Shown: piece by piece, positions 1 through 64,000 of the stretch
Layout of the letters: each line of letters starts with the position of its first letter
Position numbering within the stretch: position 1 is the first letter of the stretch
The notes under the pieces: model-generated
What the model saw: the letters and a program-made list of their open reading frames with translations, nothing else
What the model was told of the DNA's origin: nothing
The model's database searches: none
Assembly (NCBI GenBank): GCA_944990035.1
Contig: CALYLX010000106.1
Span: 124,001 to 188,000 of the forward strand
DNA length: 64,000 bases
Direction: 5' to 3'
Source: Clitopilus passeckerianus
Taxonomy: Eukaryota > Basidiomycota > Agaricomycetes > Agaricales > Entolomataceae
Made by a program: the position numbers and the translations under genes

Positions 1-397
1 CAGTTTCCCGCTTCCCTTCAGCATTCATATCGTGTACATGGGCAGGGCCTTGAGGAGGGTAATGGTGAACGCGGACAGCTGCGCCTGCTTTGTGTCGCTC
101 CAGAGCTTGCGTGAGACGCTGAAAGGCTGATGGCTAAGGAAGATAAATTTTAGATCGTAGGAAGGAAAAGAAAACTGAGAAACTTACGTCCAAGGCCTGT
201 TCGTCTAGTTCGTGCTGCTCCGTGGTCCTCAGCCACTGGACCTTTCGAGGGGTCTTGGTGCCAGGAGTTAGAAAGAGATCTCCCGGTGGGACAGATGGGT
301 TTTGCTGATGATGATTTTCGTTACGGTGAGGCGGCGCGTCCTCGCTGCTCTCAAGGGGCTCGGCCTCAGGAGGATCGGAAGCCGACGACGATGACAT
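1..397 (-). CDS. 5' part of an unidentified gene, running off the window
   Basis: The ATG lies at 397-395. Exon 1 runs 397-188 and encodes a Ser/Glu/Pro-rich, probably disordered N-terminus beginning MSSSSASDPPEAEPLESSED and reaching ELDEQALD, where GTAAGTTTC is a good donor. A TAG acceptor at 136-134 joins in phase 0 to PSAFQRLTQALERHKAG, which stays open to the window edge. The junction sequence LDPSAFQRLTQALERHK reads as a helical segment. I do not recognise the family; most of the protein lies outside the window. An alternative acceptor about 7 nt downstream would give a short frame ending in TGA near base 9, and I consider it less likely. The existence of the gene is fairly secure; its function is unknown. 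Confidence 0.6.
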
Positions 398-1465
398 GGT
401 AGCCTGTAGTAAGCCAGCAACTGGTAAGAGCTTTTTCCTTTTACCAAAGGGATAAACGTGGTTGTTCACCGTTTTTGAGAGCTGGGTGATATGTTTCCCG
501 CCCATGGAAGGATCCAACACGTCGACGGCAATGGGAGATTATATGAACATGTAAATTTGAGCTCCCTCGCTAAGATCGCCGACGGAGGATGCAGGCGGCA
601 CGGAAACCGAAAGTCCATGATTTGTCACTTGACGTCATCTTACTGTTTTTCCGTTCATTCTTGGGGACCAAAAGTCGAAATCCATGCTTGGAATAAGGTC
701 ATGAACTCTCGAGTGTGTATTGAACATTGGATCGTGGCGTAATGACCATAGAAGGACCGGGCTGGACAGCACTGACGCTGAGCAAAGTCACCTGGACGGC
801 GAGATCTCAGGGTTCGAACCGATCCTGGTATCTGGCTAGCCTCAAGAACCAACGTTGCTCCACAGATTGATAGTGCGTGTACAGAGCTCCACTCTTCGAG
901 ATAGGGCTGCCGAAATACGGGGATATGCACCACCAGCCAAGGTTATAGTGTTGAGGTATTCTACGTCCACTTCCATGGACAACTTTGAGGGCTAGGCTAC
1001 CTGTACGAGGAATCAGCTCATAGAGCTGCACGCAAAAGTCGATGAACTCACGCAAATATCACCCATAAAACCAAGGGCCACAAACCGGCTAGAGGATGCA
1101 TAACGAGGTGCAAATCGTTAAGCGGACGCTCTAACGTCCGGTCGCCAAACGACGGTTTATTCTTCTTCTATTCCTCGCTCCAGACGACCGCCAAGAGCTC
1201 CAAAATTAGACCTGCGGATATTTCGAGAGAAAGGAGAGAAAGGGAAGCCCATGGTAGATATCAAGAAACAAAGGAGGCGGGTTGCCTACTCGGATACGCA
1301 CACGCACCCTCGGACTTCAAGCCACCCAAGCCGGGACAAACAACGCGTGTCCAATTCTGGAAACACAAAAATCGCTCAATTGGAAACGGTCGTGTTCGTG
1401 GTCACTGCATGCAGAGATAAAAGCATTCCATTCTTATTATTACGCACAACTCCCTCCTCCTACTC
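398..1465. other. Intergenic, no gene seen
   Basis: This lies between the start of the first gene and the 3' end of NUP84, both on the minus strand. It should hold the promoter of the former and the 3' UTR of the latter. Short reading frames on both strands show no domain, no coding-like composition and no consistent splice structure. Confidence 0.6.
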
Positions 1466-4400
1466 CTACGCCTCCACAACCCTAAACGGATCCGACCCCC
1501 CACCCTCCAACCCACCCAGCACTGCCTGCCTAACCGCATCCAAATAATCACCAAGCGACCTCCCCTCCTCATTGACGAAATCTTCATAGAGCTTGTACCG
1601 CGCATCAGCGACGACGTTCGCGAGGTTGAGGGCGCGTTTGAGGTTCCTTTTGGAGATATATAGATGTCAGTATGAGTATAGGAGACAGGAATAAAGGGAG
1701 GGAGGGAGAACGAACTCTTTAATATGATGCCTCGAATTGAACAACAGCGAATGCAGCCTAATAACCAGCTCCGGAACGAATATTTGTCGAATCCGGATGA
1801 GTTCACGTCTTCTACGGTCGCCTGTAGGTAGCTCCTCGTCAACTTCTGCTTCTTTGTACACCAAAAAGCCGAGCTTGGACGTACCACCAGGAATCTCGAC
1901 ATCCCCAACCAACCACTCCGTCGTAAGCAGCTTCAAAATCTGTTCATGTGCTTCATCGATGCCGTCCTATCCCCATCCCTCACGTCAGCCAATTCAACCA
2001 TAACCACACCACGTAGATGAAAAACACACCCTATACTCCTTAACCCACCCCGCCCTCCCCTCCCGACTACTACCAAGCGTAACCTCCGCAGCTTGATGAT
2101 CAACCAACTTCCCCAAAAGCACCCATATGGAGAAAAACTGCCGATAATGCAAATACTCCGTCGCTTCCTCCTCCGGTTCTTCAATCCCATTCAGGTCATT
2201 CGGTAACATCCCCAGAACCGTTTCCGCTAATTGGACACGACCTGATCCTGTAGACGTTTGTCGAGGTTAGAGAGTAAGATTGGGGGAACAGGGGAAGGGG
2301 TAAAACGAACCCAAAAAGTACCGCAAAATTACATTCGCCTGCTCCAGCGCAGTAGCATACGTCGCCTCACCAAACGTCGTCCACTCAATCGAGCGGAGCA
2401 AGAACAGCTCCGCATCCGTAGGTGGAGGCTGCATAGCTATAATCGACGGTAGTGGGCCTTTCAGCGGTGGCAACACCTATCAACACGACCAAAAAAAGTC
2501 AGCTCACCGCATAGTGGAAGGAGTGAAACAGAACGAAACGTACACCAAACGCCTTCTCGATAGTCCTCTCCGCAGCAGAAGTAGCAACACGGTCCATATC
2601 CAGCCCATGCTCCCTAGCACGTACGAGCGCCAACCTCCGCTCATCAATATCCGCTGACAACTCCAGCGACACCAGGAAGAGTGCGTAGCGCTCAATGGCG
2701 TTGTCGCCCAATGCACTGGCGTACATGGCGATAAGCTCTCTCTGACCGGCGGCCTATATGTAAAACTGATCAGTTGGTGAATGAGGGGAAATGGGCAGGA
2801 GACGAACCTCGAGGACTTGGAGGTACGACTCCAGAATGACCTGCGTGGCCATTGGCGGGACGGGGATGTCTATCATTTGGAGAAAGAGACATAGGTGGGC
2901 GAAGAAGCGGCACATCGTAGGGTATCTACGACTTCGTCAGAAATCGGAGGAGAGGTGATGGTAGAAGGCTACTCACTCAGGCGAGGAATCAGGGAACGAC
3001 CCATCCCTCAACCCACTAGCAAACGCATCAAGAAGGGCATCAGTCCTATTCAGGATAATATGCAGCTGGGAGAAATGGAAAGCATGGTCCGCTCCCGGAC
3101 TATTCACGTCTCAGGATCAGTTCCAAAATCACCACCACCAAGAAGAAGAGAAGTGAACATACCCATCAGCAACCTCGACATCTCTCAACGTCTCCAGCGC
3201 CCCAATAGCCTCCCTCGACCACTCTTCCTCCTCGGCTTCCGCTTCTTCTTCTGAGAGTAGGTTCACGCCCTGCTCGACGGCAGCAACTCCACCTTCCCAG
3301 AACACACCACCCAACCTCGAGATCTCCTGCGTCTCCTTCTCCTCACAGGCGATACTAACTTGCGCCCAGAGGTGATCTTCCCAAGTTCTGCACGCATTGA
3401 GTAAGGTACCCCGAGTTTGGGGTGTCGGCGCGAGTGCGGCGTAGAGGATCCGTTCGTAGGGCGGGAGAGACGGCTATATATATGGCGTCGTCAAGGATAG
3501 GTATATTTAGGAGGGGAGATGGAACGTACGTTCAAGGCAGCTCGGATACAAGTTGCTTTCCACTGCTTTCGCTGGCGGTTTCCTTCCCAGATGTCGGAGT
3601 CGTCTGCGTCCATGGCGTCGTCTTCTTGCTGTTCCGTGGCTGTATGATATGTCAGAAAGGGGGAAAAGGATGAGGGGTGTGGGTGGTGACTCACAAATGG
3701 CCTTCCAGTCGAACAGCCGTGAACCTCGAATGCTTGCAGCTCTCCATGGCTGCTTGGCTCTCCTGCAGAGTTCCACAGCCTCCTCGAGTCTACCTGCACG
3801 TAGGTAGCCGTAGAGGGACTGCAGCAGGCTTTTCTCGTAGTTCTGTTGAAGTCGGTCAGCAACAGCTACAAAGAGGGAGAAGGTGCACCTACAGCATCAT
3901 CAGAAGCAAGCCCACGCCCTTCATCTCGACTGACAGCATCCGGGTCCATTCTCTTCACCACACCATCCCTATGTGCAGCCCCAGTTCGGAGAGATTGCAT
4001 GACGCTGTGCTTGGTGAACTTCCAATATCCCGTAGTGGCTTCAGGGTGAGAAGGCAACGGTGTAATCTCGTGCAACCACTCTCGAACAACGATGAGCTCC
4101 GATAGCAGTGGTGACGCGTTCATGATTGCCTGTGCAAGTGTCGATGTTGGCGTGTATGGATTTTCAGAAAGAAGGTCTTGGGCTTTTGGTTGATCCACTG
4201 GTTCCGTTTTTCGCGCTCTACGAATATGAGACAAGTGAATAAGGAAGATGGTAAGAAAGAACGTACGGCATGACGGCCTGTAACAACCCCCATGTGTTTT
4301 GCTCGAGTTGCAGTAATTCAAGCTCCTCCTGCGGCACCCGCATTGTGGGATTCTCTTCATATTCTGAGATTCTGCGAATTCCCCTTTAATGAAAGACAGC

Positions 4401-4558
4401 CAGCATATCCGTTAGAAAGAAACGTACTGGTCTTGACAGATTTGACGCAGGCGAGGTGCGAACCCGGTCTCCGGATCGAGCAGGGAATTCAGATCCTCCT
4501 TCATCGATTGACAGAGGGAGAGGACCTCCGCGCACGACGCAAATAGTGCTTCCGCCAT
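1466..4558 (-). CDS. NUP84: Nucleoporin Nup84/Nup107, scaffold of the nuclear pore Y-complex
   Basis: Multi-exon gene with ATG at 4558-4556 (MAEALFASCAEVLSLCQSMK) and TAG at 1468-1466 (...DPFRVVEA). Pieces that identify it, in order: a glutamate-rich helix (VPQEELELLQLEQNTWGLL, about 4330); REWLHEITPLP and TTGYWKFTKHSV (about 4050); the family hallmark EAVELCRRAKQPWRAAS (about 3750); YALFLVSLELSADIDERRLA and AREHGLDMDRVA (about 2600); and a final helical exon KRNLKRALNLANVVADARYK (about 1620). These match the alpha-solenoid of Nup84 (yeast) / Nup107 (animals), which joins the outer-ring Y-complex. Introns are about 50-60 nt. No frameshift was seen, but I did not join every exon. The family assignment is secure. 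Confidence 0.93.
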
Positions 4559-5215
4559 TATTCAAGGTAGGTTGCTCCTTTTTTTGTGTGCTTGAACGAG
4601 GTCAGGTTGACCGTCTTCCTGCAGTGGCTCTCAAGCTTCACGTCGTTCAACTTGCAGAATTCTCCTAGTAAGGTTGGCGTTAATTTCGGGTCATTCATAT
4701 CAAAGAAACATATTTACCCCTGTCGTAGTTACAGAAGATGTAGACGCAGAAATGGGGCAGTCAAGCCAAATGCAGCTCGCGGTTGGCGTTGTATTCGCGA
4801 ACGAGTTCGGTGTTGTTCAGAAAGAAAGCGAACACGTGATGGGAAGCCTGAGTCCACGTGATCTAAACGCCTCGCGTCCGTTGTCCTTTACCTCTTCTGT
4901 CTCTGCCCTCGTTTCTCCGAGATTCGAGCATCAAACTGTGCTAAACTCAAGGGCTCGGTCACATCAGTCCTGGGCCTCTACGAGACATCATTTGCTGAGT
5001 TCCGTAGTCGGCTTGTAAATAATGCCAATGCAAAATTCGACCTTCATGAGCCAGGCGTATTGAAAGAATGTGGCGATAGCATTCCGAAAGCAAGTCGTGG
5101 GTATGTAACAACTACTATTATCTACACATGGAGGTATATACTGCTATAAATAGGCAGAAACTAAAATACAAGCATCGAGCTGTTGCCAACAAACGATCCA
5201 ATTTCCAACCGAAGG
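4559..5215. other. Intergenic region upstream of NUP84
   Basis: The promoter side of NUP84 and the 3' flank of the receptor gene, both read on the minus strand. A 114-codon plus-strand frame at 4674-5018 has no recognisable domain and is not supported as a gene. Confidence 0.5.
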
Positions 5216-6997
5216 TCATATGTGCTTTTCCCACTGCTGACAGCTCTCCCGTCGGGTATGCCGCTTATTCCTCGTCGGAGACGCGCTCCGCTCTCTCCCA
5301 TCCTCGATATCCACGACACCCCTCGAACCAGAGCTGAACAGACCGGAGAGAAAGCTGTGCCCGCTGTCTATGGGAGAGAATTTGAGCTTGGTTGCGACCG
5401 CCCCACTGTCTGGTGATTGAGGATCCGCGCCTGCTGTGTTCAGTATCGTTTTCAAGGCACCGATGAAGGACTGGGCTCGGGTATTAGCAGGCGCTCGTGA
5501 GGACAAGTGGGGATAAAACTCACCGGATCCGCCGCCGCGAGCAAGCCGTAAGCTAAGGGCCGTAGGCCATAAAGTGTCAAATCTAAGGAAGCAGCTCCCG
5601 TTTAGAATAAACGTCATGTAAACGAATGCTTTCACATACTCAAGACCAAAAGTTGAAAATCCTTCAAGGAACTATAAGCTTGAAATTCGCACATATTCAA
5701 GGGAAGACACTCACCAAATGGGTCTCCAACCCAGTTATAGCACCATGAAGATCCAGAGCAACCGTTGAGTAGTTTGCGAGGAACGATATCAGAGGATACA
5801 TCACTATCCGGCGTCATATCAGAATTGACGAAATACGGTACAAGAACTCCCTTTTGCAACTCACCAATCCTCAAAACAACTCTCTTGAACCTAGGATCTT
5901 CCGTCAACGACGAAGGTGTATCCGACAACTGATGCTGAATATCGGCGACGTTGGTGCTGATAGTGATACGCTTCTCAGCTGACGGTCGTGAACTATCTCC
6001 TGAAGCCGCTCCGCTGGGAACAGACTTCGGAAACCGACCGACAAGGAGACGCTTGATAGTCCGCTTGTCGAAAATTGAGCATGGGAAGGGTAGGAAGTGC
6101 ACCATGACAGCTCACCTGGGACTGATACAACCACACGAGCACCACAACCGACGAGAAAGCCTCAAGCGTAGCAGCGAGAGCAACCCAGAACGACTGCGTC
6201 CCTATAATCCAATTGAGGCGTTGCGCCGGGTCCGGATTGCTATACCAGCATGTTGCGCTCACGTCACTCCAGCTTCACAAAGGGTCAGTACACGTGAAAT
6301 AATGATAAAAATGATCCTCACCCGAACTCGCCAAGTGCGAAAGTTGGTACCGTCAAAATTAGGCTTAAAATTGTCGTGCCCATCATGTAATACTTTTCCA
6401 TCTTCTTCCCGTTCACGCCGTGGACGAGTACAAGGCTGCGAATATGGTCAGCAACTAATTTGCGGAAGATGAGAAACGACACCGTACTGCAGATTAATTG
6501 CGATGCAAGTAGTAAAGAACGTGGCGAAAAATAAGGTCAACTGAAGGGAGGTCATTATTAGTCCATTTGAAGGTGCCTATAACGGAGTATTGCGCTGACA
6601 TTAACGAAGAAGGCGCCGACCCCACATCCTGTGCCTGGTGAAACAGGTGTTGTGGCAAATGCAATGCCAAAACCGACGCTGAACAGAAAGAGAGCGTGAG
6701 TCCTTGTGTAACACACGATTAACAAATCACACATACTTCGCAAGGAGAGAATAAGAAAGTAACCGGAAGCTCACTCGATCGAGCATCTGCCTCGACCTTC
6801 TGGGGAGAGCAACCAGCGCATACGCAATCAGCACCAGAGAGCACACGACCGTGCCTGGGATAGTCGAAGCATAGGCAAATACCCCTCTACAAGAAACGAT
6901 CAGCTCGCTGGACGGAACTTGGGCGGGTGAATGGCGGCACTCACGCAAACTCGATCTCAGACTCAGTCACTGTAAAGGATCCTTCTTCATGCGGCAT
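5216..6997 (-). CDS. Seven-helix G-protein-coupled receptor-like protein (fungal, cAMP-receptor-like type)
   Basis: The ATG is at 6997-6995 (MPHEEGSFTVTESEIEFA, donor GTGAGT) and the stop at 5216. About nine short exons can be followed. Helix 1-2: FAYASTIPGTVVCSLVLIAY and RRSRQMLDRVSFRLLSYSL. Helix 3 has TCIAINLQ next to LVLVHGVNGKKMEKYYMMG. Then come TILSLILTVPTFALGEFG, an extracellular WSDVSATCWYSNPD, a helix near WIIGTQSFWVALAA, a long cytosolic loop after KRTIKRLLVGRFPK, MYPLISFLANYSTVALDLHG, and LTLYGLRPLAYGLLAAADP. The tail is Ser/Arg-rich. The HGVNGKKMEKYY, TCWY and YGLRPLAYGL motifs match receptor-like proteins common in Agaricomycetes. The ligand is unknown; G-protein coupling is family inference. 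Confidence 0.85.
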
Positions 6998-8721
6998 GTT
7001 TCTTCAAGGAGCAGGACGTTAGCAGGTCATCCACGAGCGACCAAGTAGTGGATTTCGAGGATACAGTGGAGGGATGAACAAGGAGAAACGTAAAGACAGC
7101 GTGGGCGCCCTGACCCATCGTTTATAATACCTTTGTCAAAATATCCACCAATTTCAAAATCTGCCAGAGTGTCGTGCCAACCGGGCTTACGATTCAGGGC
7201 ACGCCTGGCAGCAATGACTTGGACGTGGGCTTAGAGTTATGACACAGCGTCCCTGAGGTCGATCCTGAGAAACATTCGATTACCATTGGCCCTGGAAGAC
7301 GCCGAGAAGAGAGGGTGATCTGCCATTCCAGGCCCTCTTGGTGATCGCTCAGATCCAGTGACGCATGCAATGTAGCATGGAGAAAACCGGTTTCCTCGCG
7401 GAATGTGAAATGGCGATTTCGCAGACAGGCACCCAATTTGACAATGCTGAGATGTTCAGCACTTCTTCGAAGCGGAAGTTCTTTGTGGTGTGTACGAAGG
7501 AATGGGGTCAGGAACGTAGTGCCATGCACTCAAAAATAGTGTGCCACTAGAAAGCCAAGAGGAGAGATAAGAAACAGGCTTTTGAATCCGCAAAAGGCTG
7601 GGCGAGCTGCTGGAAGTGGAAGCACCACCCTTGGGTGGGAAACATGTGTCTGTGGCGACGGAGTGAGAAATGGTGGCAGGGTCGAGTATATTGGCCTTGA
7701 CCAAATCGAGCTTATCTCTTATTTTGCTATGGCATTTGAAAAACGACACGGAAGCGCAGCAGATCATCGCATCGCGTAGTGAGAATGAGCCTTGGCAATA
7801 CTTTGGGCGGTATTTCAGGATTCAAAGAAACAGGGCAGAGCAACCGCACACCCTTTAGACCTCGCCACTATTACTCTCACATGCTCGAACAAGCCTCGAT
7901 AAGCAAAGTGGATTTGCTTGACATCAACCTTGGTCTCTCCTTAGCGGCAGTTCTAGGGAGAGATACGTTTTGAACGTGGTTGGAATGAAATGAATTGCGA
8001 AAGATTCAGGATGAGATCTCTATGAATTACGGTGGGACGAACCGGCGGTGAAGTGCACCAAAACCCGATGAGAAGGTGAAGGTAAACCTCGAATTCAACC
8101 TCGTAACAGGAATCACTCTCATTCCCCACTGACGGATGCGTTGAATTTATTCTGTCGTAACTTTTGTCCCAGTCCTCGTGGCTCGTAGCAGGTCTACTAT
8201 ATATACGGTCAAATCTTAAGTCTTTACTAGATAGCCGATCGTGACGAAGTTGCGGCGGGGAAAAGGAGATAATATCGGGAGCGAAAGAAGCCGTACACCA
8301 GCAGCCTTCCGGGAGGAAAAAACATATGACAGTCCCCGGAGCCGTCCCCAGTGGATAGCGCCCAATGTTTAAAAAACTGCCACAAGGACTGCTATAGAAA
8401 GTGTTCATGACATTTGCTGAAGTTTCCATTCCTCCAACCCGAAGAAGCCAAGTTGCGGAGATCATCATTTCATTGGACTGTGGAACATGGGTATCTAAAC
8501 TAGCGCCGATATACATACGACGCGGCGGGTATGCAGCCTCAAACCCTAAACGACCCCGCGGCGTTAATTGAGATTCCCAGTCTAAACTATTGCAGGCTTG
8601 GGCAGTTAGACGTGAAGGTGCATGAACTATGGACGTGGACGAGGCGAATCAGCATGGCGAAAGAACCGTGAGGTAGTCCGTGATTAAGAGGAGGCATACC
8701 ATGATTAAGCGAGACTGGATT
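6998..8721. other. Long intergenic stretch, no supported gene
   Basis: It lies between the receptor start and the 3' end of the Rho-like gene. The longest frame is minus 7953-8516 (187 codons, MYIGASLDTHVPQSNE...). It has no signal peptide, membrane helix, domain or splice structure that I recognise. It is listed so the stretch is not taken as unread. Confidence 0.5.
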
Positions 8722-9300
8722 TTAAGCAATAATGCAGCTTCTCCAAGAACGAGAAGGTTTCCTCGGTGGCCTCTGCGCAACCAGCTTAAGCGCCTCCTCG
8801 AATACCATTCTCAAGTTCTTTCCAGTCGCAGCCGAACATTCCATGTACGTCACTGCTCCAATCTCCTTTGCCATTGCTTCTCCCTGCTCGTATTTAACCA
8901 CTCCCGACACCGGCTCGATGGTAGTAGCCTCCCGAAGGTCGAGTTTTGTCCCAACTAATACATACGTAGACCCCGGGCTCCACATAGCGGTCTCGGGATA
9001 CCATAAAGTCCGAATATTCTCATACGTCGAGAGATCGACCAGCGAGAAACAAAGGAGAAATACATCTGTGTCGGGGTAACTCAACGGGCGAAGCCGAACG
9101 TATTCATCCGAGCAATACACGTCCCAGAATGCCACCTCGTAGAGTTTGCCACCGAATTCGAAATCTTCCACCCAATTGTGGTAGGTGCCTGGGATCCAGT
9201 TTGGAAAAGTGCCAGTGGTGTATGACATGACGAGACACGTTTTTCCGACTGTGTCGTCTCCGACGATGGTTAGCTTCCTCCTGTACTCTTGGTAGCCCAT
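8722..9300 (-). CDS. Divergent Rho-family small GTPase with altered catalytic residues
   Basis: An uninterrupted 192-codon frame (ATG 9300-9298, TAA 8724-8722). It aligns with Rho proteins throughout: RRKLTIVGDDTVGKTCLVM (P-loop), GTFPNWIPGTYHNWVEDF (switch I), WDVYCSDEYVRLRPLSYPDT (switch II), LVGTKLDLRE (base-binding TKLD), YMECSAATGKNL, and a CIIA prenylation box at the C-terminus, so it is probably membrane-anchored. The residue equal to Ras Gly12 is Asp. The switch I Thr (Ras Thr35) is Gly. The DTAGQE motif is DVYCSD, so Gly60 and Gln61 are both lost. GTP hydrolysis is therefore expected to be poor or absent, as in Rnd/RhoH-type atypical GTPases (inference). Having no intron in such an intron-rich genome suggests a retrocopy. 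Confidence 0.92.
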   Translation of the reverse strand: MGYQEYRRKLTIVGDDTVGKTCLVMSYTTGTFPNWIPGTYHNWVEDFEFGGKLYEVAFWDVYCSDEYVRLRPLSYPDTDVFLLCFSLVDLSTYENIRTLWYPETAMWSPGSTYVLVGTKLDLREATTIEPVSGVVKYEQGEAMAKEIGAVTYMECSAATGKNLRMVFEEALKLVAQRPPRKPSRSWRSCIIA

Positions 9301-10427
9301 TTATCCGAAGATGCACTGGGGTTCACCGGGGTTGGGTGGCAGTGGAAGAAAAGTAAGAGAACCAAGATGAGAACCGACACTTTTATTACCAGATACAAGG
9401 AAGCGGGCGGAGGCTGTGTGAAGACAGTGTTCCTGACCTGGCCTCGCTTGATTGAGTGTCAAACGAAAGTTATGACTATTTTGATGGTGTGCGCTATAGA
9501 AGCCCCCGCTGAGAGTAGCGTCCTAGGAGGCGGCAATGTGTCAGATCGGGTGGGCGTAATGACTGGAATACATGAAATATCAACGGGGTAAAGTAGAGGT
9601 AAATATAACCGCGAAGTACTAATTTGCATCCTACTGGTACCACGCGTCAATGAGAGAAATTTTTCGTTCTTAACCGCCCTAGCGTCCTGCCACCCACCCT
9701 TTCCCAATTTCCCCCTCACTACATTCAACGTTCAACACTTTGAATATTGATTGATTGCAAAAACTCCATACGAAGTCGTTGTGGGGACACCATGGTCAGA
9801 GCGGCAATTGGGACAGGCTTGAGCGCTTAGGAGCTCCTGCTAGCATCTAGACTGCCGGATGGATAAGAGAATGTAAAACTACTAGCTGAATTCAAAGAAC
9901 GGACAGTTGTATCCTCCACTGAGAGGCGGGACAAGCTCCACTCGACATCATGATAGGAATGGCGGTTCTCGCTTTTAGACCTAGGTGCAAGGACTGGAGG
10001 GCGAAAGGCGGACAGCCGGCTGAGGACATTCTCGTGGGCTTTGAAATTATCCCCAGCGAATAGCCCCACGGACAGTACCACCCCTGCTATGCATGCATCG
10101 TCGATTCGCGACTTGAACAGACAACCAGGACGATAACGCAATGTTTAAAGGAGGCAACAAGAACATTAAATCTTGACAGTAAATTACGAGGGTTACAACT
10201 ATGATGGGAGCTAGCCTTCCTCCTGTAACTATGGTCATCCAGGAAATGTCGTGGATTCTGTAATTGTCCCTGATACCCGACCACCGAACCCTACCGAAAC
10301 ATGAGCACTTTCGTTTGCAACAGAAGCCATAGAGTGAACTCACTTACCGGTGCTGCTAAGCCCCCGCCAGAGATCTAGCATAAATTGGGGCCAAACTAAC
10401 CTCTCAATGTTGCCCAGTTACCCGCGA
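9301..10427. other. Intergenic, no gene seen
   Basis: It separates the Rho-like gene from the first F-box gene. Minus-strand frames at 9459-9728 and 9827-10343 are short, overlap one another and show no family signature. Confidence 0.5.
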
Positions 10428-12043
10428 TTATACAAACACTTCTTTAAAAGCCTTATTAAGCTCCTTCCAGGGTCCGGTGTCATCGTGTCCTTGAGCCATC
10501 CTCAACCTCGGAAAGAGCAGTGAGATACAACGCAAAACGCCCGATGGCTCATCCAGGGGAGATTGGAAGAAATTTAAGCACTGTAGAGGGCTAGGTCCCA
10601 TTGCCATGCGAAATCTTTCAACGTCAAATGGTTGACATACGGCGGAGATGGAGAGGTGTAACAGCCTTTTGCATTTCTGCGATATTGGGATCAAATCCTC
10701 GAGGATTATACGCGTCTCCTCCTTGCCGTCTGAAAAAAGTTGGAGAACAATCAATTGCGGCCAGACCGTGGGGATCTGACTTAGAAGATTTCGTTGAGCG
10801 TTGTTTGGCAACCCCCAGAGAAAGACGACGCGAAGTTTTTGGAGAGATATGATGGGTGAGAACAAGGTAGTCTCAACGGTAGGTGGAGCTTCTGCGAAGT
10901 AGTAATGAAGTATGAGTGTTGTTAGGTTGACAAATTGCTGGAGAGGCCGAAGGAGGTCGTTGAAGCGAATGGGCCCACGAATGCCAGTAGCAGCAAATCG
11001 TGTGAGAGAAATAGGTGAGTTGTTCAAGATAGCGATGGACTCGTTCATTGTGGCAAAATTCAGTTCGAGTGACGTGAGCTGCTTTAGAGACAAAGAAAAA
11101 TTGGCGGCTTCAACGATTCTGGGTGATATCAAGTCGAATTCCGTTCTGCGGTGGAAATCTTCTCTGCTTCCAAGACACAGCCTTCCTAAGCTGGGAAGGT
11201 TTACAATATCCCGAATAAGGCTGGGTGTCATATCTTCCCAGGCTAGCGAGAGTGAGTCGAGATGTCTGAAGGAGCGAAGGAATGATGCCACAGAGAATCC
11301 CATCCCGGATGAAATTCCAAGACTGCTTGAAACACTTGGAAGCTGGATGACGCGCAGATGTGGGCAGCATCGCATTAAAGAGGGAAGAAGATATTCCATG
11401 CCGGTTTCATGAGATTTGGACGGCGTGTATTCGCAATGTATACGAAGCTGCCGAAGACTATCGCACAAGAGGCTGTGTATACATTCAACGCCTGGGAAGC
11501 GGGTCTCTAGTTTAATGACCAGGTCGAGAGACTCGAGTCGAGGAAGTATGCAATTTGTGGGCCGATATGTGGATAATTGCTGAACGACGCTCTTGTCGAC
11601 ACCAAAATGACCTTCATCTGACAACTGCAACGAGCGGATCTTCGAAGAATAGTAGTCGAATCTATCCCAATCAGTTTCTACGAGGGGCCTTGTAAGCTTC
11701 TACGGCGGGATTTAGAAAAGTTTGCAACGGGCATGTTGTATAAGCTCACTGCGACCCGTTGCCCTGCGCCGTCAACTGCCCACAAATCGGTCGGCATGAC
11801 TTCAAGGAGAGAAGATAGCTCTTCTTGACGCCTCCAGAGCACACGTAGGGCTGAATCTGGAAGGAAAGCTGTTAGAGACAAGACGTCGCCTTGCCGAGTA
11901 GAGAATGTACCTTGAAACCTTCGACAAGTCCTCGCCAAAATCGCCAACGAAGCTATGTCTTCCCGCTCGTCCTTCTCATTGTAGTTGCCTAGCTCGTCGA
12001 ATATGGTCTGCTGGATTTCTTGGACTTCTAAACACGGATGCAT
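10428..12043 (-). CDS. F-box/leucine-rich-repeat protein, intact family member
   Basis: Three exons: 12043-11911, 11856-11750 and 11699-10428, totalling 1512 nt (503 aa). The start MHPCLEVQEIQQTIFDEL and ASLAILARTCRRFQ form the F-box. A phase-1 intron follows, then DSALRVLWRRQEELSSLLEV and MPTDLW, the standard continuation in agaricomycete F-box proteins. Exon 3 begins KLTRPLVETDWDRFDYYSSK and carries degenerate leucine-rich repeats such as LPRLESLDLVI, FRHLDSLSLAWEDMTPSLI and LTSLELNFATM, ending KELNKAFKEVFV. By family knowledge it should be the substrate-binding subunit of an SCF ubiquitin ligase, joined to Skp1 through the F-box; the target is unknown. Splice sites and reading frame are all intact. 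Confidence 0.85.
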
Positions 12044-13106
12044 GCTGGTAGTACGGGTTCAGAAGTATCGAACGCCCGAAGTTAAGAATTTTCGGAGCTT
12101 GCCGTTGTTCAGGGGAAGTCCGGCCTACCATCCATGAATCTCACGAGACGGCGCTGAAATAGGAGCGTGAAAAGCACATATTATTCATAGAGTAGATACA
12201 AAGTATAGATGAATGGTAATACGATAAAGTGTTGAGATCTTGGAATCGCTGTCCTAAATATATATATATTCCTTTCTGAAGTTCGACAGGTAATTCGCCC
12301 CTTCCTTGCGGACAGTTCCAAGACAAGCCAATGTTCCCATACAATGCGCGACCTCCAGGAAGCGTCGTCAGATGGTTTTAAACCGAGGGTCTTTGAAGCT
12401 CACCTGCATCGTCCCGCATCTCTGTGGCCTGATGAATGTGGGATCTTGATCTAGCGCTTTCGTCTCCGTGGATGCGAGCCTAGGTTGAACAAATGTAGAG
12501 AATCCTTTCCACGTAAAAGCTTGTTTCTCCGTGGCAGAGGATAGTGCATCTGCGGCCTCTGTGCCGTCCTAGGAGTTAACCAGACCAGTAGCACAGAGGA
12601 GTTTGGGGCTGAGGGCTGATGCTCCACGAGGCAACCACTGTAGCGGGTATCGTTCGTTGAATATTCAGGCATCATTTCCATCTCCTGTAAGGTGCATGCG
12701 AACGGCTTCCGGTCAGACCACTGATCCTAGGGCTTGCGACAAGGTAGTAGCTTCTCTTACTGCTTTGATGACGATGACGGGGTGGGTTGGGGAAACAGGC
12801 CCCGGAACGAGTGCGGTTGATGGACGGGATATCACTCCCCGAAATTTTGGATTTCGAGACTGACTGAACGGGAACCTCATCTAGTGATCGGACAGTAATA
12901 TTTCATTGGAGAATTGTTTGTTCAGTTCCATGCAAAACCTCAATAGCCTTACGCTGTATTGCTGACCGACTTGAATCTACAACTTTAGTTATTACATCCT
13001 CCTTGCCTTATCACCTCCACAGAAGAAGTGACATCCCAGCGCGCCTCTTGTTTGCCTACGAACCGTTACCCTCAAATATACTTTGTGATTTCATAAATTA
13101 CTGCCA
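12044..13106. other. Spacer between F-box paralogs
   Basis: About 1 kb with no coding signal on either strand. It contains the 5' flank of the intact F-box gene and the 3' flank of the broken one. Confidence 0.5.
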
Positions 13107-14652
13107 TTAACCAAATGCTTGTCTAAAAGCCTTGTTGAGATCCTTCCAAAGTGGCTCCAAGTCAATACCATCATTGTCTAAAGCTTTGTACCCATCGGCC
13201 CATGTCAACCTCGGGAAAAGGATTGAAATGCAGCGGAGAACGCCCCACGGTTGCTCCAAGGGTGAGCGCCAGAGATCTAAGCGTTGGAGGGGGCTGACGT
13301 CTCTGCATTGGTGTGTGGCATGACTTGGAGCAACTCCAGTTTCGGCCAGGCAGCAGGAATCCGACTCAGAAGAGTGATCATGCTGTAGTTCGGAAGCCCC
13401 CAGAGAATCGCTGTTCGCAGGTTTCGAAGGGAAAAAATTGGAGAATATAGGGTGGTATCTCCAGCCTCTGGTTGGATGGTGAGCTCCTCACCATCAAGCT
13501 CAAGGTACGATAAATTGATGAATCACTCAAGCGGCCGAAGCCACTCGTTCAAACCAGTGAGGCCGCTGGTGCCATATTGGTTGATATGTGTGAGACTGAT
13601 TGGTGCGTTGGCCAGAATGGCGTTGCACTTGTTGACTGTAGCATGCATGATATCAAGTGATTTGAGTTCCTCTAGAGCACCGGAAAATTTGACCTCCTTC
13701 AGGTGCATGTGTAATCGCCTGGAATCGTCGGTCGTCCTTGTATTGCGGTCGCATATATTCCCCCAAAACAGGCTCTGTAGGCCGGAAAGTCTTGCAATCT
13801 CCTGGATAAGGCCAGGTGTGACAACTTCCCAACCTACTGAAAGCGATCGGAGGTGTTTGAAGGAGCGAAGGAATGATCCTAAGGAGGACCCCATTGGATT
13901 TCTGACGGTGGCTCCAGACCAGCTTGTACCGCTGGAAACTTCGACGAGGCATAAATTAGGGCAGCATTGTGCTATACAGCGAAGAAAAATTTCTATGTGC
14001 TGGGTGTCGCGAGGTCCGGACCGATCGTATGTGCAGCGTATACACAGGTGCTGAAGACCGTCGCCTAGAAGGCTGGCCATGTATCTGACAGCTGGGAAAC
14101 AGACCTCTGGGCGGATGTTTGGGCAGAGAGACTCGAGTCATGGAAATAGGTGTTTGAAGGGCCGATAGGTGGATAATTGCTGAAGGACTTTCCCGCCGAC
14201 TCCAAAATCTCCTTTATAAGTCATCATCTCTAGCGGGCGTATCTTGGAAGAATAGTATTCGAGTCTGTGCCAGTCACTCTCCACAAAGGGCCTGAGAAAG
14301 CTCTCCTATCATGGACTTTCAAAAACAGTTCTGAAGAGAGACCAGATGCCGTATTAACTCACTACGATCTGTTGCCTGTCTTCAGGTTTGACTCCCCGCA
14401 GACCGATCGGCACTGGAATAACTCGAATCAACGGAGACAGATCTTCTTGTTTCCTCCAAAGCACATTTAATGCGGGCTCTTTACGAAATTTATTATGAAC
14501 ATGGCTTAAGGGGCGACTTCAATGGATTTACCTTGAAAACTCCGACAGGTCCGCGCCAAACTCGCTAACAACGAGAGGTCTTTCCCCACCACTTCACCAT
14601 CGATATCATATAGTTGAAGCTTGTTGCAGATGGCCAGCTGTATTTCGTACAT
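13107..14652 (-). pseudogene. F-box/LRR pseudogene of the MHPCL family
   Basis: The same three-exon plan as its neighbours can be traced. An F-box remnant (MYEIQLAICNKLQLYD, LSLLASLARTCRSFQ) ends at about 14533; next comes EPALNVLWRKQEDLSPLIRV; then the LRR exon with SDWHRLEYYSSKIRPLEM, LQQLSTYRP and FLRSFKHLRSLSVGWEVVTP. A TGA at 14140-14138 falls where paralogs have PRLESL, and a second TGA at 13525-13523 interrupts RPLE*FINL. The region for the last repeats is shortened by deletion, after which WKDLNKAFRQAFG and a TAA at 13109-13107 mark the old C-terminus. The usual MHPCL start is replaced (SDTLQ), so even the start codon is doubtful. Confidence 0.8.
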
Positions 14653-16356
14653 CTGTAGAGTATCGGATGGGGTATGCTTGGTGTCCTTGGGGTTAGGGTT
14701 TAAGGAGTCACAATTACACCAACACAACGAGGACATTTCCTCCAGCACTGACCGGCACGAGCGTTGCGCAGGGAGACAAATATCAAGCAGAGATGGGATG
14801 GGTGCTCGAGGTCGAAGGCGACAAGGAGGGTTTTCCAGAGGGCTGGGAGGGAGGAGCGACGAGGGTGGAGGTGGATGCCACGAATTATCTTCGTCGTCGT
14901 CGTCTTCATCACCAACTCGCCTCCTCTTCACCAGCTCCCAAAGATACCCTTCCTTCTTCCTCTTCTTCTTCTTCATCTGCCCATGCGGCGTCATTCTCCC
15001 CGCCATCTGCTCGTCTGGTGATGTTGCCACTTCAACTGATTCGAATGTCCAGCGAGCTTCTTGTGGGCTTGACGGGATAATGTCGCAGTTTTGCGAGGAA
15101 GAGAGAATCTGGGAGGTGGAAATTGGGCAATGGTCTTCTTCGTTGCAGTTGTGGTAGCCTTTCCGTTCAGCGTTGGCGATAGGTGAGGAGGTTACGCCGT
15201 TGATGGGTCACGGTGTAGGAGGCTTTGGGCTACCGTATATGAAGATCCGAGAGAAGGGCTTGTTGTTGTATCGTTGCCTTATGGGGTGGTCTGGCGACCT
15301 GTAGGAATTTCGTTAACTCAGGGATCAGAGAACGCCAGGACACCGTGCATACCTTGAGCTTGAACGCCGAGATGAGGCTGCCCTCACTCGCGAGAGGATA
15401 GTCCGCTTGTTTGGGCTGTAGGCGTCTACGAGAAAATGTAAGGATCGTGGAGGGTTCACTGGGACAGAAAAACTCACGGGTCGGTAGTACGAACTCAATT
15501 GGTAGTGGGTCCTCCGAAAATGATGAGGGCGCTAGCAGTATGTTCCTTTTGCAGTAACAGGGGTGATTGCTGGGAGGAGGGTAGTTGGATTGGGAATGCC
15601 TTCACCAGACCTACTCGATGAGAGACGGTTAGCAGTGTGGCGGAACGCAAAAGATTTTACTAACTCACCCAAAAGCCCTCTCAACAAGGAGAATCAGAGC
15701 ATCGATCTGCTTCGTATGCTGGAGTTTGATGCATTGTTGTTGACGTTGAGGTTGAATGTTGATGCAGCTTCAAAGAACACCAGAACATGACTCAGACGTT
15801 GAACGCGGAGACCAGGCTATTCTCATTTAGGAGGAGAATGGTTCGCTTATTTGGCTTGCAACTAATGTCGTTGGCGTCTGAGAGGAGATCTGAAGTCTAA
15901 ATCACTGGCCGCGAGTAGTAAGAGACAGAACTCACGGCGTGGTAGTACAAAATCAACCCGACAAGCTATTCGAATAAGGCCTAGTAACGGGCGGAAGACC
16001 TGGTTTGATGGGTTCCTGAGTCTACGAGAAAGCATGAGAGTCCGTTTGGAAGAGAATGGAGGGAAGCTGACAAAGGAGCGGAGGAGAGATGGGTGCTTGA
16101 TGTTGAAGCCGATACGAAGGTTTTCCAATTCAGAGATCTTGAGATTTCATGGTTGTCTTCTCAGGGAGCTGCTGGAAGGAGGGCAGTTGAATGGGAGATG
16201 CCCTCTGTAGACAGTAGAGAGTACTTCGACATTGTGGTTGGTCGAGCGAGGAGCGGGCCGTGCGGACAATGGCGAATCTTCGGCCAACGCCGAGATTGAC
16301 AGGGCACGATACAAATCACGATATGGAGACTCTGACAGTGCAGTATAATACACAAG
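14653..16356. repeat. Decayed copies of a dispersed, formerly multi-exon family
   Basis: Protein traces on the minus strand include VATSPDEQMAGRM (about 15,010), an Asp/Glu tract (DEDDDDEDN, about 14,900), VAFDLEHPSHLC (about 14,810) and LRIGFNIKHPSLLRSFVSF (about 16,110). Several relate to traces found near 21-22, 29-31, 34-36, 49.8 and 55 kb. The stretch 15290-15620 resembles 30600-31130, including the words GTTAACTCA and TTGTTTGGGCTGT, so a unit of about 1 kb was copied. No copy is open enough to be called a gene. Confidence 0.55.
16022..16187. repeat. Near-identical repeat, copy 1 (partner at 18431-18601)
   Basis: About 165 bp starting CTACGAGAAAGCATGAGAGT and ending GGGAGCTGCTGGAAGGAG. 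The same sequence recurs about 2.4 kb away with few changes. It overlaps the trace LRIGFNIKHPSLLRSFVSF on the minus strand. The two copies bracket the plus-strand F-box gene. Confidence 0.85.
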
Positions 16357-18008
16357 ATGCATCCATGCTTGGACGTTGCTGAGATACGGCTTGCAATAAC
16401 CACATGGACTGGGGTTAATGGGAATTTAGATTGGCCATTCTCGACAGGGGGAGACCGATGCTCCCTGGTGGCTTTGGCTCAGACCTGTCGCGCTTTCCAA
16501 GGTCTGTTCCACCTGATATCGTCAATGAATGAAATGGTGAATCCAATTACATGCACAGATCCCGCCCTCGATGTCCTTTGGGAGGGGCAATTTAGTCTAT
16601 CCCCCCTGCTACAGACTCTACCCGGCGATCTATGGGATACTCGACATGGTAATAACACAATCGTGAGGATGATCCTGCTGGCTGCAAGGCCTGTGCTCCG
16701 CTAACAGTTAGGACATGGTGCTGTTCACAGTTCTTTGTTCGATGCCTCCGGGAAGATGACTGGGGGAGATTCGACTACTACAGCTCCAAGATCCGCACCT
16801 TGTGTCTCTATACCCATAGACTGCAAGTTGGCGTCGATGAGGCGGCCCTTCGGCAATTATCCACCTACCGCCCAGCCAGGTGCTTATTGCCGCGGCTTGA
16901 GCACTTTCTTCTCATTCTGGAAAGCGATGTCATTTATCCTTGTGTGGATTACTTGCCAATTGTGTTGGGAGATTCCCTCGGAAAGTTTACCCTGCTGTGT
17001 GGTCGGAATATAGGCTCCGATAGTCTGAGTCTACAACATCTTCTAAGTTCCATGAAAAGGTGCTGCCCGAACTTGCAGGCTGTCGATCTTGGACATTTGG
17101 CGGATTTGCCCAACTCCCAATGGGTCAAAGACACATTGTATATGTTTCTTCACAACCTCACAAGCCTAAACTCCCTTTCCTTCAGCCTCCATAACATCAC
17201 ACATAATCTTATGCGCAACATAGGAAGACTCCCCAGACTATCATCCCTCTCTATTAGTTGCAACTACGACGATGATAACGGGGAGCCGGAAGTTTCTTTT
17301 ATACCACCATTCATACCAGCTTCATTTACCAACACCTTCACGGAGCTCAGGCGTTTGGAACTGTTCAGTATTGACATAGAAGCCCTCAAGACCATTCTAA
17401 ACCACGTATCATCTACTCTCATCCTACTTGAAGTGGAATGCCCCCCTAGTCTTGCTCATTTCAACGAGCTAATTGACCCCTTTCGTCGTTTCGTTGACTT
17501 GACAACTCTCAACTTGGACTTCACAGAGCTCGACTTCCCCACCATTAATGAGGATTTGGACACACTCTCCTCTATCCTGTCCCTTTCAAAGATTCGCATA
17601 ACTCTACTGTGGGGGTTCCCAAGTCGCGCAGTGACGGATGACTTCTTGCGCCGCATTCCGGAGGCATGGCCGTGCTTAGAATCACTTGCCGTTTCTCTTC
17701 AAGGGGATACAAGCATGACTCTAGCGGGCCTCATTCCCATCTCGCAAAACTGCACGAACTTGAAGGGGCTCAACATCATTCTTATCTGTCGCCCATTCGA
17801 TGTGAAGCAGATTGATTTGAGTCGCAGAGTCAGCGGTCTCCAAGACTTGGTTCTCGTCCGCTCGCCTGTCGAACAGCCGTTGGCAGTGCTACGCTGCCTC
17901 CACCTTCTTTTCCCGAGGTTGGAGCGAGCTCAAGCGGAACCAGATCACGATGATGAGGATTCTGTGCGGTCCAAATTCAGCAATGCACTAAAGGAAGCAT
18001 TCCTCTGA
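16357..18008 (+). CDS. F-box/leucine-rich-repeat protein, intact, opposite strand
   Basis: Exons 16357-16501, 16559-16662 and 16731-18008 total 1527 nt (508 aa). The F-box is MHPCLDVAEIRLAITTWTG to LVALAQTCRAFQ, followed by DPALDVLWEGQFSLSPLLQT and LPGDLW. I end exon 2 at ACA ATC|GTGAGG, because the earlier GTAATA donor would break the frame. Exon 3 begins FFVRCLREDDWGRFDYYSSK and has LRR-like segments (LPRLEHFLLILES, LTSLNSLSFSLHNITHNLM, LRRLELFSIDIEALK), ending KFSNALKEAFL. It is the only member of this family on the plus strand, and its LRR sequence is the least like the gene at 10.4-12.0 kb, which suggests an older duplicate. A role as an SCF adaptor is inferred from the F-box. Confidence 0.85.
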
Positions 18009-18430
18009 TTTCCTGGAAAGAGGGCTGTCAATGGGACAATGGGAGCAAGCTTCCGGCTAGCTGTGAGGATGCCGTGCAGAGTTAGAGTTGTATGCGAGGC
18101 CAAAGTTGGTCCAAACAGTATTTTGTTGCCCTTTGTCTCCGTATTGTACAAATTAGCGCTGTATGGTAGGACCTGGGCAATGACACCCATTCTCTCTCAC
18201 CGTGACGCTAAAGCTTCTCTCGTGATTCCTCGAAGAGTAGGTCGGTCCAAATGCGTCAGATTTGAAAGCTGGTCTCTGAAATGGACGCCTTTACCGTACC
18301 ACTTGAACGGTTTCTACGCATCGTGTCCAGAGCCTTCTTCGTTGTTGTCGGTGCTCAATGCCGTACGTAACTCAATGAAGCATGCCTCAACCGTCATCTC
18401 TTGAGTGTGCTCGATGTATTCAACACCGTC

Positions 18431-18601
18431 CTACGAGAAAGCATGAGAGTCCGTTTGGAAGAGAATGGGGGGAAGCGGACAAAGGAGTGGAGGAGAGATG
18501 GGTGCTTAATGTTGAAGCCGATACGAAGGTTTTCCAATTCAGAGATCTTGAGATTTCATGGCGAGTGGTGATGTGTCTTCTCAGGGAGCTGCTGGAAGGA
18601 G
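18431..18601. repeat. Near-identical repeat, copy 2 (partner at 16022-16187)
   Basis: It matches copy 1 in the same orientation, with an extra 12 bp (CGAGTGGTGATG) after GAGATTTCATGG and single-base changes. The high similarity suggests a recent duplication or gene conversion around the F-box gene. Confidence 0.85.
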
Positions 18602-18891
18602 CACAGTTTTATCAAGTAAATAAACTACAACGCAGGCCGACTAATCCATCAATGGTTCGAACGACCCCAATCTGGCTGAAGTAACTGGCGCAAACTAGGG
18701 GCGCGGAAGTTAAATTATTGGGGAGAGGAGAGAATGAGCATCAAGATGGGCATTGACTGTATGATATACATGCATGGCTAAGCCGCTGTTGTTTACGGTT
18801 GTACTCCATTTGACTTCTTGCTCGTCTGGGTGGCATAAAGGATACGGATACTCTCGTTTCTTAACCATCTTATATCCCGTATCCTTTGACA

Positions 18892-20322
18892 TCACTTCCC
18901 AGCGAGAGCAACAGTAACCTCAATGAGGTTTTGTCCAATCCCGGCAAGAACCTCATCTAGTTGCTCAGAAGAAATGCTATGGATCTTGTCAAGGCGAAGC
19001 ACTCGTAGGCTAGAACCCGACGAAGCAAGAAGAGTGCATATTTGGCTAGTATGACCTCTTCCTCCCTTGAGACAGAGTTCTGTCAGGGAAAATGGAGGTT
19101 TGGTCTACGGTGATGCGTTGAACTGGGGACAATTCGGCAAGAAGCAAAGCCCACATACCCCCACCCAGCCCGCCCTTCTGTCGGCAAGGTTGCCCAGCTC
19201 CCCGGATGACTCGGAGATCCTTGATGATATTTCTCCGGGAGTGGCCGCTGCTTGTACGATCTCCAAGCGCTTCAATCTAGGCCATCCGCACAGAACCCCA
19301 TAGATATCATGGAAAGTCCCTGGCTGTTCGTATGTCAATGCGCTAATCTGCAAACTAAACCTCTCCATCTTATCCAGCTTCTCGACCTCGCTTAGAACAG
19401 GGGAAAACATTGTCCAAGATATTGTCATCTCCGTGATATTTTGCGCAAGTGCAAGCATCTCCCTCTGTACGTATCGGATCTCCCGATACCAGAAACCAGT
19501 GAGATGAGGACGAACACTTGGTTGCTGACGCAGACTCTGTGCCAGTGCTGCTGTAGGAGATACGGCTTGCGAGCCGAAAACGTCATCGTGACCATGGCCA
19601 ATGGCGGAATACAGCGCGGGTAAGAAGATGGAGTGGAATACGCGATTGACGAGAGAAAGGTTGAACAGAGTATAGAGACGACATGGGGTAAGAGGTGCAC
19701 CACTTAGGTGACCTAGAGCTTTCTGAAGTTGGCGGGGATGCGGGAATGCATGCTCTGCAATGGACATAAGCAGCTCGGTTGGAAGATCGCATATGCTTAT
19801 TGTCGGATTGGAGACAAGGGGTAGTTCTGTCGGTGGGTTGTTAATAATAGATGGTTGGTTGAGTGGGTTTTCGCTTGCAACGTGAAAGTGAAAATCAAAC
19901 GTCACCCGAGGGTCGTACATGTACTCATCCCAGATCCTGTGAGAGCTTTCCACTGCAACAAAGATCGGTTTGCCCGGCTTGTATGGATATGCCTCTTCGA
20001 AAATAATGGTTTCGTGTGGTTTCAATTCGAGATCGTCACGACTGGGATACTTCAGGGCGTTAGTGGCCGGATAAGACTCTTCACGAATTCGGAGATAACC
20101 GGCAGGCTTGTTCTCCATATACCACGAAGAACTGCGAGTGTCGTCACGATATTCTTTGAAGACAAGAACGACCGAGCAAAGAGTAGTAGTAGCCGGAGCG
20201 CCTTTCGAGGATGGCTTTCGCCTTTCCAGTCGGGAGAGGTTTGGGGGAGGAAGGGGTTTCATGGGTTTATGATAAGAAGCATAGTCTGCTGAAAAGACGG
20301 TGGAATCGACACTTTGCCACAT
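18892..20322 (-). CDS. F-box protein of a second, unrelated type
   Basis: Exon 1 is 20322-19159 (MWQSVDSTVFSADYASYHKP...). The F-box is internal: ISICDLPTELLMSIAEHAF, then LYTLFNLSLVNRVFHSIFLP and ALYSAI, at about residues 175-240. A 48-nt intron (donor GTATGT at 19158, acceptor TAG before 19104) joins in phase 0 to exon 2, 19104-18892. That exon begins TKPPFSLTELCLKGGRGHTS and ends IEVTVALAGK, giving 458 aa. Reading through without splicing gives an early stop at 19105, so the second exon matters. Leucine-rich segments (MERFSLQISAL, WPRLKRLEIVQ, SLRVLRLDKI) follow the F-box. The N-terminal 170 residues have no domain that I can name. It is probably a substrate receptor of an SCF ligase. Confidence 0.75.
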
Positions 20323-23300
20323 TTTTGCCTGGCCTCCCTATCAGAAGAGCGTAGGAACACAAGACCGGCCATAGCATACCAGAAGTTGCTGCCGCCACGA
20401 GCTGGAAATAATCACCAGTCGAACTCTCGAGAAACGCGAACGGAGTGACTGAGCCAGCGTAACCGAGATAAAAGAGACGTTCCTGGAAAGCCGGGAAGAG
20501 GATTCTTCATGTCGTGTCCAGGCTGCGCTTTTCACAAGACTGTATCCAGTGGTGTTGCCCTGCATTGGAAGTACGAGTCCGAAATGAAATGAGGACAAGA
20601 GTCAATGTGACTTGGATATCGAGGTTTTGGACAACCTCCTAACTATCTCCATGGAGGACTCAGTTGCGTTGCAACCTCGCTTGTTTTCCTCAATTGTACC
20701 ATTGGAATTTGGGCTGAATAGAAGGGTTCTGAATTCATTGATTTGATAGGCTAAATATTTGACTGCAATACAGGCGAGCAATTCTTCTACGACAGGGGAG
20801 ACCCCGACAGAGGTCACAGAATGAGATGAGGGGAGCGACGAGGGCGGTGAGTGTGGAAGGTGGGTGTCAATCATTTCCATCATCCATCTCCTCGTAAACT
20901 TCAGCTACCATTCTCCTCGATTCCTTTCCGAGGACCGTCTCTTCTCCCTTTTCCCCCTGCCTCACCATTCTCCCCCAGTGCACGGATCCATGATGTTCGA
21001 GGAGCGTATAACACGTCCCTGTCATCACCTCGCCGAATTTCCGCCAAGGGCCAAAGCCGACATCTCCATGATTCGAAATTGTTTTCATGCATAGCAGCAG
21101 CAACAACGATGATATTTCATCTCCAACTGGGCGACGAGTGTTGACGTGGGTAGTCGTAAGCCTGACAGCAAGGAGGGGTCAACGACGTTTGGAGAGGCCA
21201 CCATGTAGGATGATGGGAGATTTGAAGTTCGGTAGGGGAAGGTCCGGCCATGAGCTCTTAGGTCTGGCATCGTCTATGGTGGATCTGACAGCGTGAATGG
21301 GGTTTTACGGGGAGGCAAGGTGTTGTGTGTCCTTCTGGTTTTGGGCCACCTGCCATACCGGCGAGAATGCTTCCTCCAGCACGGAAGCACGAGCAGCGTT
21401 GGGTAGGGAGAAATGACGTAATCAGAGATATGTGCTTGAGGTAGAGTTCTCCGAGGGGCCGGGATGGAGTATGAGAATTGGGGAGGTGGAAGTTGCGACT
21501 ATCATCATCTTCATCATGCTCCTCCCGGCGCAATTCCTGAGTTCCTCAACTTCGACTGCCTCCCAGAAATCGTTCCTTCCTCCCTTTCTGCAGCCTCTGT
21601 TTCGTCGTTCTCCCCCGCCGGTCCTTCTGGTGATGTTGTCGTTTCAACTACTTCGCCTTGGGTGGACGTGGTAAGATAAAAGGGCGGGTCCATGATGCCC
21701 GAGCCGTATCTAACAGCTGGGCGTCGTCGTCGTCGTTTTCTGTTGGTGGCAAATGCGTCTTCACGAGTAGTTGGTGGTGGTGTTCGAGACAGCGCTGAAT
21801 GGGCTTGGGTAGGTGGAGGTGGAAGGAAAGTCGCGACATATCAAGCCTAGTCCGCCTGGCCGTTGGGTGTTGGCAAGCAATTTCCAAAAGATATGATTCC
21901 TCCGCCTCCAGGCCTTCCACAAGCTCTCCTTCTTCGTCGGCTGCCCCATCCTCGCTGACTGCTCCAGGTATTTTGGACCTGTGGGCAGGTACGACATCCC
22001 AGTGGTCGTGTAAAATCGATGGGTTTGCCCTACACATATTTCCACTAGTGTAGAGTTGACATGCCCCGGGAAATGGGAAACCGAATGGGCTAGGCTCCTG
22101 CTGGTAGCGACAGCAGCACCCGTCAAACGACCTGCATCTCCACCTAACGCGTGGTCCAATTGGATGGGTGGAGGAAGCAGGCGCGCGCCTCTGAGGCCAA
22201 GGATTGGGACGTGGGAGCGAGGGTGGAAGTCGCCATCTTCTTCTTCATCCATTTGCTCGTGGACTTCAGATGCCTTTCTGTTTCGACCCCTTTCCAAAAA
22301 AACGCTTCCTTCGTCCTTTCTGCTGCGTCTGCTCTTGCATCGCCATTCCCTGTCATCATCTGTTCCTCCGGTGGCGTTATCGTGTGGCCGCTTCATCATC
22401 TGCAGGCATGGGCAGGGCGAGGGGTCTGGATGCTTGAGGGGAGCCTAGCACTGATAGGTGTTCGCGCTGACCTCCATCTCGGCATTTCCGGAAGTAGCTG
22501 CTCTGAGGTATCGAGAAATAGTGGCTGCTTCCTCGGAACTGCTACTGTTGCTGCAGGACGTGTTGGTGGCAAGGATGATATGGCATCAGGACTCGCCAAT
22601 GGAGTCCTCTGCGTGGGTAGTTGTATAGCCAGAAAGATAGGTTGATGGCGGTAAGGCCTGGAGGTCGTTCAGACTGAAAGAGGTTTCGGATGGCCGCATA
22701 GGAAGGTCCTACGAAGGTGAATCTCATAGGTTGTTGGGGTTTCATGAGGTCGGGAGAGCGCGCTTTGAATCCCTATGTCTGAGTCGGAGAAAGGTCGAAG
22801 GTGGTCGAAGTTAGCCTCGGGCCAGCGTGGTTCCGTTCATATCCGAGCTAATTCTGAAGGGCAGGGCTTCGAGACGAGATGTATCATGGTAACGCGTGTT
22901 GCCCATCTGTAGCAAACAGGGATCGTTAGAAGACGCAGTGGGGAACAGACTAAATAACTCACAAAATTTATCCCTGTAGGTCACTCTCTCGCTTTTACAT
23001 GGCGGGGATTCTCAAGGTCCTTCGAGTTCCACAGTGTATGTCCAGCTGTAATCTCAAGTAAAACGGCCTGTGAATTAGATATGAAAAAGTGAGATCGGGC
23101 ATAGTACAGGTGTAGGGAAAGGGCTTGTTACCTAGCAGTTTCTTCGATCAAGAATGAGCTAGCGGTCTCCCGGGGAGCTATGAAGTGTCGATGAAGGCTG
23201 GTTTTGTACCCTGAAGGTTTGGGTCGGTGGTCGGAAAGTTCGCTTGTCACACAGCGTGACGCAGCACAGACATCCCAAGTTCCTCCGCAAGATCCTAAAC

Positions 23301-23922
23301 GAAGGACCTCCGTCGTTTGAGATGTGCGGCAAGCTGCCCCCTGTCATGACGCCAAGACGTCGAATGGATACGGCTGAATGCATCAGCCTATCATAGCCGC
23401 TGTCGACCTAGAGTCTGCTCTCGAAACAACTTTTGGATGCATTCAAGACATATGGGATTTCCGCTGTTTCGTTAGCGCAAAGTCTTATTCGGAACGATTT
23501 GTTTCGGGTGTTAGATTTATGTTGGGAATTATACAAACCGGCCCTGATGTGAAGGGGAAACGTAGTAGAAGAGGTGAACTACTCCGGTATGTTCGGCGTG
23601 GTCAAATACTTAACGACCAGCTCTGACGGCCCCAGAAACTAGTACCGGGGGGGGGGGGGTCTGTTGCATGGTGGTGCATCCTCCAACTTTTCGGACCGTG
23701 GTCAAACATTTGGAAATCGGAAGTCGGCGACTCGAATTGGACATGAAAAATGACACTCTAGTTCGGCTGCCCATATATTTCCATTGTCATTCGGTTGCAA
23801 ATCCACGGAAAACAAAAGGATTCTCCGAATCTCTACTGTACCCAGCCATATACTTCTCCGCCCGGTGTCTCAACTACCATTCCGCACTCTATTTGGGCTA
23901 GTCCACATCGCGGCTGCCAGCC
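20323..23922. repeat. Repeat-rich stretch with traces of the dispersed family
   Basis: Minus-strand traces include TTTSPEGPAGENDETEA (about 21,620), TPPEEQMMTGNGDARADAAE (about 22,360), EVHEQMDEEEDGDFHP (about 22,260) and EVYEEMDDGND (about 20,880). Each resembles the traces near 29-31, 34-36 and 55 kb. Frames run across these copies on both strands, but none makes a complete gene. A run of 13 G lies at 23647-23659. Nothing else is supported between 22.8 and 23.9 kb. Confidence 0.5.
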
Positions 23923-23930
23923 TATATAAA
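23923..23930 (+). promoter_or_regulatory. TATA box of secreted cysteine-rich gene A
   Basis: TATATAAA stands 92 nt before the ATG at 24022. The same octamer precedes gene B at a similar distance, within a longer conserved 5' flank (GGGCTAGTC...CAGCCTATATAAA). Confidence 0.65.
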
Positions 23931-24021
23931 TCCCACCTTTATTCGAGGTTATAACCAAGGGATTCCACCGTATTCCTCCCTCCCCCGAATACATCTCCTC
24001 AAACCCTTTCTCTCCGTCATC

Positions 24022-25392
24022 ATGCTCAAGCTGCTCATACTCCTCGCCACTGCCCACGTCTTGCCTTTGGCAATCGCGGATTGCTCCCCGTACCTCAACG
24101 AAGGACCCGCGGAAACTAGGCCTGAGCCTGAGAAGTGCTGGACGTGTCCGAAAGCGAATCAAGGGTTTGGAGGGGAAGGGTTAAAGCCGTTCCCCGATAA
24201 TGAGGATGATGGCGGCAAAAGTTGGTGGAGGTTTTACTGCAAGTAAGATACATGAAAGTCTGCACAATTGCTCAATGCTAAGCATTTGTCTAGATACACG
24301 AGAAGCGAAGGCCAGGATGCGGATGGCAAGCCATATAAAGGCAGTACGATCTTCTGCCACTACGATGTGAGTATTCTACCAAAAGATGCTCGACGTGAGA
24401 CTGAAATCTTCTTTCTCAGGCCAACGGAAACTTGCGCATAAAGGACGCATACTGTAGGGAAAAGGCGGTTCCGGTTCCGAACTGCACGCCGTCGAGGCCG
24501 TATTCAGGCAAAAATGAGACTTGCTGCGGCCCAAATTGTCAGCTCCAAACCGACCAGTGCATATCTTGCCCACCGAAGAAAGATGCTAAGTATATCGATG
24601 TCACTGCCAGTCCCAGTATTTTGACGTGCATGCAAGTCGTTCTTGTCGTTGCGATTTTCTCAATGAGCTTGACTTTCTTTTTGTAATCCAGCACTAACTG
24701 GTGGGGAGGAAACGCAGCCGCTGTATACAAGTTTGACGTAAGTCTTTTTATGCCTGTGGGGATTGTCAAGGCTCTGACGATGGACATATCACTTAGGCAA
24801 GGACCGGTGACCCGCTGGTTACTTCATCATGGGATACTAAAACGCCGGCACTTCACCGCGAAGGATGCATACCTAAGCCAATCTCTGAACCCGGCGCGAA
24901 TTGCCCATCTGGACCGACGCATGACCAGTGCGTTAACGAAGCAAAGCAAGATGCTTATCGAAGCTTCGAAGGATGGAATAGGTGCCCCTCCCTGGCCGAT
25001 TACTGCAAGTACAGGACTGTTTCTGACGACTGCTGGGCCTGCCCCACGCTTGATGGGACAGACGCGGTTGATGAGACGAGTCGCTCTAGAGATTTTGGTA
25101 GTTGCAAGTAAGTAAACGTGCATTTGGAAATGCTCGTATCGTTGCTTACACACTTTACCCTTAGTTACTATAAGAGGAATGCCTCAGGTGTTCTAGAGAG
25201 TGCAAATACCACATGCTCGTACAACGTGAGTATATCAGAGCTCTGTCTTGGTGGACCTTTTCTGAGTTATACCATCAGTTCGCTACAGGTACATTGGATG
25301 GGACTTCGCCGGCTTCTAACAAGATTACGTGTCCACCTCAAGCCGGCAAGGACTTGACCTGCCAGCGCCTGAAGGATGCGCAGAAGAAGTGA
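24022..25392 (+). CDS. Secreted cysteine-rich protein, copy A
   Basis: Seven exons: 24022-24242, 24294-24366, 24420-24631, 24692-24737, 24797-25107, 25165-25225 and 25279-25392 (1038 nt, 345 aa). A clear signal peptide, MLKLLILLATAHVLPLAIA, precedes DCSPYLNE. The mature protein has over 20 cysteines in motifs such as KCWTCPKANQGFG, TCCGPNCQLQTDQCISCPP, GWNRCPSLADYCKYR and DDCWACPTLDGTDAVDE. The number and spacing suggest a disulfide-rich extracellular protein. I do not recognise the family. Intron 3 starts with GC (AT|GCAAGT) where copy B has GT. The start is secure because copy B shares both the start and the TATA box. It could be an effector or a wall protein, but nothing here proves either. 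Confidence 0.88.
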
Positions 25393-26166
25393 ACTCGACG
25401 TGGGCAGGTTTACTTATTTTTGATATCCCCGAGCCACTCTACTCCTTTCTTCTCACCGATTCCCCAATTAGCAACTACGCTCTTCTGATTCTCCCGGTAT
25501 CATCTAAGCCTACTCCTGGATTCGCTGCGGCTTTCCTATTATTTCTTAACGCGTTTGTATACCCTTAGTGTTTTGTTTGCCTACGAATAGCATTCAGATG
25601 ACTGCCACGTTTACTATCCTTGAGTTAGCTTAGACTTGTGAGAACTAAGCTAGAACAGAACTCAGAACCCCTTGAAGTCGGATTTCATTCATTCGAAGCT
25701 AATTGACCTCTAGAAGACCAGCATATAAATACTGTCGGCTTAAAAGAAACATGCGTCGCCTCATGGTTGTACACATGACTCAGGTTGTAGAAGTATAGAC
25801 ACCAAATCAAAAGATGAAGCACCCAAACCGAAATCGGGACAATCGGGTTCAGCAATCGTTCGCTCGTTACTCGCTGAGGAATGTACGTGTCGTCGAAGAG
25901 CGGTCTGTAGTAGGATTATTCTATATACGGAAGCTATGGAGTACAAATGCTACAACGGTGTTAGTACAAGCAAGTTCGGCATTCCGCCCACTGAGGTTTT
26001 CTGTCCCCCAAACATTCTTATCGGGCGAAAATGAGCTGAGTGACTATTCGGCTCGAGTCAGACCCTTCCTTCTAACTTGAGACAATGGAGAGGAACTCAC
26101 AGCTAAGGCCAGTTGATTCCCACCGAGTGGGACCATACTTTTTGGCAGCCGTGAAGTCGCTTGCCA
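25393..26166. other. Spacer, no gene seen
   Basis: The 3' flank of cysteine-rich gene A and the 3' flank of the F-box pseudogene at 26.2 kb, which converge here. Short frames only. Confidence 0.5.
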
Positions 26167-27768
26167 TTATTTGAACGCTTCTTTGAATGCCTTGTTAAGC
26201 TCTTTCCATATCGGATGAATATCCATGCCCATTTTGTTCCCCGCCGCCATCGTCAACATCGGAAATAGGACTGAAATGCAGCGCAGGACACCCCATTGCT
26301 GCTCCAGGGGTGAGTACCAGAGGTGTAAGCGTCTGAGGGAGCTGGGCCATGGGTGAAATCGATTTTTTTGACGTCAAAGGGGCGACATATGACAGCGATC
26401 GAAAGGTCGGATAGCTTCTTGCAATGTTGTGCGATAGGGATCAATCCCTCGAGGGTTAGACGTGTCCCTTCACGGGCCTGTGGAAACACTCGGAGGGATT
26501 CCAGTCACAGGGAAACGTTGTGAAGTGTTGAGAGGGATAATATGGGTAACAATGGGACAACCTTTTCGGACTCAGGCTCGAAGCTGACACAGTTATAGTT
26601 AAGTGAAAGGGAGGTTAAATTGACAAATCGACAGAGAGGTCCAACCAGCTCGTTTACACGAGTGACACCATGACTTCCATAAACGCCAATACGGGTGAGT
26701 GTGATAGGTGCACCGTTCGAAATGGCGCTGGTCTCGTTTACAGTAGCTGAGTTGATAATGAGTGACCTGAGTTTCGTCAGATTGTCGAAGAAATTTGCCT
26801 CTGTAACGTGGGTGGGCAATATTGAATCATCCCTTGCCCTACGGTCGAAGTGTGTCATAGTTCCAAGACAGAGACTGCGTAGGTTGGAAAACCTTGCAAC
26901 TTCTTGGATCAGGCTGGGTGTGATGTCTTCCCAACCCACCGAAAGCGACTCGAGGTTTCTGAAGGGGTGAAGAAACGATGCAACGGAGAATCCCACCCTA
27001 GGGGGAATTCCAAGACAGCTCGAGGTGCCAGGAATCTCGATGGAGTGCAATTCGGGACAGCATCGTGCTATAGCCCAAAGCAGATGTTCCAAGTGGGTTT
27101 GACTAGTTCGAGGTAAGAAATATTTGTCTCGTAAACATAGCCGCCGAAGACTGTCGCCTAATAGGCTGGGTATGTACTCAGCACCTGGGAAGCTGCCAGT
27201 GTGCTTTCCTTCAACAATCAGATCGAGAGAGTGGAGTCGAGGAAGCATGGGTTTGACAGGCCGATAAGTGGATAATTGCCGAAGAACATCCTCGTGGACC
27301 CCAAAATGGCCGCTCTGACAACCGTAGCGAGCGTATCTTGGAGGCATAATAGTCAAACCTATCCCAGTCGTCCACTTTCAGCGGCCTAAGGAACTGATGG
27401 TGAAGATATTAGAAACCAACAACGAGAAGAATCCGGACCCAATCAAACTTACTTCTACATATCTTTGTTCCCCACCTCCGAAGGCCCACAAATCGGTCGG
27501 CATAACTCGAACAAGTGCAGAGAGTTCTTCTTGTTGTCTCCAGAGCACTTCCAGTGCCGAATCTGAAGGAGGTTCGTATGAACTTTACAGCTTGACTAAG
27601 TTAAGTGGTTAAGTTGAGCGCACCTTGAAATTGTCGACACGTTCGGGCCAAAACTGCTAACGAGGATAGGCTTGAGGATCCAGCGACCCGTTCGCCATCG
27701 TGCTTGTAGTTGTCCAGTGCACTAAAGATGGCCAACCGTATTTCAGGGACTTGTAAGCATGAGTGCAT
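26167..27768 (-). pseudogene. F-box/LRR pseudogene of the MHPCL family
   Basis: The F-box exon is intact (ATG 27768-27766, MHSCLQVPEIRLAIFSALDN to LAVLARTCRQFQ), as is exon 2 (DSALEVLWRQQEELSALVRV, MPTDLW). Exon 3 starts correctly (PLKVDDWDRFDYYASKIRSL) but shifts frame at about 27,325. The LRR frame then continues as SGHFGVHEDVLRQLSTYRP to about 26,505. There a deletion removes the repeat containing LLWGLP and brings a stop after LHNVSL. A further frame change near 26,350 separates CRPFDVKKIDF from RRLHLWYSPLEQQWGVLRC and the terminal WKELNKAFKEAFK (TAA 26169-26167). The remaining frame is well conserved, so inactivation is fairly recent. Confidence 0.78.
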
Positions 27769-30700
27769 CGGCGATCAGGAAGGAAAGGCGTCGTTGCTGA
27801 CTCAGTGAATGGTGAACGTTTCAAGTTTCAACAACAGATTGAGGGGAGGCGTGATCGGCGCGGTTAACCCGAGGGACATCATGATCAACCTCGTGAAACC
27901 TGGAGTTTGTCCCCTCCAATAGTATCCAAACAACTTCGTAGGGTGGGGCCAATGCTCATCGTATGGCATGAACCCGGATGGGGCTTTCTGGATTGGTTTG
28001 ATTTCGCTACCATCCATTAAAAGGAATTACAAGGAGATTTTATTCCGAAGGCGTCATGCTATGATGTCTGGGTACGTGGAACAAAGGAAAGCTACAGTAT
28101 ATGTCCACTATAAGGGACGAAGCACCCAAGCAAGAAAACGGGACAAGTACGTGAACGGCGGTGGGTTCCGCTGTTACCAGCCCGCCAGACACCGCTAGCT
28201 CCAACGGCCAAAGCCTGCGGAAAAAGAAGGGAATCAGCGAGGGCGATGGTTGGGGAATGGTTCATGCGTACCTGAATAGTTTCTGGACGCGGTCTAAAGG
28301 ATAATCTTCATGAGGTCTGTGGAATCGACAGCTCAGTCGTAAAGAACTTTCTCCACCTCCACCTCCTCCGTCAACATGATCGCCAAAACCCGTCCAATGC
28401 AGCATCAGCCCTGGGTAGGTCAAATCGCAAAGTGACGCCCAACGCCTCTGCACTCTACACCCGGATGACTCCCAGTCGTTGAGGAAGATAGGCCACTCCT
28501 TGGAGACTCAAAGGTTGGGATGGGGAACGATGGAGGTGGGTATCGCGATAATCATCTTCACCATCCACCTACTCGTCCACCTCATCTGGCTTCTTCGACT
28601 GCTTTCCAGATGTTTCCCCTTTCCTCCTTTCTACTACATCGGCCGTTGCTTCGCTGGTCTCTGCTGATCTCCGTATCCGGGATCTCCAAGAATAGTACGC
28701 GCTCCTGGGTTAAGAAGATATGGTGGTGTTCCCATAAAGTTGCTTGTGCCATTGCGGACTGTTGTTTGGGGTAAGGGGGACAAGTCATCTAAATCCGACG
28801 ACGGTGTCTCCTCCATAGGTACGTTAGTCGTGGGGCTTATTGCTGGGATGATGGGCCGACGGTGGGTAGTACGAATCCGGTAATATGGCAATCTAGTTAT
28901 CGGGCTAGAGGAGCCGGTGCAGCCCGTTTGGGAGGGTTTCTGAATCCAGGCGGAAATGTCGCAGCACTGACAGCATGACGGACCGTGCCGTCTCTTCCCC
29001 TTCGTCCGAAGAGGATCGTGCGCCAGGTGCTAGGGCGGGCACCCAAAGCCGTGACGCAACGGTGTTTCTGAATTGGAGGAAGTACAAGCATGGCTCGGTG
29101 CTCGGGCAATGGGACAGGGTGGGTGCAAGTTGCAAATTGCCATCTTCATCATCCGCCTACTCGTGCACTTCAGCTTCCCGAACTTCTTTCGCCCATTTCT
29201 GCTGCATCCGTCTCTGCCTCGTCGTCCTCCACCATCGGTTCGTCTGTTGATGTTGTCTTTCCAATTGCTCCATGTTCGGATCGGGCGGAAACAGCGCGTT
29301 CCACGATGTTCAAGGAGTGTCGAGGACCAGTGAGGTTCCATCCTCCTACTCTTGAAAGGTCTCTGCAGACCTGCGTAATGAGATCTCCAGGAGAAGTGTG
29401 CTCTTCTGAATCATCGAGGAATGGTGGCTATTTCCTCTAAGCTGCTGCCGCAAACAGCGCTCGCCAGAGAGTCCTATTGGTGGGTAGTCATAGACCGAAT
29501 AGCTTGGATGACGGGGCGAGGAGGATACAACAGGATGTTAGGACGGTTCAAGGTCGGCGGGGGAGGGTCCAGGAAAAAGCTTGCAGCGCCGTCTGTCGTC
29601 ATCTCGGGTGTACCAGACAGAGTAGTCAGGGTTTTACGAGGAAGAAGCAAAATGTGTTGTGACCCTAGGGCTAGGATTTGCGAAACCACGAAGCAAAGGT
29701 GGGTGATTGAGGTCGAAGGCGACAATGTGGTTCCCAAACGACTGGGACGGGGAATGAGGAGAGTGGAGGGCCGAAGTCGCAACTATCATCATCTTCCCCA
29801 CCCTTTTGCTCATGTACTTCAGCCGCCTTCCCCTTCGACTGCTCCCCGAGGACCGTTTCTTCTCCATTCCGCCGCATCTACCCCTATCCCGTCATTATGA
29901 CCTCCATATCGACATCTCTGGCAGCAGGATGCTCTTCTGGATCATCGAGAATGGCTGATTCCTCTGAGTAACCGCAGGCTTTGGGGTAAGGACGACATAT
30001 CAAGCAGACCCTCCCAACGGAGTCCTCTTGATGTATCGTCGTAGGCTTGATAGCGGGGACGAGAGGCCAGTGGCGATAAGCGAGTAGGATGCAGCATTTG
30101 GTGTATGAGGAAGCTTGGAGGTTACATTACGGAGTCCTGTCGTCGCCCGCCTGGGGTAGTTCTGACAGGTCTAGCGCAGTTTTGCGAGGAAGAGACGGGG
30201 CGCCTCATGTCGCTTGAGTTTGGGGTTGAGAAAGGGCGGTGATGATTGGGATTGGGATTGGGAGAGAGGTCGAATTCGGGGCATGGGTTTCTTCATCCAA
30301 GGTGTTCATCCGAGGGGCAACAGCCTTCCCATTCGACTTCCTCCCGGATGTTGTCTCTGCCGCTCCCTCGTCCGTCCCCGTCGGTTCCTCTGATGATGTT
30401 GCGATTATATTCGCCTCTCGGGAGGTACAGAAGGAGCCTGCTTCTGCGACCGCATAGGAGGGTCCGGAGAGCATGTCGCGCTCCAGGTCTGTAGTCGTCC
30501 GGGGTGGTCTGACAGCGGTAGTCACGAGAGGAAGAGGCGAGGCGCATCGTATTCCTTGCGTCTGGATTTGAAAACGCGGAATGCCGACGGCGAATGTAGA
30601 ATGAAGGGGACCTCTGTTGGTCTCGTTAACTCAAAGATCAGAGAACGACAGGACATGATGGCCTTACCTTCCTCCGCCAAGATGGAGATTATTTTCATTC

Positions 30701-32125
30701 GGGAGGAGAAAGCCCGCTTGTTTGGGCTGTCGTAGGCGTCTGCAAGAATATGTCAGAATCCTGAATTATCGGCTGAGACCGGACGGAACTCACGAGTCGC
30801 TGGTATAGAATCTGCCCAATATGGAGGCCAGTTTGGGGAATTAAGAGGCTCGTACACATCGTTTTCCAAATCTACGAAGGAAGGAAGCATGAGAATACGA
30901 ATCCGTTAGAGGGAAGTCAAAAGGAAGCTGACCATGGACCGGCGGAGAGATAGGTGCATGAGGTCGAAGGCGACATGGATGTTTTCCAAGTTGGAAATCT
31001 TGAAGCTTGATATATGATATACCGTGTCGAGTCGGTGAAATGTTCCTTCTGCTCGTGAGGCTGTTGATGGATGGTTGGATTGGAGATTGCTGACGTAGAC
31101 CTACTCGACGGGGGAAGATTAGCAGTGTGTCATGAAAGCCTACAGATGACGCTAACTCACCCAAAAACCCTCTCGACGAGGAGAGTTAGAATATCGATCT
31201 ACATCGCATCCTTGTTGTTGAAATTCAAGACTGAGATATGATCTGGGTGGTTGAGGCCCGAACGTTGAAATTTGAGGCCAGAGATTGAGGAAATATCGTG
31301 CCTAGTCCAGCCACTCATGCACATGATGCATGATGTACGGTAGACATGGACGGCGAGAATGCAGGATCCTAGAGAGAGAGAGGTGGAGGTCGCGAAAAAA
31401 ACTGCTTCGCCTTTGGCGGGGACGGAAGAAAAAGATCAAGAATGGCTTGGTTTAACCATTGGATTGAGGATAGCGTGTGCCGCGTGACGGCATGATCGGC
31501 CCGAAGCTATTGAATGATTTTGATTTTCTGCCAAGCCACCAACTCTGCGACAACCTCCTTCGACTTCAAAGTTCAATGGACTTGGAGTCTACTAGTAATC
31601 TACCTACTTGGCCCGCGTTCAAAATCTATGGCCGATCTGGTTATCTTCGCGGAAACGAAGTGTCTATAAGGTACGATTTCGGCCATTCCGTTAGAGCGAG
31701 ATTTCATTCGGAAAGTACTTCTCTTCGGCTACTAATCGCTAGAAATGTTGGAAGTGATAGAAATCATCTGTGAGGTGAAGAATGGTATGTTCAGCAAGGT
31801 TCAATGCGTTCCAACAACCTCCTACACCATTGAACAGTTTCTGGCGCATGGCGCATCCTTCAACCTTTCGACGAAGCAAAGATATTGTATGCTCTAATAT
31901 CCGGAATAGTGAAAGCCGGAAACTGGAATTGGAAGCCGGAAATGACACTCTAGTTCGGCTGCCTGTGTCTTTTTTGTGTTCTAAACTATTAGAGGAAAAC
32001 AAATGATTTTGGTAGCTGCCGAAACAATTCAAAAATTTACCCTATTCGACTGAATCCTTCGACATTCGGAAAGTTGAGCTCCACTTCTCGTCATATTCGG
32101 GCTAGTCTGCATCTCGTCGCGAGCC
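27769..32125. repeat. Repeat-rich stretch with at least four dispersed-family traces
   Basis: Minus-strand traces: TTSTDEPMVEDDEAETDAAE (about 29,230), AEVHEQKGGEDDDSCDFGPP (about 29,790), ATSSEEPTGTDEGAAETTSG (about 30,400) and IHVAFDLMHLSLRRSMVS (about 30,960). A DNA word like CATCGAGGAATGGTGGCTATTTCC recurs at about 22,510, 29,410, 29,940 and 62,020. The part 30600-31130 resembles 15290-15620. The last 600 bp are a diverged duplicate of the flank of cysteine-rich gene A. No intact gene was found. Confidence 0.5.
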
Positions 32126-32133
32126 TATATAAA
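32126..32133 (+). promoter_or_regulatory. TATA box of secreted cysteine-rich gene B
   Basis: TATATAAA lies 87 nt before the ATG of copy B, in the duplicated promoter segment also found before copy A. The upstream word ATGACACTCTAGTTCGGCTGCC is shared by both genes. Confidence 0.65.
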
Positions 32134-32219
32134 CTCTGGCTTTATTCGAAGTTACAAGCAGGGAATTCCGCCGCATTCCTTCCCGATTACTTCTCCTCAA
32201 ACTCTTTCTCTGCGTCGTC

Positions 32220-33623
32220 ATGCTCAAGCTGTTCTTACTCCTTGCTACTGCTCACGTCTTGCCTTTGGCAATCGCAGATTGCTCCCCAGCTCTCAACGAT
32301 CGGCCTGACCAAACTAAACCTGAACCACAGAAGTGCTGGACGTGTCCGACAGCCAATCAAGGGTTCGGAAGCCCCACGGGGTCTTATCCAGATCAAGACG
32401 ACAACGGGGACAATAGTTGGACGAAGTTTTACTGCAAGTAAGATGCATGAAAGTCTGCACAATTGCTCGATGCTAAGCATTTGTCTAGATACACGAGGGG
32501 CGAAGGCCAGGACGCGGATGGCAACCCATATAAAGGCAGTACGATTTTCTGCCACTACGATGTGAGTATTCTACCAAAGGATGCTCGACGTGAGACTGAA
32601 TTTTTATATTCTCAGGGTGACGGAAACTTGCGCATAAAGGACGCGTACTGTGGGGCGAAGGCAACTCCGGTTCCGAACTGCACAACCCCGAAGCCGTATT
32701 CAGGGGAAAAGGAAATTTGCTGCGGCCCAAATTGCAAGCTTCAAACCGACCAGTGCTATTCTTGCCCACCAAATGCAAATGCCGAGTATATCGACGTCAC
32801 TGCCACCCAAAGTATTTTGACATGCACGTAAGTCTTTCTTTTTTTGATGCGATTTTTCTCGTGAGCCTGACTCTCTTTGAATGTCCAGCGTTAAATACAG
32901 GGGAGGAGGCCTGAATTCAGATGGCCAATTCAAGTTTGACGTAGGTTTTTCTTCGACAGTAGAATTGTCAAGACTCCGACGAAAAACATCCCTCTTAGGC
33001 AAGGACTGGAACGCCGCTTGATTCGTGGATTAACAAGAAAGACTCAGAGGCCAACACTGCGCCAGCTCCCCGCCGTGAAGGATGCACACCTAAGTCAAGC
33101 TCTCAGCCCGGCGCGAAATGCCCATCTGGACCGACGCATGACGATTGCGTTAAGGAAGCAAAGCAAGATGCCTATAGAAGCTTCTCGGGATGGAATAGGT
33201 GCCCCTCCAAAGCCGACTACTGCAAGTACAGAAGCCTATCCAACGACTGCTGGGCTTGCCCATCAATCGATGGTACAGACGCTGTTGACGAGATGACTCA
33301 CTCTAGAGATTACAGTTATTGCGAGTAAGTAAAGCTGCATTTTGGAATGCTCGCAACCTTGCTCAAATATACCACTCACAGGTACTATAAGAGGAACGCT
33401 GCAGGTGTTCTGGAGAGTGCGAAGACAACATGCGAGTACAACGTAGGTGTCTTATGTTCTGTTCCGATGAATTGTATCTGAGTTATACAATCAGCTGGCC
33501 ACTGGTGCATTCCAAAATACGAAGTGGTTGAACAAGCCCTTTGAAAACGCGTTTAGTTGCCCACCTCAAGCCGGAAAGGATTTGACGTGCCAACGTCTGA
33601 AGAATGCGCAGTCGAAGAAGTGA
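32220..33623 (+). CDS. Secreted cysteine-rich protein, copy B
   Basis: Same strand, seven-exon plan and length class as copy A about 8 kb upstream. The signal peptide MLKLFLLLATAHVLPLAIA is followed by DCSPALNDRPDQ. Shared motifs include KCWTCPTANQGFG, ICCGPNCKLQTDQCYSCPP, GWNRCPSKADYCKYR and NDCWACPSIDGTDAVDE. The end is LTCQRLKNAQSKK and TGA at 33621-33623. All cysteines that I can align with copy A are kept, while charged and loop residues vary, which suggests selection on the fold. All introns here are GT-AG, including intron 3 (AC|GTAAGT). The function is unknown. Expression is probably controlled like copy A, because the proximal promoter is conserved. Confidence 0.88.
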
Positions 33624-36600
33624 AGTCGACGAGGCTAAAGATGGTTTAAGCCTTCAGGTTTACTGGTGCTTAACGCGATTTGTTTCGAATCTGTCGGTCC
33701 TTTCGTACTCTTTCACTATACCCTGTTCCATAGTATCTTGTTCCTTTTAAATTACCGTTCCTTTGAACAGACTAGTCTGCAAACTGAGGATAATCTCTCA
33801 ATTTGTTTTCCCGTAGTTCTCACATTTCGCCGACTTACGATTGAATTTCAATATCTACGTATAATTTAATCTATTTCTCGGTTGCTCCCCTTCAGTTGCC
33901 CTGGTCGCAATGAGATTTTGGTGGTGTGAAACAATTCCGCCTATTCATTGTCATCCCAGTAGTAATTAATATGTTTTCTTTACGACTTGCTGCTTCTCCA
34001 GGCAATATGGGAGAGCCGGGGTACTCGTTCTTCTGGGTAGGTGCTTGTACCATGGTGGAAACCAAGAAGCGTTAGAGCCAAGCATTCCCCTTCGAGTATT
34101 CAATTCTAAAGCTTCGTTTGCAGAGTGGTCTGCAAACGACTACATTGGCATTAGGACAGTAATTTCTGCATTCCTCCTCTACAGCTTCCCAGAGAAGATC
34201 ATTTCTCCCTTCTGTCGCCCTGCCTCGTCACCCCTCGCCCCCTATCGCATCCTTCAGTGATGTTGTCGTTCAATTGCTTCGTCTTCGGCGGGCACGAAAA
34301 GAGTGCAGGTCCGTGATATTCGAGGGATGCCAAGTATTAGCACTGGTGTGTGCCATCCTCTCGATCATTGGTCTCTGCTGACCTCCATATCCGGTATCCC
34401 CACCAGCAACGGGCGCTCCTGAGGAAGGTGCTTCTGCTTTGTATCCCTTGCGTTCGAGCTGGTGGGAATCCGGTGTGGTTTACGCATCTTCTGCTAATGA
34501 CGGGTGCAGCAAACAAACGACCTCCTTCCTTACGAAATGCGGTTGATGCTGCTGAGGTTGAGGGCGATGGTGGCTGGGATCACTGGCAGGGAAGGTCGAA
34601 GTCGCCTGCTTCTGGACCGTTTGAGCCGCGAGGACGGGTTTACCGTCAAACGGCCGGCATCTCTACGCAGCGCATTTGCCGAATTGGAGAAGTGGCGGAC
34701 GTCCAAGCGCGTGTGTGGTGCTCAAAGGTCGGGATAACGTATGAGGGGAGTGGAGGATGGAGGATGGAAGCCACGACTATCATCTTCACTGCCCCTTTTG
34801 CTCGTGCGCTTCGGCTGGCTCCTCTTCATTTTTCAGAGATTTTTTCTTCGTGCTTTCTGCCGCCCCTGCCTCCTCGCCCCTCGCCCCCATCCGTTCCTCC
34901 AGTGATGTCGCCTTTCAATTGCTTCGTCTTCGTCTTTAGCGGGGACAGAAAGAGCATGGACCAATGATGTTCACAGAGCGTCTAGAACCGCCGTCATCGC
35001 CTCTCAAATCTCCGCCAAAGGCCCGAATCGACGTCCCCAGAAACAAAGGTGGTTCTCATGCGCAGCAGCAGTAGCTCCAAGGACCGGAGGTAACGATGAT
35101 TGTTCATCTAGAGAGGGCCGACGGAGTCCTCTTGGTGTATAGTCGTAGGCTTGATAGCGGGGGCGAAAGGTTGATGGCGGTCGGGCGGGGAGGATACACC
35201 ATTTGGGGTGTTGGGATTTTGGGAGGTCGCCGTCGCAAGCTCCCAGGAGGCTCACATCACTATCTGTCCGTCGTCGTCTGGGGTAGAACCGACTGATTGG
35301 TTCGGGAACTAGCAGGGAGGGGCAAGGTGGTTTGTGTCCCTTGCGTTTGGGCTTGTGAAACGTTGAAGACAGGCCTAGCAGGCGATGATGCTTTTTCAGC
35401 ATGACCAGCTACCGGAATGAATGGGGTGTCTTCTCTTCTCCTCTACTGACGACGGGTGTACCAGCCTCCCAGCCACTTCATGTACCACCGAGGCCGGAGG
35501 TTCGGACGAGTTGCGGCGTCAGACTAGAGCGGGGTCCGAGTCGTCTTCTTCATCAGGCCGCTCATGCATCATGACCTGCAACAGCTTGCTTCCCGATAAT
35601 CATCTCCACCAATTCGTCTGCCCTTTCTGCGTCTACCGCCGACTCGTAGGCCTGACAACAGGGAGGGCGGATCCATTCCAGGCCCAGGGGATCAATCAGA
35701 GGAGAGTACATCGGTGGTCCAAAATCGAGAGTCCGATGTGGTCTAGCTGTGGAGGTGAAGAGACGAGTTGGTCCAGGTTTGCGAAACCACGAGGGTAGGC
35801 CTAAACAGCGAGCATGCTCCCTCCAGCATATGAAGTTCCCGGAGATGTCTTCTGTTGGTGCCTTGTAGCAGTCGGCCGGCCTCCTTACACTCCTTACGGA
35901 ACGCTGTCGGTCGAAGTTGGTCCCGTGGTCGAAGATTGTTATGGATGGATAAGACCGGGGGAGGTCGAAGTGGCACAGGGCCAGGTTCGTCTTCTTCATC
36001 CAGGGTACCGCACATTCCCATCCGACTTCTTCCCGGATACCGCCTCCGCCGCGAATGCCCCATCATACACCACCATATTGCGGCGAGTTTTTAGGGTTAA
36101 GGTGAAGGAGCTGTACACCTCGTTTGTGAGGGCTTCTGAGTATACCTCTGGAGTAAGCATGGGAATCCGTTCGGGGAGATGATAGGAGGAAGCTGACCAT
36201 AAACCAGCGTAGATATGGGTGCTTGAGTTTGAAGGCAACATGGACGTTTCCCAACTTGGAGAATTCGAGAGTTCGTGGTGAGTCGGCTGTACATCCCTTC
36301 CGCTCAGGAGCTGTTGAGAAGAGGGTGGTTGGATTTTATATTCTTGATTGGTCGACGGCAGAAGGTTAGACTGCTAAAAAAAAATCCTTCAGCAGGAAGA
36401 AGTGATTGCAGCGTGTAGTCCGTTCGAATTATGAAAATCGACATCCTGGTGGGCGGCCTAATACAGTAAGTAACGGTGGTCATATTTCGGGAGTCACGTG
36501 ACTTCAAACGCGTCGCCCGTCGCGTCAACACGCGCTGGGCACGATGAGCTCGAGTCCCCACTTATTCCGTTGATACAATAGAGATTCTATGCGGAAAATG

Positions 36601-36750
36601 CTTAGATACAGTATAGGTCCTATATGTGGATGAACGCCTACAAAGTACGCAAATTTGCCATTTGAGCGATGGTCCCAAGAGGAGCATTGTGAAGAATGAA
36701 TATATAGTCGGAAATTAAGTCACTTCTTGTTGCTTTGAAGTGTATAGTAG
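33624..36750. repeat. Repeat-rich stretch between the cysteine-rich gene and the HET cluster
   Basis: Minus-strand traces KATSLEERMGARGEEAGAAE (about 34,890) and VHVAFKLKHPYLRWFMVSF (about 36,220) place more copies of the dispersed family here. The plus-strand frame 34350-34967 runs across one such copy and is not supported as a gene. Confidence 0.5.
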
Positions 36751-37299
36751 TTTCTTCCTTATTCAATGGGTTTAGGCTCGAGATCGGATAGCATTGAATA
36801 CATTGGTGGCAATATGAGACGCGTACGAGGCTGAGACTTGCTCCGGTACAAAAAAAAAAGCATGGAGTTGAGCACTGACGAAGACAATACGGGCTCTAGG
36901 CGCGATATGTAACAAGGCGAGTAAGTGCTACCGTAAAGGTGTAAGAAATTTGTGGCACCTTTCGAAGACTCGGGGGAACTGTAAGCAATGTGGGGAAATC
37001 GTACGTAGTAAGGGAAACTAGAAGGCATAGCAAAGGATGAGAGACATGTAGGGCATAGCTCGTCGGTTTGATATATCATAGAGAAACGGAAGTTCACCGA
37101 GAGAGTATCGTACAAAATGAACCATATATGAAGTGACTACATAGAGAGGCCTTGGATCGAATACTTGAAGAAACATTAAAACGGAACGAAAGCGTCGAAG
37201 TGAAGAGTGCAACTTGAGAACCTTCGACACAAAGGAGCGAATGTCCTCATCAGCCTCATCCCCGAGCAAGATGGCCAAAGTACTTGATTTGTCGGCCAC
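36751..37299 (-). repeat. 3' flank shared by the HET genes
   Basis: Sequence downstream of the first HET gene that recurs downstream of others (about 40010-40620, 44300-44600 and 50000-50470). Landmarks are a GAGGCTGAGACTTGCT-like word and a GGCATGTAG word followed by a CATATxTCAT word. It includes the decayed C-terminus VADKSSTLAILLGDEADEDI. It is best read as a duplicated 3' UTR and downstream flank. Confidence 0.6.
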
Positions 37300-37509
37300 T
37301 CAGGTTAAAACAGCGATCCCTAGATGATCATAACCCCCCAAACCCTTAGACACTACAGTGATTTCCTGGCCCAGCTCTGGCAGTCCCAACCGATATTCCT
37401 CCATCCCCGATTTGCATTCAACGATACTCCAAATGTGTGCACTATAAACCATCAAAGAAACTCGCAGCCCCTTGTTTGTGAGCATGTAGGCTTGATCGGT
37501 AGGGCGGGA

Positions 37510-39642
37510 TTAGCGCCAGGTAAAAGATGTGTCCTTCGGTGGTTTGGTTATGAAGGGCCGTAGCGGAAGAGGGGAAAAGCAACCCGCGTTCGCAGCGAGC
37601 ATACTATTGAAGGGGGAAGGGTGTCCAGTCCACGCAAATAACCCCATGTCTCCGCTGCGCTGCAGAATCTCCACCTGCAAACGATGGAATGCCATGGCCC
37701 CTTCCCCATATGCGATAGACATGGGAATCTGTAGCAAACCGATAAGACAATACGCCATATCCTCAATTCGAGTGGTTTGCCGCTTCGATACCCACGTGAG
37801 AGCATCTCTGGCGTGGTTGATACCGGCAGCAAAGGTGAGAAGCTGATTGGTGTCAATCCCTGTAATTTCGGAGATTGTCTTCCAGAGAGGAATACCCAAG
37901 ACGCTATCAGGGACCTTGTCGTTCCCCCCGGTGCTACTGGCAATGCGACCCCAAGATTTTCCAAAGAAGAGTATTCTTTTCGGAGCCAAGAGCTCCTGCA
38001 GCGTCCAGCCCCTTTTAAACCATGGATCGTTTTTGAAGGCGGCAGAACTGGTGGTCGTGGCAAGGTGAACTATGCAAACCCTGGCGTCTCGGTACCAGTT
38101 GAACATCGATCGAATGGACTCCTCGAGCTCGGCACTCCTGCTCTTATCGATGCAACCAGTATCAAACCAGACGAATTTGCAGTCGTATTGGGATGCAACG
38201 TCGCAGAATTCGACGAGCTTGACGAGGTCCTGGCAACGGGCTCGCTGGCTGTATGATAGCACATCGCAAATTGCCTTCATTCCCTTCAGCAGCCCCGAAT
38301 CCTCCCCCTCCTTGTCCGTAGAAGTGTGACCAGCTACGAAGTCCAAGATCTCCCTACCAGTTCGTTTGGTTGTGCGATCCTCGGACAGCTTCTGAAATCC
38401 TTCTACGGAAAGCTCTCCAAGCTTCGATACGTGCTGGAAGGTTAACTCGCCCATATCAAGCCACCGATGAGAGAAAATAGCATATGCCGTCTGCTCCATG
38501 ATCCATTCCTCCGTAGAAACCCTAATTTCATCCTCGGTTAGATCAGCCCAGCTTGAGCTGTTGTCGATAGGTAAAAGCTTATCAATGACCTCCACGATGG
38601 CAACTTCAATGTAGCCTTTGATAGCACCCCTCCGCACAAGTTTCATGCCTTCAAGCTTAAGAAGATATATCGGAAGCTGGTTGTGAATGCACTCATCCAT
38701 GAAGTTGTGGATGGCTTGGTTAAGAAGGTTCAAGGGTGATTTACGTGTCCGAAGGTGGATAGACTTACCTTTGATATAGGCGACCTTGAAACAGAAACTA
38801 AGGGAATCTATTTATGCGAAACAGATAATGGAAGTACATACCCTCTGGAAAGCAAAGAAAAGGCCGTTGACGGAGATAAATAAAGGTTAGTTAGAAACTT
38901 ACCCGCTGAGAACGAGGTTAGAAAACGAATAGAGGTCGCTGGATGATTTGCTTACCCACTAAAGACAAGATCAGCAAGTAAATGGAAAACGCTAAAGAAT
39001 TCACTTACTAACTAAAGAGAACATCAGCGCACGAATGGAAGTTGCTGGACGAGTCACTTACCACCTGAAGATGATTTCAGCGAGCAGGTGGACAACGCTG
39101 AAGGATTCACTTACCGCCTGAAGACGGGATCAGCAAGCAAACGGACAATCCTGGAGGACTTGCTTACTGCCTGAAGGCGACGTCAGAGGGCGAATAGACG
39201 TCACTGAACAATACACCTACCCATTGAAGGCAACATCATCAAGCGCACTGACAATGCTGGAGGATTCACTTACTTCCTGAAGACGACATCAGCTAGCAAA
39301 TGAGCAATGCTGGACGATTCACTTACGTCCTGAAGACGATATCAGCATGCGAGTTGAGAACGTTAGGTGATTCACTTACCGCCTACAGAACAGATCAGCG
39401 ACCGAATGGATAACGCTGTACGAGTCACTTACCGCCTGAAGATGAGGTTAGTGAGTCAATAACAACACCGAACGATTTACTGACGGCCTGAAGACGGGGT
39501 CAGCAGGCGAATTGACAACACTGGAGGTTTAATTTACCGCCTAGACATACAATAGCGTCTCTCGTCTAGCTTCTAATATTGAGTCTACACAGAATGAGGA
39601 AGATCTTCAGTCTATGAGCAATTTTCGAAGGTGAGCTACCAT
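37510..39642 (-). CDS. HET-domain protein 1, C-terminally truncated
   Basis: The main exon is 38714-37510, preceded by a 16-nt exon (38784-38769) and an array of 14 three-base exons up to a probable start ATG at 39642-39640. The array gives 15 residues before the 16-nt exon, and the total is about 421 aa. HET-domain motifs: YAIFSHRWLDMGELTFQHV, CKFVWFDTGCIDKSRSAELE, ESIRSMFNWYRDARVCIVHL and WFKRGWTLQELLAPKRILFF. After SFTWR comes TAA (37512-37510). The frame continues with PTDQAYMLTNKGLRVSLMVY to a second stop, TGA at 37302-37300, so about 130 residues present in the paralogs are lost. One array unit has lost its AG. The HET domain remains whole, so either a short protein or a young pseudogene is possible. 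HET domains trigger cell death in ascomycete incompatibility; the role in basidiomycetes is not established. Confidence 0.75.
38842..39642 (-). other. Microexon array of HET gene 1 (14 three-base exons)
   Basis: Exons of three bases start (low coordinate) at 38842, 38903, 38956, 39009, 39062, 39115, 39168, 39221, 39274, 39327, 39380, 39433, 39485 and 39538. Nearly all repeat at 53 bp, so each intron is 50 nt. In transcript order the codons are Ala x4, Asp, Glu, Trp, Ala, Ala, Val, Leu, Trp, Arg, Arg, with no stop. The unit at 39221 has CAA instead of CAG before the codon, and the donor after the codon at 39485 is GTCAGT. Both look like decay and would cause skipping, which keeps frame. The first exon, ATG|GTAGCT, has a weak donor and is the least certain part. 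Confidence 0.75.
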
Positions 39643-40008
39643 CACCCCAGTCCAAACAAACAGCCTATCCTCTCAGGTCGCCTTCAAGCGTTCTCCACTC
39701 CGACCCAAGGAATACGAAGCACCTTCGCGGCTACTACCGCTGCCTGCCATACGACACCCTGGCTCACAACAAGCTCTTCGCTCCTTCCTTGCTGATCGTC
39801 TAGAACCTCCTACACCATCACCGACGTACCCTCTTCACCTACCACCATCTAGTCAAACGGAAAGGGTCTTACTATTCCCCTCCCATCTTCTTTTCTCTTT
39901 TCGGAGGGACTTTTATTATTCGATCCGGTGTTGATATACGATAGTCTGAGGAATACCATGGTCGTGTTTTACTCTTCCTCTTATTTTCCAAAGTTGTTTC
40001 TTTCTTGA
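39643..40008. other. Duplicated sequence between HET cassettes
   Basis: It has no gene. Positions from about 39,850 on resemble 49,820-50,010 (shared words CATCTTCTTTT, TCTGAGGAATAC and ATGGTCGTGTTTTAC), so the flanks of the HET cassettes were copied along with the genes. Confidence 0.6.
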
Positions 40009-40620
40009 TCAGATGGTTTGGGCTCGAGATAGGCGAGCATTGGATATATTGAGTGCAATGACGAGACGAGGTTGAGACTGCTCTGATAGGTTAGTACGGA
40101 ATGAGCGATGACGAGGACGGTGCAGGCTCAAGGCGCGACATGCACAAACAAGTCTAGTGTACAGTAAAAAGTCCGTTTTGGGAACCAGCCACAAAGGCTC
40201 AACGTAACGGTAAGCAACGCGAAGAAAGGACCTAGTCAGGGGACATGAAGGGATAGCAAAGAAAAGGAGGCATGTAGGGTTCGCATATGGCATAGGGAAG
40301 AACAGTCCTGCATGATATGTAACAGATCCATGTAAGTGGTACCGTAAAAATGTCTGTTTCGAAGACCAGCCAAGAACTCAACATAACTGAAAGGAATCAG
40401 GAGAAAGCATAAGTAGCAAGAGAACTAGAAGGCACAGCAAATAAAGAGAGGCATGTAGACGTGCATATGTCATCGAGAAAATCCAGTCTACAGCGGAGTA
40501 TCATACTAAAGAGCAATACGTAGAGCGGCCATGGGGTGAAGACGTGAACAAAGACTGGAAAGAAATTCAAGCGGTAAAGTAAGAGCATAAGTTGGGAACC
40601 TTCGACGTCCGGTCAGCCTC
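40009..40620 (-). repeat. Two tandem copies of the HET 3' flank
   Basis: The segments 40009-40300 and 40330-40620 resemble each other and the 3' flanks at 36.8-37.2 and 50.0-50.5 kb (words AGGCATGTAG, GACCAGCCA and CTCAACATAAC/CTCAACGTAAC). Small open frames here are traces of that repeat, not genes. Confidence 0.6.
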
Positions 40621-40681
40621 ATCATTTGTCAAAGGAGTTGTCCAGCTCACCTAGTGAAGTCGTCACAGCTCGTCGTAAAAC

Positions 40682-42970
40682 TCAGTCGATGAACCTGGTA
40701 ATGGGCTGCTTCGTTTTCGGGATAGGAGATAGCACGATGTGCTCCCAAGTTGGGATTCTTGTGCAGCGATTGCCCCGGATACCAAGCAGAATAGCCAAAG
40801 TACGTGATTCATCCGCCAACCCAGTTAGAACGGCGATCCCTAGATGATGATAACCGTCCAAATTCCCAGACACAACGATGATTTCCTGGTCCAACAGCCC
40901 TAATCGAGATTCCACTGTCCCTAATTCGAAGGCGACGTCGCTCTGACTCTTAATCGTCGCGCTGTAAACCACCAAGGAAATCTGCAACCCCTCATTCGTA
41001 AGCATAGTAGCCCGATTGGGGGGAGGTGCTTTGTCCCAGTTGAACTCCGGGTCTCTCTCTGGCTCGGTCGTTACCGGTTGGAGCGGAAGAGGGGAAAAGC
41101 AGCCTGGATCGGCTGCAAGCATACTATTGAAGGGGGAAGGGTGTCCTGTCCATGCGAATAAGCCCATGTCTCCACTACGCTGCAAGATCTCCGCCTGGAG
41201 CCGATGGAATGCCATAGTCCCTTCGCCGTATGCGATAGACATGGGGATCTGTAACAAACCGATAAGGCAATACGCCATGTCCTCGATTCTAGTGGTTTGC
41301 CTTTTCGATACCCATGTGAGGGCGTCTCTGGCGTGATCGATGCCAGCAGTAAAGTTGAGGAGCTGATCGGTGTCGATCCCTGTAACTTGGGAGATTGTCT
41401 CCCAGAGAGGGATACCCAAGACGTCATCGGAGACCTTGTCATTCCCCTCCGTGTTGCTGGTGAGACGACCCCAGCCATTCCCAAAGAAGATGATTCTTTT
41501 CGGAGCCAAGAGCTCCTGCAGCGTCCAACCCCTCGTGAACCATGGATCTCGTTCGAAGCTCTCCCAAACGACGGTTCGAGCGGAATCAAAACACGTGGTG
41601 GTCTCGGCGAGGTGAACTATGCAAATCTTAGCTTCACAGTACCACTTAAACATTGATCGGATGGACTCTTCGAGCTCGGCACTGCTACTCTTATCGATGC
41701 AGCCAGTATCGAACCAGGCAAATTTGCAGCCATACTGCGATGCCATGTTGCAGAATTTGAGGAGCTTGATAAGGTCCTGGCAACGCGCTTGTTGGCTGTA
41801 GGATAACCCATCACAGAACGTCGTCAGCGCCCTCAGCAACCCCGATTTCTCTTCCTCCTTCTTGGCTGTAAACGTGGAATCAACTAAGAAGTCCAGGATC
41901 TCCCGGCCGGTTCGTTCTGTGGTCCAATCTTCCGCAAGCTGCTGCAATCCTTCAACGGAAATCTCTCCGAGCTTCAACATGTCCTGAAAGGCCAATTCGC
42001 CCGTGTCAAGCCACCGATGAGAAAAAATTGCATATCCCGTCTCCTTCGTGATCCATTCGGCCGCACTAGCCCTGATATCTTTCTCGGATAGACGCCCCCA
42101 TGAGATGCTATTAGAAGGTAAAAGCTCGTCAATGGCTTCTTGAACGTAGCCTTTGACAGCGCCCCTCCGGACCAGTTTCATACCATCAAGCTGAAGGAGA
42201 TATATCGGAAGTTGGTTTTGAATGTACTCGTCGATGACATTGCGGATAACTTCGGTCAAGGACATTCAATGGTAGTTCATTTCTGTTCCAAAGGATAAAA
42301 ACGTACTTTCTGAGTAGGAGGCCTGGTAAGCAGAAGTATGGGAACGAGCATGCCAAGTAGATAATCAAAGTACCTACCCGCTAGAGCACAAAGAAAGGCC
42401 ATCAACATGGATCAAAGGATTCTGTAATATGACTTACGACCTGAAGACAAGATCAGCGAGCGGGTGGACGAGCTTGGATGATTGACTTACTTTCTGAAGA
42501 CGAGATCAGCGAGCAAATGGACGACGCCGGATGATTCACTTACTTCCTGAAGACAAGATCAGCGAGCGAATGGATGAGACCGGATGATTCACTTACTTTC
42601 TGAGTACGAGATCAGCGAGCGAATGAACGAGACTGGATGATTCACTTACTGCCTGAAGACGAGGTCAGGGAACGAACGGATGACACTGTATGATTCGCTT
42701 ACCCGCTGAAGACCAGATCAGCGAGAAATTGGACAAGACAGAATGGTTCACTTACTGCCTGAAGACGACATCAGGGAAATAATGCATGACAGTCGATGAT
42801 TCACTTACCCGCTGAAGACAATATCAGCGAGCAAATGGACGAGACTGGATGGTTCACTTACGTTCTGAGACGAGGTCAGGGAAATAATGGATGAGGCTGG
42901 ATGATTCACTTACAAACTGAAGGCGAGATCAGAGAGCAAATGGACGAGGGCTGTTCATGATACCCACCAT
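40682..42970 (-). CDS. HET-domain protein 2 with microexon N-terminus
   Basis: Fourteen exons: ATG (42970-42968), eleven three-base exons, a 16-nt exon (42322-42307) and the main exon 42249-40682. The 16-nt plus main exons total 1584 nt, and the full protein is 539 aa. The N-terminus reads MFNRARAKEKVR-ASYSE-IIRNVIDEYIQNQ. HET motifs: GYAIFSHRWLDTGELAFQDM, CKFAWFDTGCIDKSSSAELE, ESIRSMFKWYCEAKICIVHL, WFTRGWTLQELLAPKRIIFF and RIEDMAYCLIGLLQIPMSIA. The C-terminal 170 residues (ETIS to PITRFID) are shared with HET3 and HET4. The intron before the main exon contains an in-frame ATG (MSLTEVIRN) that HET4 lacks; it could allow a shorter start without the array. Confidence 0.88.
42378..42970 (-). other. 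Microexon array of HET gene 2 (11 three-base exons)
   Basis: Low coordinates of the exons: 42378, 42438, 42491, 42544, 42597, 42650, 42703, 42756, 42809, 42862 and 42914; the start codon is 42970-42968 with donor GTGGGT. The period is 53 bp almost throughout. Introns share GTAAGTGAATCATCC at the 5' end and variants of CGCTGATCTCGTCTTCAG at the 3' end, with a CTGAT branch-point candidate about 15 nt from the AG. Codons in transcript order: Phe Asn Arg Ala Arg Ala Lys Glu Lys Val Arg. All acceptors are AG and all donors GT. Confidence 0.87.
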
Positions 42971-44180
42971 ATCGAGAAAGAATACAACGAAGCTAGTTTT
43001 CAAACAAGCCAAAAGGTAGGTAGGAGAGAACGGAGGTCGAAATAAGGATGAAGGCAAGCGCAAAGAGACAGAAACTACCCTTTCGGTTGGTTGGTTTAAA
43101 ACGATCGCCTACATATCAATCATCCCGATCGCAGCCCATCGATTGATTGATGCATGCACCGTGCGAGTGAGCTGGACAGGTGGATATCAGGGCATCTATC
43201 CGCCAAGCTTAGATGGTATAAGGGACGTAACCACATCTCTGCAAGTCGCCGATGCTCTTTACAGGTTGGAAACGGAATAACCAGTCCCATTGTATTATCG
43301 AGATACTAACAGAGTGACAATACGAAGAGTCCTAGTGATCACATCATATGCGATCTGGCCGAACAGAATGCAATACAGCCTCGCCTAACACATGGAAGCG
43401 CTCATCCATCGATTAGGTGCTACTTCGAGAATCCGAAGGTCGGGGGACACCATCAGGATACGACAAGCTTAACAGATTGAGCGCGTTTCAAACACGTTCC
43501 CGTGGCCTGGATCGCTCTGATGGAGGTAATCCTGGTTTACGGAGTAAGAGACGGGGTGCTTCGTGTTCCTCCTTTGGACTAGGCGGTAGGCGCGGATTCC
43601 TGAAGGCGACCTGTGCGGGGTTTGTCAACTCTAGCATCAAACCACACCAGGACACGCTAGGCATACCTTTGCCGCAGACTTGTCTTGCTCGATCAATGCT
43701 ATCCTTGAAAGCCTTCGGACCATGGGTGAGTTGAAAGAGCGAAGTACGCCATTTCATAGCCCAAGGATATTGAGAAGCTTTGGGTGATATTCGAAGGGGA
43801 GGAAAGTTGGGAAAGACCGCTGTGACGCTTGACATCACTCTTGTTACGAGTCTGAGTATTACTCGGAATCGAACTTTACGGTCGCGATGTTGTGATGGCA
43901 CGTTATTACATAATTTAGGTACTTATCTATTGTTATGTTCATTTCTTCGCGTTCGATTGGCTTGAAACTATTATTCTCCTAATTATTTCTCCTGTCGATG
44001 CCAAACAATGGAGGGAGATTGATGGTTCCGTGTTTAGAACGCTCAATTTGCCTTTTTAGGGCTCCCGGCATGATGGCGGCTTGACCATATCAAACCAATG
44101 TCCCAGCTTGTCGGGTCGTGACTGTTGTCTGTAATAATCGTATTTTTTTTTTAAGGAACTCATGCCCGTTCATAGGATGG
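42971..44180. repeat. 5' flank of HET gene 2, duplicated upstream of HET gene 4
   Basis: The stretch from about 43,130 to 43,900 resembles 53,280-54,150: GCAGCCCATCGATT, CTACTTCGAGAATCCG, CACCATCAGG, TGGTTTACGGAGTAAGA versus CGTTTAGGTAGTAAGA, and AACTCTAGCATCAAACC. It probably carries the promoter region. The minus-strand frame 43488-43901 is a trace in this repeat, not a supported gene. Confidence 0.6.
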
Positions 44181-44623
44181 CCTAAGATGGCGCCGTAGGC
44201 CGCCAGACGCAGACTCGTAACTGCCGCACCAAGAATTTATGACGGCCCTCCCCCAAGATGTTGGTATGCCGGTAGGAGAGTGCCAGCGGGTGCAGAGAGA
44301 TCAGACGACGGCGACTTGCCCACAAGCCAACACGGAAAGAAGCAGTATTGAAACTCGACGTAAGGGTCAGCAAAGTGAACATAATATACATTGTCAGAGG
44401 ATAGGAGGGCATAACAAAAGGGAAGCATGTAGGTTGTGCATATATCATGGAGAGACAAGCAGTCCGTCGACGAAGTATCGTACACAAAGGAAGAACGGCC
44501 AATTGAATAAACGCATTGAAGTACGGGGGTAAACTTCAGATTCTTCAACGATCCATTAGTCGGGTAATATAGTCAAAGAAATGATGTAGCTCACCCGGCA
44601 AACCAGATCAGCCCAGCACATGC

Positions 44624-47600
44624 CTAATTGATAAACCTAGTAACGGGCTGCTTCATTTTCGGGATAGGAGACAGCACGATATACTCTTGCGTCGGGATCC
44701 TCACGCAACAATCCCCCTTCATCCCAAGCAAAATAGCCAAAGTCCGTTTTTCATCAGCCACCCCAGTCAGAACAGCGATCCCAAGATGTCGATACCCTCC
44801 CAACTTCCCCGACACCACAATAACTTCCTGATCCATGTCCATTAGTCCAAGATGAGTTCGAACCACCCCCGAGTTGGGTGCCTCTTTGATGACTTCTTGC
44901 CTATGAATGTACGCTCCATACACAGGCAAGGAAATCCGCAGCCCTTTGTTCGTGAGCACATACGCATGATCGGTAGACTGAGCTTTATCCCAGAAGAAAG
45001 TGCTCTCCGTCTGTGGTTCGGTGACGAGGGGTTGTAGGGGAAGAGGACGAAAGCATCCCGGATTCGCCGCGAGCATAGTGTTGAAGGACGAACCCATGCC
45101 CGTCCAAGCGAACACCCCCATATTCCCACTCCGCTGCAGAATCTCCACCTGCAACCGATGAAATGCCATACTCCCCTCCCCATACGCAACCGACATCGGT
45201 ATCTGCAACAACCCAATCAAGCAATACGCCATATCCTCAACCCTAGTGGTTGACCTCTTCGATACCCAACCAAGAGCGTCCCTCGCATGCTCAATACCAG
45301 CATCAAAATCCAGAAGTTCCCTCGTCTCAATCCCCGTAACCTGAGAGATTGTCTCCCAGAGCGGGATACCCAGCACTTCATCGGGGACTTTATCGTTTGG
45401 CTCCGTGTTCGTGTTTGGCGTGATACGACCCCAAGTCTTTCCAAAGAAAAGAATCCTCCTCGGAGCCAGAAGTTCCTGCAACGTCCATCCCCTAGTGAAC
45501 CACGGATCACTCTCGAAAGTCCTAGGGGTGGTCGTCTCCGCGAGGTGTACGATGCAGATCTTAGCGTCCCGGTACCAGTTGAACATCGACCTGATCGACT
45601 CCTCCAGCTCGGCACTTCGACTTTTATCAATGCACCCCGTATCGAGCCACGCGAATTTACACCCGCAATGGGAGGCGATCGTGCAGAATTCGATCAGCTT
45701 GACTAGGTCCTGGCAGTGGCGTCGTTGGGAGTATGAGAGGTCGTCACAGAACATCTTCATCTCGCTCAGTAGCCCCGCTGGATTCTCTTCCTCCTTGGTC
45801 TTTGGGGTGGCGCCAACCTGAGCTTTCGAAAGTTCACCACCACGCGCACGTAACCACTTCACCATCTCTCTCCCACTCCGTTCGCACCGTTCCTTCGTAA
45901 TCTCCTCATTCAATTCCCGAAACCCCTCCACAGGAATCTCCCCAATCTTCAACACGTCCTGAAACGTCAACTCCCCCATCGCAAGCCACCGATGCGAGAA
46001 AATCGCATAACCCGTCTCCTCCGTGATCCATCTCGCCGCCGCAGCTTGAATCTCATCCTCAGTGCGGTTGATCCATTCCGTAATTTGATCAAAAGGTAAC
46101 AAGCGGTCGATGAAGGCATTGATGGAGGTTGAGAGGTGGAATTTGATGGAACTTCGGCGGAGGAGGTGCATGTTTTGGAGGTTGAGAAGGTAGATTGGGA
46201 GGCGGTTGTGGATGTGCTCATCGATGACGTTGTGGATGACTTTTGATTAGAGGGGGTTGAGCTGAGGTTGGTTTGGGTTTTGGAGGGGGAGGAGACGTAC
46301 TTTGGATGTAAGGCGCCTTGGGAGCGGGTCACCAGTCTGAAGCAAGCATGATTGAGGTACGTACCCTCTGGAGGAAGAATAAAACGCGTCGAGAGAGATA
46401 ATGTGAGGTTATACACGACGCTAGATATTTCACGTACAAGCTACCAACGAAATCATTAAGCAAACGGGACGAAACTTGGGATAGTAAGTAACTTACGCCC
46501 TAAAGACCAGATTAAATCAGGTTGAGGAATGAACAAAATCACCAGAGCGTAATTTGCTTACTTCCTAAACCCGAAATCAGCGAGCATATAAACCGAGCTC
46601 GACGAGTCACTTACTTCCTGAACCAAAGATCAGCAAGCCAACGAGAGTTTTACGGAGTGTGTTTACTCACTCTCTAGAGACGAAATTATCAGGAGCGAAT
46701 GAATGAAACTGGATAAACTACTTACAAGCTGAATACGAATATGAGATAAAGAAGCGGGCATCAGCGGGTTATTGATCACTTACAAGCTGAAGAAGACGGG
46801 ATCAGCAAGCGAATAGATTAAATTAAATCATAGCAAGCTTACTTTCTAGAGACGAGATCAGCGAGCGAGTGGAGAGAGACGGATGAGAGGTTTGGTACTT
46901 ACGTCCTGCAAGGGCGATTAGAGTCAACTAAGGGTTGAGTGGGTTGCTTACGAGCTGAGGATGAGATTAGCAAGGTGAATGCGGGTGAGAGCTGGTTGAT
47001 AGAACCGCTTGACACGTACTCTCTGAGGACAAGCTCAGCGAAAAACAGAAATTACATGAGACCAGAGGGCTTACTTCCTGAAAGTAAGATCAGCGAACCG
47101 ATTAGGAAGGGTTTTACGGGATTGTCACTTACTCTCTAAGAGTAAAATAAGGAACGAAATTGGATCCAGGAGAATTGGCTTTGAGATTTGACTACTCACT
47201 CTCTGAGGCTACATCAGCAAGGGAACGAATGAGGGGTCATAACGGGGCACTTACGTCCTGAAAACCCAAGATTAGTAAGTGAACGGGTGATATCAAATGA
47301 GCACTTACTTTCTGAAGGCGAGGTCGGCGACGAAGTACTGGTGCAGGATGGTTTACTTACAGTCTGAAGGTGTCAGTGAGATCGGGGAGAGGATGGGATT
47401 GCAAAATGCTGGGTGAAGGGCTTACTCTCTGGAAAAAAACCGAACTGAGCGAGTGAATGTGCCTTTCCAGGTGATCCAATTACGTCCTGAAAGTGGGATG
47501 AACGAGCGAAAAGGTGAAATTAGAACGTTCACTTACACCCTGAGAATTACATAGATGAGGGACCAGCGAGAGAAAAGGCATCATAAGACGTTGAACGTAC

Positions 47601-48287
47601 GCTCTGGAGACGAGATCAGGCGAGTGGACGAAACTGGGAGAATCACTTACGGGCTTGAGATGAAGTTACTCGGTGAGCGAATAGATTGAACTGGATGGTC
47701 ACTTACTCTCTGAAGGCGGAATCGGCGAGGGGTTGTTTGGTACTGAATGATTCACTTACTTCCTATGGAAGGTGTCAGAGTTAGCGAATGCGTAGATGGA
47801 TTAAAGTTGGTCGCTGCACGTACTCTCTGAATGCGTTCAAATGATTTGTCAATTCAGTCGGTTTCCTTGAGGACCGTACGCACGTTCTGCCGCCACAAGT
47901 GAGCGTCATTGCAACTTTAAACCAAGATTACACACACCCACTAAGAGCCGCGATATCAGCCTCTTTGTTTCAACGTTTATTACGTCCAAGACGTTACTTA
48001 CAATCTGGCGTACATGACCAATAGAAAGGGTGAGCAGACATCTTCCTTTCAGAGGTGGTCATCACTCACGAACTGTTGGGTCGTCAGGGAATGCAGTCTA
48101 TGGTTTTTCTTAGATTGTGAAACTAGAGACATACTTCCATTCGCTGCGAACGAGTGTTAGATGGAAGCAACGACTTGAATGTACCGGATAGCTCGTACAT
48201 GGCTGGTAGGTTGATCCGTATCTGCCTGGGGTAAATATCATATCACATAGTGGTGTAGTTCATGGAAGCATTAGAAACACTCACCAT
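44624..48287 (-). CDS. HET-domain protein 3 with the longest microexon array
   Basis: Thirty-five exons in my model: ATG (48287-48285), a 27-nt exon (48225-48199, ADTDQPTSH), a 9-nt exon (48143-48135, RME), thirty three-base exons, a 16-nt exon (46316-46301, APYIQ plus one base) and the main exon 46239-44624. The 16-nt and main exons total 1632 nt; the full protein is 586 aa. HET motifs: GYAIFSHRWLAMGELTFQDV, CKFAWLDTGCIDKSRSAELE, ESIRSMFNWYRDAKICIVHL and WFTRGWTLQELLAPRRILFF. The C-terminus ends PVTRFIN. Compared with the paralogs it has an insertion of about 20 residues after GREMVKWLRARG. Its array is older and less uniform than those of HET2 and HET4. Death-signalling function is family inference only. 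Confidence 0.85.
46365..48287 (-). other. Microexon array of HET gene 3 (30 three-base exons plus 9- and 27-nt exons)
   Basis: Low coordinates: 46365, 46438, 46497, 46562, 46615, 46671, 46726, 46784, 46843, 46903, 46952, 47020, 47075, 47133, 47200, 47255, 47309, 47361, 47426, 47484, 47537, 47601, 47651, 47707, 47760, 47824, 47884, 47938, 48002 and 48070. Intron lengths vary from about 46 to 70 nt and intron bodies are diverged, yet each unit keeps AG, exactly three bases, then GT. Acceptors are CAG or TAG, with one AAG (before 47651). Transcript order begins FIWNRERPSGDRTKD and ends RRERLDKLLREEGLR. No stop occurs in 30 codons, and 21 of them encode charged residues or Leu. Confidence 0.85.
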
Positions 48288-50500
48288 GATGAGAGAAATT
48301 AGAAGAAACTTTCGTCTTGGGCAAGTCAAACGAAGTGAAAGGCAGAGACGAGAGGTTGAGAATCGAGATACGTTAGGACCATCTTTGGGGCACGTGACCC
48401 CCGAGCTCCGTACAGAGGCTCTAAGATGTCGCTTATACTCGTGGAAGCGTTCTTGCCGTCCTGGTCCTAGTACCTTCACATCATCATGGTTCCGCAAACC
48501 CAACACTTAATATACAACCCCCGGCTACCGCTTCCTCCTCTAAAGGACTTGGAGGGCAGCACGCTCTTGAGATCTTCCTATGTGGTCGTTCACATCTTCT
48601 CCCACCGTCAATGACATCTCCCCATATACCACTCTCGACCCACCTCACTGCTTGAACGCCGTGGAAACAAGCGCTTTCTGTACCTCTCAAGAGCGAGGCC
48701 AGGTATAACAGGAACGTCAAACAGACGAATTATGACGGACGACGCGGTGAAGGCGAAGACATAAAAGAAGCGGTGGGGACGATGGTCGGGAGGATTAAGT
48801 GGGCAGGCTATTGCAGCTCTCGAACAGCTTGACGACGAAGACGATGGCCCAACTTCAACCGCCTTCATTCTCGTTCGTCACTGTCCTCGACCTCAGCACC
48901 AAGTTTTAGCAACGGCACAGGCGGGTTGACTGGTACATTCGCCACTAACAGAAGACGCCACCTAAGCTGGAGTCTATACCTTTGTCTTTTCACACACCCT
49001 AACCCCAGGGATACAGAGCGCCTTGCCTCTTCCCCAAAAATTCCCCAAAAAACGGCCTACCTCTATCAAGACGACGACAGAAACAGCAACCTCAGCGACG
49101 CGACCTCTTCGGACCCTCCCCTCACAGACCTTCAAATCTCAATACACCCCAAATAATGCACTATTACCCGCCGCCATCGACTCTCGTTACTGCCCTCGGG
49201 TCTATGACTTCTCGGCGAACTTAGGCGGCAAATGTCGTGTTTACCCCCAATAAAGGCTGCAGCAGCTCGGCCAATGGCCCAGAAGAGTACACTGCTTCTT
49301 CGCATTCGAGATGTTGGGAATTGGATCACCGGAGGATAGACCCACACTGGTGCTAGATATTCTTCGCCTTCCTCTCAACAACACGGCTGCCAAATTAGTC
49401 AATTCCATACCTCTGACCCGCGAGTTCTGCCTGGTTTCGGTGGATGACTCAGGATTCTAATAAATGCCTTGCAGGCGCCTACCAGTCCAACAAGAAGAGT
49501 ATCCTCTAGCGAGTGAGAATAACATCCATCTCGGTGGGAACGGTATGCACTGTGTGTCCCAGTGTTCTTTGGACTCGTACTAACGGATTTGGGACAGGTT
49601 ACTTCTACGAAGCATTCTTCGTGCTCACCGGTCATACCGACCTTTCACATTATCAAACTGGAAACCCGAGGAACACGAAGCACATCGCCTCTTGCTCTCC
49701 AGACGGCGAATATCGCTGTCAGGACGCTGCTCAGCCCTCCAGAGTCAAACATCGCGGAAGCATACTCCTTCCGTACCTCCTGAGGCATGGAACGGCAGCG
49801 TATCAGAGGAACCGATGTTGGTAGACGAGGCAGAGGCAGTCTGTGGGGAAAGTCGAACAGAAACGGTGTTGCTATCCTCTCGCATCTTCTTTTTTCTGCA
49901 GGGACTTTATCATTCGATCTGGTGCTTGATACATGATGGTCTGAGGAATACAATGGTCGTGTTTTACCTTACGTCTTCCTTTGAGAATCGTTTCTTCCTC
50001 GATCGGTTGGCCCGGGCCAAAGATAGGACAGCATTGAACACATTGAGTGCAATGAGAAAACGAGGCTGAGACTTGCTTGGGTAAGAGAAATGTTACGGAA
50101 TGAGCCCTGACGAGGACGATGCAGGCTCTAGACACGATACGTAGGGGAAACTGGTACCGTGTAAAAGTGTCCGTAACGAAGACTAGCTGAAGATGTCGAT
50201 GTATCTATAAGCCATTCGGAGAAAAGCATAGTAAGGGGAAACAAGAAGCATAGTAATGAAAGGGAGGCATATAGGGTATGTATATGTCATGGAGAAAGAA
50301 GCAACGCACCAATAGAGTATCGTACAAAACGTACCATATGTAAAGAGTACATAGAGTGGCCATGGTGTAAAAAGAAATAAATAAAAGTGTAAAAGTGAGA
50401 GGGTAGCTGGAGGACGTTCTTGACACAAGAGAAGGGATGAACTCGTCGGCCTCATCATTCGTCAAAGTAGTTATGTAGCTCACCTAGGGAATAATAAATT
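48288..50500. repeat. Spacer with HET flank copies and dispersed-family traces
   Basis: The trace EEPMLVDEAEAVC (plus, about 49,810) belongs to the dispersed family. Sequence from 49,820 to 50,470 resembles the HET 3' flanks at 36.8 and 40.0 kb. Frames at 48.2-49.6 kb are short and lack family signals. Confidence 0.55.
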
Positions 50501-53134
50501 CACTCGATGAACCTGATAATGGTCTCTGGCATCATCAGGATAGAAGATAAGATGATGTGGTCTTGGGTCGGGATCCGTAGGCAGCGATCTCCATCCATAC
50601 CGAGTAAGATACCCAAGGAACTTGTTTCGTCGGTCAACCCGGTTAGAACAGCGATACCGAGATGATCATAAACCTCCAAATCCTTCGACACCACATGGAT
50701 GTCCCAGTCCAGCTCTGTCAATTCCAACCAATATCGCTCCAACCCAGTTAATTTTCCATTCACTTCGTCGGGCTCACTTCTCCGAATATTTGCATTATAT
50801 ACCACCAGAGGAATCTGCAACCCGATATTCGTAAGCATGTAAGCCTGTTTAACAGAGCGGGGTTGGCCCCAGTTAAAATTTGTATCCATTGGTGACTTGG
50901 TTATGAGGGGCTGGAGTGGAAGAGGGGAAAAGCATCCCGCATTGGCTGCGAGCATACTATTGAAGGGGGAAGAGTGTCCTGTCCAAGCAAATAGGCCCAT
51001 GTCGCCGCTGCGCTGCAGGATCTCCACCTGGAGTCGATGAAATGCCATATCCCCTTCGCCATACGCGATCGACATCGGGATCCGTAGCAGACCGATAAGA
51101 CAATACGCCATGTCCTCAATTCTGGTGGTTTGCCTTTTCGATACCCACGTGAGGGCATCTCTGGCGTGATTGATACTAGCAGAAAAGTTGAGAAGGTGGT
51201 TGGTGTCAATCCCTGTGCCTTTGGAGATTGTCTCCCAGAGACGGATACCCAAGACGTCATCAGGGACTTTGTCATTTCCCACCGTGTTATCGGTGATACG
51301 ACCCCAGGATTTGCCAAAGAAGATGATTCTTTTAGGGGCCAAGAGCTCCTGCAGTGTCCAACCCCTCGTGAACCATGGTTCGCTTTTGACGCCTCGCCTC
51401 CGAGCCAGAAACAAGGCCCGGGGACCCTCGACGAGGTCGTCATAACTGGTGGTCTCGGCAAGGTGGACTATGCAAATTTTAGCGTCTCGATACCAGTCGA
51501 ACATTGATCTGATGGACTCCTCGAGCTCAGCACTGCTGCTCTTATCGATGCAGCCAGTATCAAACCAGACATATTTGGAGCCGTATTCCGATGCTATGTT
51601 GCAGAATTCAACGAGCTTGACAAGGTCCTGGCAACGGGTTCGTTGGCTAGCTAATAGCGCATCACAGAACGTCTTCATCCCCTTCAACAACCCCAATTTC
51701 TCTTCATCCTTCTTGGCCGTAGACGTGGAACCAACTAAGTAGTCCAAGATCTCTTGACCGGTTCTTTGCGTGGTGCGATTCTCCGAAAGATTCCGAAATC
51801 CTGTGGCCGAAAGCTGCCCGAACTTCGATACATCTTGGAAGGTCAACTCCCCCGCATCAAGCCACCGATGAGAGAAAATTGCATATGCTGTCTGCTGCCG
51901 AATCCATGTGTTTGCACTAACCTTAATATCTTTCTCGGTTAGGTGCTCCCACTTTGACCTGTCATCAGGAGGTAAAAGCTCGTCAATGAACCTCACGATG
52001 GCGCCTTGAAGGGGGCCTTTGACAGCGCCCCTCCGGACCAGTCTCATGCTATCAAGCTGAAGGAGATATATCGGAAGTTGGTTTTGAATGTACGCATCAA
52101 TGACGTTGCGGATAGCTTCGGTCAAAGAAGGTCAATGGTGGTTCAATGTGGCTCCAAAGCACAAACGTACTTCCTGAATGGGAGGCCTGGGAAGCAGAAA
52201 TAAAGTTGCGGGTTTTAGGATATCATACCAAGTGGATAATCAAAGTACGTACCCGCTGGCCCAAAAGAAAGGCTATCAACATGGATTAAAGAATCCTGTG
52301 ATATGACTTACCAGCTGAAGACAAGATCAGGGAGCGAACAGAAGAGACTGGATGATCTACTTACTTCCTGAAGACGAAATCAGCAAGCGAATGTACGATA
52401 CTGGATGATTCACTTACTCGCTGAAGACGAGATCAGCGAGCAGATGGACAACGCTGGATGATTTTCTTACAAGCTGAAGACGAGATTGGCGAGCGAATGG
52501 ATTAGGCAAAATGACCTACTTACCCGCTAAAAGACGAGATCGGTGTGCGAATGGACGAGTCTGGATGGTCCACTTACTTTCTGAAGACGAGATGAGAGGG
52601 CGAATAGAGGAGCTTGAATGATTCATTTACTTTCTAACGACGGGATAAACGAACGGCTTGACAAGACTAGATGATTCACTTACTTCCTGAAGACGAGATT
52701 AGATAGCGAGCAAGCGAATTGATGATGCTGGATGATTCACTTACTGCCTGAGACGGGATCGGCGAGCGAATGGACTAGACTAGATGACGTACTTACTAAC
52801 TGAAGACTGGGTCAGCGTGCAAATGGATAAGACTGTATCAATCACTTACTGCCTGAGGACAAGGTCAGCGAGCCGAGCACGGGGGTAGGCAGATGTGGAT
52901 GATTTACTTCCTGATGATGGGATCAGCGAGCGAATGGGCGACACCGAATGGTTCACTTACTAGCTGAAGACAAGATCAGCGAGCGGATGGACAGGACTGA
53001 ATGGTACAATTACTCGCTGGGGATGAGGTCAGAAGGCGAATGGACGAGGCAGTATGTTTAACTTACTTGCTGAAGACGAGGTTGGCAAGCGAATGAACAA
53101 GTTGTGCACAAGCGTTGTTCGTACCACTCACCAT
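50500..53134 (-). CDS. HET-domain protein 4 with microexon N-terminus
   Basis: Nineteen exons: ATG (53134-53132, donor GTGAGT), sixteen three-base exons, a 16-nt exon (52186-52171) and the main exon 52115-50500 (16-nt + main = 1632 nt; protein 560 aa). The N-terminus reads MQRLEALAEKKRLRELR, then ASHSG, then TIRNVIDAYIQNQLPIYLL. HET motifs: YAIFSHRWLDAGELTFQDVS, SKYVWFDTGCIDKSSSAELE, ESIRSMFDWYRDAKICIVHL and WFTRGWTLQELLAPKRIIFF. Relative to HET2 it has about ten extra residues (ALFLARRRGVKS) before WFTRGW. The main exon has no ATG upstream of MRLVRRGAVKG, so the upstream exons are needed for a full-length product. It is closest to HET2 in sequence, flanks and array. Confidence 0.88.
52253..53134 (-). 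other. Microexon array of HET gene 4 (16 three-base exons)
   Basis: Low coordinates: 52253, 52312, 52365, 52418, 52471, 52524, 52578, 52631, 52684, 52745, 52797, 52850, 52908, 52961, 53014 and 53067. The period is 53 bp for most units, with 58-61 bp at three places. Every unit has an AG acceptor and a GT donor. Codons in transcript order: Gln Arg Leu Glu Ala Leu Ala Glu Lys Lys Arg Leu Arg Glu Leu Arg. This is a strongly amphipathic, highly charged helix-like segment, not what random triplets would give. Intron ends match those of the HET2 array. Confidence 0.88.
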
Positions 53135-55596
53135 AATGAGAAAGTTTAGAATGTAGCTAGCTTTCAAACAAGGTAAATGGCAGCGAGCAGACTAAGCAGA
53201 GTGGAAACAGGGGCGGAGAGAGACAAAGTAGTACCCTATTGGTTTAAAATAATCGTCCGCCTATAACAATCCTCCCAATTGCAGCCCATCGATTCATCAT
53301 TGCATGCGCCCGTGCGAGTGCAGTTGTGTGTGTCACGGCGTCCATCTATCAATCTACCCCGTGTCGGAGAGATTATCAATAATCACTTCCCTACAAGTCG
53401 CTGATCCTCTCGTTGGAAATTGAAGATAACAAGTCCCATTATATTATTGAAATGCTATGACGGCGACGATAAGGCGAGTTCTAGTGCTCAGTGCATATCC
53501 AGCCTGACCGAATTCAAAGAAAGTGTGATAGAGCCCCGCTTGACACACCGCAGTGCTCGGCCATCGATTAGATGCTACTTCGAGAATCCGTAGGTCAGGC
53601 GACCACCATCAGGGTGAGGCGCTACACCTCAAGCTTAACGGGCCGAACATGATATGGGTCGTCCTGTGTCACCTGGGGTGGTCTGAAGGAGGTGGTCCCC
53701 GTTTAGGTAGTAAGAAATGAGGTGTTTCGCGCTCCTCGTTTGGACTAGAAGGTAAGCCTGGATGACGGAATGCTTCTGTGCGGGGTTCGTCAACTCTAGC
53801 ATCAAACCGCCCAGAACACACGATGTATACCTATGTAGTGACAGGAGATCCGTGACATTCCAGCCAGCGTTGGTGATTATATTCCCCGAGCAGGTTTGTC
53901 CATTAGAAGCTGAATGAGGTCGTTACAGACGCCGCTGCGATTCGAACGTTTGAACCTCCTCAACCAAGACTTGTCGCGCTCACCTTCAGCACGGGTGGCG
54001 TCAAGATCGGCAAAGTTCTCCCGAGGCTTCACATACGGCGCAGAGGGAAGTAGAATAGAGTATGATATTATGAGCTCCAAGCTTCGGTCGTAGTTCGAGG
54101 AGTGGTCGAAGTGAGAGCAAGAGTAAGGGAAAACGCCTGTGACGCGTGACATCCTCCTGGCAGAAGCGGGCGACCACCCTCTTACTACTTTTTCAAAATT
54201 CGAGCCAAAATTGCCTCTTGCTCGTCGCTTTCTTGACCAGAAATACGCTTTCAACGACACCTCAGCGCATCCAGGGCTACTTTTTGCAAGATCCCAATGA
54301 TCCCTAACCGGGAAACCCACCTTCTTTGGGACCATCTCTCCGTCCGTCCATGGTCAGTTTCCTTCATTTTCTTTTCAAACAGATTCTCATCTTTACTACT
54401 GGCGTAGATTTAGAGACCCTTCTAATTGAGCCGTACAGCAATGGCTTGTGCAATTGGCTGATTTCGTACTACCGCCCCGTTTGAAGCTCTGTCTCTGCCT
54501 AGTCACGGCCGATGAATCAGCATTCTTACACCTGCTTGCAGCCTCCTGCCGCATTGCCTCTATCTCCCGACTGCGAATAACCTCATCTTGGCGTTCGAGG
54601 TCTGGTATTCCCTGTTGCTTGAATTGATGAGGTTGGTACAGGCTGTCATCAGGAAGGAATGCAAGATTCTCGCCGTCGCCTGGACCACCTACCTTCTATA
54701 CGACCCGAGGAGCACAAAGCCCCTCACTTCTCACTACCAAAATCGGGACTACTACGACCAAGGCCCCCAGACGACGACTATAGACTCTAGCGCGCAAAAA
54801 AACCAGCTACACCCTCAGCGTACCCTCCCCACCTCCTCCTATTGACCCGCCCATCCCGCTGTCAGGCCTGCGAGTTTACGAGTATCGTGCTATGTGGACA
54901 AGGCAATAGAGAATAGAGCCAGCGGATACGACAACCGAGAAAATAACGAGCGCTGTGGTCCTGGAGAGCCATGCCGCGCTCGGTGAAGCTGGCGCCGTTG
55001 AAACCTGAAATGGCAACATCATTAGAGGAACCGATGGGGGGTGGGAGTGACGAGGCCGGGACCGATGCAGCGGAACAAGAGGAAGAAACGGTCGCTGGGA
55101 CGCAGTCGAAGAGAAAGCCAGCTGGGGCACAAGGGCAGATGGGTGATGAAGATGGTTGTCGCGAGTTCTACTGTCCACCATCCTCGCTCCCCCATCCTAA
55201 CTCTTGACCCTTGAGCCTCGTAGGCGTGCTTCTGCTTCCTCCGCGGGCGGGATTAAGTTGCATTTCAGAGCTTACTGGTTTCATTAGAGGGCGAGGACAA
55301 CGTGCGCGGACATTAGCTTAATCTATTTCGGTGACATTGTATACGACATCCTCCGAAAATCACAATGGTTGCAATCTACATCACTTGACCCATCCAACCC
55401 ATGTCCTACACCTAGGACAATGCCGTATTGAACACCTTGACCTCCCCTGAGCATGTTCAGTTTACAGTGAAGGGGGGAAACGCTGCTCGGAATGCCGTGG
55501 AGAGTTCACGCAATTCAGGATTCATATCTTTGTTACTCCCAAACGAGGCATCTTCCGCAAGTTCGGAAACAGGTGTGATATGCAGCGTAGGACGGC
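53135..55596. repeat. HET 5' flank copy and dispersed-family copy
   Basis: 53,280-54,150 is the partner of 43,130-43,900. The minus frame 53877-54335 (152 codons, MVPKKVGFPVRDHWDLAKSS) overlaps it and has no family signal. At 54,990-55,200 (plus) the best preserved dispersed-family trace reads MATSLEEPMGGGSDEAGTDA, then EQEEETVAGTQSKRKPAGAQ, then MGDEDGC. Confidence 0.55.
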
Positions 55597-57096
55597 TTAC
55601 GGCTGTTCTACGGGTAAGTCCCCTAGAGCCAACGATTGAACGCGGCTGACTCTGGGGCTGGAGTCAAGTTGCTTTATCTCGAAGGGTTGGCAGATGACAA
55701 AGACGACAAGCTCTTCCAGCATTGTGCATTCCTGCGAGATGGGGATTAAACCTGCGAGGGTCATGCATGTTTTCTCGTGGAACTTCGGAATCGCATGGAG
55801 CGATCGTAGGCATGGCCAGGCCTCCGGAATATAACTCAGAAAGTCATCAGTCAATGCGTTATCTGGAAATTCCCGCAGCTGAACGGATTGAAGCTTCCGA
55901 AGAGTTAGAATGGGGGAGAGTACAGTGGTATCTCTCGGGATGGCAGGGTAGAAGATGACGTTGTAGAATACGAGGTTGAGGGATGTCAAGTGGGTGAAAC
56001 GATGAAGAGGGTCGATCAGCTCAATGAAATTGGTAGATCCATGTGCACCGGAGGCGTCAATTTCTGTGAGTGTGTTCGGTCCATGGTTTAAGAAATTCTT
56101 GAGGTCCTGCGCTCCAATGTGGCCCAGTTCCACATATCTGAGTTGGGTGAAGGCGTTGGACAGGGAAGCGGCCGTGAAACGAGCTATGGGTCCTTCGGAC
56201 CACAGATAGGGGTGAGAAGCAAAACGGTCGTGGGGATCGTCAATCAGAAGTCTGGATAACTTGGGGAGTTGTCCAATATCGTGTATGAGGTTAGGCGTAA
56301 CGGCTGCGAGGGCCAAGGTGAGGATCTTGATACTCTTGAAGCTGCAGAGGAATGATTCTAAGGTGCGACCCGCCCTCGGAGCTATCACAGCTGTATGCAT
56401 AAGTATGCGGTCCACGTTAGGGCAACATCTTGCTATCGGATAGAGAAGATCTGGAAGACTGTTATCATCATGGGCTGAGTGGTTCTCGTAGACTGAGCCT
56501 AGATAGATGTTGTCTATCTCAAGCGTCGTAAGAGTATCCCCCAGAAGAACCGGGAGATACTCTATACAGTGAAATGTATTAACCGTTCCTAGAAGTAGCT
56601 GAAGATGCTCGAGTCGAGGCAATGGGTGTTTGGCCGGCCTATGCCTAGATAAATGCTGAAGGACAGACCCGTCGACCGGGGTTTCTACAGTCAAAATGCA
56701 AATCTTTCCGCCATAGTACTCGAACCTATCCCAGTCGTTCTCCGTGGGGCTTCTGAGTAACTGTCGTATGGTCAATCATAAGTAACCTCCCCGACGACGC
56801 CTAATTCCGCACTCACGACTGGTGCACCGTCGAAACTCCACAGGTCACTCGGCATCACTCGCACAAGTTGTAATAAGCTATGCTGGAGTTGCCAAAGAAC
56901 ATCAAGTGCGGGATCTATGCACAGGGATGAGTTAAAAAGCCTTCGTTCAAAGGTCTGTAGAATCAAACTTCTGACCTTGAAAGGATCGGCAGGTCCGAGC
57001 CAAAGCTGCGAGAGAGTACCCGTACGAGCTCTCATATCTTGTAAACGACGTGGAAATAGCGACCCGTATCTCGGGAAGCTCCAAGCATGGATGCAT
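55597..57096 (-). CDS. F-box/LRR protein of the MHPCL family, shortened at the C-terminus
   Basis: Exons 57096-56976, 56914-56817 and 56760-55597 total 1383 nt (460 aa). The F-box is MHPCLELPEIRVAISTSFTR to LAALARTCRSFQ, then DPALDVLWQLQHSLLQLVRV and MPSDLW. Exon 3 begins LLRSPTENDWDRFEYYGGK and carries LRR-like segments (LPRLEHLQLLLGTV, IKILTLALAAVTPNLIHDI, LRYVELGHIGAQDLK). It ends DLPVEQP with TAA (55599-55597), where intact paralogs continue LAVLRCLHLLFPRL. The old frame is still visible past the stop (AVLRCISHLFPNLRKM), as is a C-terminal trace in another frame (ELRELSTAFRAAF). About 50 residues are lost. The F-box and most repeats remain, so it may still work. Confidence 0.8.
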
Positions 57097-57915
57097 CGTA
57101 CTATCAGAATGCAATCCAACTTGAAGTCAAGACGGATTCGGAGTTTCCCGAAATGCATGACGGTACAGTATGCCCATGCAGAACAGATTTTTACCAACCT
57201 CTTACAGATGGGTATTCCCGTAGATGGTGAGAAGCAGGACCTAAAGAGATCTTCCACAATTACAGAGGGCTGTAACTTGAAGAAACGTGCCAAGGGCGCT
57301 CCCGACCTCAAGCGCTCAAGCACCGCATCTCAGATTGCATCGGCCAATAATCAGTTTGCAGGCCGGAGCTGAATCTTCTCTTCTTCTCCCTCTGAACGGA
57401 TTCTTATCCTTTTTCTTCAACGTAAACTTGGAGAGCCTTTCATTTATTCTCCCCTTGATTTCAACCAATAGCGACTATGGACAGTTGTAGCCACACCTAC
57501 CCGACAAATTGGACCGATATTGTACGACGAAGCCGTGCGTTCTGTTTGGTCACAGTGCAATGTTCATGATTCAGAATTCTAAGATCTGCTTGCAGGCTCC
57601 TGCGAGAGTCCCAAACGGGCTGACTATTCTTCCTCTGAAACTTGAAACGGCAACATCATTGGAGAAACTTATGAGGGCGGGGTGGCGAGGTAGACGCGAT
57701 ATGTATGATAATTGAAGGTGGTGCTTTCTTGACCGCAGGGCGAGTAAGTATGCAGCAGGTCGCCAGAAAATCTCGAAGCCTTAGATAAAATCTTGAACGG
57801 ACAGAAGTAGAGAAGCGGAATCCATGGAATTGGAATAATATGAATATTTGACAATACGAATTATAGTTAAGCTTTATTGCGTTCTATACCCATCAACTTG
57901 GCCCAGCATGTCACT
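57097..57915. other. Spacer, mostly without signal
   Basis: A short dispersed-family trace (LKLETATSLEKLM, plus, about 57,640) is the only thing recognised. It also holds the 3' flank of the oxidase gene. Confidence 0.5.
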
Positions 57916-59943
57916 CTAAGTAGTCTTGCAAAGCGACTCCTCATCCCATCCTTCAGAGTTGACACCCTTGTAGACAATGAACAAGTCCTTGGGATCAACT
58001 TGCTGCTTGAGAGCGCGCAGTCTGGGATAGTGCTTGCCCCAGTAGGCACCCTGCCAGTTCTCCTCGAGTGGGTCGGCCTTATGACATATTAGTATGCTGT
58101 AGGTTCAAGCAATGTAGAATATACTCACTTCGTTGATGTACTGTCCACCTCGAGGAATGGGGACGAGCTTGCGAAGAGGTTCGATTTGGTTGAAGACGCT
58201 CTTCTTGATGGCATTAATCTCGTCAACGGTGGCATTGGCGGCCCAACCGTTTCCGAGGGTCATGTCAGACACACAAGTACGCCAGGCGGGAGTGACTGCT
58301 GCTGAGTCGGGGTCGGCTGCATTGACGGCACCACCTCCAACCATACTGAAAAGAAGCCTTCATCAGTATCGGTTCAATCCATGAGGGGAACCCATTCACA
58401 ATGGCCGAGCTGAAGGGATACCCATCCAAGCCTCAGCGAGTGCGGTAGCATTGTTGTCAAAGGTATCTCGGTCAATGAGCCAGGAAGAGACCGTGAGGCG
58501 AATGCCGCCCTGATCTCCGACAGTGTAGTTAAATCCGAAGCCATTCTCGCTCTGGATAAAATTGTTGAAGTACCAGTCCTCGAAATCGTTGTAGTCAACC
58601 TTCTTGTTCAGCGTGATGTCGACACCGTCGATTTGGGAAGATTGGCTAATGAAGGCATCCCATGTCTTGGTAGCAGCGGCGGAAATAGGCTTGCCCTGAG
58701 CAATGAGGGTCAAGTATAGGGTGTTGTCCTCGAAAGGCCAGAATCCTGCCCAACCGGAGTCCAGGAGGCTGTTGTGGTTCTTGTTGAATAGCTCGAGGAG
58801 CTTGAAGTAAGCATCCTTTGTAGCTGCCTTGGCCGCGTAGAAAGCACCGGTGACAGGTGGGTTCGGGTGAGTCCTATAGGTGAGACTCATGACGACACCA
58901 AAGTTGGGACCACCACCACCGCGCATGCCCCAGTAGAGATCGGGGTGCTGGTACTTGTTGACAGTGACGTAAGTTGCGTTGGGGAGAACAACCTTCATTT
59001 GGAGAACATTGTCAACACCTGATAGGATGAGTGAGTGTGGTAATCAAGATTCAAGGGGGAATAGACATACCAAGGCCGTAGTATGGCGAGAGGATACTGT
59101 GTCCACCTCCCAAAGGCCATCCAGCGCCGGCACCGACAGTGCCACCAGCGCCGATACCTCCAGCGACAGTTACATTGTGTTGAGAAGCATATGCGTACAC
59201 TTCACCCCAGGAAACACCAGGTTGGATGGTGAGAGCTAAGAGAAGTGTGAGACCTCGTAATAGGGATACGAATATGAGAGTGTAGCACCATGTTCACCGG
59301 CGGTTCCTTTGGGAGCACCATCGGGTACCCAGCCGTCGACAAACTCGTACTGTTTGAGGTGCTGAACGAAGAGTTCAAGAGCGCCAACGCCGAACTGACG
59401 GCCAAGATTTTCGTGACTGTAGATATCAAGGTTGAGAAGATGACATCGGTGATTCAAGGTCTAGCACACTTACCCATTGTTCTTGACCACCAAATGCAGA
59501 TTATGTTGAGTGGCGAACTTGATAGTGCTCTGAACGTCAGCAACGCTGGTCACGTTGACGACGTATTGGGGAACTCGTCCTTGGTAGCAGGTTGCACCAG
59601 GCGCCGGGTCGAATGGGCAGCCGTGGACAGTTCCATTGACGATGATCTCCTCGTAATTCTTCCACTGGATCGTGTTAGGATTACTTGAGAGCACTAGGCC
59701 ATTGAATTGCTGGGCACCGATACCCGTGCAAATATTCTGATTGAATTCCTTGGATGCCGTATAGCAAGAAGCAGCGAGAGGACGCTGGCCTGTGATCAGA
59801 GGCTGGGTAAGCGTCTTGCTGAAGGCGGCCAAGGTCTTGTCATCAGGGAAGCAGGAATCCCCTGGCAAGCACTTGCATTTTTTGGCTGCGAGTGCACTGC
59901 CTGAGAGGAGAAGAGGAAGAAGAAGCAAGTAACGGGAGAACAT
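57916..59943 (-). CDS. Secreted FAD-linked oxidoreductase (FAD_binding_4/BBE type)
   Basis: The ATG is at 59943-59941 with signal peptide MFSRYLLLLPLLLSGSALA; the stop TAG is at 57918-57916 after EESLCKTT. About six exons were followed. Motifs in order: SNPNTIQWKNY, QGRVPQYVVNVTSVADVQST, LVVKNNGHENLGR (the His expected to bind FAD, split by an intron), ALTIQPGVSWGEVY, GGIGAGGTVGAGAGWPLGGG, HSILSPYYGLGVDNVL, YWGMRGGGGPNFGVVMSLTY, and the C-terminal BBE segment GGQYINEADPLEENWQGAYW with YPRLRALKQQVDPKDLF. The enzyme should oxidise an alcohol, sugar or alkaloid-like substrate with O2 outside the cell; the substrate cannot be read from sequence. The second FAD-binding Cys typical of berberine-bridge enzymes is not seen, so FAD is probably held by the His alone. 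Confidence 0.92.
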
Positions 59944-59989
59944 GTTCCGTTAAGTTGTTCGATGGAGAGACACGGTGAAGAGCCATGGC

Positions 59990-59996
59990 TTTTATA
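59990..59996 (-). promoter_or_regulatory. TATA box of the secreted FAD oxidase
   Basis: TATAAAA on the minus strand (TTTTATA as written), 47 nt before the ATG. Its position and match are good for a TATA box with a short 5' leader. Confidence 0.6.
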
Positions 59997-62900
59997 CTAG
60001 ATGTGTATGGCTGCGCTCTCCATGTTGAGCACTTGAATATCCAAAAATATCCGCGACAATGTCGTAAAAGGTACGGCATACGCGATAGCGACCCGCTTCA
60101 ATTCACCAATCTGGCCCATAGCCATATAGGCGGGTTTGTCTACAGGTGGTTGAGTGTCAAGAACTTGCTGGTGGGAGAGTCGCAGGCGGAGTTGCGCTTA
60201 GCCATGGCTTTTCGCCATCAGGAGATAATTGGACAAGTTTTTGAATTGGAACTCCGATTTCGTCTGCGGTTTGCAAACTTGTGCGCAGATCCTTGCCTTT
60301 GACCCATCGTTGAGAAACTCCGGCAATTCTACATCTATACCACAAATGAAGTTATACGAGCATCCCGAACATCCCGGGATGGTTGTTCATTGATGAATCC
60401 TTGCGGGTTCCCTACCAGCCCTGCGGACGCTTGGACTTGTCACTAGCGAGACGGATGCCGACCGGGAGCTGCTCTAAAGATGCATCGAGTATCACCCAGA
60501 GTCTAGACTTTCTACGCCTAGGTAGTAGGTCTGTTCGTTATCTTCCATCCCTCGAATTTGTTCGCTGACTTCTTATGTAGCAAACTGGTCACCTGGTCTG
60601 CTGCAACTCTGGCCTTTACGATGATCTCTCCTCTTCCCTTCCTGGAACCACTTCTACTCCTTACTGCCCCCTCCATCCTTCTGGGCATTGAATTTGCTCT
60701 TGATGTCTTCTGTCTCCCTGGAATGGCAGCTTGGATTGGTTTGCCTTTGCCCCTCGCATGTTCGGGAGAAGGACGGCGGTCCGCTGTGTACATCTTCAGC
60801 AGGGGCAGCGAGGCCGGCCTCCCAAGAATCAAAGCTGAACCAATGCGCTGGCTGATGGATCTCGAAGTTTCTTTCGGAGGGTACATGAGGTCGGTTCCTT
60901 TTGTTGTCATATTCTTGAGCAACACTCATTAAATGCTGACAGGCTCATCACCGCCTCAACCTCACAATCGTTGATTATCTAGGCGTGACTTGTCCCATGT
61001 TGTGAGGGGCACGATGGCATCAGCTCCATGAAGCTCACCGTGAAAGCGACTGAGACGTCGTCTGCCCACGCAGTAATCTGTTCCTCTTCGTACGTTGCAA
61101 ATGCTTAAATATTTCTTCACAAATCCTATTTCAGTCTGAAACACAGCATCTTCTTCCGTCTGCCATGACCTCGCCGGCGGTAGTTCTCTGCTCCTCCAAC
61201 CGAAACTGCTGTACAGTTCGTCTAGTTCCGAAAAACCATCTTGGCTTACTCTCACCTACGCCGTCGGCCATCGTTTTCACTGTTGGGAGGCGGGCAGGTG
61301 GGGAGAGTGCAGGATGTATTGGCAAATGGACCTGGCGCGGGGTGGCAAGGCCGAGTTCTGGCTAGTAGAACGTTAACTAGATACCCGCAATAGGCAAATG
61401 CAACTTGCCAACCCGTTCAGATCACCATCACGCGGGCGAGGTGAACACCCCAGAACCGTAAGAATCCCGAGTAAAATATTTGTACAGTAAATAATTGCCG
61501 CCGATATATCAAACGGCGGTACGAACGGGATTTGAGACGATAGGCTTTTGAGAGAAATGGGACAACATTTATAGTAAATTTGAGAGGATAGGTTTTGAAA
61601 GAAAGGGGATTATATGTGTGAATGAGGAGGCATATTCAACATGATCTGCTTCTCTGCGGAGCACCGTTGCTCGACGTTGGCGTTGAGGTTCGAGTCGATG
61701 ATCGATTAGAATGAGGGAGGTCGAAGTTGGGGGATCGTCTTCTTCATCATTCACTTCTGAAATGCAATTCAACAGCCTTTACGTTCGACCAGACGTTGAT
61801 GCCGTCTGTGCCGCCTTCTCTCTTGCCGTTGCCACATCTACCACATCGTCCACCAATACCGCTGGTGCTTAAGGTGATGCTGCACTTGCAGTCACTTCCC
61901 TCAGGGCGAGTACAGAAGAAGCCCAATTCCGCAACGTCCGAGAGGTACCGAGACCCTGGTCGGGCTGGTCGTGGCAGCCGTTTTCTCCGTCATTCATCGT
62001 TGAGCATGTTCCTCGGGTCATCCAGGAAAAGTGGTTGCTTCCCTGCTGCTGCTGTGGCTGGCTTTACCAGTGGCTAACGATGGTGAGATTTGTCTTCGTG
62101 AGTCGTATCTCTGATAGCAGGGAGGAAGGGTCCACGAAGGCAGGTGAGGGCAGAGAACCTTTAAGCTTGAGGTCGTGGCTTTGGACGACCATATCTGAGA
62201 ATCCGAGAGTTTGCTTCGCTACTGGTTTTCGCCGTCCGGGTTGGCCTGATAACGACGTTGCTGGTTTCGCGAGGTAGAGGCTATTGTGTATTGCTCGTGC
62301 TCGAGCATGCGAGGCGCCGTACGTAGGCTGGAAAACGATAGTGCTTCTGGTAGCCTGACCTATACCCATTCATTAATGGACGCACAAAAAAAAGTGAGGA
62401 GATAATAGGTACTTTTGAAGCCAAAATGAGGTTTTGCTTGCACTCTAAAGGGAGCGTCTGCTTGTCCTGACCGACGTCAATATTACAGGAGTCTACAAGC
62501 AAAGTCAGAGTTCTGAACCATTAGCCATAAAAGATAAAACGCGCAGGTTGGAGCACGAAGTCGGCCAATATGAAGCGGACCGAGCGGCGACGAGGATTCA
62601 GTACATCTCATCAAGGGCTTTCTTTGCTACGACAGAAACAGGAGTTAGAAGCAGAAGGTGGAAGTATGAGGGGAAGCTTACTTGCTCAAGATTACTTGGC
62701 CGACTGTTGGCAAAGAAAAACTGGTGGTCGACTGGATATCTGCCGGAACTGGCTGCCGGATTTTGGCTAAAACCTTCCTTACAACTACAAGCACCCGAGG
62801 AATGATCGTCTATCAGGCCTGTGATAGATGAGGCTGTTAGTAGGCGCCATTGCGGGAAAAAAAAATGCCACTCACGATGTGAACAGCCTTGATTAAATGC

Positions 62901-64000
62901 AGACGTGTCCCGCTCGATTTGAAACAAAGTGTTGCCTTATAGTGACAAGGGGCCGGCATCACTCTAAGGAGACACAGCGGTTGAAATTGGAAGGCTTTCT
63001 GTATTTCGGGTAAGGGTAAGTGAGGACGTCTGGAGTAACATGGCAAACGTACGCTCATTAGTTCATATGGTCCTTCACCACGAGCTTGGCGCTGTTACCA
63101 GCGTTTCAGACCTCGTAGTTTCGGAACTTCCAGCCCTACGAGAAACATGGGGGTGCTGGTGATATTTGAAGGTGAGGAGAACTGGATGGCCACGAAAGCC
63201 TCGTGAAGGATGAGGAGCAGGGATGTCACGCATGACAGGATCACGCAAACCGACTCCACCGACTTTCTATTCAGCAGCTTTTGAAGATTCTCGAACTGAG
63301 CACCACGCCTTCCCTTCAAGTCCAGCCAGCTACATCGGGTTTACTACACACGCCTACCCCTGAATCCTGTCTGAATCCTCACATTTCCACTTGCATGCTC
63401 GATCCCCTACAAAATTGTGACGTACGGAAGCATAACGGTGCCCCGTAAAGTTAGAACCAGACTCCTAGGTACCTTAAATGCAACCGTTGAAGATATAACA
63501 ATGTGCACCCTAGTACTAGTAGTAAATCAAATTTATTGTGCTTGAGGGGCGTAGCCCCTATGTTACACATTACATCCGTACTCTAGGTCGTTGCGAGGGA
63601 AGCCATAAGTGGCCCAAATCAACGCCAGCCTACTCTATTCTACAAGAGCCACATAATGCACTACCCCCCCACTCAAAGGCAGAGAATGAGCAGGCCGGCG
63701 TATCCCACACCGTTTTAGTATGTGCTCCAATGTGCACCCTAACTCCGTCCAGATTGCGGCCCTCAGTTGGCTCCTACTCTATATGCGGACCTACCTTTGG
63801 AGCCAACCTGGGAATGTCTCTTCTCGCTGCCATGCTCCTGCTTTCAGTCGACCGTTGTATTTATGCTGCTTTGTATGTGCTAGTACGTTCATCCACATCA
63901 GCCATTGACCACGACTCATAGGATGTTAATCTCCAACCCACCCTTGGCGCCACTCTAGCCGTTCGCCCTTGTGCAAGAATCAACGCCCCAACGTTCATCT
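59997..64000. other. Four kilobases without a supported gene; one dispersed-family copy at 61.6-62.3 kb
   Basis: 61,640-62,280 repeats words of the dispersed family (TCGTCTTCTTCATCATTCAC; TCATCCAGGAAAAGTGGTTG beside CATCGAGGAATGGTGGCT at 29,410). Overlapping frames at 60518-60932 on both strands show no domain. The last 500 bp (from about 63,480) contain direct repeats of GTGCACCCTA and could be part of a transposon end, but no coding part is present. Confidence 0.45.

What the first reader, a model, noticed from the sequence alone, without database searches (positions are those of the whole stretch)
38769..53134. Arrays of single-codon (3-nt) microexons ahead of four HET-domain genes
Seen: upstream of each HET exon on the minus strand, units of about 53 bp read GTAAGT...CAG NNN GTAAGT...CAG NNN. 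I count 14, 11, 30 and 16 units, 71 in all, each with exactly three bases between acceptor and donor (one unit has lost its AG). A start codon ending directly at a donor (ATG|GTGAGT in HET3 and HET4, ATG|GTGGGT in HET2) opens the array, and a 16-nt exon closes it. With this model exon sums divide by three and all four genes are open. Known: very short exons exist, but I know of no gene built from a serial run of dozens of single-codon exons. Inference: this is a new gene architecture that builds HET N-termini codon by codon.
Basis: partly seen in the sequence, partly recalled or inferred. Interest (0 to 1): 0.97.

Follow-up and report, generated by a model that had tools for sequence, protein, structure and literature searches.

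The report
Single-codon exon arrays in mushroom immune-type genes
In this mushroom-related fungus, at least 21 genes of one self/non-self-type family appear to spell the start of their protein one codon per exon, with up to about 85 three-letter exons in a row; some of these codon strings look protected by selection and others look reshuffled, and a truffle gene family is a published precedent for such tiny exons.

Summary
The arrays are real. All 71 window units were recovered (70 with both AG and GT). A splice-chain model with exon length left free returned 3 nt for 767 of 820 internal exons, the runs lying in 21 of 24 related HET gene places of the genome; strand, reversal and rest-of-window controls gave none. 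The codons carry a coding signature: 0 stops among 766 (about 44 expected) and 59 of 61 sense codons used. In three allele-like pairs all 5 changes among 76 codons are synonymous although introns differ by 5-10%. In two other pairs codons differ far more than introns (alignment sure in one), and in one near-homogeneous array most near-identical units differ in codon, usually at 2-3 bases. Best reading: genuine single-codon exons encode an N-terminal tail, conserved in some genes and reshuffled in others. New here, as far as my searches reach: HET genes, a probable agaric, the N-terminal position, tandem-repeat introns, and codons more variable than the introns around them. No RNA data or related genomes were available, so inclusion is inferred.

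The parts
52253..53069 (-). HET4 array: 16 single-codon exons (Q R L E A L A E K K R L R E L R), unit about 53 bp
   Evidence: the free-length model kept 15 of the 16; one has a weak donor
53132..53134 (-). HET4 start codon ending directly at donor GTGAGT
52171..52186 (-). HET4 16-nt exon GCCTCCCATTCAGGAA (ASHSG+1 nt)
50500..52115 (-). HET4 main exon with HET domain; proposed acceptor is AAG
46365..48072 (-). HET3 array: 30 single-codon exons, intron lengths about 46 to 70 nt
   Evidence: the free-length model kept 25 of the 30
48135..48143 (-). HET3 9-nt exon CGAATGGAA before the run (model)
   Evidence: a 9-nt exon also in the C155 partner
48285..48287 (-). HET3 ATG ending at donor GTGAGT
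46301..46316 (-). HET3 16-nt exon GCGCCTTACATCCAAA
   Evidence: read by eye; in-frame counterpart in g15
44624..46239 (-). HET3 main exon with HET domain
   Evidence: its first base read by eye
42378..42916 (-). HET2 array: 11 single-codon exons (F N R A R A K E K V R)
42968..42970 (-). HET2 ATG ending at donor GTGGGT
42307..42322 (-). HET2 16-nt exon GCCTCCTACTCAGAAA (the free-length model read only its last AAA as a 3-nt exon)
40682..42249 (-). HET2 main exon with HET domain
38842..39540 (-). HET1 array: 13 codon units plus one that lost its AG, two weak donors
   Evidence: the free-length model kept 11
38769..38784 (-). HET1 16-nt exon GTCGCCTATATCAAAG
37249..38714 (-). HET1 main exon region; frame broken by a stop at 37510 and a second stop further on, homology continuing in the same frame

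Best explanation
Each array is a run of true coding exons of one codon each, separated by short introns with strong splice sites. Spliced in order, they give the HET protein an N-terminal tail, mostly charged, of roughly 11 to 85 residues after the start codon, joined (in the window genes) through a 16-nt exon to the HET main exon. How the splicing works is inferred: introns of about 50-70 nt are recognised one by one, 5' to 3', so each step adds a codon to the growing upstream exon and brings up the next donor, much like recursive splicing with a 3-nt remainder; skipping units would keep the frame. How the tail evolves is partly shown: the repeats are homologous intron-plus-codon units, so unequal exchange and conversion between units (inferred) can change copy number and swap single codons. 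In some genes the codons are held constant, in others they are highly variable. The proposed role, inferred from the family name only, is a specificity tail for a HET death-effector in self/non-self recognition.
For: (1) Exon length free, 767 of 820 internal exons are 3 nt, in runs in 21 of 24 related gene places; none in controls. (2) 0 stops in 766 codons against 43.7 expected by within-gene column shuffling, minimum 29 in 2000; joined codons have stops 0/767, 19/714 and 48/714 in frames 0, 1 and 2. (3) Three allele-like pairs: 76 aligned codons, 5 synonymous and 0 amino-acid changes; exon substitutions 5/228 nt against intron core 476/5578. (4) The 16-nt exon links array phase to main-exon frame in 6 genes by script and a seventh by eye, with similar peptides. 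(6) Within arrays, pairwise difference at exon bases against intron core is 0.62/0.07 (g4), 0.52/0.11 (g1), 0.67/0.30 (g12). (7) In g4, 22 of 29 unit pairs with flanking introns at least 96% alike differ in codon, 20 of them at 2-3 bases; in g1 3 of 15, all at 2-3 bases. (8) Codon-to-intron association is weak and in three of five arrays lies near the exon, as exchange between units would leave. (9) 254 of 256 genome-wide hits of the tandem pattern lie in these HET genes.
Against: No RNA or protein evidence. No genome of a relative could be read; ten relatives' predicted proteins show no such tail, and a search with one codon string attached found none in its listing. The synonymous-only pairs were set apart after seeing the data: over all seven compared pairs it is 112 same, 11 synonymous and 52 nonsynonymous of 175 codons, and the g1/g4 register is uncertain. 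Units share descent, so the stop statistic overstates independence. In g5 exon and intron core vary equally (0.73). The codon-to-intron association is absent in g3 and marginal in g1, with 20 tests uncorrected. Including 60-85 codon exons in every transcript would need very high fidelity. Three of 24 family places lack arrays. No amphipathic-helix periodicity in 18 of 21 tails.
Confidence: 0.72

Rival explanations
1. Codon exons are real but included variably. Because every subset keeps the frame, each gene makes a mixed population of N-termini, as stated for Tuber nank genes and flatworm micro-exon genes. Compatible with the best explanation, but function lies in splice diversity rather than in one fixed tail.
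For: The codon exons are 3 nt, so skipping them never shifts frame; arrays of up to 85 make perfect inclusion unlikely; alternative splicing is stated for the Tuber precedent.
Against: Synonymous-only change in three pairs suggests a particular string matters; splice sites are strong (GTAAGT 364 of 766 donors, YAG 764 of 766 acceptors). No isoform data either way.
Confidence: 0.4
2. The array is a decoy: one long intron made of tandem intron-like repeats, always removed whole, with the N-terminus given by the ATG exon and the 16-nt exon.
For: In the window genes the ATG exon ends in phase 0, so it is in frame with the 16-nt exon even without the array; tandem repeats can spread without function.
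Against: Nothing would then keep 766 triplets free of stops, keep the exon at 3 nt while introns vary, or limit changes to synonymous ones in three pairs.
Confidence: 0.08
3. Pure satellite expansion: units multiply neutrally in decaying genes, and the codon pattern is a relic.
For: HET1, g2 and g6 main exons are broken and the g1 and g4 arrays are near-homogeneous 69-bp repeats.
Against: The main frame is 512 aa or longer in 18 of 21 array genes (in g7 the TAA that one search reports lies just ahead of the main exon). Codons are far more diverse than introns in the homogeneous arrays, opposite to a neutral satellite.
Confidence: 0.05

Closest known systems
Tuber melanosporum NACHT-ANK (nank) genes (Iotti et al. 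2012; seen only through citing passages in PMC4986451, PMC3689799, PMC9815663, PMC10197012)
   Same: Tens to dozens of 3-bp exons in an expanded fungal family linked to non-self recognition; possible protein diversification codon by codon.
   Different: There: ascomycete NLRs, with the exons said to diversify the C-terminal recognition domain. Here: HET-domain proteins of a probable agaricomycete, N-terminal arrays, homologous tandem units, codons more variable than introns in most arrays. Whether the Tuber units are homologous repeats I could not see.
Micro-exon genes of schistosomes and tapeworms (PMC7653826, passages)
   Same: Runs of consecutive short exons divisible by three; exon skipping keeps frame.
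   Different: Those micro-exons are counted up to 70 nt, in flatworm genes; not runs of uniform single-codon units in a HET family.
Recursive splicing with ratchet points (PMC8605326, start of abstract in the listing)
   Same: Acceptor and donor adjacent; stepwise intron removal with a new donor at the junction.
   Different: Ratchet points juxtapose acceptor and donor; here a codon lies between and would be left each time. Stepwise removal itself is inferred here.
Podospora HET-E/NWD genes with WD40 repeats (PMC4986451 and PMC9815663, passages)
   Same: Recognition region made of near-identical repeats reshuffled by unequal exchange, joined to a HET domain.
   Different: There the repeat is a protein repeat; here the repeat is an intron and each unit contributes one codon.

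Membership tests
HET domain proteins (PF06985) | Match to the Pfam profile above its cut-off | tested here: met
   33.2, 34.1, 41.7 and 38.1 bits against a cut-off of 22.5, over 52-56 of 146 profile positions, in the four window main exons
Tuber nank-type codon-exon genes | Dozens of exons of exactly 3 bp | tested here: met
   767 of 820 predicted internal exons are 3 nt with length left free; 11 to 85 per array gene
Tuber nank-type codon-exon genes | NACHT and ankyrin domains | tested here: not met
   Pfam finds only HET (E up to 0.01) in the four window main exons; spliced tails and the other genes were not scanned
Tuber nank-type codon-exon genes | Codon exons in the C-terminal recognition part | tested here: not met
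   Arrays lie 5' of the HET exon
Tuber nank-type codon-exon genes | Alternative splicing of the codon exons | not testable with these tools
   No transcripts available
Micro-exon genes (criteria in PMC7653826) | At least 7 exons, at least half of them micro-exons divisible by 3, run of at least 4 | tested here: met
   Predicted models in 21 of 24 gene places; predicted, not annotated
Introner-like elements (recalled) | Near-identical introns spread over many unrelated genes | tested here: not met
   254 of 256 pattern hits are in HET genes; only GTAAGT-type donors with a 3-nt exon tested
Recursive-splicing ratchet points | Acceptor and donor directly juxtaposed | tested here: not met
   3 nt lie between AG and GT
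Functional het (allorecognition) loci | Allelic differences trigger incompatibility | not testable with these tools
   Only sequence divergence of allele-like pairs seen

The most novel reading that the evidence does not exclude
The arrays are a codon-shuffling engine. Homologous introns act as recombination scaffolds that let a genome exchange, add or delete single codons without ever breaking the frame, producing a hypervariable recognition tail on a death-effector protein; variable skipping may further give each nucleus or cell a frame-proof mixture of tails.
Probability: 0.35. Interest if true: 0.95.

Novelty: new variant of a known kind. Interest (0 to 1): 0.87.

Why it matters
If the tails are made, this is an extreme case of small exons (up to about 85 in series, several hundred in this assembly) and a natural test of how a spliceosome handles exons far shorter than its footprint. 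It suggests a second fungal lineage that uses codon exons in immune-type genes, which would make the truffle case a recurring solution. It also offers a direct way to see selection on single codons flanked by near-identical introns. Annotation pipelines may miss such N-termini: none of the ten relatives' proteins that I read shows such a tail, though I could not check whether their genomes hold arrays.

Tried and rejected
Coiled-coil or amphipathic-helix tail: hydrophobic moment at 100 degrees reached p<0.05 in only 3 of 21 tails (g4, g20, g21); most are charged, one (g3) is Pro/Gly-rich. Rejected as a general rule.

A seeming match between the g20 codon string (IQNFVEDYF) and the conserved start of other main exons (IRNVIDEY): rejected, because the g20 main exon has its own counterpart of that segment. 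A database search with that string plus the g20 main exon listed 120 of 7894 hits; I read only the table, which names no ortholog close to full length, and did not align N-termini.

Arrays in prokaryotes as a control: 6 stretches in genome contigs, all simple repeats or a CRISPR array (L083) whose triplet varies little or not at all; 0 in viral contigs. The search for related loci in genome contigs found no relative. The Iotti 2012 paper itself is not held. The first Pfam call failed on wrong coordinates.

Papers: eight searches, listings with the start of abstracts. Passages seen in PMC4986451, PMC10197012, PMC3689799, PMC9815663, PMC7653826, and only reference-list passages in PMC11121469. 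PMC8605326 was seen only in a listing. 'Not in print' here means not in those searches of an open-licence library.
Full report
WHAT IS THERE. On the minus strand of the window, four HET-domain genes are each preceded by a train of units of the form ...YAG-NNN-GTAAGT....

WHERE IT LIES. The window is G000:C106:124001-188000 of a 64.8-Mb, 160-contig genome. Several loci occur as pairs of contigs: C106/C155 (a 4.1-kb flank at 91%, inverted), C97/C157, C34/C36, C98/C101 and C13/C113. This looks like two haplotypes in one assembly (inference).

HOW MANY GENES. A tblastn search with one main exon gave 27 matches, which I grouped into 24 gene places. I assembled the upstream DNA of all 24 from overlapping pieces. 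21 have arrays, with 11 to 85 three-nt exons each; C13, C113 and C26 do not. In 18 of the 21 the main frame is 512 aa or longer; HET1, g2 and g6 are broken.

IS THE EXON REALLY 3 NT? I let a splice-chain model choose introns of 40-160 nt from donor, acceptor and branch-site preferences fixed beforehand (set from general knowledge), with exons free between 1 and 40 nt and no exon base scored. It returned 767 exons of 3 nt out of 820. On the opposite strand it made chains of 1 to 7 introns and no 3-nt exon; on the reversed sequences, and on 7 six-kb stretches of the rest of the window on both strands (42 kb), it made no 3-nt exon (only the best chain of each stretch is reported). The model is conservative: in the window it kept 62 of the 70 intact units plus one false one, since the AAA that it calls a 3-nt exon in HET2 (and likewise in g16) I read as the end of the 16-nt exon. 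Median intron length after a codon exon is 66 nt, skipped units included; 364 of 766 donors are GTAAGT, 764 of 766 acceptors are YAG, and 641 of 766 introns hold a CTNAY branch motif.

ARE THEY CODING? Among 766 codon exons of the 21 genes, none is a stop, where shuffling the three base columns within each gene gives 43.7 on average and never fewer than 29 in 2000 trials; 59 of the 61 sense codons occur. As a comparison from the same call, the reverse-complement stop triplets occur 12 times (34.5 expected) and the reversed ones 49 times (40.1 expected), so the former are also under-represented, though not absent. Joined together, the strings have 0 stops of 767 in frame 0, 19 of 714 in frame 1 and 48 of 714 in frame 2. 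The units are related by duplication, so this is not 766 independent trials. In six genes (HET1, HET2, HET4, g14, g15, g16) a 16-nt exon between array and main exon carries the phase correctly and encodes related peptides (ASYSEI, ASHSGT, ASHSAT, VAYIKA, APYIQI); other exon lengths were also possible in HET1, HET4 and g14. HET3's was read by eye. For the other array genes my script did not find such a junction or found other lengths.

SELECTION, ALL PAIRS. I compared seven pairs, choosing partners by main-exon similarity or position. g17/g5: 35, 3, 0, 10.1%. g20/g21: 16, 0, 0, 5.2%. HET4/g14: 12, 2, 5, 27.5% (main exons only 67% identical; doubtful alleles). g19/g6: 34, 2, 10, 12.4%, with g6 broken and 34 further codons unaligned. 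g1/g4: 42, 0, 33, 10.6%, register uncertain in homogeneous repeats. The total is 175 codons: 112 same, 11 synonymous, 52 nonsynonymous. The first three pairs, grouped after seeing the data, have 5 changes, all synonymous (chance 0.0007 at a synonymous share of 0.24), and fewer exon than intron substitutions (5/228 against 476/5578, p 0.0002). In the same pairs the main exons do carry amino-acid changes (44, 34 and 6). So some tails look conserved as protein.

DIVERSIFICATION. Codons such as GTC and AAA stand in the same unit with nearly identical flanks. Inside single arrays the codon bases differ between units far more than intron bases: 0.62 against 0.07 in g4, 0.52 against 0.11 in g1, and 0.57-0.70 against 0.23-0.35 in eight others; in g5 both are 0.73 (11 arrays reported of 12 asked). 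Among g4 unit pairs with both introns at least 96% alike, 22 of 29 differ in codon, 15 at all three bases and 5 at two; in g1 it is 3 of 15. The link between a codon and its introns is weak: p<0.05 on both near sides in g4 and g12, on the upstream near side and downstream far side in g13, on one far side in g1, and nowhere in g3 (20 tests, uncorrected). Exchange between units followed by selection for codon variety is the simplest account, but it is inferred.

CONFINEMENT. A two-unit pattern with GTAAGT donors has 256 hits genome-wide against 8 for the backwards control; my own count puts 254 in these HET genes. Arrays with other donors elsewhere are not excluded, since g6, g18, g19, g20 and g21 have no hit of that pattern either.

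WHAT IS KNOWN. Citing papers describe an expanded NACHT-ANK family in Tuber melanosporum with codon-sized or 3-bp microexons, alternatively spliced. The original paper is not held. Flatworm micro-exon genes are a looser relative. I found no report of codon-exon arrays in HET genes or basidiomycetes, or of homologous tandem units of this kind, in eight searches.

MECHANISM AND DOUBT. Shown: sequence anatomy, coding signature, conservation in some pairs, divergence in others. Inferred: that the exons are spliced in, the 5'-to-3' stepwise order, unequal exchange as the source of change, and a role in self/non-self recognition. Constitutive and variable inclusion cannot be told apart without RNA. 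HET1 is broken: the homology continues in the same frame past two stops. Tail make-up is 49% D, E, K and R overall (378 of 766), without general helical periodicity.

Noticed in passing
window 37249-39600: HET1 looks like a decaying copy: main frame broken by two stops, weak donors in the first units, one lost AG, no ATG|GT head found by the model, yet no stop among its codons.
   Followed up: partly
window 10428-18008 and 55597-56775: Several ORFs of up to about 400 aa resemble each other (LSTYRP...LPRLE) and the one near 56 kb has a 70% match on C155; probably a gene family around the HET cluster; no domain search done.
   Followed up: no
window 57750-60500: A gene resembling FAD-linked oxidases (recalled from the sequence, not searched) has 86-87% matches at two places on C97 and 73-87% pieces on C157, two of these three places within about 5 kb of other HET genes.
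   Followed up: partly
window 8722-9300: ORF reading like a small Rho/Ras-type GTPase (recalled, not searched).
   Followed up: no
G000:C36:304300-309900 (L068): One array of over 70 units spells a string with 36% Pro and Gly rather than the charged strings of most other genes.
   Followed up: partly
G000:C106 189k (g7): The conserved protein similarity of the main exon begins right after an in-frame TAA, consistent with the main exon being entered by splicing rather than read through from upstream.
   Followed up: partly
L083:5760-6240: A bacterial MAG contig matches the train pattern because of what looks like a CRISPR array whose repeat contains CAGCTTGTAAGT; a useful false-positive control.
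   Followed up: yes
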